From the NCBI GenBank assembly GCA_020832285.1, contig JAFIFB010000071.1:1-46511 (forward strand): DNA of 46,511 nt, written 5' to 3'. Below are positions 1 through 46,511 of the stretch, piece by piece. The notes under the pieces are model-generated. The model was not told the DNA's origin. It was given only the letters and a program-made list of their open reading frames with translations, and searched no databases. The DNA is from Balneolaceae bacterium (GTDB lineage Bacteria; Bacteroidota; Rhodothermia; Balneolales; Balneolaceae). The translations under genes and the position numbers were made by a program. Every line of letters starts with the position of its first letter. Position 1 is the first letter of the stretch.

Positions 1-81
1 ATCATCTACCTCAACTTTGGTTACCTGCCAATCGGGGCCAAAGTTTAACACATGTTCAAATAATTCAGAAATCTGACTCAT
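1..81 (-). CDS. ISL3-family transposase, N-terminal fragment (runs off window)
   Basis: An ATG at 81-79 on the minus strand opens a frame of 27 codons that is still open at base 1. It begins MSQISELFEHVLNFG and continues PDWQVTKVEVDD. This matches the usual start of ISL3-family transposases, a short helix of the type LF...L followed by W.V..V..D ahead of the zinc-ribbon. It lies 31 bases inside the terminal repeat, as expected for the transposase of this element. A T-rich stretch between the repeat and the ATG may carry its promoter. The catalytic DDE core is not in the window, so activity cannot be judged. Confidence 0.65.
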   Translation of the reverse strand, partial: MSQISELFEHVLNFGPDWQVTKVEVDD

Positions 82-140
82 TCTTTTTTCAGTGAAAAAT
101 ATATGTACATTGATTTACCCACAAACTTTCCTGTAGATCC
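1..140 (-). mobile_element. Terminal part of an ISL3-type insertion sequence
   Basis: The inverted-repeat end lies at about 112-140 and reads on the minus strand GGATCTACAGGAAAG, followed by TTTGTGGGTAAAT. It is followed inward by the start of a transposase reading off the left edge of the window. The same terminal sequence, with CTACAGGAATTGTTGTG as core, bounds three non-coding elements further right, so this is the probable parent family. AT-rich bases (ATTTTTTT, 141-148) abut the end and could be the 8-bp target duplication usual for ISL3. The other end is outside the window, so completeness is unknown. Confidence 0.72.
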
Positions 141-311
141 ATTTTTTTATATAATGATCTTAGAATGTAAAAATCGCTTCGAACTCTTTATCTGAAAACT
201 TTTTTAATCAATATTAATAACAGGGCTTATAAAGCATTCTTCTTACTGTAATGTAGTTTCAATTAGTTTCTTTAACAATACAGAAGTGTTTTTTATCCTT
301 TTATTTTCTGA

Positions 312-1493
312 TTATTCAATCTCTTTTATTGTTCCGATATATTCGGTAGCCATGATTACGTGATCAAACCAAACTATGGCTTTTTCTGTATTCACCGGGT
401 AATCAGGGTTGTTTTTTGCAAACTCCTCTGTGTTGTTGAATGACCCGTCTGAAACAAAGTGGAGCAGCCAGAGTACGTTGATTTTGACATCCATATCATT
501 TCGCCATCTAAAACCTTCAAAAGGCTTGGCTTCAGGATGGCCTGGGTCGTTTCGGAAATGTTCTTGTAACCAGTAACCTGCAGGTGTTCCGGGTGCGAAA
601 TAAACTGCCGGATAACCATCAATCCATAAAGCCAGTTCCCCGTCACAAGTTTCAGGGGAACTGTTCAGTTTCACCATAATCTCTACTGAAGTCCATTCTC
701 CTCTTGAAAGTACAGTTGCCTCTTCGGGCTGAAAGGAATTGCCGTAATATGGATTGGGTCTGCCATCTGGCACTCCCTCCGGTGATTGCCAGGAACGCAT
801 TTCGGGCCAGTAGTTGTAAAATTGCCATACTCCCGGAGGCGGATGATGGATTGCAGGAGTTGTGTTAATCTCACTGCCGGTAGGTTCGATGAATACGCTG
901 AAGTAATCCCCGGCAAGCTGTCCGGCTCCGCCAATGGGATAGGGTAAGGGAGTGTTAAATCCGCGAAGAGCTACAAAATGGTGGTGGCCTCCATGATCTT
1001 CGGCAAATTTTGTGTAAAAACGAAGATGTATTTTATCCCATCCGTCATCGAATGCCTTGTAAAGATGTCCGCCTTCGTTTTCTCCGCGTGTCGCAGTCAT
1101 AACCAGGGAACGGCGGCCTTCAGATCCGGGAGGTACGTCGTCACTGAATGATATAACTTTCCCATCAGGGTTCCTGGCCTCACTCCACCGGGCGGCAATA
1201 TCGTCGATTGATCCAGACTCAAAGTTTTCGAAAAAGACTACATCCGGATGGTTTTCTATTCCATGATCTCCCGGGAACTGGGCGGAAAGGCCGGGCCCGG
1301 ATGGCAAATTATTATGAGTGCGGTTGTCAGAATCAACAGGGTTATCAGCGCATCGGAGAATCTCTGATGGTGAATTTTCCTCAATCGTTTTATCCGCTGT
1401 CTGCTGTGTATCAGTACAAGCTGCAATGAGAAGGGTTACAGATAAAAGCATTATCCACACGGAGACTCCATGTTGCTTGTTTGAGTATTTCAT
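312..1493 (-). CDS. Jelly-roll (concanavalin A-like) lipoprotein, possible polysaccharide lyase
   Basis: 393 aa. An SPII signal ends in LLIAAC with the lipidated Cys at residue 26, so the product should be membrane-anchored and extracytoplasmic. The body reads as one beta-sandwich. It opens with FFENFESG, has GGHHHFVALRGFN in the middle, and ends with strands containing WTSVEIMVKLN and GELALWIDGYP. This resembles the jelly-roll fold of heparin-lyase-I-like and glucuronan-lyase-like polysaccharide lyases, but I cannot assign a family or name catalytic residues. The His cluster GGHHH is notable. The WxSVExxVKLN...DGxxxxWxDG block is shared with the lipoprotein at 23016-24023. It starts 58 bases after the heparinase II/III gene on the same strand and is probably co-transcribed. 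Function as lyase versus carbohydrate-binding protein is open. Confidence 0.75.
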   Translation of the reverse strand: MKYSNKQHGVSVWIMLLSVTLLIAACTDTQQTADKTIEENSPSEILRCADNPVDSDNRTHNNLPSGPGLSAQFPGDHGIENHPDVVFFENFESGSIDDIAARWSEARNPDGKVISFSDDVPPGSEGRRSLVMTATRGENEGGHLYKAFDDGWDKIHLRFYTKFAEDHGGHHHFVALRGFNTPLPYPIGGAGQLAGDYFSVFIEPTGSEINTTPAIHHPPPGVWQFYNYWPEMRSWQSPEGVPDGRPNPYYGNSFQPEEATVLSRGEWTSVEIMVKLNSSPETCDGELALWIDGYPAVYFAPGTPAGYWLQEHFRNDPGHPEAKPFEGFRWRNDMDVKINVLWLLHFVSDGSFNNTEEFAKNNPDYPVNTEKAIVWFDHVIMATEYIGTIKEIE

Positions 1494-1551
1494 TCATCTA
1501 TCCACTATGTTATCTACAGGTTAAATGCGGTTCAGGAATTCCTGTAGAGAA

Positions 1552-3990
1552 TTATTCTCTTTGGACGTACCCGTTGGGAGCGTACTTTTCGATGACATCA
1601 CCGTTCGAATTTAATTTAATAACAGCGATTTTGTTGCTGGTGGTAAAACCACCACCAGCAACTTCTGATGCTTCCTCATCCCGAACAAGAACAATGGCCG
1701 TACCGTCAGGCAGGTCTGCTTTCAGGAGATATCCTCCTGAAACTTTTTCTGAAATTACATCAGAAAACCGGGCATCTGAGCTTCTTTGCGGCCTCAGGGA
1801 GGTTATGAAAAGCATCTCCTCGGCCGGCTGAGGTGTTTCTGCCGTCAGATGATATTGTATCAGATCCACGCCCTCTTCAACAGGCGTGTCAAATTCATCA
1901 GTTTGACTGATATGTAAACCTTCCGGAGCGTGAAAAGAGACACTGCTTGCTGCCTCTCCTGTTTCAACAAAAATATCGGTTTGATTTTGAATCGTAAATG
2001 GTGCCATCGAATGTAATCTGAATTCGAAGGGCTTTGCTTCGGGAGCAGAGAGACGGTCAACCAAAATCACCAGGCCGGGTTTGAGAAAAAGAATAGAGCG
2101 TTCAAAACTGTTGAGCAGATCGCCATAGGCGTTCCCGGCTTCACCGGAGACAAAATCGATATTGTCTGATGAATAAAATCCGGTAATTTCTCCTGTTGAT
2201 TCAGGCCCCCTGATCTGACTCTCACCCCCCACGGTTATACTGTTGTGGGCTTTGGTATGCATAATCCAATGCCGGTGATGATCACTGCCATAGGTTCTGT
2301 AGCGTCCGCTGCTCAAAAACAGCCGTTCCCCGAAAGCGTACAGCATAAATGAATTTTGCGCCTCATTGCCATGGCTGAACACACCCATAGGACTGCTTTT
2401 AAAAAGTACCTGCACATTCTCTTCTGCATTGAGCAGTGTTGTATTGAACATCGCCTGGCCAATTCCTCTGAAAAGCCGCGATGTTGGGAGGTCATCTGGT
2501 GGTTTCGCCTCAATGGCAGGTCGGCTGCCACGGACAAAAGAAACATACGTTGGTTCTTCCTCTTCCAAATCAGCGTGCTGATCCACAAACCACTGCCAGT
2601 GGGGATTGGATGCCTGGGCGGCAAGGATTTTCATCAGCGGTACGGAATCTTGCGAACTGCGTGAGTGGGCATGATCACCAAAACCGCCACCGGGTGTGCC
2701 TGGTGGATGGACATACATCGGGAAATATCCCGCCTGAGCAAAGTACGGCGTGTCAAAAGCATTTACTGACATAGCGGTATTCATGATATCTGCCCACCAG
2801 GTAAATCGCTGAAGATAGCTTCGCCAGTAACTCAAACCTTCGAACCAGCCTCCGTCACTGTCGCTCCAAACGGGATATACATTCGTAAAAACGTTCATGG
2901 CAAACCAGAGCCAGTTTTCAGCCTCCGGAATTTCATCGATAAACGCTACAGCCGCCTCACCTAAAAAATGCCAGGCCCGGTTGCTATGGCTCTGATAAGG
3001 ATCCCAAAGATGATCAGGGTACAGGTGGTGGTATAACTCTTCTCCGCGGGCCTGCATCATCTCACGGCAGATCTGTTTCTCTTCCTCGGTAAGCAGGTCA
3101 TTTACAAAAGTGTATGTACGGCTAAACCGGGAGATATAGGGCATTCCTGCCTCCGTGTTGTACAAATAACCGGTAGCACCGAGCGGATCCCATTCAGCAG
3201 CTTCCATTAAAATTCGGCGGGCTTCCTGTCCGTATTTTTCGTCCCCGCTAAGCAGATAAACAAAACCAAGCGTTGCAGCCCCATCGAGCAGCTCCAGCGT
3301 TGAGAGGCGGTTGCCCCACCAGATTTCCCGCCATTCATCACTGAGCCATCCATCTGTGCCGCGTTTCAGTTCTTCTGGGTATCTCGGCGGCTCTTCGGTT
3401 GATAGCGGATTGGCGATCAGATTATCCGCCGTATCAACCAGGGCTTCGTATATAGATTGAAGTTCTCCACGAGCTAATTCCCGAAGGTTTGAAACATCTT
3501 CAGGACGAATAAACAATCTGGGGTGCTCACCGGGAATGCGGCTGATTAGTTCATCAAGTTCAGGAAGCGGAAAATCCATAGCATCTGAAGAGATGGTGAA
3601 TCGCCGGGTCTGACTCCACGGCGAGTGGCTATCCTCACTGTTTTTGTAACGGAAACGCCAGTAGGATTCACCGGGATCAAATGTTTCGGCCGGAGTGTGC
3701 ACATTCATTACAAGATCATCCCGTTCATAAAAAATTGTTTGAAATTCCGGATCTGAAGCTACCTGAAGAGTGTAAGTTTGTACATCCGTTTGAGGGCGCC
3801 AGGTAAATGATGGGGGATTCCGCTGTAAAGGTTCAACATCATTCGGATGAAATCCCCATTCCCTGCCCTCTGGCGGGGACTCATCCAGCGGAGGATCTGT
3901 CGCCAAAAGATTGAAAGGAATCAAAAGAGTGATAAGAAGAATTAAATTGATTCCGGATGTTTTGTTGCCGCGTTCTTTGTTATCAGGCAT
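1552..3990 (-). CDS. Heparinase II/III-family polysaccharide lyase with N-terminal DUF4962-like domain
   Basis: 812 aa with an N-terminal signal peptide (hydrophobic residues 15-30). Order of domains: FnIII/DUF4962-like sandwich about 35-135; alpha/alpha barrel about 150-480 with YQSHSNRAWHFLGEA (332-346) and GGWFEGLSYW (380-389); heparinase II/III beta-domain about 505-790. Family hallmarks are FSHGNEAQNSF (538-548), the Tyr/His-rich RYRTYGSDHHRHW (563-575) and HNSITVGG (582-589). In characterised relatives Asn, His and Tyr in these segments carry out beta-elimination on uronic-acid glycans. The architecture recalls PL39 alginate lyases, but the substrate cannot be fixed from sequence alone. 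It is probably periplasmic. The gene precedes the jelly-roll lipoprotein (312-1493) in one transcription unit and diverges from 4149. Confidence 0.85.
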   Translation of the reverse strand: MPDNKERGNKTSGINLILLITLLIPFNLLATDPPLDESPPEGREWGFHPNDVEPLQRNPPSFTWRPQTDVQTYTLQVASDPEFQTIFYERDDLVMNVHTPAETFDPGESYWRFRYKNSEDSHSPWSQTRRFTISSDAMDFPLPELDELISRIPGEHPRLFIRPEDVSNLRELARGELQSIYEALVDTADNLIANPLSTEEPPRYPEELKRGTDGWLSDEWREIWWGNRLSTLELLDGAATLGFVYLLSGDEKYGQEARRILMEAAEWDPLGATGYLYNTEAGMPYISRFSRTYTFVNDLLTEEEKQICREMMQARGEELYHHLYPDHLWDPYQSHSNRAWHFLGEAAVAFIDEIPEAENWLWFAMNVFTNVYPVWSDSDGGWFEGLSYWRSYLQRFTWWADIMNTAMSVNAFDTPYFAQAGYFPMYVHPPGTPGGGFGDHAHSRSSQDSVPLMKILAAQASNPHWQWFVDQHADLEEEEPTYVSFVRGSRPAIEAKPPDDLPTSRLFRGIGQAMFNTTLLNAEENVQVLFKSSPMGVFSHGNEAQNSFMLYAFGERLFLSSGRYRTYGSDHHRHWIMHTKAHNSITVGGESQIRGPESTGEITGFYSSDNIDFVSGEAGNAYGDLLNSFERSILFLKPGLVILVDRLSAPEAKPFEFRLHSMAPFTIQNQTDIFVETGEAASSVSFHAPEGLHISQTDEFDTPVEEGVDLIQYHLTAETPQPAEEMLFITSLRPQRSSDARFSDVISEKVSGGYLLKADLPDGTAIVLVRDEEASEVAGGGFTTSNKIAVIKLNSNGDVIEKYAPNGYVQRE

Positions 3991-4148
3991 TTATTCAATA
4001 GGTGTTGTTGGAAGGAAAATTACACGAGCTAACTGATTGATGGATTTTGATCATTAATTATTTCCATCCTTTTCAGAAAAAATGTAAGCATGATTTTCTG
4101 AAAAGTTGTTTATTGCACTTTATAATAAAAGAAATTAATTGATAAAAA

Positions 4149-6422
4149 ATGAAGCTAAAAAACAAAAAATATAAAGCTGAAATTGCTGTTTTTCTTTTTT
4201 TGGCTTGTTTTTGCAGCCATCTGTTTATCACGAATGCTTGGGCACATCCCGGGCATACGGACTCCAGGCTTGCCGAACTGAACGACTATCTGATGGCCTT
4301 GCAGGTAATGCGGCACAGTGATCCGGACGCTGAGCTGCTTTTTCAGCGCTGGCAGGAGCTTCGGGAGGCATCCTGGAAAATTCGTGAACTGACTGACGAA
4401 CACGATCTGCCGATCGATGATCCCGAGGTAGCTGTACAAATTGAACGGACGATTGAACTGCGGGAGGCTTTGCTGGTGGATTGCCGGACTTTTTTCCGTG
4501 AAAAGACGTCTGTATTACCTACAGTGCGAATTCATCTCGACGATCAGCTAAACATACACTGGGATGAACCAGTAGTTACTGCACCCGTGGGAAGCCGGGG
4601 TGTGATATTGGTAGAAATAACCAGCAGCCGGAGTCATCACGCTCACCTCAGGCTAACCGGGGAAGCGAATGATCATATTCTGTTCTGGGCAAAGTCTCTT
4701 ATGGTAACTGACCAGAATCCGGTTTATACTTTTATTTATGCGGCTCCACTGGAAGAGGGTCCGGCCAAAACCTCAATTACCGTAAACTGGGCTGATAGGG
4801 AGAGTAACTCATTTCCCGTTCATGTAGACGGTACATTGCCGGCAACCTACGAGTGGTACAATCACGTTCCGGCAGCTACCATGTTTGATATGGACCACAG
4901 AGAAGACGAGGAGTACCAGGATGAAAATAGAATGGTTAAAGAGAAAGCAGGTCAGCCTATTCGGTTTCATATCAGGGATCACGAAACAGGTGAACCGATG
5001 CCTGTTCGAGTGGAGGTTCGCGATGATGCCGGGAATGCATACTGGACTCCACTCCGGGGGCCTTCTTATGCGGTAGAGCGGGACCAGGCGGGCTTTCAGA
5101 CCCCGCTATGGCCTTTCCAGCAGGGCCCTTTTTTCTACATTGGCGGTGATGCCGAGCTGGGTGTGGAGGCCGAAGGTAAGACCGTTCATATCTATCGCGG
5201 TTTTGAATATGAACCTGTGGTGATGCCGGTTCCAGAAGATGGACTGGTAAATACAGCTCCCCGAAGATGGATCGATATGCCCTCGAAAGGGTGGTATTCC
5301 GGTCATACACATATTCACACTACTGATGTGGGCTTGCCGGTTCAGTACAGCCGTTTTTGGCCATTGGTGACCCGGGCTGAGGATTTTGGTGTATCCTCAA
5401 TCCTGACTCTCCAGGGGGAGCGCGATACCCATTCTATCTATGCAGATGAATATCCCATGGGCCGTCTTGACAGTCATTCCACACAGGATCATCACATCAT
5501 TTTTGGTGAGGAGTACAGGAACAATCCTTATGGCCATCTGGCACTTCTGGATCTTGAGTACCTGATTTTACCGGTCAGTTCCGGCTCACTGGGTGAAATT
5601 GGCGGTCCGGATTATCCTCCCAATCAGTTCATTTTAGATGAGGCCGATTCACAGGGAGGGTTAACGATCGGAGCTCATTTTGGCCACTATTTTATGGATG
5701 GACGGCCGATTCTTTCATCATGGCCTTCCACCGGCTTTGAACTGCCTGTAAATGTAGCACTTGGCAATCTTCACATGGCTGAGATTTACGGGGCAGGAGG
5801 GCAAGAGGAGATTTGGTACAAGTTTTTAAACAGCGGATTTGATCTGCCTGCCACAGCAGGGCCAGACTGGGTGATGAAGGATGCACCCCGTGCTTATGTT
5901 TATATTGGTCAGAATTCATTTACAACAGACAACTGGCTATCCGGACTTCGCCAGGGGCGCAGTTTTATTACCAAAGGCCCCATGCTTTTTTTTACTGTTG
6001 AGGATAAACTTCCGGGCGGACACCTTCACTACCCCAATCGTCCGCAAACCATTACTGTGAATGCATCGGCTTTGATGCCGGATGGATCGATACCTGTCGA
6101 GATCATTGTAAATGGAGAGGTTGTTGCAAGTGGAACCGATATCGCAGAAACCATTACACTTGAAGACAGCGCCTGGATTGCGGCTCGTACAGAAGGTGCA
6201 CATTCAAATCCTGTGTATGTAACTTTAGAGGGAAGGCCACGTGGATATGCAGGGCCTGCCCGCGAGTTTATTGAAGTGACAGAGCAATTGGAAGAGTGGG
6301 TACGAACTAAAGCCCTGTTTGAAAATGAAGAACAGAAGCAGACTGTATTGAATGTCCTTGCAGAAGGAAAAGCAGTTTATGAGAACATCATCAGGCGGGC
6401 TGAACGCCTGGGGCGTGAGTAG
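4149..6422 (+). CDS. CehA/McbA-family PHP-type metallohydrolase, exported
   Basis: 757 aa with a signal peptide (cleavage probably near NAWA-HPG, residues 29-33). A 340-residue N-terminal region of helical and beta-sandwich character precedes the PHP-like hydrolase domain, about 375-690. The metal-binding motif is GWYSGHTHIHTTD (381-393). GEEYRN...GHLALL (453-467), AHFGH (509-513) and GPDWVMKD (571-578) supply further His/Asp ligands. Members hydrolyse esters, carbamates or phosphoesters; the PHP fold only shows metal-dependent hydrolysis, so the substrate is unknown. The start follows an AT-rich leader with no strong ribosome-binding site. It diverges from the lyase operon at 3990 with 158 bases between. 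A helical tail (705-757) is charged and may be a coiled coil. Confidence 0.83.
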   Translation: MKLKNKKYKAEIAVFLFLACFCSHLFITNAWAHPGHTDSRLAELNDYLMALQVMRHSDPDAELLFQRWQELREASWKIRELTDEHDLPIDDPEVAVQIERTIELREALLVDCRTFFREKTSVLPTVRIHLDDQLNIHWDEPVVTAPVGSRGVILVEITSSRSHHAHLRLTGEANDHILFWAKSLMVTDQNPVYTFIYAAPLEEGPAKTSITVNWADRESNSFPVHVDGTLPATYEWYNHVPAATMFDMDHREDEEYQDENRMVKEKAGQPIRFHIRDHETGEPMPVRVEVRDDAGNAYWTPLRGPSYAVERDQAGFQTPLWPFQQGPFFYIGGDAELGVEAEGKTVHIYRGFEYEPVVMPVPEDGLVNTAPRRWIDMPSKGWYSGHTHIHTTDVGLPVQYSRFWPLVTRAEDFGVSSILTLQGERDTHSIYADEYPMGRLDSHSTQDHHIIFGEEYRNNPYGHLALLDLEYLILPVSSGSLGEIGGPDYPPNQFILDEADSQGGLTIGAHFGHYFMDGRPILSSWPSTGFELPVNVALGNLHMAEIYGAGGQEEIWYKFLNSGFDLPATAGPDWVMKDAPRAYVYIGQNSFTTDNWLSGLRQGRSFITKGPMLFFTVEDKLPGGHLHYPNRPQTITVNASALMPDGSIPVEIIVNGEVVASGTDIAETITLEDSAWIAARTEGAHSNPVYVTLEGRPRGYAGPAREFIEVTEQLEEWVRTKALFENEEQKQTVLNVLAEGKAVYENIIRRAERLGRE

Positions 6423-6428
6423 AAGATA

Positions 6429-6760
6429 AGTTGCGGAGCAACACTATTTTAGAAGTGACAGAAGTCCACTTTTATATAGAGTTATTATTTCGATCATTGC
6501 GGACCCACCCTAAATCCCTCCCTATTCCACTGGAAAAGCGCCAGCGGAACAAGGAGGGACTTTTTAAACTATCCTTAAACCCTGCAAAAAGTCACCCCTT
6601 CCTTGTGCCGTGCATTTGCGGCATAGGAGCCTGTCCGGCTGCCGACGGAAAGGGGTCGGGGGATGGGTCCAAATGGATAGGGCTAAACAAAATCTGTCAA
6701 CGGTAGCCCCTCATCTTGCCCAAAAGCAGGGCAACACTATTTCAGAAGTGACAGGCTCTA
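6429..6760. repeat. Repeat B, copy 1
   Basis: The core is bounded by direct copies of GCAACACTATTTCAGAAGTG followed by ACAG, at 6438-6461 (one mismatch) and 6731-6754. Inside are inverted ends GGACCCACCC (6501-6510) and GGATGGGTCC (6661-6670), plus a hairpin of TCCCTCC and GGAGGGA followed by CTTTTT. The right boundary carries a hairpin TTGCCC/GGGCAA (6716-6721, 6729-6734). A second copy is at 14572-14880. No coding potential. The parent mobile element is not recognised. Confidence 0.75.
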
Positions 6761-7060
6761 TAATCCCCTCTCGCCCCGAGGGATCCCTGGGAAGAGGGAA
6801 AGGCGTAAATGAAACGGCGAAGCCGGGTGAGTTTAGCGAGGGGTGTGTTCCATGGCTTTGATTGTGAACCGTAACCGTTTCAGGTTCCTTGCCCACGCAA
6901 CACACCCTCCGAAGGGTCGGAGTGCCGCAAAAGCCGTCACCTGTGTTTTTCGAAAGGCTCGCTTCGCGATCTTACTCAAATCTTTCCCCTCTCAAGTTGA
7001 GAGGTTTTCGAAATCCCGACACCTCGGGGAGGGGATTTACGGGTGTGTTTCTAAACACAA
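6755..7060. repeat. Palindromic repeat sharing an arm with the ISL3-ended MITEs
   Basis: The left part has CCCCTCTCGCCCCGAGG (6765-6781). The right part has the long arm found in the 30214-30538 MITE, TTTCCCCTCTCAAGTTGAGA onward through TTTTCGAAATCCCGAC to CCTCGGGGAGGGG (about 6983-7034). GCGAGGGGTGTGTT near 6837 is another word shared with those MITEs. Clear ISL3-type ends are missing, so this is either a degraded copy or the free form of the internal module. Confidence 0.55.
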
Positions 7061-7115
7061 ATATCGTTGATTAAAGCCCAAATACACACTTTTTATAAAA
7101 CTGTCACTGTTAGTC

Positions 7116-7303
7116 AGCAGTCAGTTTTTAGCTATCCGGGATTCTTTAGGTGCCACAGCCATTCGATCATGATATGAAAACTCATAAGCATAAATAGAAA
7201 TGGAACGTAAGGTCAGCCAATAATACGAAATGAGTGTTATGTTGAGTTTTTCCAAACTACAGTCTCACCGGAGCTGACGGCTGACAGCCTATAGCTGACT
7301 GCT
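7116..7303. repeat. Short inverted-repeat-bounded stretch (GCAGTCAG / CTGACTGC)
   Basis: AGCAGTCAG (7116-7124) is the reverse complement of CTGACTGCT (7295-7303), and both are followed inward by words of the AGCTAT type. The enclosed 170 bases are AT-rich and non-coding. Similar CAGCTATCAGC/GCTGACGGC words recur near 35010-35040 and 35487. The boundaries are approximate and the significance is low. Confidence 0.3.
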
Positions 7304-7333
7304 TGTCAAATTACAAACTATCCACAAGAGTTC

Positions 7334-7744
7334 TCATCTCATGAAAATCTGAATAACACCGTTTCCGCCCAGAACTCCGTAGAATGCTGCCTGATTCCCC
7401 CTGAGTACTCGCACATAATCAATTTCACGCACATTAATCATGCTGTTTATCTGTGCATAATCCCTGCCGGCGGGTTGCCCGTCTATTACAAAAAGTGGTT
7501 GATTGTCTCCTGTTAAAGAAGATACACCCCGTATGATAATAGAATGATTTGGGGCTCTGCCTTCAATTTGAACACCGGGCACACGCCGCAAATAATCAGC
7601 TAAACTGTTGATATGGTCGAAATCGTCAGTAATTGCATCATCCGGTCGGGCATCACCACCCATTCGGCCAGATGTTTCTGTAGTAGCGCAGCTAAATGAG
7701 AACAAACAAAACAACAGGAGAGGAAAAGAGATTAAACATTTCAT
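7334..7744 (-). CDS. Orphan TonB-receptor plug-domain lipoprotein
   Basis: 136 aa. An SPII signal with lipobox SFSC puts the lipid on Cys19. After a short linker the remaining 95 residues are a complete plug domain as in SusC/FecA proteins: SLADYLRRVPGVQIEG, then SIIIRGVSSLTGDNQPLFVI followed by DGQP, then IDYVRVLRGNQAAFYGV and GGNGVIQIFMR. The protein ends where a receptor would begin its barrel, so there is no pore. The RGVSSLTGDNQPLFVIDG segment is close to RGVGSITGDNMPLIVVDG in the SusC of this window. The stop is clean and no barrel pseudogene follows, so it is probably a real short protein. A free plug could gate or occupy a receptor or act as a TonB-signalling decoy; that is speculation. 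Confidence 0.78.
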   Translation of the reverse strand: MKCLISFPLLLFCLFSFSCATTETSGRMGGDARPDDAITDDFDHINSLADYLRRVPGVQIEGRAPNHSIIIRGVSSLTGDNQPLFVIDGQPAGRDYAQINSMINVREIDYVRVLRGNQAAFYGVLGGNGVIQIFMR

Positions 7745-7917
7745 AATAGTTCAATTAGAAGGTGAGGATAATTTAATGTACTTAAACCGGACTAAAGTAG
7801 CCATTGTTTGAAACTGCAATTATGGATAGTGCATGGATTTAAGGAAAAATCAGCCGGGTTGAGATGATGGAATGCGTATAAATCAGGAAATATCAAATTT
7901 TTGTAAAACTGTGGATT

Positions 7918-8967
7918 TTACTTTGATATTGCACTGAATCCCTCTGATCTCCATTCGTGAAGCCCTTCTTTCGTACGAAAAAATATAATGGCTTCCGTAT
8001 TTTTGAGCGTGTTTACGAGTTCCAGGCCTTTATTAGGGTCCATTAATGTAAGTGCAGTAGAGAGTGCGTCGGCATGGGCTCCTTTTTCTGCGATTACCGT
8101 TGCCTGAATTTGACCGATAGCACCTATACCTGTTTTGGGATTGATAATGTGGGAGTATCGCAATCCATCAATTTCAATATATTGATGTAAGTCTCCAGAG
8201 GTGGCGACAGCTGTGTTGTTCAGTTCCAGGATGATGTGTAAAGGATTTTTCTCCGATTGATCTACAATGAGGATTGTTTCCCAATATTCACGTTTCGGAG
8301 GTGCGTTGCTCACAGAAATATCTCCGCCGGCATCTGCAAGTGCTGAACTGATTCCAAATTGTTTCAAAACAGATAGTGCAGCATCTGCGGCATAGCCTTT
8401 TGCAATACCTCCCAAATCCAGTTTCATTCCCTCTTTAACAAGTTCAGCCGTTTTACTCTTCGAATCTAATAGTATGTTTTGATATCCAGTGCGTTCTATA
8501 AGATTTGCTAGTTCTGTTTCATTGGGAATTTCCGGTTCAGACATTAATCTGATCGATCTCCAGAATTGTGTAAGAGGTCCGGCGGTTACATCGAATAAAC
8601 CATTTGTCAGTTCAGAAACCCAGATCGATTCCTTCAAAATTTCAAAAAGCGGATCGCTAACCTTTACTGATGTACCACTGCCAGAAGATTGAGAGAGAAG
8701 GTTGATTTCACTGTTTTTCATATAATCACTCATTATGCGGTTCAGCTCTTCAATCCGGTCAAAAGCAGCGGAAGATGCCAGGTTTGCAACAGAATCATTT
8801 TCTGCATAAAGAACAATTGTGAACATCGATCCCATTTGGTAGGACTGAAAAGTAAAGCGTTGCAGCTCTTGTTGGAAAAGCCTTTCGTTTAGATTAAAAA
8901 ACAACAGAAATGTAACAGACAATGATAGACAAATCAGAAGTATAAATAGCGGCTTGTAATTTATCAT
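7918..8967 (-). CDS. apbE: FAD:protein FMN transferase (ApbE family)
   Basis: 349 aa with an N-terminal signal anchor (residues 6-25). ApbE family hallmarks in order: FQSYQMGSMF near the start of the domain, GLFDVTAGPL, the FAD-binding GMKLDLGGIAKGYAAD, ADAGGDI, YSHIINPKTG and the metal-site segment HADALSTALTLMD. The enzyme transfers FMN from FAD to a Ser/Thr of exported flavoproteins on the outer face of the inner membrane. Its presence beside PepSY proteins (24356-25679) and multihaem cytochromes suggests covalent flavin carriers in an extracytoplasmic electron path. I did not find an obvious flavinylation target in the neighbours. It is transcribed towards the plug lipoprotein, with 173 bases between. 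Confidence 0.93.
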   Translation of the reverse strand: MINYKPLFILLICLSLSVTFLLFFNLNERLFQQELQRFTFQSYQMGSMFTIVLYAENDSVANLASSAAFDRIEELNRIMSDYMKNSEINLLSQSSGSGTSVKVSDPLFEILKESIWVSELTNGLFDVTAGPLTQFWRSIRLMSEPEIPNETELANLIERTGYQNILLDSKSKTAELVKEGMKLDLGGIAKGYAADAALSVLKQFGISSALADAGGDISVSNAPPKREYWETILIVDQSEKNPLHIILELNNTAVATSGDLHQYIEIDGLRYSHIINPKTGIGAIGQIQATVIAEKGAHADALSTALTLMDPNKGLELVNTLKNTEAIIFFRTKEGLHEWRSEGFSAISK

Positions 8968-9195
8968 CTGCTATTGGTTTAAATTGTTCAGGCAGTATTA
9001 ATTATTTCTTCAGTATGAATTGCAAATCGCTCTTGACCTCTGTTCGTAATTAAATCTTTTTGTAATGATTAATTGAAATCCAGTCTTAATTATTTAAATT
9101 ATATATAAGCTGTTTGTTAAAAATATAATAAACTAAAGCTTTTCTGGTGTTCTTTGTCTTTTGTTATAAATCAATACAACAAAACCCTTCTTAAA

Positions 9196-10284
9196 ATGAA
9201 AGTAAATGTAAATATTCTATGTTTGTTGGTGATGCTATCCGGAGTATGTTCAGATCTGAATGCTCAGCAAAGCAGAAAAGCCAATATTGCTGTTATTCAG
9301 GCTCCAAGTTCACCAAGGCAGGACTTTTTTATGCCTGATTCTGATATTGGGAAAGTGCGTCCCCAGATGATGGATCATCTTAATAATCTGTTGTTTCTTT
9401 TTGACAAGGCAGGCCAAAAAGGGGCAGATATGGTAGTTGGTCCGGAAGATATGCAGAACATTGGAGCGTACGGTTTATATATAGATGTTATCGATCCAGA
9501 ATCAGGCAAGATACTATTTAATTCTCTGGCAGAACCTGTTCCTGGTCCGCTTACAGACAGAATCGCAGCCATTGCCAGAAAACATCAGATGTATATTATT
9601 GCTCCCATTTACGAAGCGGATGGCGAAGAAGTTTATAACACAGCTGTCATTTTTGACAGGCAGGGAAATATTATGGGTAAACACCGAAAAACGATTATCC
9701 CGGTATTAGAGACCTGGCTGGTTTCAACCGGAGATGAATATAAGGTCTATCAAACTGATTTTGCACCTATAGCAATTGCTACATGCTGGGAAATATCTTA
9801 TCCGGAAATCCCAACCATTTATGCTTTAAAAGGAGCTGATATTATTTTCAATCCAACAATGGCCAGAGATCACAGGCCGGGAGAAAGCCTGGATACTGCA
9901 CCTACACTTATTACCCGTGCCAGGGATAATTCAGTGTATATTGTGCCGGTCGTATTGGGTGCTGATGGCAATGGAATCCTGGATTTTAATGGGAATGTGG
10001 TTGCTGAAAGTGTTGGTGTGGAAAATACGGTTATTATGGCGGAGATTGATTTTACCAGGGAACGGACACACCAAAGCAGCTGGTGGGAAACAATTGACGG
10101 AACCAATAACACCAGGGCAATGATGATGAAATCACGCAGGCCAGAATTATTCCAAATGATTACAGATCCAAACCCGCCCATTCTTGACAGATATAATGAA
10201 ATTCACCTTACCACTGGTGACCCTGAACGGCAATTAAATGCTGTACGGAAAGTTGATTACGGGCCAAATGCGGATGAGAATTGA
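9196..10284 (+). CDS. Secreted carbon-nitrogen hydrolase (nitrilase superfamily)
   Basis: I choose the ATG at 9196 (362 aa, MKVNVNILCLLVML...LNAQQ) because it begins a normal signal peptide. A longer frame opens at a TTG at 9154 but adds 14 residues without hydrophobic character. The Glu-Lys-Cys triad is visible: Glu in VVGPEDMQ, Lys in GKHRKTIIP, and Cys in IAIATCWEISYPE. The expected FNPTMA and RARDNSVYIVPV segments follow. The family hydrolyses C-N bonds of nitriles, amides or N-carbamoyl compounds; the exported form and extra C-terminal 60 residues do not tell the substrate. It stands alone, convergent with the oxidoreductase operon ending at 10417. Confidence 0.86.
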   Translation: MKVNVNILCLLVMLSGVCSDLNAQQSRKANIAVIQAPSSPRQDFFMPDSDIGKVRPQMMDHLNNLLFLFDKAGQKGADMVVGPEDMQNIGAYGLYIDVIDPESGKILFNSLAEPVPGPLTDRIAAIARKHQMYIIAPIYEADGEEVYNTAVIFDRQGNIMGKHRKTIIPVLETWLVSTGDEYKVYQTDFAPIAIATCWEISYPEIPTIYALKGADIIFNPTMARDHRPGESLDTAPTLITRARDNSVYIVPVVLGADGNGILDFNGNVVAESVGVENTVIMAEIDFTRERTHQSSWWETIDGTNNTRAMMMKSRRPELFQMITDPNPPILDRYNEIHLTTGDPERQLNAVRKVDYGPNADEN

Positions 10285-10416
10285 TCAGTGGTTGATCGTT
10301 CTAAATCCCATCTCCCGACCATTCGGGATTAAGTGAGAAATGGAAAATAGTGGGGGCTTTTCTAATCACCCGATACATTATCGTTGACATTACATTCGTT
10401 GGATCCTGATATTTGG

Positions 10417-11853
10417 TTACACGTCCTCTGTTATTTCAAAACCTTGTCTGTAATTGCCGCGCGTAAGTACAGCAGCTTTTTCATCATTCAATATAGTTTC
10501 GTATTCGGAAGAAAAGAGGAGTTGTTTATTGCCTGCACGATAGGATAAATTCGCAAGGTGCATTAGCACAGAGCTGTTATGGCCTTCTATAATATCGCCC
10601 TTGGGTTTATTTCTTGTTCTGATGCAATCGATAAAATCTAAAATATGAGGTTCCATTGGATAGAGCCCTGTGTCTTGAGCCACAATCTTTTCATCACGAT
10701 CAAAAGCCTGCCATCCTCCTCCCATTCGGCCCGCAAACATCATTTGTTTTGTGCCAAGTATGTCAATCCTGCTGGAATTCTGCATCCATTGAGGGAATTC
10801 ATTTTTACTAAATCTGATTTCCGTACTTGTTTTTTGCATATAAGGAGCACATTGACCCGTTTGAAGGGTTAAAACAAAATCTCCATAATCAAATGTTGCC
10901 ATCTGATAATCGGGTACGTCGCGGTCGTCATCAAAGAAATAGCGTCCGCCGGCGCAATAGACCGATCCAGGGAAGCCGGGATCGCTGATAATCAGCCGGG
11001 CGAGATCTAACTGGTGAATCGAATCACCTCCGGTTGCAGGGCCGCTTCCATAATCCCAGTAATATGCCCATGATCTGTGCCTTGATACACTATAGGGCAC
11101 CTCTGGAGCCGGACCAAGCCACATATTCCAATCGATTGTGTCTGGAGCTTGTGAGCCTTCTCCCGGATTGAATGGAACGGGACTGCCTTCCAGTGATCTG
11201 ACATGAACGGCATAAATATCTCCCAATTCACCGCTCTTTATGTAATCCCGGGCTGTGAAGGCATAGTCGGCAATCCGGTTCTGGGTGCCGCACTGCACAA
11301 TCCGTTCATATTTCATGGCCGCTTTGATCATCTGCTGGCCTTCAAAAATATTGTGTGAGATCGGCTTCTCAACATAGACATCTTTGCCGGCCTGGCAGGC
11401 CCAGATGGTTGCCAATGCGTGCCAGTGTTCAGGAGTGGCTATGAAAACGCCATCTACCTCTTCATCGTCGAACACCCTCCGCATATCCCGCACTTTTTGA
11501 GGCTTGAAGCCCTGGATCTCTTCCAGTTCTGTTTCAGCCCATCCGCCGCGGGTATCGTCCACATCGCAGATATATTTGATCTGAACGTTATTTCCAGCCC
11601 GGGCCGCATCCATAGCCAAACGGCTGCCGTACCCTCCGGCACCGATGAGTGCCAGGACCACCCGGTCGCTGGGGGCTTTTCCGAGTTCAGCAGAAAATGA
11701 GGATTTGATCATGCCTCTGTAAGCGGGAACTTCCTGCTTTATTTCCATCCCTGATACCGGCTCGGATTTCTGTCCGGTTCTTTTACAGGAAGATCCAAGA
11801 GTAAGCCCGGCGGCTCCTGCTGCTGTCAGTTTAAAAAAATCTTTTCGTTTCAT
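10417..11853 (-). CDS. Gfo/Idh/MocA-family oxidoreductase, exported (paralogue 1)
   Basis: 478 aa. The N-terminus MKRKDFFKLTAAGAAGLTLG ends in SSC, so it is Tat-like without a full twin arginine and could be lipidated. Rossmann motif ALIGAGGYGSRLA, then YICDVDDTRGGW, the family signature EKPISHNIFEGQQ, and the catalytic-domain segment RHRSWAYYWDYGSG with GDSIHQLDLARLI. Members oxidise or reduce sugars with tightly bound NAD(P); exported ones are known from periplasmic 3-keto-sugar and glycan pathways. Nearly the whole length aligns without gaps to 12604-14040, with nucleotide near-identity over the Rossmann-to-EKP part. It is the last gene of a three-gene operon, nine bases after 11863-12591. 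Confidence 0.92.
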   Translation of the reverse strand: MKRKDFFKLTAAGAAGLTLGSSCKRTGQKSEPVSGMEIKQEVPAYRGMIKSSFSAELGKAPSDRVVLALIGAGGYGSRLAMDAARAGNNVQIKYICDVDDTRGGWAETELEEIQGFKPQKVRDMRRVFDDEEVDGVFIATPEHWHALATIWACQAGKDVYVEKPISHNIFEGQQMIKAAMKYERIVQCGTQNRIADYAFTARDYIKSGELGDIYAVHVRSLEGSPVPFNPGEGSQAPDTIDWNMWLGPAPEVPYSVSRHRSWAYYWDYGSGPATGGDSIHQLDLARLIISDPGFPGSVYCAGGRYFFDDDRDVPDYQMATFDYGDFVLTLQTGQCAPYMQKTSTEIRFSKNEFPQWMQNSSRIDILGTKQMMFAGRMGGGWQAFDRDEKIVAQDTGLYPMEPHILDFIDCIRTRNKPKGDIIEGHNSSVLMHLANLSYRAGNKQLLFSSEYETILNDEKAAVLTRGNYRQGFEITEDV

Positions 11854-11862
11854 TAAATCTGT

Positions 11863-12591
11863 TTAATTAAGGATTCTGGGTTTTGGCCTCACCACTTCTA
11901 TGAATATCTCTTCAAAAATATCTTTTGCAGTTGTGATTCCTCTCAGAGGCTGAATCGTAACTCCTTCATCCGGATCGAAGATGCTCATTCCTATAATTTC
12001 CGGCTTCACCCTGATATACTCTTTTGCGGTAATTTCAGCCCTGTAAAGCAGAGGTGGCTGTCCGGTTTTATATTCATCATACGTCAAAGCAACCGGATCA
12101 AACTCTCTGTAAGTTTCATTGTAGTCTCCGGCCAGATTTACTTCAACCCAGCAAATCCAGGTACTTCCAGGCGGAACACTGATACTTGTTCTGAAGTAAC
12201 CCGGCAGCGGTGTGGGGCTTGATATGGGCTGCCAGTCAGATATCTGCTGGTTTGATTGCCTTCTCATCTCCTCTTCAATTTCCCTGATTTCGAACCATTT
12301 GGGAACGGCAACCGGCACATCGGCTTTTCCTTCCCAGTCTCCCTCGGCAGCACGTCTTGTCGCATATACGGTTTGAATGAAACCTGTTTCAGGATCTTCC
12401 AGCCAAATTGCAAAGGTTGGAGATTCTCCGTAGGCAGACCGATAGACGATTTGTTCATCAATTTTAATGATAAACTCAATATCGGTTTTGTTCCAGGTTT
12501 GTGAATAGGCATATAAAATCAAACCGCCTGCTGCCACTAACGCAAATATCAGGACAACTGAAATGCTTTTTTTTGTACTATTTAATTTCAT
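11863..12591 (-). CDS. Membrane-anchored periplasmic protein of unknown function (weakly DUF2271-like)
   Basis: 242 aa. One N-terminal membrane helix (VVLIFALVAAGGLILYAYSQ, about 13-32) anchors a periplasmic beta-rich domain. I do not firmly recognise it. The segment FAIWLEDPETGFIQTVYATR, and GSTWICWVEVNLAGDYNETY further on, resemble DUF2271 proteins, which elsewhere accompany PepSY and ApbE genes; this is by eye only. It is placed 12 bases after one oxidoreductase and nine before the next, so it is co-expressed with both. An anchor or electron-transfer partner for the pair is a reasonable guess from context. Confidence 0.7.
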   Translation of the reverse strand: MKLNSTKKSISVVLIFALVAAGGLILYAYSQTWNKTDIEFIIKIDEQIVYRSAYGESPTFAIWLEDPETGFIQTVYATRRAAEGDWEGKADVPVAVPKWFEIREIEEEMRRQSNQQISDWQPISSPTPLPGYFRTSISVPPGSTWICWVEVNLAGDYNETYREFDPVALTYDEYKTGQPPLLYRAEITAKEYIRVKPEIIGMSIFDPDEGVTIQPLRGITTAKDIFEEIFIEVVRPKPRILN

Positions 12592-12603
12592 GCGATAACT
12601 GTT

Positions 12604-14040
12604 TTATACGTGATCGGTTATTTCAAAACCTTCTCTGTAGTTGCGCCGGATGAGGGATGCAGCTTTCTCATCATTCAAAATGGTTTCGTACTCTGGCGAA
12701 AACTGCAACTGCTTATTGCCGGCGCGGTATGACATATTTGCCAGGTGAATCAATACATTGCTGTTGTGACCTTCCACAATATCACCCATCGGCTTTTCCC
12801 TTGAGCGGATACAGTCGATAAAATTCACAACATGCGGCTCCAGCGGATAGTAACCGGTATCCTGAGCAACAAGTTTTTCGTCCCGGTCGAAAACTTGCCA
12901 TCCGGCGCCCATGCGTCCGGCATACATCATCTTTTCACTGCCCAGTATTTTGATGCGTGTAGAATGCTGCATCCATCTGGGAATTTCGTCTCCAAGCCGC
13001 TCTTCAGGGCGGTTCCCCTGCAGATACGGTGCCCCTTGTCCCGTTTCAAGTGTAAGTACAAAATCCCCATAATCGAAAGTGGCCATCTGATAATCGGGCA
13101 CGTCGCGGTTGTCATCAAAGAAATATCGTCCGCCGGCGCAATAGACTGATTCAGGGAACCCGGGATCGCCAATAATCAGCCGGGCAAGATCGAGCTGGTG
13201 TATCGAGTCACCGCCCGTTGCAAAACCACTGCCGTAATCCCAGTAATAGTACCATGATCTGTGTCGGGAGACATTATAGGGTACTTTCGGTGCCGGGCCA
13301 AGCCACATGTCCCAATCGAGTGTGTCGGGTGTCGGGAGATCATCACCCGGGTTAAACGGAACGGGATTTCCGCTTAATGATCTTACATGAACGGCATAAA
13401 TATCACCCAATTCACCACTTTTTATGTAATCCCGGGCTGTGAACGCATAGTCGGCAATCCGGTTCTGGGTGCCGCACTGCACAATTCGTTCATATTTCAT
13501 GGCCGCTTTGATCATCTGCTGGCCTTCAAAAATACTGTGTGAGATCGGTTTCTCCACATAGACATCTTTGCCGGCCTGGCAGGCCCAGATGGTTGCCAAT
13601 GCGTGCCAGTGTTCAGGGGTGGCTATAAAAACGCCATCTACCTCTTCATCGTCGAACACCTTCCGCATATCCCGAACTTTTTGAGGTTTGAATCCCTGGA
13701 TCTCTTCCAGCTCAGATTCGGCCCATCCGCCGCGGGTATCGTCCACATCACAGATATATTTAATCTGGACATTTTCACCAAAACGGGCTGCTTTCATGGA
13801 AAGGCGGCTGCCATATCCGCCTGCGCCGATTAATGCCAGGATTACCCGGTCACTGGGTGCCTTTCCATGTGCTGTTGAAAATGAAGATTTTATCATGTTC
13901 CTGTAGGAAGGGATCTCTTTTTTTATTTCTGTAGCAGACGTCTGTTCAACTGCTCTCTGGGCACTTTTCGAGCAGGAAGTTGCCAGGGTTAGTCCGGCTG
14001 CTCCGGCAGATGCCAATTTGAAAAACTCTTTTCGTTTCAT
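12604..14040 (-). CDS. Gfo/Idh/MocA-family oxidoreductase, exported (paralogue 2)
   Basis: 478 aa from the ATG at 14040. That start is chosen because it gives MKRKEFFKLASAGAAGLTLA, matching the neighbour paralogue; a longer frame from 14088 adds 16 residues without signal character. Motifs as in its twin: ALIGAGGYGSRLSM, YICDVDDTRGGW, EKPISHSIFEGQQ, RHRSWYYYWDYGSG, GDSIHQLDLARLI. Differences cluster in a central loop (GNRPEERLGDEIPRW against STEIRFSKNEFPQW) and at the tail, which would suit different substrates. First gene of the operon. Probably periplasmic and NAD(P)-cofactor dependent by family. Confidence 0.91.
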   Translation of the reverse strand: MKRKEFFKLASAGAAGLTLATSCSKSAQRAVEQTSATEIKKEIPSYRNMIKSSFSTAHGKAPSDRVILALIGAGGYGSRLSMKAARFGENVQIKYICDVDDTRGGWAESELEEIQGFKPQKVRDMRKVFDDEEVDGVFIATPEHWHALATIWACQAGKDVYVEKPISHSIFEGQQMIKAAMKYERIVQCGTQNRIADYAFTARDYIKSGELGDIYAVHVRSLSGNPVPFNPGDDLPTPDTLDWDMWLGPAPKVPYNVSRHRSWYYYWDYGSGFATGGDSIHQLDLARLIIGDPGFPESVYCAGGRYFFDDNRDVPDYQMATFDYGDFVLTLETGQGAPYLQGNRPEERLGDEIPRWMQHSTRIKILGSEKMMYAGRMGAGWQVFDRDEKLVAQDTGYYPLEPHVVNFIDCIRSREKPMGDIVEGHNSNVLIHLANMSYRAGNKQLQFSPEYETILNDEKAASLIRRNYREGFEITDHV

Positions 14041-14353
14041 GATAGCAGGTTTTGGTATGCATCCATTTATTGCAGTAATGATACCCATTCAAATCAATCG
14101 AAGGGTTGTTTACCTTTTGTTATATCAGTATGCCTGGTATCCTTGTTCTGACGAAACCACTAAGAATGATTACTCACCTGAATATCATTCATAAACATAA
14201 GAAGGCAAGATTTCAAAATGTGAGAAAGTACGGATATTATTATCAGCAGAGTTACCTTCATCAAACTGACTGAGTTGTCTTCTTATATTCGGATTTTGTA
14301 GTCAGATCTACAATCAGCAATACCCTGATTTAATTTTTCTGCGACAAAGTAAT

Positions 14354-14494
14354 CTACTGTCGTTTCAACTGTAAAAGTGTGAGAGAGTCATCAGACGAGT
14401 CGTTCCGGGATCATCCCAATCATCTACATTGGTATATTTTTTGAAAAACTCGTCAGATGACTTAACCCGACGTTTTATCTTTGACATAACACTA
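14354..14494 (+). repeat. Repeat C, copy 1 (141-bp hairpin element)
   Basis: Differs from copy 2 (20484-20624) at only two of 141 positions. Internal inverted repeat AGTCATCAGACGAGT (14386-14400) pairs with ACTCGTCAGATGACT (14448-14462), one mismatch. An inner CCAAT/ATTGG stem lies in the loop. Its ends, CTACTGTCGTTTCAA and TTGACATAACACTA, are imperfect inverted repeats. Non-coding, MITE-like. Confidence 0.85.
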
Positions 14495-14571
14495 AATACG
14501 TAGTGTCGTGTCTTCATAAAGTGACGGTAACTTTGGATAAAGGTTTACACACAAAATCCAAACCTGTCAGT

Positions 14572-14880
14572 TCCAGCCCCTAATCTTGCCCAAAAAACGG
14601 GACAACACTATTTCAGAAGTGACAGAAATCCACTTTCGGACCCACCCTAAATCCCTCCCTCCGGCGAAAGGCACGCCGCAAGGAGGGACTTTTTTATTGA
14701 ACATTTATCATTGCAAAACGTCACCCCTTCCTTGTGCCGTTCATTTGCGGCATAGGGAAGGGGCTGGGGGATGGGTCCGAGTGGATAGGGCCAACTCTCA
14801 ACGACAAAAACCAAACTGTCACAGGTAGCCCCTCATCTTGCCCCAAAAGCAGGGCAACACTATTTCAGAAAAGACGGAAA
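14572..14880. repeat. Repeat B, copy 2
   Basis: Same organisation as 6429-6760. Direct boundary repeats are at 14602-14625 and 14854-14877 (the second diverged after TTTCAGAA). Inverted ends are GGACCCACCC (14638-14647) and GGATGGGTCC (14769-14778). The core is about 40 bases shorter than copy 1, mainly in the loop segments next to TCCCTCC and GGCATAGG. Shared words include CACCCCTTCCTTGTGCCG. Confidence 0.75.
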
Positions 14881-15487
14881 CCGAATCTGCCACCAGTAGT
14901 AGATGCTCAGGTTCGATCGATATTTGATATTTGGTTTAACAGTAGAACAGTTTCGTCAATAAATTTTGAGGCTTAAATATGACTTTGAACGTACCTGCTC
15001 TCAGGGTGGAATAACCGATGATACTCTGCTATTCTATTTGCAAGAATCTCATCGGGGAAGGCAACTCATTATTTCTTTGAGCCGGGTGCAGTGATTTTTT
15101 TAACAATTCAGGGAGTCTGTGTACTCAGTGTTCTCTGCTTAGTGAATTTTTTTACGCCATAAAAAGCCATAAATAGTTTGCAAGCTATTGTGAATTATAT
15201 ATTTGACAGGAATAAATTTTGTTATTGGAATAGAAAAGCAGGTTGTTAACCAGGCCTTTCTATCGATAAACCGGCATTTGGGGAATTCGAAGTAAAATAC
15301 TGTAAAATGAAAGGGTTTATTTTTTTAAAAAACCCTAATTAAATACTTAAATCTCGTCAATGTTACCTTTTGGGCAAGATATTGTGGAGTTGTACGGACT
15401 TTATTAACAGTCATTTACATTTTAGAAAAGTAAAAAAAAGGTCATTTCAATGTTTTTGAGTAAATATTATGGTTAATAGATTAAAAA

Positions 15488-15522
15488 GAAACTTAAAAGA
15501 AATTATAAAATTTTATTTGCTT
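15488..15522 (+). promoter_or_regulatory. Candidate SusC upstream control motif cluster
   Basis: The words GAAACTTAAAA (15488-15498), AAAAGAAATTATAA (15495-15508) and TTTATTTGCTT (15512-15522) lie 118-152 bases upstream of the SusC start. All three recur at 30142-30193, and TTTATTTGCTT recurs in the same gene-relative orientation upstream of the 39033-40130 gene (40336-40346, minus strand). TTTATTTG differs by one base from the Bacteroidota -7 consensus TAnnTTTG. No clear -33 partner is seen, so this may be a promoter or a regulator site. Confidence 0.35.
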
Positions 15523-15639
15523 ATTCGTCACATAATTATATTTTACAAAACGTCCGTTCAGGTAAATAAAAGAAGTGGGATGTTCGGAAGTGGAGAAGTG
15601 CCTGTTATGGTATGCAATTAAAACTCAATTCTTAATGAA

Positions 15640-18600
15640 ATGAAAACAAATACAATTCTAATGAAACTGCTTGCCGGAGTGTTTTTTATTATGGCTTTTG
15701 CAGTGTTTGAACATGCCAATGCCCAGAGAGTGATTTCTGGTACGGTTACGTCAGAAGACGACGGGGAAGCTCTGACAGGAGTTAACGTTGTTATTCAGGG
15801 TACTCAGATGGGTGTCGTAACTGATTTATTTGGTGAATATGAAATTCAGATCGAAGATGACAGCCAGGTGCTGGTATTTTCTATGGTTGGATTTCAAACA
15901 TATCAAACAACTGTAGGCACCCGATCTACAATCAATGTTTCGCTGGAAGTATCCGAAGAGATGCTCGGTGAACTGGTTGTGACCGCATTTGGGTTAACGC
16001 GTGAGCGAAGATCTCTGGGTTATTCCACGACAACTGTAGGAGCTACAGCTTTGACAGAAGCCCGCGAAACGAATGTCGTTAGAAATTTACGTGGCAGGGT
16101 TGCTGGTGCTGAAATTAGTCAATCGCCTGTAGCCGGTGGTTCATCAGGTATTCTGCTCAGGGGTGTGGGTTCGATTACCGGTGATAACATGCCTTTAATT
16201 GTTGTAGATGGTGTTCCAATTGATAATTCACAAACACAATCTCCTGATGTGGGCTGGGGTGGAATTGACTACGGAGACGGTATTGGCGGCGTCAGAGCGG
16301 ATGACATTGAAGAAATTACTGTTCTGAAAGGTCCGAATGCATCGGCACTTTATGGTGCCAGGGCTTCGAATGGTGTACTGCTTATTACTACAAAAACTGG
16401 CCGGGCAAGGACGGGCATTGGAGTGGAATTTAATTCGAATGTAACTTTCGATCAGATTGGTATGAAACCCCAGTTTCAAAATCGATGGGCAAGTGGTTAC
16501 GGTATGAACTGGGATGATGCCTGGAATACGGTTACGATTGATGGTCAGACTTATTATGAGGCCACAGGAGGTACGGACAGTCACGGGCCGGAATTGGACG
16601 GAAGAATGATAGTACTGCGACACCGTCCTGATTTAGGGCCGGTTCCTGCTACTCCGCAGCCAAGAGATAATATTTATGATTTTTATAACACGGGAATCAC
16701 GGCTAACAATGCCATTGCATTTTCCGGTGGGGATCAGACAACAACGTACCGTGTTTCGTTTACTGACGAAAGAAATGAAGGTGTTGTACCCAACAGTGAA
16801 TTCAGTTCAAATTCTGTTTCATTGAGAATTACATCTAATGTAACAGACAGGTTACGGGTAGATGGACGTGCTAATTATTATCGGCATGAGGGAACTAACA
16901 GGCCCGGATTGGGTGGCCAGTTAGCACAAAATACCTTTCTTAATTTGCAGATGACAGCACGGTTTGTGGATCTGAAGTGGTTAGAAGATTATAAAGGCCC
17001 GGACGGAAGGCCAATGAATATAAGCTCCAGATACCCTTCCAACCCATATTGGATGGTAAATGAGCGGCAAAATAGTGATACACGTGATCGTGTTTACGGT
17101 TTTCTTTCAGCAAGTTTTGATATTACCGACTGGCTGAATTTAAATGTTCGTGGAGGAACAGATACCTACCTTGATCAGCGTTTCATGCGGGCAGCTCTTT
17201 ACGATCCGGGAGACCTGGATGGAAGAATTGAGAACAGGGCCTTCAGAATTCAGGAAAATAATTATGATTTTCTGTTGAATGCAATGGGGAATATTACAGA
17301 TGATTTCACAGGTTCCTTTGCGTTTGGTGGTAACTACCTTACCAGAAGCAACGAGGAGACAAGTGTTTTGGGAACACAGCTTAATATCCCCGGTTTGTAT
17401 CATATTAATAATGCAAACAGCAGATCAACGGTCTATAATTTAAGTGCAAGAGAGATGCAATCTCTCTATGCGATGGGGCAAATAGGCTATCGCGATATCC
17501 TCTATCTGGATCTCTCAGCAAGAAATGACTGGTCTTCCACATTGGGTAAAGGATACGAATCCTTCTTCTATCCTGCAGCAAGTTTGGCATTTGTAGCCAC
17601 CGATGCATTCAATATACAGTCTTCTGTACTGACGATGGCACGTTTACGGGCATCATACGCACAGACAGGAAATGATACCTTTCCCTACAGAACAAAGGCA
17701 GGCTATTTCCTGGACAGTACTGATTTTAACGGGATTAGAATGGCTGGTACACCGGGTACTATCCCGCTTGTAGATCTGAAAAACGAGCTGACCAAATCGT
17801 GGGAATTCGGAGCAGATATCGTATTGTTCAATAACAGACTATCTGTTGATGTAGCTACCTACTTTGCTTCTACATACAATCAGATCTTCAGTGTTCCGGT
17901 TTCTACAACGACTGGCTATGGAAGCCGATTGATTAATGCCGGACAGATTGACAATAAAGGTATTGAATTGACATTAGACGCAAGAATTATTCAAACTTCA
18001 AACTTTGCCTGGAATTTAGGATTTAATGCAGCCAGGAACCGCAATATGGTTGTTGAGCTCGCACCGGGTGTGGAAGCTTTCAATATAGCATCAGGCGGGC
18101 AGGTAACTGCACAGGCACGGCCGGGTCAGCCATTTGGTGATTTGTTGGGCTGGGGACCGGATTACACAGAAGACGGGCGCATGATTCTTAATGAAAACGG
18201 AACTCTGCGCAGATCGTCCGAACAGCTAATTGTAGGCAACATGCAGCCCGATTTTACCGGTGGAATTATGAACCAGGTAACCTATAAAGGTTTCTCGTTG
18301 AGTGCAGTTCTTGATTTCAGAGTGGGTGGAGATCTTGTATCCATGTCCATGCGTGAAGGCCTGATGAAAGGAGCTGGTATCCATACACAACACAGAGAGG
18401 CAGAAATGTATCATGATGGTGTGATTCCTGTCTTTAATGAAGCTGGAGATATCGTGGAATATCGGGAAAATGATCAGCCTGTGGACCCGATCGGTTTTTA
18501 TCCGGCAAGAGTCTGGGGTCAGTTTACACCCTTCTGGATTGTAAGCGGAACCTATATGAGTTTGAATGAAATGACATTAGGGTATAGCTTTTCACCCACA

Positions 18601-18804
18601 TTCCTTTCTGGCACGCCATTAACCAACCTGAGATTATCTGTGGTTGGAAGAAACCTTGGTTATCTCATCTTGGATAAAGATCTCAAGAAAATGGGAGTTC
18701 CGCCGTTGAGTTCAAATTCAAGAAGTCCTGCAGGAATGGGCTTTGAGGAGAACAACTTCCCATTATTGAGAACTATTGGTTTCAACGTAAATGTCCAGTT
18801 TTAA
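15640..18804 (+). CDS. SusC/RagA-type TonB-dependent outer-membrane transporter
   Basis: 1054 aa, full length for the family. Signal peptide to about residue 29 (HANAQ). Carboxypeptidase-regulatory-like beta domain 30-105 (VISGTVTSEDDGEALTGVNV). TonB box region ELVVTAFG, then the plug with NLRGRVAGAEI, LLRGVGSITGDNMPLIVVDG and VLKGPNASALYGARASNGV. A 22-strand barrel follows and ends in the typical aromatic residue (FNVNVQF). It forms the energised import channel for oligosaccharides too large for porins, paired with the SusD lipoprotein starting 18 bases downstream. No STN signalling domain, so no direct anti-sigma control is expected. Flanked on both sides by repeat C. Confidence 0.96.
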   Translation: MKTNTILMKLLAGVFFIMAFAVFEHANAQRVISGTVTSEDDGEALTGVNVVIQGTQMGVVTDLFGEYEIQIEDDSQVLVFSMVGFQTYQTTVGTRSTINVSLEVSEEMLGELVVTAFGLTRERRSLGYSTTTVGATALTEARETNVVRNLRGRVAGAEISQSPVAGGSSGILLRGVGSITGDNMPLIVVDGVPIDNSQTQSPDVGWGGIDYGDGIGGVRADDIEEITVLKGPNASALYGARASNGVLLITTKTGRARTGIGVEFNSNVTFDQIGMKPQFQNRWASGYGMNWDDAWNTVTIDGQTYYEATGGTDSHGPELDGRMIVLRHRPDLGPVPATPQPRDNIYDFYNTGITANNAIAFSGGDQTTTYRVSFTDERNEGVVPNSEFSSNSVSLRITSNVTDRLRVDGRANYYRHEGTNRPGLGGQLAQNTFLNLQMTARFVDLKWLEDYKGPDGRPMNISSRYPSNPYWMVNERQNSDTRDRVYGFLSASFDITDWLNLNVRGGTDTYLDQRFMRAALYDPGDLDGRIENRAFRIQENNYDFLLNAMGNITDDFTGSFAFGGNYLTRSNEETSVLGTQLNIPGLYHINNANSRSTVYNLSAREMQSLYAMGQIGYRDILYLDLSARNDWSSTLGKGYESFFYPAASLAFVATDAFNIQSSVLTMARLRASYAQTGNDTFPYRTKAGYFLDSTDFNGIRMAGTPGTIPLVDLKNELTKSWEFGADIVLFNNRLSVDVATYFASTYNQIFSVPVSTTTGYGSRLINAGQIDNKGIELTLDARIIQTSNFAWNLGFNAARNRNMVVELAPGVEAFNIASGGQVTAQARPGQPFGDLLGWGPDYTEDGRMILNENGTLRRSSEQLIVGNMQPDFTGGIMNQVTYKGFSLSAVLDFRVGGDLVSMSMREGLMKGAGIHTQHREAEMYHDGVIPVFNEAGDIVEYRENDQPVDPIGFYPARVWGQFTPFWIVSGTYMSLNEMTLGYSFSPTFLSGTPLTNLRLSVVGRNLGYLILDKDLKKMGVPPLSSNSRSPAGMGFEENNFPLLRTIGFNVNVQF

Positions 18805-18822
18805 CATAAAAGATAATATCAG

Positions 18823-20409
18823 ATGAAAAAGTTTAAATTTATAACAAGTGCACTGTTTGGGATTATGCTAATTGCATCGATCCCGGCGTGTACGGATCAT
18901 TTCGATGAACTGAACACCAGCCCGACACTGGTGGGTACTGATGTGGTAAATCCGTCTCATTTGTTTACAAGATCTGTAAGGGCCGGGGTTTACCAGGTTC
19001 CGAGTTACTCAGGTTTTGCGCGATTGATAACGGGCCATTACATCAGCCCTGCATCCGGAACGCCATTTCTTCTTTCCACTTATCCGTCTCCATTTAACAT
19101 GTATAACAATGAGATCATCGATATCTCAGAGACGATTCGTTTGACTGAAGGTGATATTTGGTATGCAAACCTTAATGCAATGTCACGGATCTGGAGGGTG
19201 TGGCTCTTTCAGCAAATAACCGATCATTATGGGGATATACCCTATTTTCAAGCCGCACTGGCACAGGACGAAACAGTTGCATTTCCTTCCTATGATACTC
19301 AGCGTGAGATCTATGTGGATATGATGGAACAATTGAGGCAGGCTGCTTCAGACCTTCAAGACTCATCTGAAAGGCTGAATGTTGGCCAGCAAGACCTCAT
19401 TTACAATGGAGATGTGGAGATGTGGAGACGTTTTGCCAATTCACTCAGATTGCGATATGCACTCCGGGTTCGATTTGCAGACGAGCAGCTTGCCACACAG
19501 CACATTTCGGAAGTAATTAACGCACCATTGATCGAGGATAACAGCCAGAATGCATACGTTATGACACTGCCTGACGGTACACAATTTAACTCGAACCGTC
19601 ACCCTGTGTTTAATGAAAATGTAAACCCTTTAAATCCTATAACATGTACCCATACAAGGGTATCTAACATGAGGGAGGCCCAATCGGAAGATCTGGATAT
19701 GGACGATCCACGCCTGTCGGTCATATGTAACCCGGCACCTTCGGATGGTCAGTACCGCGGAAGGTTTATAGGCGGAGAGGAAGGTACAGGTTGGTTCAAT
19801 GGTAATAACAATGTATCCCGGTTTGGTGAAAAGGTTTTACGGGCTGATCAGCCGATTAACCTGATGACCCATGCAGAAGTTGAGTTCAATAAGGCAGAAA
19901 TTTACCTGGCAGGATTGTCTTCGGGTGATGCGGAGGCCGCATATCGAGCGGGGCTTCGTTCTGCACTCGAATTTCCATTTTGGGAATTAGACGAGGCTGA
20001 CATTTCTGCTTTCATGGCCAGCTCTGCAGGCAGTTTGTCAGGAGATAATGAAGTCATGCTCAGAAAAATAAGTACACAACGATTTCTCTCTTTATATAAT
20101 CAAACTGCAGAAGCCTACAGTGAATTCAGAAGAACGGGATATCCTACTACCTACCTGGATGGTGCCGAAGAAGGTGTGACGGGACGTCAAATTCCCCGCA
20201 GATTTACATACCCTACATCTGAGTACGAAGTGAATACCCAAAATGTTCAGGCAGCAGCTGGCCGTTTAGGTTCAGGTGATGATTTGATGAGCAGAATCTG
20301 GTGGGATGCAAGGCCAGGTTTACCTATTGCGCATCCGCATACCGGCATCTTTCCGCCCCCGCCGGATCAGGATGTGACGCAGGAAGAATTCGAACAACAG
20401 TTCAATTAA
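18823..20409 (+). CDS. SusD/RagB-type nutrient-binding outer-membrane lipoprotein (SusD-like_2 type)
   Basis: 528 aa. SPII signal with lipobox IPAC, Cys23. DHFDELNTSPTLV right after the Cys is the usual opening of the SusD-like_2 branch. Helical TPR-like scaffold follows, including WYANLNAMSRIW, ITDHYGDIPYFQA, DLIYNGDVEMWRRFANSLRL RYALRV (one stretch), and AEVEFNKAEIYL. It forms the lid over the SusC barrel and captures glycan at the cell surface. The C-terminal DQDVTQEEFEQQFN is acidic. The ligand cannot be told from sequence. A strong terminator follows 37 bases after the stop. Confidence 0.95.
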   Translation: MKKFKFITSALFGIMLIASIPACTDHFDELNTSPTLVGTDVVNPSHLFTRSVRAGVYQVPSYSGFARLITGHYISPASGTPFLLSTYPSPFNMYNNEIIDISETIRLTEGDIWYANLNAMSRIWRVWLFQQITDHYGDIPYFQAALAQDETVAFPSYDTQREIYVDMMEQLRQAASDLQDSSERLNVGQQDLIYNGDVEMWRRFANSLRLRYALRVRFADEQLATQHISEVINAPLIEDNSQNAYVMTLPDGTQFNSNRHPVFNENVNPLNPITCTHTRVSNMREAQSEDLDMDDPRLSVICNPAPSDGQYRGRFIGGEEGTGWFNGNNNVSRFGEKVLRADQPINLMTHAEVEFNKAEIYLAGLSSGDAEAAYRAGLRSALEFPFWELDEADISAFMASSAGSLSGDNEVMLRKISTQRFLSLYNQTAEAYSEFRRTGYPTTYLDGAEEGVTGRQIPRRFTYPTSEYEVNTQNVQAAAGRLGSGDDLMSRIWWDARPGLPIAHPHTGIFPPPPDQDVTQEEFEQQFN

Positions 20410-20445
20410 TGGGATAGCAGTATCACACTTTATTTAAAAACTAAA

Positions 20446-20482
20446 AAGACACCTGCCCTAGTCGGCGGGTGTCTTAATTTTT
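20446..20482 (+). terminator. Rho-independent terminator of the SusC/SusD operon
   Basis: Stem AAGACACCTGCC (20446-20457) pairs with GGCGGGTGTCTT (20464-20475) with one G-T pair and a six-base loop, followed by AATTTTT. It separates SusC/SusD from the jelly-roll/DUF6807 operon. Confidence 0.88.
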
Positions 20483-20483
20483 A

Positions 20484-20624
20484 CTACTGTCGTGTCAACT
20501 GTAAAAGTGTGAGAGAGTCATCAGACGAGTCGTTCCGGGATCATCCCAATCATCTACATTGGTATATTTTTTGAAAAACTCGTCTGATGACTTAACCCGA
20601 CGTTTTATCTTTGACATAACACTA
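20484..20624 (+). repeat. Repeat C, copy 2 (141-bp hairpin element)
   Basis: Same orientation as copy 1 and 139/141 identical. Stem AGTCATCAGACGAGT (20516-20530) and ACTCGTCTGATGACT (20578-20592) is a perfect 15-bp inverted repeat here. It starts one base after the terminator T-tail and ends about 60 bases before the next gene. Confidence 0.88.
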
Positions 20625-20685
20625 CATGTTGATTCTTAAGAGTTATGTATTTTATTTCTTAACACAACTGATAAAAAAATAGTGA

Positions 20686-21711
20686 ATGACAATAGCTGAT
20701 ACTGAACCACATAAAAATATGAGATATTTAACCATGTATCAGTCAGGATTTGGAAAACACACTTCTCTTTTTTTACTTCTGATTTTATCATTAGGATGCG
20801 GTGTTCCTGATGGGTCTTCTGATTTTGAAGATGAGTTAAACGGTGGTTCAGACTATAAGGGAGAGCTGTTGTTTGCAGAAAATTTTCACAATGACGATTT
20901 TGCTTCTCGCGGGTGGTATGATGTACGATCAGGTGCAGTTCTTACAACCGAAAATCCGGCTCCCGGCACTTCTCAGGTTCTTGAGTGCAGGTACGGGGAA
21001 GGAGATCAAAGATGCGCCGAAGGTTACCCGCTGCGAATCAAATTTGATGAAACGGAATCTCTGTATCTGAGCTATTGGGTCCGATATAGCAATAGCTGGG
21101 AAGGTTCCGGTGTTGGCTATCATCCCCACGAATTTCATTTTGCAACCAATCTGGATACCGACTATGTAGGGCCTGCGAACAGCCACCTTACCATGTATAT
21201 AGAACAGGTGAATTTGATTCCTAAAATTGCCTTGCAGGACAGCCGGAATGTGGATGATAACTGCATCTTGCGAAATGATGATTCTTTTGAAGGGTGTGAC
21301 GGTGATTTCAGTAGCTACCCGTTTACAGAAAATCGTTCAGTTGCAGCTTGCAACGGGCTTGAAGGCACATTGGATAATCGCGACTGTTTTTGGAACGGCT
21401 CCTACTGGTACAGTTCCAGGAGCTGGGACGCAGCTGAACCGGCGATCACTCCTGGTGAATGGCAATTTGTTGAGGCATATCTTCGCATGAATGATATTGA
21501 AGATGGCATCGGTCTTGTAAATGGCTCTATCCGGTACTGGATCGATGGAGAGCTGCTGATCTCTTCTGATAACATCCTGTTTCGTACCGGAGCCAATCCC
21601 GAAATGGCCTTCGATAAATTTATTTTTGCTCCATGGATTGGTGTAGGTTCTCCCGCAGAGCAAACGATGTGGATTGGCGATATTACCGTGGCGAAGGGAG
21701 TGATACCATAA
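20686..21711 (+). CDS. Jelly-roll lipoprotein, possible polysaccharide lyase (close paralogue of 39033-40130)
   Basis: 341 aa from the first ATG; the ATG at 20719 gives a tidier SPII signal (hydrophobic TSLFLLLILSLG then Cys). Body: LLFAENFHNDDFASRGWYDV, YLSYWVRYSNSW, HPHEFHF, SHLTMYIEQVNLIPKIALQD, SYWYSSRSW, WQFVEAYLRMND, GSIRYWIDGE, MWIGDITVA. This is a concanavalin A-like sandwich with a conserved HPHEFHF centre and paired Cys in NCILRND...GCDGDF and ACNGL...RDCF, which should form disulfides. About two thirds of residues match 39033-40130. The family is not recognised; lyase or glycan-binding are both possible. First gene of an operon with DUF6807 and a further jelly-roll protein. Confidence 0.8.
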   Translation: MTIADTEPHKNMRYLTMYQSGFGKHTSLFLLLILSLGCGVPDGSSDFEDELNGGSDYKGELLFAENFHNDDFASRGWYDVRSGAVLTTENPAPGTSQVLECRYGEGDQRCAEGYPLRIKFDETESLYLSYWVRYSNSWEGSGVGYHPHEFHFATNLDTDYVGPANSHLTMYIEQVNLIPKIALQDSRNVDDNCILRNDDSFEGCDGDFSSYPFTENRSVAACNGLEGTLDNRDCFWNGSYWYSSRSWDAAEPAITPGEWQFVEAYLRMNDIEDGIGLVNGSIRYWIDGELLISSDNILFRTGANPEMAFDKFIFAPWIGVGSPAEQTMWIGDITVAKGVIP

Positions 21712-21763
21712 ATTTCGGCAGAGAATATCAACAATAATCATAACCCTAAAGAAATCATTTTAT

Positions 21764-23008
21764 ATGAAAAAATTATACTTTTTCCCACTGATCATTCTGT
21801 TTATCTCTTGCACATCAGAAATGAAAAATGAAGTAAACATTCATGTGGATGCTGGGGATTATGACAGATTCAATTCAGTCATTTCATTCACGGTGCCTGA
21901 TACATTACAGCACGAGGCATACCACCTGATCGACTCCGGGGGCAATCGTATTCCGCTTCAGATCGAAGATCAAAAAGCTTACTTCGTGCTTTCCGTGCTC
22001 AATGCGGGAGAGAGCATTACATTCAGAATGGTTCCGTCAGAAGAACAAGAGAACAATCCGGGAGGAGTCTCCTATCAACACCTTGAAGATGCTGTTGGAT
22101 TTTTTGTTAACGGGGACAAGCCCGTGCTCCATTACAGATCAGGTGCAGGAGGTGTGGATATGGGTGAACTTGATGATCATTTCAAACGGGGCGGCTATCT
22201 GCATCCTGTTTACAATCCCAATGGGGAAGAGATTACGGCTCATTATCATCCGGACCGACCGCATCAGAATGGCATCTGGAGCGGATGGTCAAGAACGCAG
22301 TTTGACGGAAGAAGCCCTTCATTCTGGACACCGGCATCCGGTGCCGGACTCATTGAAGCACATAGCCTGGACAAAACCTGGAGCGGACCTGTTCATGGCG
22401 GCCTTCGGGCAACACACCATTTTATTGACAAAACGGGAGACAGGGATGTAACCATTTTATCCGAAAACTGGACAGTTCGGGTTCACAATATTCTTGAAAG
22501 AGAGGAACAGCCTATCTATTTGTTCGATCTTGATTCGGAACAAGAGAATATCACAGAACATCCATTTACGATTCATGAACATGTTTATGGGGGAATCAGC
22601 TTTCGCGGGAATGATTCCTGGCTTGGTGAAGAGAACTCACGGCTGCTCACATCAGAAGGAAAAACACGAGTGGACGGTGCCCCGATACGGGATGTCTGGT
22701 CTCATATCGAAGCTCATCAATCAAGAGCAAAGTGGGCCTATCTTTCCGGAGTCGTTGATGGAGAGCATCCCGGGATTGTTATTCTGGTCCACCCCGAAAA
22801 CCTGGAATTTCCCGAACCCATTTTTATGAATTTAAGAGAGCCGTTCTTCGCATTCAGTCCGGCGGCAATGGGTGATATTACGATTGAGCCCGGTGAATCA
22901 TTGAGGTTTCAGTATCGGTACGTTCTTTTAAATAGTGATCCCGGGGCTGAATTTATCGAAAATTTGTGGCTGGATTACGCATATCCTGCAAAAGTAACTC
23001 TAAATTAA
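21764..23008 (+). CDS. DUF6807 (PmoA-like) family lipoprotein
   Basis: 414 aa. SPII signal MKKLYFFPLIILFISC with lipidated Cys16. A DUF6807 domain fills the rest: YRSGAGG, HPVYNPNGEEITAHYHPDRP followed by HQNGIWSGW, ENWTVR, HEHVYGGISFRGN, and AKWAYLSGVVDGEHPGIVIL. The family is often annotated as PmoA without evidence of methane oxidation; in Bacteroidota and Planctomycetota it sits in glycan clusters beside Gfo/Idh/MocA and 3-keto-sugar enzymes. The clustered His residues in HYHPDRPHQ look like a metal or active site. It lies 52 bases after one jelly-roll gene and seven before another, so it is in one operon. Confidence 0.84.
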   Translation: MKKLYFFPLIILFISCTSEMKNEVNIHVDAGDYDRFNSVISFTVPDTLQHEAYHLIDSGGNRIPLQIEDQKAYFVLSVLNAGESITFRMVPSEEQENNPGGVSYQHLEDAVGFFVNGDKPVLHYRSGAGGVDMGELDDHFKRGGYLHPVYNPNGEEITAHYHPDRPHQNGIWSGWSRTQFDGRSPSFWTPASGAGLIEAHSLDKTWSGPVHGGLRATHHFIDKTGDRDVTILSENWTVRVHNILEREEQPIYLFDLDSEQENITEHPFTIHEHVYGGISFRGNDSWLGEENSRLLTSEGKTRVDGAPIRDVWSHIEAHQSRAKWAYLSGVVDGEHPGIVILVHPENLEFPEPIFMNLREPFFAFSPAAMGDITIEPGESLRFQYRYVLLNSDPGAEFIENLWLDYAYPAKVTLN

Positions 23009-23015
23009 ATATGTT

Positions 23016-24023
23016 TTGGGTGATTCCATCAGCAACCTCTACAAAAAAATTCCTTCAGTTGTAACATCTTTGATTGTTTTCATCACGCTTGCAAGTTTCA
23101 CCTATGTGGGGTGTAAAGTGAATGATACAAACAGTTTGCCTGAAGAAGAAAGAGAGGAAAAAGCAGTTTCAGTCAAAGGCTGCAATGCGGATAGTGCGAT
23201 GCCGGTAAATCTTTGCAGCGAAATGGGAGAAGGCTGGATTTTCTGTGATGACTTTGAAAGCGATGAGCCTCTGGAAGACCGTTATTTTGAATATGTATCC
23301 CAAAATGGAAGTTTTGCAGCAGCCGATGATGTTGGAAGAGCGGGCGGTCGTGGATTGAGAGCCGATTTTCAGGAGGGAAGAGCGGAGAATGGAAATCTTA
23401 AATTTTCATTTGGTAAACATCAGGACGAATCTATGGGAAATAAAGCGGTAAGTCCGGATGAACATTTCCATGAGATTTACTGGCGATTTGATTTATGCCA
23501 TGAAGCAGCCTGGATTGGCGGGGGCGGATATAAACTCACCCGGTCGATGACATTGATGGACGGTTGGAAACAGGGACATATTGCACATATCTGGGATGGC
23601 GGTCCGCAGCAACACCACCTCAGAATGGATCCGGCAAGCGGTATTGACGAAGCAGGCAATATGGCCTCAACCAGGTATAACGATTTCGAAAACCTGAGAT
23701 GGCTGGGAGCTGTGAATGGAAAGGATGCCATCTTTCATCCCGACTCTGTTGGAACATGGTACAGCATTGAAGTCCGCGTGAAGCTGAACACTCCCGGAGA
23801 ATCGGACGGGATTTTTGAATTTTGGGTTGATGGCGATCTGCAGGCTGGCAGGGATGATTACAACTGGCACGGTAGTTTCAATCAAAACCCTGAGAACCCC
23901 GGTATCAATGCAATCTTTATTGAAAATTACTGGAACAATGGTGCGATCACCAATCAGACACGCTTTTTTGATAATTTTGTTGTGAGCACTCAAAAAATCG
24001 GGGATTTGAGAAATGTTCCGTGA
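23016..24023 (+). CDS. Jelly-roll lipoprotein, divergent paralogue, TTG start
   Basis: 335 aa from a TTG at 23016, seven bases past the DUF6807 stop. No in-frame ATG precedes the signal peptide; the ATG at 23011 is in another frame and soon stops. The signal is SPII with lipobox YVGC (Cys33). Body: WIFCDDFESDE, FHEIYWRFDL, GGGYKLTRSMTLMDGWKQGH, WDGGPQQHHLRMDP, WYSIEVRVKLN, GIFEFWVDGDL, FFDNFVVST. The concanavalin A-like sandwich is closer to the 312-1493 protein than to 20686-21711. GPQQHHLRMD might contribute a catalytic or metal site. The substrate is unknown. Confidence 0.76.
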   Translation: MGDSISNLYKKIPSVVTSLIVFITLASFTYVGCKVNDTNSLPEEEREEKAVSVKGCNADSAMPVNLCSEMGEGWIFCDDFESDEPLEDRYFEYVSQNGSFAAADDVGRAGGRGLRADFQEGRAENGNLKFSFGKHQDESMGNKAVSPDEHFHEIYWRFDLCHEAAWIGGGGYKLTRSMTLMDGWKQGHIAHIWDGGPQQHHLRMDPASGIDEAGNMASTRYNDFENLRWLGAVNGKDAIFHPDSVGTWYSIEVRVKLNTPGESDGIFEFWVDGDLQAGRDDYNWHGSFNQNPENPGINAIFIENYWNNGAITNQTRFFDNFVVSTQKIGDLRNVP

Positions 24024-24037
24024 TGGAAATAATAACG

Positions 24038-24350
24038 ACTTCAACATGAATTGTTGTGAGTAGTTATTTTTGAGGTAACTGAAATCCCCTCCCCGAGGGG
24101 TCGGGATTTCGAAAACCTCTCGAGAGGGGAAAAGTTAGTCAAAAACACGACTTGTCGTGGTTTGTTGACTGACGAGGGGTGTGTTTACTAAGCCATGAAA
24201 CAGGCTCAGAACACAGAAAATGGGCTTATACCCAGAACACACCCCTCGTTCGACAAATCAGGCTCCGCCTTTTTGTCTACACATTTCCCCTCTCGAGAGG
24301 GGACTGTATGGCCACCATTTCAATTTAACCACACCAACTCTTTTAGAACC
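24038..24350 (+). mobile_element. ISL3-ended MITE 1
   Basis: 313 bp. The left end has GAATTGTTGTGAGTAG (degenerate before this), and the right end reads on the minus strand GGTTCTAAAAGAGTTGGTGT. Nested inverted repeats: long left arm 24082-24132 (CCCCTCCCCGAGGGG...CCTCTCGAGAGGGG), a shortened right arm 24284-24303, and a perfect 13-bp pair CGAGGGGTGTGTT (24173-24185) with AACACACCCCTCG (24236-24248). A CACGAC/GTCGTG hairpin is also present. No coding content. It ends five bases before the next gene's ATG, so it supplies the leader of that gene. Confidence 0.8.
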
Positions 24351-24355
24351 GAAAA

Positions 24356-24982
24356 ATGAAAAAAAGATCGAAACCACCATCAAAGATTGTATACAGGTGG
24401 GTGCGTAATCTTCACCTTTATATCGGTTTATTTATAAGCCCTTTTTTATTGATTTATGCGATAAGTGTTTTTTTTCTCAATCATGACTGGAAACCATGGA
24501 GTGATGCAGAGACTGAAAAGGTCAGTTACAGCATATCAGTACCGGATGAGGAAAACAGCCGTGAATTGGCCAGGCAGATAATGCAGCAGTTACAAATTAC
24601 AGGGGAAATGAACTGGGTCAATCACAACCAAAATTCAAATTCTCTCTCTTTTCCTGTGGACAAGCCCGGTCTGAAGAAGGTGATTCGTGTGAATCTGGAT
24701 GATGGCTCTGCTGAGGTTGAAAGACAAAAAACAGGTGTGTGGGATGCAATGGTTTTCCTTCATGAAATGCCGGGTTCTCATTTGGTAAGCATTCGGGGTA
24801 ATTGGATTTATGTTCGGATATGGGGATGGCTTGCAGACGCTACGGTTTATTTTATTCTGTTTGTAACCGCAAGCGGCGTATACATGTGGAGTGTTATGAA
24901 AGCTGAAAGAAAATCGGGTTTAATTTTTTTGGGGCTTGGGGTTTTTACTTTTTTTTCAATCATAGCAGTCATGTTGAGGTGA
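24356..24982 (+). CDS. PepSY-associated transmembrane protein (first of pair)
   Basis: 208 aa. Positively charged N-terminus, then helix LHLYIGLFISPFLLIYAISV (about 20-42) with NHDW at its outer end, a periplasmic PepSY-like domain (about 45-140), and two further helices (ATVYFILFVTASGVYMW near 156-175, then 183-206). The pattern matches small PepSY_TM proteins, some of which carry haem through conserved His or act in periplasmic flavin/iron electron transfer. His residues at LHLY and LHEM are candidate ligands. The ATG lies five bases after MITE 1, without a recognisable ribosome-binding site. Four bases separate it from its paralogue. Confidence 0.8.
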   Translation: MKKRSKPPSKIVYRWVRNLHLYIGLFISPFLLIYAISVFFLNHDWKPWSDAETEKVSYSISVPDEENSRELARQIMQQLQITGEMNWVNHNQNSNSLSFPVDKPGLKKVIRVNLDDGSAEVERQKTGVWDAMVFLHEMPGSHLVSIRGNWIYVRIWGWLADATVYFILFVTASGVYMWSVMKAERKSGLIFLGLGVFTFFSIIAVMLR

Positions 24983-24986
24983 ATTC

Positions 24987-25679
24987 ATGATTGAGCAATC
25001 CAGAAAAAAAGAAAAAAGCACCCAAAATAAAGATAGCGGTGAGAGCAAGATTAATAGTTCCGTTTTTAAGCTCTGGAACCGAAAACTGCATATTTATGCA
25101 GGACTTTATTTTCTTCTGTTTATCTGGCTTTTTTCCATATCAGGACTCCTGCTGAATAATCCGGAGTGGACTATTTCAAATTATTGGCCAGAACGTGAAA
25201 TAACTCATTTTCAGAAAGAAATTGTTCAGCCATCCGAGAGCGGAGATCTTGAAATTGCGAAAAATTTAATGAATCAGCTTTTAATCAGGGGAGAGATTCA
25301 TGAAACCGGCTGGGGAGATTCAGAGGATGAATTTCGTTTACAAGTGCGCAGGCCCGGCCAAATGATTTCTATTGAGACGAATTTTGAAAAAAACCTTGCT
25401 GACATGACGGAGATCCGGGTAAATTCATGGGGTGTTATTCGCATGCTGCATACGTTTACGGGAGCTAAAAATCAGACAGATGAAAAACGTAACTGGATTT
25501 TGACCAAAATCTGGAGCTTTTCAATAGATGCCCTCGCTGCAGGATTAATTATCATGGTGTTCAGCGGTCTTTATATGTGGTATCTGCTGAGCCGAAAGCG
25601 AATAATGGGGATCATTTTTCTTGGCTTGGGCACTGGCTGTTGTCTGTTCTTTCTGTTTGGAATTACACTTTTTTTGTGA
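24987..25679 (+). CDS. PepSY-associated transmembrane protein (second of pair)
   Basis: 230 aa, same layout as the gene before it: charged N-terminus, helix LHIYAGLYFLLFIWLFSISG with NNPEW, periplasmic PepSY-like domain, then helices near ALAAGLIIMVFSGLYMWYLL and IIFLGLGTGCCLFFLFGITL. LHTF replaces LHEM. The two probably form a heterodimer, from adjacency and shared topology. The stop TGA is immediately followed by the stop of the convergent cytochrome gene (TGATCA, 25677-25682). Confidence 0.8.
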   Translation: MIEQSRKKEKSTQNKDSGESKINSSVFKLWNRKLHIYAGLYFLLFIWLFSISGLLLNNPEWTISNYWPEREITHFQKEIVQPSESGDLEIAKNLMNQLLIRGEIHETGWGDSEDEFRLQVRRPGQMISIETNFEKNLADMTEIRVNSWGVIRMLHTFTGAKNQTDEKRNWILTKIWSFSIDALAAGLIIMVFSGLYMWYLLSRKRIMGIIFLGLGTGCCLFFLFGITLFL

Positions 25680-28600
25680 TCAAGGGTCAAAAATCGGATT
25701 GAGTGCATTTACGGTGTTATAGATATCCTCCTGCATGGGAGTCCCGTCGGATGCCGTCAGGTTGTAAGATATTCGCATCTGCATGACAGGAACCATACCG
25801 GGGATTTCCAGGAAAATCTCCATACTGTCATCGCTTATGTTTACGGAAGTAACGTCCACTTCATCTTCACCCATCAGATCGGGATTTTCTACGGAATAAA
25901 ACTCGGAACCATATTCCCGGCTCCAGCGGTAATTCCAGCGTTGGACTTGAAAATTGGAGACATCATCAGCTGTTTCCGGGTTCAGCGGCTGGCTAAAGCG
26001 AATGCGAAGTCCATTTTCATGGGCGTGTACATCTGTGGGTAGGTATAACGGTTCGCCTGTATACCGGACTCTTTGGAACCCTTCGGGACTTAAACCCGCT
26101 ACATACAGATGCCCGTCATCAGGATGAAATCGTCCGACCCGGAGCCTTGAGCTAACCCGGCCAAGAGGGACCACCGCGCCCTGGCGATCTCCATCAACCG
26201 TTTCATACATGATTTTGTTGATTGTGCCGCGGCCGTAGGAGAGGTGCAGCATCTGTCCGCGGGGCAAGCCCCAACTATCCGAATCCACCCAGACCTGACC
26301 ACCACCCGAGTTGTCGATATTTCTTGGCAGCCATAAAATTGGCGGTTCATAACCAATTTCACGCGGATAAGGATCTTCGGTGCGGAACTGGCCTGGCTGG
26401 TATCCGTAAAAACTGCCTTTTCGGGTTTCCGGATCGATTATATGTACCGGGGTTTGGGGAACCCAGGTTCCTTCCTGCTGCGAAACCGTAACAAGCCCAT
26501 CCGGACTGATGCCCATGCCAAACGGCTGACGAAAACCGCTGGCTATCAGATCCATCCGGGATCCATCTGCTGATACACGGATGACTCCGTTTCTATAATC
26601 CGAAAGTCGGCTGCCCCTTCCTCTTACAAAATAGAAGTTGCCTTCACTGTCAGCCTCCAGGCCAAAAGCCTGGTTCCAGCCTCCCGCTCCGGGAGTGATC
26701 AGGTTTTGGAAGTTTTCATAAAAGTCGGCTTCACCATTGCCATTCCGGTCGTGCAGAATCGTCAGTTCGTCTTCGTTCGAGACGTAGATCTTTCCATCTA
26801 CTACTTTTACGCCAAAAGGCATATTCAAACCTGTGGCAAATCGCTGCCAGGTAATTTGTTCCAGCGAGTCATTCAAACCATCCACAAGCCACACGTCGCC
26901 GTGGATGGTAGACAGTACCGCACGCCCGTCTTCCATGAAATCAAGACCGGTAAAATGCAGCAATGCGTCATAGGGATTTTCCACAGGAGCCGTGATTTTA
27001 TCTGCGATGTAGGCAGTGTCGTTTTCTCCGATTTCTCCGCGGGTAACGAGTGGTTCACCCCAAAGTGGCGGGCCAGGATCGGTCAGGCTTCTTACATCAT
27101 CGGGAGTTCCGTTTGCAGAAGCCAGTTCCAGAAAAGAAGTCTCATCGGCAGCATTACCGTTCCAGATCAGCACCCGCACCGTTCGTTCTTCATCGTGTGG
27201 TTCAAGTTGCAGCGCTACATGTCCCTCTTCGGTTACTGCAAGTTCAGCGGCATTTTCACCGGGCAAGGCAGCGACTGTAATATTCCCGTTTTGTCCAGAC
27301 CGGGCTGTTTGCAGGATGCTCTGACTTTGAATTTGTACAGGTTCATCTTCACTATCGAAAAGAAGAACGGCAAGGGGCTGATCGTGGCTCCCGATCTTCA
27401 GGTCACGGACAAAGGCCCCTGTTTGTGAATGTTCAACATACCAGGGCGATTCCAGAACAGATACTCCGCTTACTGTATAGGAGAGCACCACACGGTTGCC
27501 GTGAAGATAGATCCCTTCATAACGGCCATGTTCTTCCGGAATGGGGCCAAAAGGTTCTTCACGAATGTCGGTAAAATTAAGCGGATTGCCGGCGATGTTC
27601 CATCCACTCACGGCAGGGTTTAAAAATTTCATCACTCCCCCCGCTGCCGGCGGCCTGCTGTTTCTTGTTCCCCAATCGTGGTTGGATCGAAAATTCAGGA
27701 AATCACCGCTCCATCCGGCGCTCATACGAAGCAGATCCTGATCGAAATGAACAGCCGCTTGCTGCTGGTCACCCACGCGGATGGCCAATCCTTTTGGTTC
27801 TGGGTTGCCTTCGGGTACTTCCATGGCTCTTGAGAAAAACGGGCCGGTATCCATCTGCCGGTATAACTCATCCCAGCGTGTGACAACACTTTCGGCATCA
27901 GGGTCCCGCTGACTTAAGCGGTTTTCAACAAAGAAGTGCCAGATCGCTTCAAATTGCACCTCGGCGATTCCGTCAACTGTATCGCGAAGGCGTGTGCGAC
28001 CGTCTCTCAGGCTTCCGAATTGAGGCATGGCCGAAAGAGAATCAACCCGGGAGGGGGTCCACATTTTCCAGTAAAAATATTCGGGGCGAAGCCTGTCCCC
28101 AAACTGGTACATATCCAGGTCTTCTCGTCCGCCATGACAGAAATTACATCCGAACCCACCGCCAATATCTGTCGAAAGGCGTCTCCCGATAGCAATCATT
28201 TCGGGGTCGGGCCGGATATGGCGAAAATTCACACCGTCAAATCCGTGGGATTCAATCATACCGCGTGCCAGCAGATCCGGTTTTGCCCCGGTAGCCGGCA
28301 TTCGGGCGTCCATCCAGGGACGGGCTTCAAATTCAAGTGAACCTGCCAATAGATTTCCGAACCACTCCGGTTGGAGTTTTTCACCGGTCCAGGTAAGAGG
28401 CGGGCGTTCCATCAAAGTTTGGTCTTCCGAATCCACATCAGCCGGCTCTTCTTCATCTGTGAGCATACTCCACCGATCGGCCTGGCCATCGATGACATGG
28501 CACGCCCGGCAATCAAGTTCCATGACCTGACGGGCTGCAAATTCAATCGGGGTGAACCGCTTCAGTGATTCAGCACCTTCGGCGGCAAAAGCTTTCAAAG

Positions 28601-30002
28601 CATCAATGTCACTTTGGCTTAAAGCCGGATAGGATGGATGATTTCCGCTGCCTGCTTCATTTCCCAGCCAACCCCGCTGCCAGTCATCTGCCAAAATGGT
28701 TTCCCATGAAGGCGATTCCAGCAGATTCTCCGCTGGCATGGCGTGACAGCTTGCGCATCCGTGTATCTGCACCAAACGTTCACCCTTGTGGATATCGCCG
28801 CTTATTGATTCCGGGGCCGCTTCAGAGTCGGCAGCGGAGATCAAAAAAGCCGTGATGGCAGCCGCTTCTTCTTCATCCAGGTGGAAATCGGGCATTCGTG
28901 TCCAGCGATAATGACGTGCCGGTTCACCAAGAAACTCAGCAAGAGCCGGCGGGTACCATTTGCCGGCAATACCGGCGAGGCTTAGCCGCTCCTCATCGTT
29001 ATTGTTTGCATCGAGTGTGTGGCAGGCAATGCAACCCAGTGATGTATAAAGTCGTTCTCCTGTGCTGATGAGGCCAGGGCCTTCCTGGAATGATGATTCT
29101 GTTTCGTCAGGAGGCTCACCGAGGGTTGACAGCCATGCAGCAATATCAGCAGCCTCTTGTGGCGTAAAATCCATGTGGGGCATGGTTGCAGAAGGGCGCA
29201 GCGAATGCGGGTTTTCCATCCATTGCTTCATCCAACCGGCGCGAAGACGGCTGCCAACTTCGCTTAGATCAGGTGCGTCACGTTTGAGTTCGGGCATCTT
29301 ATTTCCGTCAAAAAAAGCAGGATCTTCAGGTGAGTGGCATTTCAGGCATGAATAGCGGGTTATAAGTTCCCGTCCGCGTCTTAATTGATTACTGTTGGCA
29401 AGTGCTTCTTCCGTCCCGTTGTGGCTGAGGGCTTTGGGCGGTAAAGGTTCGGGAATAAATAGAGAACCCGACCATAACAGGCGCACCCGGGCCGGTCCTG
29501 ATTCCGAGCTCTGATATCTTAATTGCAGTTCATAGAAACCTTTTCCAAGCCGCACTGGTTCGCTTTCTGCAGAACCGCTGGCTTGTAGAATATTTTCACC
29601 TCCCAGTTTGAGCTCAGCCCGGCCGGTGCCTTCGAAATAGAACTGGTACTCATCTTCTTCGGCAACGTGGAGAACACCTTCCCATTCGGCCTCAAACGGT
29701 CCGGGGTCAAGAAACGGGGTAGGGGAAGCGTCTGCCTCAACAAAAAGTGCAGCAAGGCGGGAAGTTCTTACATCAGATTGTGTTAAGCCCGGGCGGGTGA
29801 AGCGTACCAATAAGCCCGGTTGTTTTGATTCGGGGTTCAGATGGGTGGCCGGAACGATATTATATTCAGATGATTCGAAGTCCTGAAAGAATAAAAACCA
29901 GGCTGATATAGCCACTACCATCAAAACCGGTCCTGCCAGGATGCCTGCAATGATGCGGGCACGACTTTTCTTTGTTTTCTCCGGCGGAAGTTTATCGTTC
30001 AT
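25680..30002 (-). CDS. PA14 / five-haem cytochrome c / beta-propeller protein, membrane-anchored (paralogue 1)
   Basis: 1440 aa. N-terminal membrane helix (17-40), PA14 domain about 60-190, then CXXCH sites CLKCH (219-223), CIACH (324-328), CASCH (416-420), CRACH (498-502) and CNFCH (619-623). Candidate distal Met ligands lie in TMPHMD (273-278), RMPDFH (369-374) and RMPATG (567-572). Next a beta-sandwich of DUF6797 type (about 715-985) with PFGPIPEEHGRYEGIY, and a propeller about 1005-1310 with HGDVWLVDG and MPFGVKVVDGKIYVSNEDE, as in soluble sugar dehydrogenases and PVC-type proteins. An Ig-like tail follows. PA14 could bind carbohydrate, the propeller oxidise it, and the haems take the electrons; that role is inferred. 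It diverges from a paralogue at 30633. Confidence 0.85.
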   Translation of the reverse strand: MNDKLPPEKTKKSRARIIAGILAGPVLMVVAISAWFLFFQDFESSEYNIVPATHLNPESKQPGLLVRFTRPGLTQSDVRTSRLAALFVEADASPTPFLDPGPFEAEWEGVLHVAEEDEYQFYFEGTGRAELKLGGENILQASGSAESEPVRLGKGFYELQLRYQSSESGPARVRLLWSGSLFIPEPLPPKALSHNGTEEALANSNQLRRGRELITRYSCLKCHSPEDPAFFDGNKMPELKRDAPDLSEVGSRLRAGWMKQWMENPHSLRPSATMPHMDFTPQEAADIAAWLSTLGEPPDETESSFQEGPGLISTGERLYTSLGCIACHTLDANNNDEERLSLAGIAGKWYPPALAEFLGEPARHYRWTRMPDFHLDEEEAAAITAFLISAADSEAAPESISGDIHKGERLVQIHGCASCHAMPAENLLESPSWETILADDWQRGWLGNEAGSGNHPSYPALSQSDIDALKAFAAEGAESLKRFTPIEFAARQVMELDCRACHVIDGQADRWSMLTDEEEPADVDSEDQTLMERPPLTWTGEKLQPEWFGNLLAGSLEFEARPWMDARMPATGAKPDLLARGMIESHGFDGVNFRHIRPDPEMIAIGRRLSTDIGGGFGCNFCHGGREDLDMYQFGDRLRPEYFYWKMWTPSRVDSLSAMPQFGSLRDGRTRLRDTVDGIAEVQFEAIWHFFVENRLSQRDPDAESVVTRWDELYRQMDTGPFFSRAMEVPEGNPEPKGLAIRVGDQQQAAVHFDQDLLRMSAGWSGDFLNFRSNHDWGTRNSRPPAAGGVMKFLNPAVSGWNIAGNPLNFTDIREEPFGPIPEEHGRYEGIYLHGNRVVLSYTVSGVSVLESPWYVEHSQTGAFVRDLKIGSHDQPLAVLLFDSEDEPVQIQSQSILQTARSGQNGNITVAALPGENAAELAVTEEGHVALQLEPHDEERTVRVLIWNGNAADETSFLELASANGTPDDVRSLTDPGPPLWGEPLVTRGEIGENDTAYIADKITAPVENPYDALLHFTGLDFMEDGRAVLSTIHGDVWLVDGLNDSLEQITWQRFATGLNMPFGVKVVDGKIYVSNEDELTILHDRNGNGEADFYENFQNLITPGAGGWNQAFGLEADSEGNFYFVRGRGSRLSDYRNGVIRVSADGSRMDLIASGFRQPFGMGISPDGLVTVSQQEGTWVPQTPVHIIDPETRKGSFYGYQPGQFRTEDPYPREIGYEPPILWLPRNIDNSGGGQVWVDSDSWGLPRGQMLHLSYGRGTINKIMYETVDGDRQGAVVPLGRVSSRLRVGRFHPDDGHLYVAGLSPEGFQRVRYTGEPLYLPTDVHAHENGLRIRFSQPLNPETADDVSNFQVQRWNYRWSREYGSEFYSVENPDLMGEDEVDVTSVNISDDSMEIFLEIPGMVPVMQMRISYNLTASDGTPMQEDIYNTVNALNPIFDP

Positions 30003-30141
30003 ATTCCAAGTTGGTTTTATTCAATCAGAAAAACTGCCAACATCTCAACCTGCTCTAAATAAAATGATTTTCCGGTTGTGATAATGCAACCGATGAAAAA
30101 AAGAAAATCAAATACTAAATAAACTAAAAAAAACCGAAAAT

Positions 30142-30193
30142 GAAACTTAAAAAAGTTTATTTGCTTTGGAAAAGAAACCAAAAGAAATTATAA
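30142..30193 (+). promoter_or_regulatory. Candidate control motif cluster between the two cytochrome genes
   Basis: Contains GAAACTTAAAA (30142-30152), TTTATTTGCTT (30156-30166) and AAAAGAAATTATAA (30180-30193), the same three words found upstream of SusC, in a different order. Position suggests a shared regulator or promoter type. AT-rich words carry some risk of chance match. Confidence 0.33.
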
Positions 30194-30213
30194 TGGATTT
30201 AGATAGAAGATAA

Positions 30214-30538
30214 GGTGCTACAGGAATTGTTTTGGGTAGTTATTCTTGAGATATCTGGAATCTCCTCTTGAGAGGGGAAAAGTTAGTCAAAAACACGACT
30301 TGTCTTGATTTGTTGACTGACGAGGGGTGTGTTTACGAAGCCATGAAACGGGATCAGGACATAGAAAATGTGCCTACACCCAGAACACACCCCTCGTTCG
30401 ACAAATCATCCGTCGGCTGACGGATATTTGTCTTCACATTTCCCCTCTCAAGTTGAGAGGTTTTCGAAATCCCGACCCCTCGGGGAGGGGACTGTACGGC
30501 CACCATTTCAAATTACCAACAACAATTCCTGTAGAACC
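30214..30538 (+). mobile_element. ISL3-ended MITE 2
   Basis: 325 bp. Left end GGTGCTACAGGAATTGTTTT, right end (minus strand) GGTTCTACAGGAATTGTTGT. Flanks GAAGATAA (30206-30213) and GAAATTAA (30539-30546) match at six of eight bases, a possible decayed target duplication. It has a short left arm (30261-30280) and a long right arm (about 30439-30491), the mirror of MITE 1. The internal CGAGGGGTGTGTT/AACACACCCCTCG pair is conserved. Confidence 0.85.
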
Positions 30539-30632
30539 GAAATTAATAAGCTTATACAAGCTTAGTGATGGACAGTTAGTGTGCAAATAGAAATATAAGT
30601 TCGGAGTTTCGGATGTGTAAATACAAGGAAAT

Positions 30633-33600
30633 ATGAAGGATAGGAAAAAATATGTCTCTCTCATTATTATTTTCTGTTTTGCTTTAACAGCTCTTACAAT
30701 TTGGTACATAAAAAATAAAAATGAAGGATCGTCCGGAAGTAATGATCTGAATCTGACCGGCCAATTTGAGCATGAGATACCAAATCAGGGAGTGCTTGTT
30801 CAGTTTTCACAAACTCACTCAGAACAGAACGATTTTCGCACATCACGGCTTTTAGCTTTATACGTGGATTCTGGTGAACCACCCACTCCGTTTTTCGAGC
30901 CGGGACCATTTCAGGCGGAATTTAGCGGATGGATCGAAATTACTGAAGAATCAGAATACAGATTCCATTTTGAAGGAACCGGGCAATTAGAGTTGCATTT
31001 TGATGGGAAGACTCTGTTGCGTTCAGAAGATGAAGTCAGAGTGAGTGAAGCAATACTCCTGTCAGAAGGAAGTTACTTTTTAAGTGCAACGTATGTCAGT
31101 CCTGAAGATGAATCGGCACAGATGAGGCTTCTCTGGTCAGGCCGCTCATTTGGCCCGGAAACCATTCCCCCGACTGCACTGCGTTATGATGAATCGGATG
31201 AACAACTGCAGAAAGCCTCAAGAATACGTCATGGCCGCTATCTGGTGGCAGAAAATTACTGTATAAGTTGCCATCAACCAGAAGATCCGGCCTATTTTGA
31301 CAGGGCCGTGATGCCCGAATTGAAAAAAGATGCTCAATCTCTTGTAGGTGCAGGCAGTAATCTCCGGGCTGGCTGGCTGAAAAATTGGATAGCGAATCCT
31401 GATGCAGCCTATCTTTCATCACGGTTGCATAATTGGAGCCTGGACGATCAGCAGGCGGCAGATATTGCTTTATTTCTTACGGATATTGGTGAACCATCTC
31501 CTACTCTGGCAGATGATACCCCGGCTGTTATTAAGAGAGGCGGAGAGTTGTTTGCAATGCTGGGATGTGTGGCGTGCCATACATTGAGTGAAAAACCTGA
31601 AGACGATGATCGACTGGCTCTGAAAAATATTGCTGATAAATGGTTTCCGGCTTCCCTTGTAAACTACCTGAAAGCACCGGGAAGTAAAAATGTGTGGACG
31701 GAAATGCCTGATTTTCACCTCAGCGATGAGGAAGCACATGCAATTGTTTCTTTTTTATTTGATCAAAGTAGTTTGGGTTCAGATGAACAGATTGAAGGAG
31801 ATATAGGCAGAGGCAGGTCTCTTGTGCAGCAGATGGGATGTGTTAGTTGTCATGCTGGTCCTGCAGAGAATGAGTTGTCGGCATCCTCTTTGGAATCATT
31901 ATTAACATCGGATTGGCAGCAAGTATTTTTGACTGAAAATGATACTTCCGCATTTCCTCATCCGGAGCTTACAACCGAAGAAGTTGAAGCCTTGATTGCA
32001 TTTGCAGATCAGGGATTTGAATCATTACAACGCAGTAGTCCGATAGAATTTGCAGGAAGGCAGATTGAGTCAATGAACTGCCAGGAATGCCACTCGATGG
32101 ATGGCAGACAGGCTAAACTGGCGTTGTTTGCCTCTGAGGTTGAACATCTTCTTGAAGATGCGGAAAGGAATCCTTTTGGAGACAAAATTCCGTCGCTCAC
32201 ATGGGTTGGTGAACAGTTGCAGCCGGAGTGGCTTGAGAGTGTCCTGGCCGGAACCCTGGAGCATCCGGCACGGCCCTGGCTGGATGCCAGAATGCCTGCA
32301 GTTGGTGCAGAGCCATCGCTTTTTGCGAAAGGATTAATGGCGACGCATGGTTTCAGTCCGGATTATGAACCTGTCGAGCCCGACCCTGAACTTACACGTC
32401 ATGGACGCGCGCTGGCTATAGGTATCGGTTTTCTTGGGTGCGATTCCTGTCATCACGGGGGCGAAGCCGGCGGGATGCCTGCTCCTCATCTGGGTTTACT
32501 TGCAGATAGATTGCGCCCTGAATTTTACCACTGGATGTTGCAATCTCCGCGCAGAGTAGACCCGCAAACGGCCATGCCGGAATATGTGAATGAAGAGGGC
32601 ATGACATGGCAAAGAGAGCGATTCGATGGCATTGCCGAAAAACAGTTTGAAGCGATATGGCATTATCTTGTTGAAAATCGCGGGAACTTTGGTCTGTTAG
32701 ATGATACTGTAGCAGGCGGACCCGGAACACCCTATGCAGAGATGTATCAACAAATGGACAAAGGGCCATTTTTTTCGGGAGTGATTGAAATACCCGGAGC
32801 AGGTGAACAGCCTAAAGGATTATCTATTCGAGTGGGTGATGGGCGGCAGGCAACGATCCATTTTGATCACGATTTGCTCAGAATGGGGGCTGCCTGGACA
32901 GGAGAATATCTGGAGTTCCGAAATGATGGAGACTGGGGTATACGAACCAGCCAGCCACCTTTGGCAGTAGGCAATGTCCGGTTTGTGAACAGGGATGTGG
33001 GAGGATGGAGCTTACAAAATGAGTTTGAGGATAGTCGTGAGATGCCCTTTGGCCCTGTCCCTGAAAGTGATGGCCGCTACAATGGAGTCTATATTCATGA
33101 CAATCGGGTTGTGCTTTCCTACCACCTTTATGGATCGGATATTCTTGAATCACCCTGGTTTGAAGAAAATAACCAAACAGGTGCATTTATTCGTGATTTT
33201 CAGGTTGGCCCGAATCAGCAATCACTTTCTGTTTTGCTTTTTGATGGTGAAGACGGACTGGAAACAGATTCCAGGGGATCGTTTGAGGTCATCAGGACAG
33301 AAAAAAACGGAAGAGTAAAAATTGCGGCAGTCCAAAGACAAGGCGGGATTGAACTGTTTACATCAGACCAACAGGCAGCTCTTCGGTTTGATCCGCAAAA
33401 TAACTCTCGCACAGTACGTGTACTGCTTTGGGAAGGGGGTGCAGATGAAGAAAATGATTTTTTTGCACTGGCAGCAGACCATCAGGATCCGGATGATATA
33501 AACCGGTTCACTGAACCCGGTTCCGGTTTGTGGGATCCGCTGATCACAACAGGTGAGCTGGGGGAGACTGATGGGCCTTATGCCGTGGATATCGTTACAT

Positions 33601-34928
33601 TTCCCCTGGAGAACCCGTACGATGTGTTTTTCCATTTGACGGGTGTGGATTTTATGGATGACGGGCGGGCGTTGATAACAACCATGCACGGCGATGTCTG
33701 GCTTGTGGACGGTCTTGATGATTCACTGGAACAAATTACCTGGCAGCGATTTGCTACTGGTTTGAATATGCCGTTTGGTGTTAGAGTAGTTGATGGAAAA
33801 ATCTATGTCTCCAACGAAGATGAACTGACGATTCTGCATGACCGGAACGGTAACGGGCAGGCCGATTATTATGAAAACTTCCGAAATCTGATCGCACCGG
33901 GACGTGGTGCATGGCGCCAAGCGTTTGGCCTTGAAGTGGATGCTGAAGGAAATTTTTATTTTGCACGAGGCAGAGGGCACCGGCAAATCGAAGATGCAAA
34001 TGGCGTCTTTCGGGTTTCACCGGATGGAAAAGAGATGGAAAGAATCGCGGTAGGATTCCGACAGCCCTGGACCATGGGAATCAGCCCTTCCGGACGGGTT
34101 ACGGTTACTCAGCAGGAGGGGCCCTGGGTACCACAGACGCCCGTTCATAAAATTGACCTGGAAACCAGAAAAGGGAATTTTTACGGAGATATGAACACGT
34201 ACCCAGTGGAGAATTATCCAAGGGAGCTTGGTTTTGAACCTCCAATTCTTTGGTTGCCTCGTCATATTGACAGTTCGGCCGGTGGACAGGTTTGGGTGGA
34301 TTCAGACAGATGGGGCCTGCCCAGGGATCAGATGCTTCATCTCTCCTGGGGCAGAAGCTCGTTAATGCAGCTTATGCATGAGCAGGTGGATGGCGACCGG
34401 CAGGGCGGGGTAGTGCCCATTGTTTCATTTACTGGTATCCGGCCAAGAACCGGCAGGTTCAACCCGGTGGATGGTCAGCTATATGTTGCCGGATTTGAAA
34501 ATCAGGGTTTTCAGCGGGTTCGTTACACTGGAATTAATGTTAACATGCCTGTGGCGATACAGGCTTATGAAAATGGAATTTGGTTGCAATTCAGTGATCC
34601 GCTGAATCCCGAGAGTGCTGGTGATGTCAGCAGATATACTGTTCATCGGTGGAACTATATCTGGCAGGAATATTACGGTTCTCACCATTATTCGGTTGAA
34701 AATCCGGATCGCTTCGGTGAGGATATTGTTCCGATAGAGTCCGTAACAGTTCTGAATAACGGGATGGAAATTTTCCTGGAAATCCCTGGCATGATACCCG
34801 TTCATCAGATGCGAATTTCATACGATATTGAAGCGGCAGACGGCACGCAGCTGGAAAAGAGTATCTACAACACAGTACACAACCTGAGACCGGCATTCAG
34901 GCACGATGGACAGGTTTCATTGGAATAG
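30633..34928 (+). CDS. PA14 / five-haem cytochrome c / beta-propeller protein, membrane-anchored (paralogue 2)
   Basis: 1431 aa, same architecture as 25680-30002: N-terminal helix (7-26), PA14 about 50-185, CXXCH at CISCH (210-214), CVACH (312-316), CVSCH (403-407), CQECH (483-487), CDSCH (603-607), DUF6797-like sandwich, propeller and Ig-like tail. Propeller blades are nearly identical between the two (HGDVWLVDG, SLEQITWQRFATGLNMPFGV), while the PA14 and cytochrome parts differ much more. The TMPHMD segment that should give the distal ligand of haem 1 is here SRLHNWSL, without Met. MPDFH (haem 2) and RMPAVG are kept. It starts 95 bases after MITE 2. Confidence 0.85.
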   Translation: MKDRKKYVSLIIIFCFALTALTIWYIKNKNEGSSGSNDLNLTGQFEHEIPNQGVLVQFSQTHSEQNDFRTSRLLALYVDSGEPPTPFFEPGPFQAEFSGWIEITEESEYRFHFEGTGQLELHFDGKTLLRSEDEVRVSEAILLSEGSYFLSATYVSPEDESAQMRLLWSGRSFGPETIPPTALRYDESDEQLQKASRIRHGRYLVAENYCISCHQPEDPAYFDRAVMPELKKDAQSLVGAGSNLRAGWLKNWIANPDAAYLSSRLHNWSLDDQQAADIALFLTDIGEPSPTLADDTPAVIKRGGELFAMLGCVACHTLSEKPEDDDRLALKNIADKWFPASLVNYLKAPGSKNVWTEMPDFHLSDEEAHAIVSFLFDQSSLGSDEQIEGDIGRGRSLVQQMGCVSCHAGPAENELSASSLESLLTSDWQQVFLTENDTSAFPHPELTTEEVEALIAFADQGFESLQRSSPIEFAGRQIESMNCQECHSMDGRQAKLALFASEVEHLLEDAERNPFGDKIPSLTWVGEQLQPEWLESVLAGTLEHPARPWLDARMPAVGAEPSLFAKGLMATHGFSPDYEPVEPDPELTRHGRALAIGIGFLGCDSCHHGGEAGGMPAPHLGLLADRLRPEFYHWMLQSPRRVDPQTAMPEYVNEEGMTWQRERFDGIAEKQFEAIWHYLVENRGNFGLLDDTVAGGPGTPYAEMYQQMDKGPFFSGVIEIPGAGEQPKGLSIRVGDGRQATIHFDHDLLRMGAAWTGEYLEFRNDGDWGIRTSQPPLAVGNVRFVNRDVGGWSLQNEFEDSREMPFGPVPESDGRYNGVYIHDNRVVLSYHLYGSDILESPWFEENNQTGAFIRDFQVGPNQQSLSVLLFDGEDGLETDSRGSFEVIRTEKNGRVKIAAVQRQGGIELFTSDQQAALRFDPQNNSRTVRVLLWEGGADEENDFFALAADHQDPDDINRFTEPGSGLWDPLITTGELGETDGPYAVDIVTFPLENPYDVFFHLTGVDFMDDGRALITTMHGDVWLVDGLDDSLEQITWQRFATGLNMPFGVRVVDGKIYVSNEDELTILHDRNGNGQADYYENFRNLIAPGRGAWRQAFGLEVDAEGNFYFARGRGHRQIEDANGVFRVSPDGKEMERIAVGFRQPWTMGISPSGRVTVTQQEGPWVPQTPVHKIDLETRKGNFYGDMNTYPVENYPRELGFEPPILWLPRHIDSSAGGQVWVDSDRWGLPRDQMLHLSWGRSSLMQLMHEQVDGDRQGGVVPIVSFTGIRPRTGRFNPVDGQLYVAGFENQGFQRVRYTGINVNMPVAIQAYENGIWLQFSDPLNPESAGDVSRYTVHRWNYIWQEYYGSHHYSVENPDRFGEDIVPIESVTVLNNGMEIFLEIPGMIPVHQMRISYDIEAADGTQLEKSIYNTVHNLRPAFRHDGQVSLE

Positions 34929-35009
34929 AAGCAGGGTCTCAAGAATGAGGGGTTCTGCTGGTAATATTGTGGGTTTTTGAAGTCGCTCTGAATAGATTTA
35001 ATTAAATTG

Positions 35010-35037
35010 AGCTATCAGCTATCAGCTATCAGCTATC
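35010..35037 (+). repeat. Tandem heptamer (AGCTATC) x4
   Basis: Four perfect copies of AGCTATC in 28 bases, followed by AGATTTCAGG. Length in multiples of seven makes it a likely variable-number site. It is intergenic between convergent genes, so no effect on a protein. Confidence 0.9.
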
Positions 35038-35077
35038 AGATTTCAGGCTGACATGCGTGAAGGAGCTTGTTTTTTCT

Positions 35078-35421
35078 GGTTATACAGGAATTGTTGTGAG
35101 TAGATATTTTTGAGATACTGAAATATCCTCCACGAGGGGTGTGTTTGCCAAGCCCTGTAAGGGCGCCATAACACAGCCCAGGGCACAGTGAGCAATGCGA
35201 ACGACGCCCTGGGATAAAATGTAACATAAAAAAACCCCGAGGCGAGTTGTTTTGTAAAAGCAGTAAACAGTTTCGAGGGGTAGTCGTGGGAACCCGAAAA
35301 GGAAAACCGTGGCGGGATTGATGTGATGCAAGAGGGAAGCCGCCCCGTATAGGTCTGGACTGGCAAGATGGGACTGCAGGGGCTGTAAAATCAATTTACC
35401 CACAACAATTCCTGTAGAGCC
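35078..35421. mobile_element. ISL3-ended MITE 3 carrying a REP-like interior
   Basis: 344 bp. Left end GGTTATACAGGAATTGTTGT, right end (minus strand) GGCTCTACAGGAATTGTTGT. TTTTTCT lies directly outside both ends (35071-35077 and 35422-35428), a likely target-site duplication. The interior starts like MITE 1 and 2 (ACGAGGGGTGTGTTTGCCAA, 35132-35151) but the rest is repeat D (35171-35360), also found at 45566-45770. Confidence 0.87.
35171..35360 (+). repeat. Repeat D, copy 1 (REP-like hairpin unit)
   Basis: Hairpin GCCCAGGGC (35176-35184) with GCCCTGGG (35206-35213), loop ACAGTGAGCAATGCGAACGA-type. Then ACCCCGAG...TTTCGAGGGGT, GTCGTGGGAACCCG and GGCGGGATTGATG, all matched in copy 2. The style resembles REP units mobilised by RAYT-type transposases in Bacteroidota, which is a guess. 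No such transposase is in the window. Confidence 0.75.
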
Positions 35422-35452
35422 TTTTTCTTATGCCATCGAAACAGAATTTATG

Positions 35453-35476
35453 GCCCCTGAAACCATTTCCAGGGGC
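35453..35476 (-). terminator. Probable terminator of the 35525-36880 gene
   Basis: GCCCCTG (35453-35459) pairs with CAGGGGC (35470-35476); the reading strand continues into CATAAATTCTG, only moderately T-rich. It lies 49 bases past the stop. Confidence 0.5.
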
Positions 35477-35524
35477 TCTGTCGTTGCTGACGGCTTTTAG
35501 CTTTTGTCCGGATTTCAAACCAGG

Positions 35525-36880
35525 TTAAACAATGCCTCTCTTGCTGCCTGGAATGGGAAAGGGGTAGGTTCCACCTTCAAGGGGCTGAACGGGTGCTTCT
35601 GAATCAAGAGTCAGATTTTCGGGAACAAGAACAACATCCGAGTTGAGAGCTTCGTCCCACTCAATAAGCCCGCCGGAGTGGACAGCCATTCGACCCATGA
35701 TATCTGTCATAGTGCTTTTAGCTCCCCATTCGGTATCGTTGTGAGGTTGGTCTTCCCTGATCGCTTTATACAAAACATCATTCTCGATCTGAAACGGGCT
35801 TGGATCATTCGTATCCTGGTAACTCCAAAGTTCGTCACCATCAAGGCTTTTGATGTCGGTATCCCGCCAGGCGGCGTGGTTTGCCCGGCCTTTTGTGCCT
35901 TCAAAATAGCAGCCTCTGTTCACCCAGGCCCCGGCGATATGCCGGGTTGTACTGTGGAGTCTCATGCCATCGGCATATTCATACTCGATGTAAAAATGGT
36001 CGTAAATATCTCCGTGGTCCGGTTCCTTCAGTACGGCCCTTCCGCCAGTTCCGAATGCGCGGATTGGATAATCATCTTTTACCCAGTTAATGATGTCGGT
36101 TACATGAATAGTCAAAGCCGCAGGCGAACCAGCCCAAAGCCAGCAAAAGTGCCGCCAGTTGCTTAACTGATATTCCAGTTCCGATTGGCCTTCTTTCCGG
36201 GGCACAAGGTTAATTTCATTGATGTAATATTGGCATTTAGCAGATGTGATGTCTCCGATCATTCCGTCATGAAGGCGTTTTACAAGCTCATTTTGTCGAA
36301 TGCCATATCGGTTTTGCAATCCTACTACAACTTTTAGACCTTTTCGGTCTGCTTCCCTGCCTGCTGCAAGCACCTTTCGGATTCCGGGTGCATCAGAAGC
36401 AACCGGTTTCTCCATAAATACATGCTTCCCGGCCCGGACTGCATACTCAAAGTGAAATGGCCTGAAAGCGGGAGGAGAGGCTAAAATAACAACATCGGCC
36501 AGATCGATCGCCTGCTTGTATGAGTCCAGGCCAACAAACTTGTGTTCTTCCGGAACCTTGATATAATCACTGATTCCCTGCAGATTCATTAAGTTACTGT
36601 AGCTGGTGTCGATTTTATCACGAAATACATCGGCCATTGCCACCAGTTCCACAGGTCCTTCAGTTTGTATGGCATCCCGTACGGCACCTGTACCGCGTGC
36701 ACCGGATCCGATTAGGGCAACTTTTAATGTATCACTTCCCGCTACATGAGCACTTGCACTGGCTGCCAAAGGACTGATGAGAGAGCCGCCTATCAAAGCA
36801 GCAGAGCTCCCCAGAAATTTACGTCGTGATATGCCCAAAGTATCCTGATTTGTTTTTTTTGTGATGTTTTTTGTTTTCAT
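35525..36880 (-). CDS. Tat-exported Gfo/Idh/MocA-family oxidoreductase
   Basis: 451 aa. Clear twin-arginine signal ISRRKFLGSSAAL with an AASASA cleavage region. Rossmann fold VALIGSGARGTGAV, VAMADVF, family signature MEKPVASDAPGI, then the Tyr/His-containing half (NWRHFCWLWAG, THVTDI-like IHVTDIINWV, HSTTRHIAGAWVNRGCYFEG). Compared with the pair at 10417-14040 it is a separate subfamily with only motif-level similarity. The folded Tat export implies the nicotinamide cofactor is loaded in the cytoplasm and kept in the periplasm. Sugar or cyclitol oxidoreductase by family; the substrate is unknown. It diverges from the beta-helix gene at 37239, so the two may share control. Confidence 0.92.
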   Translation of the reverse strand: MKTKNITKKTNQDTLGISRRKFLGSSAALIGGSLISPLAASASAHVAGSDTLKVALIGSGARGTGAVRDAIQTEGPVELVAMADVFRDKIDTSYSNLMNLQGISDYIKVPEEHKFVGLDSYKQAIDLADVVILASPPAFRPFHFEYAVRAGKHVFMEKPVASDAPGIRKVLAAGREADRKGLKVVVGLQNRYGIRQNELVKRLHDGMIGDITSAKCQYYINEINLVPRKEGQSELEYQLSNWRHFCWLWAGSPAALTIHVTDIINWVKDDYPIRAFGTGGRAVLKEPDHGDIYDHFYIEYEYADGMRLHSTTRHIAGAWVNRGCYFEGTKGRANHAAWRDTDIKSLDGDELWSYQDTNDPSPFQIENDVLYKAIREDQPHNDTEWGAKSTMTDIMGRMAVHSGGLIEWDEALNSDVVLVPENLTLDSEAPVQPLEGGTYPFPIPGSKRGIV

Positions 36881-37238
36881 GGCGTTTTTGGTACAGGGTT
36901 GGTTCTGATTTATGATGCACAGTCCGGAAAATGTTAAACGGCAAGCTTATGAATTATATTTTCAGAATTGTGTGTATAAGTATCATTTTTGCAAAAAAAA
37001 CGACACGATTCAAAAGAATTTGTTTTTCAAATGCTTTCAATTTATTATAATTAAAAAGAAATTGTGTGTCAAAATAATAGTGGGAATTATCATGATTTTT
37101 TAAGTGCTTTTCTGCATTGATGAGACCGGAAAAGTGAAAATGTCAGGTTTATAGTTCGTTTTTAAAGGGAAAAGTTTCTGCCTTTCAGATAAAAGTTCAG
37201 ATAAACGTAAACAAATAAATCAATAAAAATAGAGCCAT
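36881..37238. other. 358-base divergent promoter region, AT-rich
   Basis: Separates two divergent Tat-substrate genes. Very AT-rich, with GTAAACAAATAAATC (37206-37220), a one-mismatch relative of the TTTATTTGCTT word on the minus strand. An open frame of 63 codons at 36912-37103 is low complexity and I do not accept it as a gene. No hairpin or repeat seen. Confidence 0.5.
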
Positions 37239-38870
37239 ATGAGTACAAGAAGGGATTTTTTGAAGAAGTCGATGGCCGGGTCGGCCGCAGTTGCATTTAG
37301 CGGCCTGTTGCCCCTGTTTGGCAAAAGTTCGATGGTCTTCAGCCCAACAGTCGCCGGAGAAGTGAGAACACCCTATCCTACTGTGAATAACCTTGCAGTT
37401 GAGTGGTTTATAGACGGAGACTTTAATTTGAGTGGAGTTGTTTACGTTGAATTTCGTGAGAAGGGCAGTTCAATCTGGCAAGAGGGCATGCCGCTGAGAA
37501 GAGTGCCGGCGGGCTCAAATGTTGGATTCAGCTGGGCAAACAAGCATTCCGGCAGCATATTTAATCTTAAACCGGACACGGTGTATGAGATCAGGCTCAG
37601 CCTGGAAGATCCTGACGGGGGTTCGGAGCAGAGGCTGGTAGAAGCCAAAACACGACCAGAGCCCCGCGTGGGGCCCAATGCCGAGATTATTGAAATAGCG
37701 CCCGGCAGTTATGACATACTGGAAACGAAAAGCGGCACAGAAAGCAGGCCCGTGGTTTATCGGTGCAGCGAAGGTGAAGCCACTTTCAAACAAATTGATG
37801 TAAGCAACAAGAAATGGGTATTCATTGAAAAGCTCAATGTCGTAAATAATGAAGAGCGAGGACAGGGGATTATCCTGAGTGGTGCAGAAAACTGTGTGGT
37901 CTGGCACTGTAATATAAAATCCTGTTTTGGTATAGTTGCCTATATACCCGGGGCTGTAAACTGTTATATCAGTGATAACACGCTAACCGGAATTAATAAT
38001 TGGGTGTCTGAAGAGATGGGGCCACATTCAGTAGGTGAGGGGATTGAGATCACCGGGCCGGGTAATGTGATTTGCTATAACAAAGTAACTGGCTTTCATG
38101 ACAATATCTCTACGATGGAGGACCGGCATGTGGTCAATCAAACCTGTATTGATATTCACAACAACGATATTCACATAGGAGCAGAAGACGGAATAGAAGC
38201 TGATTTTTGTTTTTCAAATTGCCGGATCTATGAAAACAGAATGACAAACTGTTTTACAGGTCTCAGTTCCCAGCCTGGCCTGGGAGGCCCTACATACTTT
38301 ATACGAAACGTTATGTATAATGTCACTCATTTGTCATTTAAGCTGACAAGAGGGAGTGTGGGAGATGTGATTTTACATAATACTGCAATTAAAGTAGGTA
38401 CGGGAATCGGGCTTCGTGCTCGGATTGAACACACCTATTTGCGTAACAATCTTGCGATTGGCGGCCCAAATGGCGAGAGAACCTGGGGGGGGTATGGGGC
38501 AGGGAGCCCTTATGCAGTCGATATAGCACAGCCCGGTGAATATTGCAGTTTCGACTACAACGCTGTTGGTGTATACGGTACTCCTTATGTAGCAGAAATT
38601 GGAGGCAGGCCATTTTCCGAAGTCGAGAAAAACGGAATTGAACGAATAACTATGGAAGAGACATTTGATAATGTGCCATTCCCAGACCCGCCGATTCCCG
38701 AATGGACTGTGCCCGATTTAAGGCCGAAAGCGGATTCCAGAGTAGTAAATGCAGGTGTCCGCATCCCGAATATTAATGATAATTACAGAGGTTCTGCACC
38801 GGATTGCGGTGCCTATGAAGCTGGACAGGAGCTGCCTCATTACGGCCCGAGGCCTTACATAAGTGGCTGA
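37239..38870 (+). CDS. Tat-exported right-handed parallel beta-helix protein (possible lyase/epimerase)
   Basis: 543 aa. Twin-arginine signal STRRDFLKKSMAGSAAVAFS. A FnIII-like sandwich (about 40-145: TVNNLAVEWFI, GSNVGFSW, PDTVYEIRLSLEDPDGG) precedes a parallel beta-helix (about 155-480) with repeated turns such as NCVVWHCNI, GNVICYNKVTGF, IDIHNNDIHIG, NCRIYENRMTNC. Such helices are found in PL6-type and pectate-type lyases and in mannuronan epimerases; I see no decisive catalytic Lys/Arg pattern, so the class is open. The GAEDGIEADFCFSNC turn, rich in acidic residues, may bind calcium. The C-terminal YRGSAPDCGAYEAG is a common ending of these proteins. Diverges from the Tat oxidoreductase. 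Confidence 0.82.
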   Translation: MSTRRDFLKKSMAGSAAVAFSGLLPLFGKSSMVFSPTVAGEVRTPYPTVNNLAVEWFIDGDFNLSGVVYVEFREKGSSIWQEGMPLRRVPAGSNVGFSWANKHSGSIFNLKPDTVYEIRLSLEDPDGGSEQRLVEAKTRPEPRVGPNAEIIEIAPGSYDILETKSGTESRPVVYRCSEGEATFKQIDVSNKKWVFIEKLNVVNNEERGQGIILSGAENCVVWHCNIKSCFGIVAYIPGAVNCYISDNTLTGINNWVSEEMGPHSVGEGIEITGPGNVICYNKVTGFHDNISTMEDRHVVNQTCIDIHNNDIHIGAEDGIEADFCFSNCRIYENRMTNCFTGLSSQPGLGGPTYFIRNVMYNVTHLSFKLTRGSVGDVILHNTAIKVGTGIGLRARIEHTYLRNNLAIGGPNGERTWGGYGAGSPYAVDIAQPGEYCSFDYNAVGVYGTPYVAEIGGRPFSEVEKNGIERITMEETFDNVPFPDPPIPEWTVPDLRPKADSRVVNAGVRIPNINDNYRGSAPDCGAYEAGQELPHYGPRPYISG

Positions 38871-38882
38871 CAGTCATTAAAA

Positions 38883-38920
38883 AACCATGTGCATTCACCT
38901 CAAGATTAATGCACATGGTT
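38883..38920. terminator. Bidirectional terminator between convergent genes
   Basis: Perfect 13-bp stem AACCATGTGCATT (38883-38895) and AATGCACATGGTT (38908-38920) with a 12-base loop. An A-run (38879-38884) gives a T-tail for the minus strand; the plus-strand tail ATGTATTTG is weaker. It lies 12 bases past the beta-helix stop and beyond the stop of the minus-strand gene at 39033. Confidence 0.88.
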
Positions 38921-39032
38921 ATGTATTTGTGATTTGAGATCTTGACTAATTTTTAAATAATCTCTCTGTTATTCATCTCATAATAATTTATACAGATAAA
39001 ATTATTGTCTGAGAATAAATCAATATATGCAA

Positions 39033-40130
39033 TTATTGAACATTGGTGGCAACGGTAATCTCCCCTATCCACATGGTTTGTGTTATTGGAGATCCATCGC
39101 CTATCCATGGAGCGAATAAAAGATATTTAAAGGCCATATCTGAATTCTCGGAAGTTCGGAAGAGAATTTCATCAGACGAGATCTGAATTTCACCATCTAC
39201 CCAATAGCGGATTGAACCATTGGGAACTCCTTTTCCATCGACGATATCATTCATATTAAGGAGAGCCTCAACGAAATGCCATTCGCCGGGTGTGAATGCC
39301 GGGCCTGAAGTAGCACTCCATTTTCTTGCACTGTACCAATATGATCCTGTATTGAAACAGTCCCGGGCATCAACGAATCCATCGAGTCCATTACAGGATG
39401 CCACCGAGCGGGCTTCAGTGAAAGGATATGTGTCAAAATCTCCGCCACATCCTACAAAATTGTCATTATTCAAAAGTATGCAGCTATTGTCCACATTTCG
39501 ACTATCCTGTAAGGCAATCATGGGTATTAAATCCACCTGTTCAATATACATAGTGAGGTGACTGTTGGCCGGGCCAACCCATTGTGTGTCTTTGTTTGTG
39601 GTAAAATGAAACTCATGAGGATGGTATGGCCTTTGGGATCCTACCCAATTATCACTATATCGAACCCAATAACTAAGGTAAACAGATTCCGTTTCTTCGA
39701 TTTCAACACGAAGAGGATAACCGTCAGCACACCGTTGTCCACCTTCTTCATAGGTGCATTCAAGCACCTGATCAGTACCCGGAGCCGGGTTATCCGTCGT
39801 GAGTACCGCGCCGGCCCGCACATCATACCATCCGCGAGATGCAAAGTCAGTATCTTCAAAATGTTCAACAAAAAGAATTTCACCTTTTTGTGCCCATGCT
39901 TTTACGCACTGTCCATAATTTTTATAGCCAGCATCTTCACACCACTCTTTGGAAGGTTTATCGAGCCTTTTTTGACCGATTCCAGTGGTGGCGTTTGATT
40001 GTGATGCGGAGAAAGACTGTAACGCTTCTGAATCTGTCGGATGGTTCATTTCGTTACAAGATGTAAGAATCAGGAAAAATAACAGAAATGGAACTACGAT
40101 TATTTTGCATAATACATGATAATTTTTCAT
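39033..40130 (-). CDS. Jelly-roll lipoprotein, possible polysaccharide lyase (close paralogue of 20686-21711)
   Basis: 365 aa. SPII signal ends in ILTSC (Cys25). An extra segment of about 60 residues follows, with WCEDAGYKNYGQCVKAWAQ, the small two-Cys motif often seen at the start of secreted bacterial proteins. The rest aligns throughout with 20686-21711: DFASRGWYDVRAGAVLTTD, YLSYWVRYSDNW, HPHEFHFTT, SHLTMYIEQVDLIPMIALQD, SYWYSARKW, NGSIRYWVDGE, MWIGEITVA. The Cys pairs are conserved. A repeat C relative lies upstream, as for the paralogue. The shared HPHEFHF core is the best candidate site. Function is inferred only from fold and context. Confidence 0.8.
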   Translation of the reverse strand: MKNYHVLCKIIVVPFLLFFLILTSCNEMNHPTDSEALQSFSASQSNATTGIGQKRLDKPSKEWCEDAGYKNYGQCVKAWAQKGEILFVEHFEDTDFASRGWYDVRAGAVLTTDNPAPGTDQVLECTYEEGGQRCADGYPLRVEIEETESVYLSYWVRYSDNWVGSQRPYHPHEFHFTTNKDTQWVGPANSHLTMYIEQVDLIPMIALQDSRNVDNSCILLNNDNFVGCGGDFDTYPFTEARSVASCNGLDGFVDARDCFNTGSYWYSARKWSATSGPAFTPGEWHFVEALLNMNDIVDGKGVPNGSIRYWVDGEIQISSDEILFRTSENSDMAFKYLLFAPWIGDGSPITQTMWIGEITVATNVQ

Positions 40131-40335
40131 TTCATTGCGATTTAATTCAGGTTAACTTTTTTCAATACTCACTCTTTTATTCTTATTTCTATCGAGCACA
40201 AAGGCTGAAGGCTTCATCTAACAGGACCTTGACATGATAAGATCAGGCGAGTAGGGAGCAGTTTTTTAATAACAGAATCTCTTGAAATTTAATTATTAAA
40301 AAATACTAATAGAAAAGTAAACGAAATTCTAAAAA

Positions 40336-40346
40336 AAGCAAATAAA
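40336..40346 (-). promoter_or_regulatory. TTTATTTGCTT motif upstream of jelly-roll gene
   Basis: Same 11-mer as at 15512-15522 upstream of SusC, 206 bases before the start of the 39033-40130 gene and in the same direction relative to it. Confidence 0.3.
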
Positions 40347-40454
40347 TTTTTTGATAGGCAGAATTTCCTTTCACTTGCTTGCTGTTTCTTGGGGTGTGTT
40401 TTAGGCTTCGCGCTGTTGTGAATGACAAAGATACTCGTACCTTTTTATCTGTAT

Positions 40455-40560
40455 ATCATCGGACGAGTTTCCGAATAATGGAGAAATTTTGGTTCATTGT
40501 GATAATGACGGGCTAACTCATCCGATGACTTACCCGGTAATTACTCGTGAACACGACACT
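40455..40560. repeat. Repeat C, copy 3 (diverged)
   Basis: ATCATCGGACGAGTT (40455-40469) pairs with AACTCATCCGATGACT (40515-40530). Both arms changed together against copies 1 and 2 (TCAGA to TCGGA, TCTGA to TCCGA), which keeps the pair. The right boundary AACACGACACT (40550-40560) is the complement of AGTGTCGTGTT, the terminal word. The loop is unrelated in sequence. Confidence 0.65.
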
Positions 40561-40687
40561 CTGCAAGGTCAATTGGATTATTCTCTCGCACATGCAGGCG
40601 TGTGGCTATTCTGAAATGTTTGATTGTTTTTAAGAGGCTGGTTTGGTCATTCGGAATTTTTAATTTGTAATTTTCAGATAATCTGCA

Positions 40688-41707
40688 TTAATCCATTTCA
40701 TAACCCAGGTTGCTCATCATCTCTTTTAATCCGGGATAGATTCTTAATGCATTTTTGTAGTAAATTTTTTCGAGCACATCTTCCGGTAAACTCAACCCCT
40801 GGATTGGATTCATCTGAAAAAAGCTTCCCTCAACAATCTGATCGGTTTCAAGAATCTGAAATGCACGGCTGTAGCGTGCCGCACGCTCAGAAATAAGGGA
40901 TTCATCAAACCTTCCAATATCTGTACCAAACAGAATGCGATCGGAATATTCGATCATAAAATCGCGCAGATTGGCATGATCCACCAGGTCGAAGTATTGA
41001 AAAGTCGCTGCCAGGTCGACATGAAAATTTGGATATTCTGATAGCAGGTATCTCAGAAAATCAATTTGCGCATCCTGCACCATCAGCCATGCCCCGTGAG
41101 CAGCAACAATCACAAGGCCGGGATGGCGATGAAGGACTCGTTCAAGCGAAAGTATCTGCCGCCAGAATTCAACCGGGTCTTTCGCCCAGTTTCCACGGTT
41201 GCCAAATGGCCCGTTTGGGTCTGCAACATGCACGGAAGCTCCCGGCAAACCGGCTTTCTCCATTGCCGCAAAAACCGGCTCATGTGCTGGGTCATCAATA
41301 TATCTGAACCCACCTTCTCCCTCTTCCAATACGCGTTCATACGGACCATAAAAGATTTTAAAACCTCCATATCCCATTTCATGTTTTGCCACAATCTCTT
41401 CCGGTGTAAAAGCCATACCCCTGTGTGGGGAGAAATCGCTGAGGCAAGTTAACATTCTTCCCCGGTTAACACGCTGAAACGGTTTGATTTCTTTCCGCCC
41501 GGTGACATCTACCCACATGGCAAGATCAATTTTATGTTCAGCCAGCATATGATCTCTCAAATCAAAAAAAAGGCTGATGTTTTGATTGTTATCGGGCACG
41601 TGGGTGTGGACATCGATCCTTGGAATATGAGGATAGTTTGTACTGAATTGAGAAAAAACAATCTCCGGCAGCAAAAAGAAGAGAAGTAGTGCAAACAGTT
41701 GTTTCAT
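40688..41707 (-). CDS. Exported metal-dependent amidohydrolase (amidohydrolase_2 type)
   Basis: 339 aa with a cleavable signal (LLLFFLLPEIVFSQ). TIM-barrel hydrolase with RIDVHTHV (metal His34 and His36), GGFKIFYGPYE (possible carbamylated or bridging Lys), VHVADPNGPFGNRGNW, VIVAAHGAW and the final Asp in ILFGTDIGRFDE. Relatives hydrolyse or decarboxylate cyclic acids and lactones; in a glycan cluster a lactonase role on oxidised sugars fits, but this is context only. It is transcribed away from the cytochrome gene at 41995, with a 287-base divergent spacer. Confidence 0.86.
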   Translation of the reverse strand: MKQLFALLLFFLLPEIVFSQFSTNYPHIPRIDVHTHVPDNNQNISLFFDLRDHMLAEHKIDLAMWVDVTGRKEIKPFQRVNRGRMLTCLSDFSPHRGMAFTPEEIVAKHEMGYGGFKIFYGPYERVLEEGEGGFRYIDDPAHEPVFAAMEKAGLPGASVHVADPNGPFGNRGNWAKDPVEFWRQILSLERVLHRHPGLVIVAAHGAWLMVQDAQIDFLRYLLSEYPNFHVDLAATFQYFDLVDHANLRDFMIEYSDRILFGTDIGRFDESLISERAARYSRAFQILETDQIVEGSFFQMNPIQGLSLPEDVLEKIYYKNALRIYPGLKEMMSNLGYEMD

Positions 41708-41994
41708 GGAGGGAAGATTTCAGTTACGGAAGGGTAAATTCAGAATATATTTAAAATTCTGATGTCTTTTTATATTCAATCCGTTCATTGAAGGATTGTG
41801 AAATTGGTTCTGTATAACATATTCAACTACATCAGTCAGATTCGAAGACGATGATTTTTTTTATTTTAAATCGTTTTAGGCAATATTTTCGTGAATAATG
41901 CAAGATAAATGTAAGAATAAGAAACCCGGAGGGTGTTAAATTTCTTCTTTTTTGGTGAACAAGCATTATATTATTTACTCTTTTTAAAAATCAA

Positions 41995-44900
41995 ATGGAC
42001 ATGCCTTACAATTTTCCCGGTCAGCCCCACCTCAATAATCAATTCGGAATCTTATTAATTATAACACTTTTCTTCTCTGCCTGTAAACAGGAAGCCGGGA
42101 TAGAGGTATCCCACGAAGTGATCGAAATTACGGATGAGGAGGCTTCACGGTCTGCCGCAGAAATTCGGGATGATGTAAATCTGGATATCTCCTCAAATCT
42201 TGAGGTAACATTGTGGGCATCTGAGAATCTGCTTGCCGATCCTGCTGGTATCAATTTTGATCATAAAGGGCGGGCCTGGGTTGCAACAACCAACCGAAGG
42301 CGTTCTACGGTGCCCGATGCGGGTGCTGTTGATTTCTGGATGATCGATAATCTGTCCTGGACATCCGTGGAGGATCGCCGGGAATTCATTCGTCAGGCAT
42401 TAGCACCTGAAAAAAGCGAGGAAAATACCTGGATGGAGGATTTCAATCAGGATGGCTCGCATGACTGGCGCGATATGCTGGTTGAAAAAGACCCGGTCTA
42501 TCTGCTCGAGGACGTCTCGGGAATTGGTGCAGCCAGCCGGGCAACGATTATGGATTGGGACAATTACTCAGAAGTGACAGAAATCACCGGATCGGCCCTG
42601 TATCACAATGGGGAGCTTTTTGTAGCCCGGATCCCCGATCTGCTTCGGATTCAGGATACAAACTCCGACGGAATCTTCAATTCGGTCGAATCGATCAGCC
42701 ACGGTTATGGTGTCCATTTCGGATATTCGGGGCATGGTAAGTCGAGCCTTCAGTTGGGGCCGGACGGACGTATATGGTGGACTATCGGCGATGTTGGGGT
42801 CAATGTGGTGGATCAAGAGGGTAAACGATGGTACTATCCACACGAAGGGGCGATTATGCGTGCAGATGTTGACGGCAGTAATTTTGAGGTTTTTGCCACC
42901 GGACTCAGAAATATTCACGAATTCGCTTTTGATAAATACGGGAATCTCTTTGCTGTTGACAATGACGGCCCTGCAGGTGATTACGACCGACTTGTGTATC
43001 CCACGGATGGCTCAGACAGCGGGTGGCGAATTCACTGGCAGATGGGCAAAGCGAACGATCCCAAAAACAACGAATACAGTGTCTGGGTTGATGAAGAATA
43101 TTTCAGCATTCCTTTCGATGGACAGACAGCCCATATCCTTCCGCCGCTGGAACCATCATTTCGCGGGCCTGCCGGTTTTACCTACAATCCCGGTACCGCA
43201 CTAAGTGAAGAGTGGCAGGATCACTTTTTTGCATCATCGTTTGTCGGATCGCCCACAAACTCCGGAGTAAACGCATTTACGCTTAAAAAAGAGGGTGCCT
43301 CTTTCCGCAAAGATTCTGTTCGCACCGTTCTGCGCGGTGTACTCTCAACGAGTCTTGATTTTGGTACAGACGGAGCCCTCTATACCGCTGATTGGGTGGC
43401 TGGCTGGATCACATCGGAAACAGGACGGATCTGGAGAATCGATACTCCGGACAGAGACCTTAAACAGAAGCGGGAAGAAACCCGCCAAATTCTTGCCAAA
43501 GATTTCAGAGAGGTTCCTTCTCAGGACCTCCAGAAATATCTTGCCCATGAGGATATGCGTGTGCGAAGAAATGCCCAGTTTGAACTGGCTTCTCGGATTG
43601 AAACGGAAATTTTCCAGAACATGATTGAACAGCAAAACAGCCAGATGGCAAGAATTCACAGTATCTGGGGGCTGGGGCAGATCGCGCGGCTGAACGATGT
43701 TGATTTTGTTACTCCGCTGGTCGGTTTGCTTGAAGACAATGATCCGGAAATCCGGGCGCAGGTAGCCAGAACGCTGGGAGATGTAAGGTTTGAACCGGCC
43801 GGTGATGCTCTGCTGCTTTTGTTAGAAGACGACGATGCCAGGGTAAGATATTTCGCCGCTGAAGCCCTCGGGCGAATCGCCTATTCTCCGGCAGTGGAAC
43901 CGATTATTGAAATGGTACGTGAAAATGATGATCAGGATCTTTATCTCAGGCAGGCCGGAGCTATCTCCCTGAGCCGAATTGCTGAACCCGAAGAACTTCT
44001 GCAGTGGAAGGATGATCCGTCGGATGCAGTTCGGACTGTTGTTCTGATTACGCTGAACCGGCTGAAAAGTCCGCACGTAGTGGATTTTTTGGATGACGTC
44101 AACGAACAGATTGTGACCGATGCTGCACGGGCTATAAATGATGAAGAGTTTATTGAAGAAGGGCTTGAAGCACTTTCGATGATGCTTTTGCAGAATCGGT
44201 TTACCAGCGAGCCAATTCTGAGAAGAGCTGTTAACGCAGCGTTATACCGGGGTGAACGGGCAGATGCCGAAAGATTGGCGGTTTTTTCACTCAGAGATGA
44301 TCTGCCGGAAGAGCTTCGCGTTGAAGCGATGGTAACGCTCTCTGTCTGGCCGGAACCCTCCCTGATGGACAGGGTGACTGGCAAATACCGTGGCCCTGTT
44401 TACAACGATAAAGAGGTTGCAAGAGAAGCCGCATCACCGGCGATCGTTCAGATTCTTGAACAAAACAGCGGCGGCGAGAACCTGCAGCTGGCAGCGCTGA
44501 AAACAGCCGGAGAACTGAACGCATCAGAAGCCGTTTCGGCCATTGTGGAGCTGTGGAACAGCCGTTCATCTGAAGCGATACAAACAGCCGTGCTGGATAT
44601 CTTACACAAGTTGGATTATGAAAATATGGAAGAGATAGCAGCCGCCAATCTGAACCACGAATCCCCGGAAGTCCGGTTGCATGCACTTGAATACATCGCT
44701 GAAACCGGATTGCAATCAGAGGATTTGCTTGAACTATTTGCAACGATCCTGGATAACGGCTCGGCAGAAGAAAGACAAACTGCACTTGCGATTCTCGGAA
44801 GAATGGATGACCCGGAATCTGTCGAACTCCTTAAAGAACAACTTGTACTTTTGGTGAATGACCAGACACCACAAGAGATTCGTCTCGATATTATTCTTGC

Positions 44901-45411
44901 CGCAGAATCGTCCGGGAGCGAAGAACTTCAAAATCAGCTTCAGCTTTACGAGGATTCAAAGTCCGAAACTCCGCTGGCCCGCTACTCCGAAGCTCTCTAC
45001 GGCGGGAATGCCGAATCAGGTGACCGGATTTTTCACAATCACCAGGGCGCCCAATGTTACCGGTGCCATACCGGCGGCGAAGCCGGGCCTCTGCTTGATG
45101 AAGTGGGAGACCGGCTCAGCCGTGAACAGCTCCTGGAAGCGATGATTAACCCAAATGCCCGCATTGCTGAGGGCTTCGGGGTGGTGAGGCTTACGCTGAA
45201 CAACGGTGAGGTGATCAGCGGAATTCTCAGGTCAGAAACTGAAAACAGCCTGGTGGTTACAGCCGCTGATAACCGATGGGAAATAGATAAATCCGAGGTC
45301 GATGAGCGCTCCAATTCACCTTCTCCCATGCCGTCCATGAGCGGCATACTCACCCGCTCCGAACTGCGGGACCTGGTGGAGTATTTATACCATCAGAGAG
45401 GTTCGGATTAA
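41995..45411 (+). CDS. PVC-type propeller-HEAT-cytochrome c lipoprotein (membrane-bound dehydrogenase-like)
   Basis: 1138 aa. SPII signal with lipobox FFSAC (Cys30). An N-terminal propeller of the PVC membrane-dehydrogenase type (about 60-480) has ASENLLADPAGINFD, GKSSLQLGPDGRIWWTIGD, FATGLRNIHEFAFD and DFGTDGALYTADW. HEAT repeats follow from about 500 to 960 (VRRNAQFELASR, PEIRAQVARTLGDVRF, ARVRYFAAEALGRIAY). The C-terminal haem domain has CYRCH (1021-1025), GPLLDEVGDRLSREQLLEAM, NNGEVISGIL and distal Met in SPMPSMSG (about 1110-1117). Family members are thought to oxidise sugars at the cell surface and pass electrons to haem. It differs from the PA14 cytochromes by having one haem and HEAT repeats. 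A good terminator follows. Confidence 0.9.
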   Translation: MDMPYNFPGQPHLNNQFGILLIITLFFSACKQEAGIEVSHEVIEITDEEASRSAAEIRDDVNLDISSNLEVTLWASENLLADPAGINFDHKGRAWVATTNRRRSTVPDAGAVDFWMIDNLSWTSVEDRREFIRQALAPEKSEENTWMEDFNQDGSHDWRDMLVEKDPVYLLEDVSGIGAASRATIMDWDNYSEVTEITGSALYHNGELFVARIPDLLRIQDTNSDGIFNSVESISHGYGVHFGYSGHGKSSLQLGPDGRIWWTIGDVGVNVVDQEGKRWYYPHEGAIMRADVDGSNFEVFATGLRNIHEFAFDKYGNLFAVDNDGPAGDYDRLVYPTDGSDSGWRIHWQMGKANDPKNNEYSVWVDEEYFSIPFDGQTAHILPPLEPSFRGPAGFTYNPGTALSEEWQDHFFASSFVGSPTNSGVNAFTLKKEGASFRKDSVRTVLRGVLSTSLDFGTDGALYTADWVAGWITSETGRIWRIDTPDRDLKQKREETRQILAKDFREVPSQDLQKYLAHEDMRVRRNAQFELASRIETEIFQNMIEQQNSQMARIHSIWGLGQIARLNDVDFVTPLVGLLEDNDPEIRAQVARTLGDVRFEPAGDALLLLLEDDDARVRYFAAEALGRIAYSPAVEPIIEMVRENDDQDLYLRQAGAISLSRIAEPEELLQWKDDPSDAVRTVVLITLNRLKSPHVVDFLDDVNEQIVTDAARAINDEEFIEEGLEALSMMLLQNRFTSEPILRRAVNAALYRGERADAERLAVFSLRDDLPEELRVEAMVTLSVWPEPSLMDRVTGKYRGPVYNDKEVAREAASPAIVQILEQNSGGENLQLAALKTAGELNASEAVSAIVELWNSRSSEAIQTAVLDILHKLDYENMEEIAAANLNHESPEVRLHALEYIAETGLQSEDLLELFATILDNGSAEERQTALAILGRMDDPESVELLKEQLVLLVNDQTPQEIRLDIILAAESSGSEELQNQLQLYEDSKSETPLARYSEALYGGNAESGDRIFHNHQGAQCYRCHTGGEAGPLLDEVGDRLSREQLLEAMINPNARIAEGFGVVRLTLNNGEVISGILRSETENSLVVTAADNRWEIDKSEVDERSNSPSPMPSMSGILTRSELRDLVEYLYHQRGSD

Positions 45412-45483
45412 AGATATGTTTTGATGGGTTCTCGCAGATGTTCGCGCGGAGTTCCGCAGATTTGATTCCTTGGCATAAAGCAG

Positions 45484-45510
45484 AAAAAAGTGCCGGATGG
45501 CACTCTTTTT
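45484..45510 (+). terminator. Rho-independent terminator of the 41995-45411 gene
   Basis: AGTGCC (45489-45494) and GGCACT (45499-45504) with a GGAT loop, preceded by six A and followed by CTTTTTATTTG. The A/T flanks extend the stem. It lies 72 bases past the stop. Confidence 0.85.
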
Positions 45511-45565
45511 ATTTGCTGCCCAGACCTGAAGTCATTCCTGAAAGCCCAGCCCCTCGGGGCGAAAT

Positions 45566-45770
45566 AACAAAGCCCGGGGCAAAGTGAGCCAGCCTACGCT
45601 AAAGCTTCGGATGGCAGGCATCGCGAACGACGCCCCGGGATAATATGGAATCCAAAAAACACCCCGAGACGAGTAGTTTTGAAAAAGCAGCACATAGTTT
45701 CGAGGGGTTGTCGTTGGAACCCGGAATGGGAAAACATGGCAGGATTGATGCAAGGGGGAAACCGCAAAGG
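45566..45770 (+). repeat. Repeat D, copy 2 (REP-like hairpin unit)
   Basis: Matches copy 1 through CGAACGACGCC, the ACCCCGAG...TTTCGAGGGGT pair, GTCGTTGGAACCCG and GGCAGGATTGATG. The first hairpin is GCCCGGGGC (45572-45580) with GCCCCGGG (45632-45639), so the A-T pair of copy 1 is G-C here. About 30 extra bases sit in the loop (CAGCCTACGCTAAAGCTTCG and on). Confidence 0.75.
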
Positions 45771-46224
45771 TCGCTAAGAGGCGCAAAGGGGGGTGAAGAA
45801 TCAGGACTTGAAATAAACAACCTGGCAAAGTACGTAGCGAAGCGAAGTTCCTGCAAGTCGCAGATGCCGATACTTCGGCGAGTTTTGGATTGAGGGCTTG
45901 GTTGGTTTTAAGGCATTTCAGTGAAGAGTATCGCGACTCTTGCTGCATAACGATCCCACGGGAGAGGAGGCCGGAAAAACCCCGGTAACTCTGCCAGGTC
46001 GCTTGGTTCAATGACCTACCATTTATTTTGATTTACCGGTGCCTGAATAACTATTTAACGATTTCTGATTGAACGATATCCGATATTCGATTTTGTGTAA
46101 AGATCCGACCCAATGCACATGGTTTGATGCTTACCCCTGAATTAGCCCCAAAGCGGGCGACCATCAAATAGGCCCGGGTGGAGCGTTTTTGCGGAACCCG
46201 GGGTTTGGGTGAGCCAAGAAAGTG

Positions 46225-46272
46225 AAACCTCCGGCTCGATTTGTGAAAAACATCGGTTTAAATCGGAGGTTT
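46225..46272. repeat. Hairpin AAACCTCCG / CGGAGGTTT
   Basis: A perfect 9-bp inverted repeat with a 30-base loop, intergenic. ATTT follows the left arm inside the loop and AAAT precedes the right, so a longer interrupted stem is possible. No T-tail, so not a standard terminator. Confidence 0.5.
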
Positions 46273-46511
46273 AATGGTCAAGTCTATGAGAGATGCGGAT
46301 CCATTTGTGGTTCATACAGGAAGCATTTCTCGAAATAAAATCAGATGCAGGCCAACGCTCCGAGAAGGGTGTAACCGCAAAGGGCGCTAAGTAGACGCAA
46401 AGAACCTGGGGTTGTTGATAAGGTTCGGGCATTGTGTATTGCTCAGTGAGTAGAGAGACAAATAAAGGGTGCAAGCGGAACGCTTGCGCCATAACATTTT
46501 TTTAAAACCCG

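Follow-up and report, generated by a model that had tools for sequence, protein, structure and literature searches.

The Balneolaceae contig analysed here (46,511 nucleotides, hereafter the window) raises the question of what two giant, divergently oriented proteins, A and B, contribute to a polysaccharide locus. The original prediction, whose domain calls were made by eye, placed them in an undescribed periplasmic system that oxidises glycan fragments and feeds electrons to haem and flavin carriers. The two open reading frames agree with the expected size of more than 1,400 residues, and the PA14, haem, DUF6797 and propeller assignments are all supported by profile scans and fold matches. A and B are 51–52% identical, and both A-type and B-type copies are retained in three genomes. 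A hydrophobic stretch is present at the N-terminus of each protein, from which export may be expected. The features of the locus are collected in Table 1.

Table 1. Features of the window, with positions counted from its first nucleotide.
Feature	Position	Strand	Remarks
SusC/SusD pair of the polysaccharide locus	15640..20409	+	TIGR04056 576 bits; SusD-like_2 244.6 bits
DUF6807 protein	21764..23008	+	Pfam 163.8 bits
Related repeat upstream of the PepSY pair	24044..24354	.	Gap of 332 bp, against 56 bp in G017
PepSY_TM_like_2 protein 1 (PepSY1)	24356..24982	+	208 aa; PF16357 44.8 bits; His20, His43, His136
PepSY_TM_like_2 protein 2 (PepSY2)	24987..25679	+	230 aa, converging on A; PF16357 40.4 bits; His35, His155
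Protein A	25680..30002	-	1440 aa; hydrophobic anchor, PA14, five c-haem sites, DUF6797, propeller, C-terminal domain
A, C-terminal beta domain	25683..26042	-	Conserved across the family
A, propeller	26055..27029	-	Nearest to PQQ aldose dehydrogenases (VIA and hhalign)
A, Trp1109	26676..26678	-	Catalytic-His position of PQQ dehydrogenases; aligned with GSDH His
A, DUF6797 beta-rich domain	27048..27842	-	Pfam 88 bits
A, five-haem region	27843..29414	-	CXXCH sites and cytochrome c domain matches
A, PA14 domain	29415..29834	-	About residues 57–196; Pfam 23.1 bits
MITE-like element between A and B	30214..30538	.	325 bp; 28-nt terminal inverted repeats, 86% complementary
Protein B	30633..34928	+	1431 aa; paralogue of A, domain order identical
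Related repeat ends between B and the Gfo/Idh/MocA gene	35083..35421	.	Gap of 596 bp, against 220 bp in G017
PVC-type CxxCH protein	41995-45411		DUF7133 and TIGR02603 above cut-off; TIGR02604 109.3 bits, just below 122.2

Exactly five CXXCH motifs are present in each protein, as had been predicted, at residues 219, 324, 416, 498 and 619 of A and at residues 210, 312, 403, 483 and 603 of B. Four of the five sites are invariant across 21 aligned sequences (21/21) and the second is found in 18/21, while all five are retained in 5/5 Balneolaceae proteins. The HMM search that had been proposed as a check placed both cytochrome c and DUF6797 above their Pfam cut-offs in A and in B. From the CXXCH count and the cytochrome c domains, A and B are predicted to attach haem as multi-haem c-type cytochromes; cytochrome c assembly proteins are encoded in the same genome. 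For PA14 (PF07691), the fold and the family profile agree with the assignment while the Pfam scores of A and B (23.1 and 19.6 bits) both fall below the gathering cut-off of 24; the relative at locus L080 reaches 24.9 bits. A profile of the PA14-haem family matched the PA14 domain of RsgI3 (PDB: 6qe7) at 7.8e-19, and a Foldseek search with the predicted PA14 fold identified 6qdi (E 1.8e-6) and also 6xac, with sugar-bound PA14 structures among the matches.

DUF6797 (PF20601) scored 88 bits in A and 76.7 bits in B relative to a gathering cut-off of 24.9. The description of the adjoining propeller as dehydrogenase-like is borne out by its best structural matches, which are PQQ aldose and glucose dehydrogenases. 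The VIA comparison was led by 2ism and 3a9g with a Z-score of 26.8 (2ism: 275 residues, 2.6 Å), and the six top propeller matches, with Z-scores of 25.6–26.8, were PQQ or glucose dehydrogenases; lactonase, Diels-Alderase and NHL propellers reach 24.4, and the dehydrogenase lead (26.8) is only about 3. An hhalign comparison of the propeller with the GSDH proteins of the same genome gave 97–98% (97.4% for A). Neither A nor B has a GSDH match in Pfam at E 0.1, and a PDB sequence search with the propeller half as the query returned nothing at E 0.01.

The residues expected at a PQQ active site were compared in 57 family members, a sample that omits loci L065–L067 and weaker or unfetched matches. 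According to one report, the catalytic histidine is His144 in sGDH and His363 in CcPDH, and the PQQ-contacting arginine is Arg430 in CcPDH and is conserved in sGDH (PMC6881789). The catalytic-His column, which was set by alignment and not by coordinates, contains His in 44/57 members and Trp in 5/5 Balneolaceae proteins (A, B and three relatives), with His, Arg, Gln or Trp occurring across the family. The PQQ-contacting Arg column (Arg1158, placed by hhalign) is Arg in 57/57. A second Arg column, at position 1289, is Val or Thr in the five Balneolaceae members and Arg or Lys in the other 52/52, and the Asn that follows the PQQ-contacting Arg in GSDH has no counterpart in the family sequences aligned. 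Since Trp occupies the catalytic-His position in 5/5 Balneolaceae members, oxidation by the A and B propellers is doubtful. The prediction of glycan oxidation by the propellers is divided: the fold and the idea of propeller-haem coupling remain, while the catalytic His is replaced in A and B.

In all five proteins, the joint loss of His and of the Arg or Lys of column 1289 would also suit binding or sensing proteins, in which a dead propeller holds a glycan and the haems serve in redox sensing or relay. That PA14 is a binding domain and that the gene was duplicated into A and B would agree with such a role. However, five CXXCH motifs kept in five Balneolaceae proteins would be costly for a mere binder, and Pfam and NCBIfam profile scans of A and B gave no signalling domain. 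A purely binding or sensing role is regarded as rather unlikely.

The broad notion that propeller and haems are coupled gains support from other phyla, where the two halves form a conserved two-gene or fused unit. The PA14-haem and DUF6797-propeller halves are encoded by adjacent genes, or as one protein of reverse order, in Verrucomicrobiota, Planctomycetota, Acidobacteriota and Omnitrophota. Only the PA14-haem half served as the query of the genome scan, which means that the propeller half played no part in the selection; the scan used two short peptide patterns and therefore did not see relatives without them. Of 31 loci found, 25 were testable, three were Balneolaceae fusions and three were cut at contig ends. 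The halves were adjacent or within one ORF in 25/25 testable loci, which fall into about eight lineages in the tree: the propeller gene was upstream in 16 and downstream in one, seven had one reversed ORF, and one was reversed with a broken frame. This linkage supports one functional unit that joins the propeller to a haem chain. In the reverse test, 27 same-phylum propeller proteins were found by way of the propeller half, and 26 had a c-haem site in their own ORF; for the remaining protein, c-haem was absent from both the ORF and its 19.5-kb neighbourhood. Of the 57 propellers compared above, 30 were drawn from the window or obtained through the PA14-haem scan, and for these the haem link cannot count as independent support for the propeller half. 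Long branches that meet were flagged in the propeller tree, the Balneolaceae fusions and the C-terminal monohaem group among them, and as a result their sister placement is unsure.

The reading that we favour, and to which we give about an even chance, is that A and B, within a polysaccharide locus, form a quinohaemoprotein-like electron-transfer unit that has diverged catalytically. In this analysis it is grounded in the domain content, the predicted fold and the partnership of the genes. A and B would be periplasm-facing electron-transfer proteins, probably anchored in the inner membrane, that may have arisen by the fusion of a PA14 and multi-haem c cytochrome with a DUF6797-propeller-C-terminal protein, the two being neighbouring genes in other phyla. 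PA14 would hold a glycan fragment, the propeller would meet a substrate or redox partner, and electrons would travel along the five haems to the membrane, much as in quinohaemoprotein sugar dehydrogenases, of which fungal CcPDH is an example. Sugar oxidation is the probable activity of the wider family. With the catalytic His lost, A and B themselves most likely carry out an altered reaction, or else act purely in binding and electron relay, inside the strain's acidic-polysaccharide locus.

A broader proposal is put forward tentatively, as a possibility of well under an even chance: the wider family may represent undescribed bacterial multi-haem quinohaemoprotein sugar dehydrogenases of at least five phyla, with the halves as neighbours and as fusions in both orders, and the Balneolaceae A and B may be a His-to-Trp branch with a different, possibly PQQ-free reaction. 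If true, this would be extracytoplasmic sugar oxidation in which the multi-haem wire is part of the enzyme itself, and the fungal PQQ pyranose dehydrogenase would have its counterpart in bacteria. A testable function is thereby offered for DUF6797 and PA14-haem proteins of uncultured Planctomycetota, Verrucomicrobiota, Acidobacteriota and Bacteroidota relatives, and the natural variation between His, Arg, Gln and Trp at one position allows active forms to be compared readily with changed ones.

CcPDH is a fungal PQQ pyranose dehydrogenase composed of an AA8 cytochrome, an AA12 propeller and a CBM1 (PMC4332668), and like A and B it unites three elements in a single polypeptide: a cytochrome, a carbohydrate-binding domain and a six-bladed propeller of the sugar-dehydrogenase type. 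Its propeller (PDB: 6jt5) matched with a Z-score of 23.0 and other AA12 propellers with 24.2–24.7. It differs in having one b-type haem, compared to the five c-type sites, DUF6797 and C-terminal domain of A and B, and in having the catalytic His that both lack. The bacterial soluble aldose sugar dehydrogenases Asd and sGDH (Pfam GSDH) share the propeller fold and the PQQ-contacting Arg, and the His position in 44 of the 57 family members; they differ from A and B with respect to the Trp at that position, the fused haem sites, PA14 and the missing Pfam GSDH match. E. coli Asd uses external PQQ. A search for pqqC gave no match in the 99%-complete genome of this strain, and the control genomes gave none either.

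The two PepSY membrane proteins described beside A are present, and both exceed the PF16357 cut-off of 27 bits. PepSY1, PepSY2, A and B are adjacent and syntenic in two genomes, that of the window and G017, and the pair provides the sole PF16357 matches in each. This arrangement and the hydrophobic anchors of A and B would be consistent with the system as first proposed, in which A and B, as active sugar dehydrogenases, would oxidise glycan fragments and the two PepSY proteins, as b-type cytochromes, would receive the electrons. Two papers describe PepSY-like proteins as carriers of electrons across the membrane (PMC8238504, PMC11334425). The Trp at the catalytic-His position argues against this system, as does the distribution of the pair. 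Co-occurrence across related genomes had been named as the measure of the PepSY link, and there the link failed: PF16357 was found near DUF6797-propeller genes in 0/23 other propeller genomes (23 of 31 other matching genomes were taken), and a third Balneolaceae genome with A- and B-type proteins, of completeness not given, had no PF16357 match. A custom PepSY profile built from four sequences had no match at E 1 among 50 neighbourhood loci, a null result that is not relied on because the profile is narrow. A PepSY partnership was rejected as a family rule beyond the two syntenic genomes, and active dehydrogenases feeding the PepSY pair are considered quite unlikely.

Electrons might instead flow outward, with the PepSY proteins reducing A and B and the haems feeding an extracytoplasmic reductase or metal reduction. 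PepSY-like proteins have been linked to iron reduction (PMC8238504); however, no partner reductase was seen in the window, and the absence of PF16357 near the family in the other genomes compared applies here as well, making outward flow very unlikely. As for the pair itself, a credible possibility, although short of an even chance, is that it is unrelated cargo of the locus, supplying for example iron or copper to cytochromes. This would be compatible with A and B as a catalytically diverged electron-transfer unit. The pair is present in only two of the three genomes with A and B, and a 2026 paper reportedly ties a PepSY_TM protein to haem-copper oxidases (PMC13038864). Its status as the sole source of PF16357 matches in both genomes speaks against mere cargo, as does its place in G017, where the same genes flank it at distances of 56 and 0 bp.

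The flavin carriers of the original prediction were not recovered. A [ST]GA[ST] flavin-attachment motif occurs in none of the 24 window ORFs examined, and neither a DUF2271 nor an FMN-binding domain was among the matches listed for the window proteins scanned. A candidate at 11863-12591 (242 aa), DUF2271-like by eye, was rejected as it had no Pfam match at E 0.1. The window shares PF16357 membrane proteins and ApbE with the PepSY-like flavinylation systems described in PMC8238504, and differs from them in these absences and in the distance of about 15 kb between ApbE and the PepSY genes.

PVC-type CxxCH proteins (TIGR02604/TIGR02603, DUF7133), one of which is encoded in the window, resemble A and B in joining a propeller to c-haem. 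TIGR02604 scored 21.2 bits on A and 29.8 bits on B, below the NCBIfam cut-off of 122.2, and these proteins have HEAT repeats and one haem site whereas A and B have five haem sites and DUF6797. The PSCyt and PSD domains have Pfam models, and neither is listed for A or B at E 0.1. Planctomycete-specific cytochrome (PSCyt/PSD) proteins with a carbohydrate-binding module (CBM) are similar to A and B in that a cytochrome and a CBM (PA14 included) occur in one protein, and PMC5615132 has put forward a part for such proteins in carbohydrate metabolism. The claim that the system is undescribed is only partly right, given that the same paper proposed a link between cytochromes and carbohydrate-binding domains in PVC bacteria in 2017, with other domain sets. 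Literature searches found no paper on DUF6797, PVC-type heme-binding CxxCH, or PepSY with a polysaccharide utilization locus and cytochrome, and none that brings together two of the three subjects PA14 domain, multiheme and glucose sorbosone dehydrogenase.

The glycan context that had been described is present in the window, with the SusC/SusD pair, a heparinase-like lyase, weak PL14-like proteins and a CehA/McbA-type hydrolase, as are ApbE and three Gfo/Idh/MocA proteins. Gfo/Idh/MocA relatives lie near the PA14-haem/propeller unit in 12/31 loci of about four lineages. Neighbourhoods of the unit in other phyla were mixed: in 87 ORFs from the 16 of 31 loci kept after thinning near-copies, Gfo/Idh/MocA was found three times, sulfatase and GSDH twice each and ThuA once, together with many housekeeping families, and nothing was enriched. 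Beside same-phylum relatives (104 ORFs, 20 loci), the families listed included ThuA (5), DUF7133 (4), copper-binding (4), sulfatase (4) and DUF6807 (3). Among the families listed for 99 control ORFs elsewhere in 15 of those genomes, sulfatase was found three times; ThuA, DUF7133, copper-binding and DUF6807 were not among the best 25 control families, the lowest of which had a count of 2. Contig-edge ORFs (5 of 92 and 1 of 105) were dropped ahead of these scans. The recurrence of ThuA, DUF6807 and DUF7133 beside same-phylum relatives is suggestive only, because numbers are small, ORF calls are naive, the best 25 families were compared and some of the loci are closely related. With 14 matches, ThuA is frequent in the strain's own genome, so its nearness means little alone. 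A DUF6807 gene also adjoins the DUF6797-propeller gene in L100, L102 and L103, which represent three genomes of one family.

The intergenic promoter region between A and B had been described as filled with MITEs, and one MITE-like element is located there. A query of 30205-30545 returned 59 match rows in the genome, self and overlapping rows included. The A–B gap is 630 bp in the window compared to 280 bp in syntenic G017, where the MITE is absent, and the gaps that hold the two related repeats are likewise longer in the window than in G017 (Table 1).

Proteins A and B, of 1440 and 1431 residues, are paralogues that share 51–52% identity across almost their full length. The giant-protein architecture of the original prediction is real: its domains were recovered by Pfam and in predicted folds, and each protein carries five CXXCH sites. 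Cytochrome c and DUF6797 scored above the Pfam cut-off in both proteins, PA14 fell below it in both, and DUF7133 exceeded it in B only. A single hydrophobic stretch lies at the start of each protein (in windows that begin near residue 16 for A and residue 5 for B) and no lipobox was seen by eye in either, so both are probably inner-membrane-anchored proteins exposed to the periplasm. The genome itself is 5.33 Mb in size with a completeness of 99%, and in a scan of the genome collection A and B had their closest named relatives in the CSSed Balneolaceae MAGs.

Protein A was folded as two halves using alignments of relatives. The PA14-haem half (mean pLDDT = 82.7) matched PA14 sugar-binding domains. 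For the DUF6797-propeller half (mean pLDDT = 87.0), the top six matches by VIA were PQQ or glucose dehydrogenases (Z = 25.6–26.8), followed by AA12 dehydrogenases (24.2–24.7), a Diels-Alderase (24.4), and lactonase and NHL propellers (22–24). Across 21 aligned sequences, four of the five CXXCH sites were present in all and the second in 18. Methionines at N-half positions 512 and 603 were invariant in the same alignment, with others at 314 (18/21) and 218 (16/21); these conserved residues are plausible haem ligands. The fungal quinohaemoprotein described in PMC4332668 has the closest resemblance in design to the A/B-type proteins. A literature search on DUF6797 found no paper on the domain in the library covered.

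Coordinates of the features (strand in brackets where given)
Feature	Location	Description
CehA/McbA-type metallohydrolase	window 4149-6422 (+)	
MITE-family repeat	window 6983-7042	
136-aa protein	window 7334-7744 (-)	adjoins ApbE
MITE-family repeat	window 24044-24354	
PepSY1	window 24356-24982 (+)	
PepSY2	window 24987-25679 (+)	
A	window 25680-30002 (-)	
MITE-family repeat	window 30214-30538	325 bp, inverted ends
B	window 30633-34928 (+)	
MITE-family repeat	window 35083-35421	
Large ORF	L080:5402-11896	2164 aa; ThuA, laminin-G-like domain, DUF6797, propeller, PA14, five haem sites
Third DUF6797 protein of the genome	L033:7726-11205 (contig 70)	ThuA, DUF6797, propeller, one cytochrome c domain

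The best-supported new point is that the two halves constitute a unit found both split and fused, in both orders. The PA14-haem half alone was searched, by way of two short peptide patterns, against a collection of 84,980 species genomes and 31 loci were found. Three are from Balneolaceae with the domains in the A/B order and three are truncated by contig ends (L074, L085, L098). In all 25 remaining loci, a DUF6797-propeller-C-terminal unit adjoins the PA14-haem unit. The propeller is encoded by a separate gene upstream in 16 loci (L071, L072, L075, L077, L078, L079, L086, L087, L089-L096) and downstream in one from Omnitrophota (L076), where the order is as in A. A single ORF with reversed order is present in seven (L073, L080-L083, L088, L097), and L084 alone shows this reversed order across a broken frame. 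Since neighbouring genes are also found as fusions in both orders, this comparison of sequences provides strong evidence that the two halves act jointly. Near-copies are common, with ten Acidobacteriota loci and five reversed fusions forming tight groups, and the tree therefore represents about eight lineages. The reversed label needs three changes on the tree, possibly a single gain plus two losses; the Balneolaceae fusion is one change on a single, fully supported branch. The PA14-haem partner mostly has five haem sites, with four in L081-L083, L088 and L097; in the Acidobacteriota loci L089-L096 it is short and has two.

As a reciprocal sample, 27 propeller proteins of the same phylum were found via the propeller half (L006-L008, L033, L042-L064). 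In 20 of them a single haem site lies N-terminally and in six C-terminally. The sole exception is a 778-aa DUF6797-propeller protein from genome G386 (L099, also L042), with no haem site in its ORF or 19.5-kb neighbourhood. By eye, the neighbours of the L033 protein resemble SusC, SusD, a sulfatase, and another CxxCH propeller protein.

A profile alignment against five GSDH proteins from the same genome gave a probability of 98.0% with the L071 propeller protein leading and 97.4% with A leading. In this alignment, a conserved histidine of the propeller family coincides with a GSDH histidine that we take to be the equivalent of sGDH His144. PMC6881789 describes His144 as catalytic and equivalent to CcPDH His363. 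Histidine occupies the catalytic position in 44 of 57 proteins: all split genes (17/17), all reversed forms (8/8), the haem-less L042 protein, which thus keeps it (1/1), 17/20 with an N-terminal monohaem, and 1/6 with a C-terminal monohaem. None of the five Balneolaceae fusions has it and all five have tryptophan. The PQQ-contacting arginine is present in 57/57. From these aligned residues, the wider family looks like a sugar-dehydrogenase family of which A and B appear to be changed members; whether A and B themselves are catalytic is doubtful. Other propeller branches (L043-L047 and L006-L008) also lack the catalytic histidine, with arginine in five proteins and glutamine in three.

Among 58 relatives (own genome included), A and B occur together only in the present genome and in the syntenic genome G017. 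With A as the query, 32 of 394 genomes of the phylum (own included) matched at E 1e-30 and, among the matches listed, only the genome's own reached the PA14-haem half. A third Balneolaceae genome, G430 (contigs L069 and L070), encodes a single protein of each type; L070 joins B with full support and L069 joins A at 92/59. Its B has no A within 7.9 kb upstream, so a divergent arrangement is not a general feature.

The order PL14-like, DUF6807, PL14-like, PepSY1, PepSY2, A, B is kept in G017, where B is divided between two contigs with overlapping protein ends, and Gfo/Idh/MocA and beta-helix genes lie downstream of B in both genomes. The gaps around the PepSY-A-B block are 332, 630 and 596 bp in the window compared to 56, 280 and 220 bp in G017. 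Each wider gap contains repeats of the MITE family, which has 59 match rows in the genome; for the A/B gap alone, alignment with the empty site of G017 shows the insertion directly.

PF16357 (PepSY_TM_like_2) was searched in 25 genomes: the present one, G017, and 23 of the 31 others matching A at E 1e-30. The first two have two matches each, all at the PepSY-A-B locus. A single match occurs in each of G016 (below the cut-off), G181 and G237, either on a different contig or some 165 kb distant, and the remaining genomes searched have none. PF16357 is also absent from G430, for which completeness was not given. By this distribution, the PepSY pair is conserved with A/B in one genome pair, yet is not required for A/B. 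No flavin-attachment motif was found in the 24 window ORFs examined. The proposed electron pathway through PepSY and flavin carriers is weak. PepSY-like electron carriers are described in PMC8238504 and PMC11334425.

The window also encodes SusC/SusD, a DUF4962-heparinase-like lyase, DUF6807, a CN hydrolase, a CehA/McbA-type hydrolase, four proteins that weakly resemble PL14 (each under the cut-off), three Gfo/Idh/MocA proteins, and one PVC-type CxxCH protein. With this gene content, it is likely an acidic-polysaccharide locus. Gfo/Idh/MocA relatives were also found close to the unit at 12 of the 31 loci (L071, L073, L077, L084, L089-L096; about four lineages); this is a raw count, from phyla in which such genes are common. 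Planctomycete-specific cytochrome proteins with carbohydrate-binding modules, for which a carbohydrate role was proposed, are described in PMC5615132.

The sole Pfam match of the 136-aa protein is a TonB-receptor plug domain; it represents a remnant, or else a small plug protein that stands alone. A relative of the CehA/McbA-type enzyme lies about 2 kb from DUF6797-propeller genes in two genomes of one genus, G409 and G350 (L111, L116).
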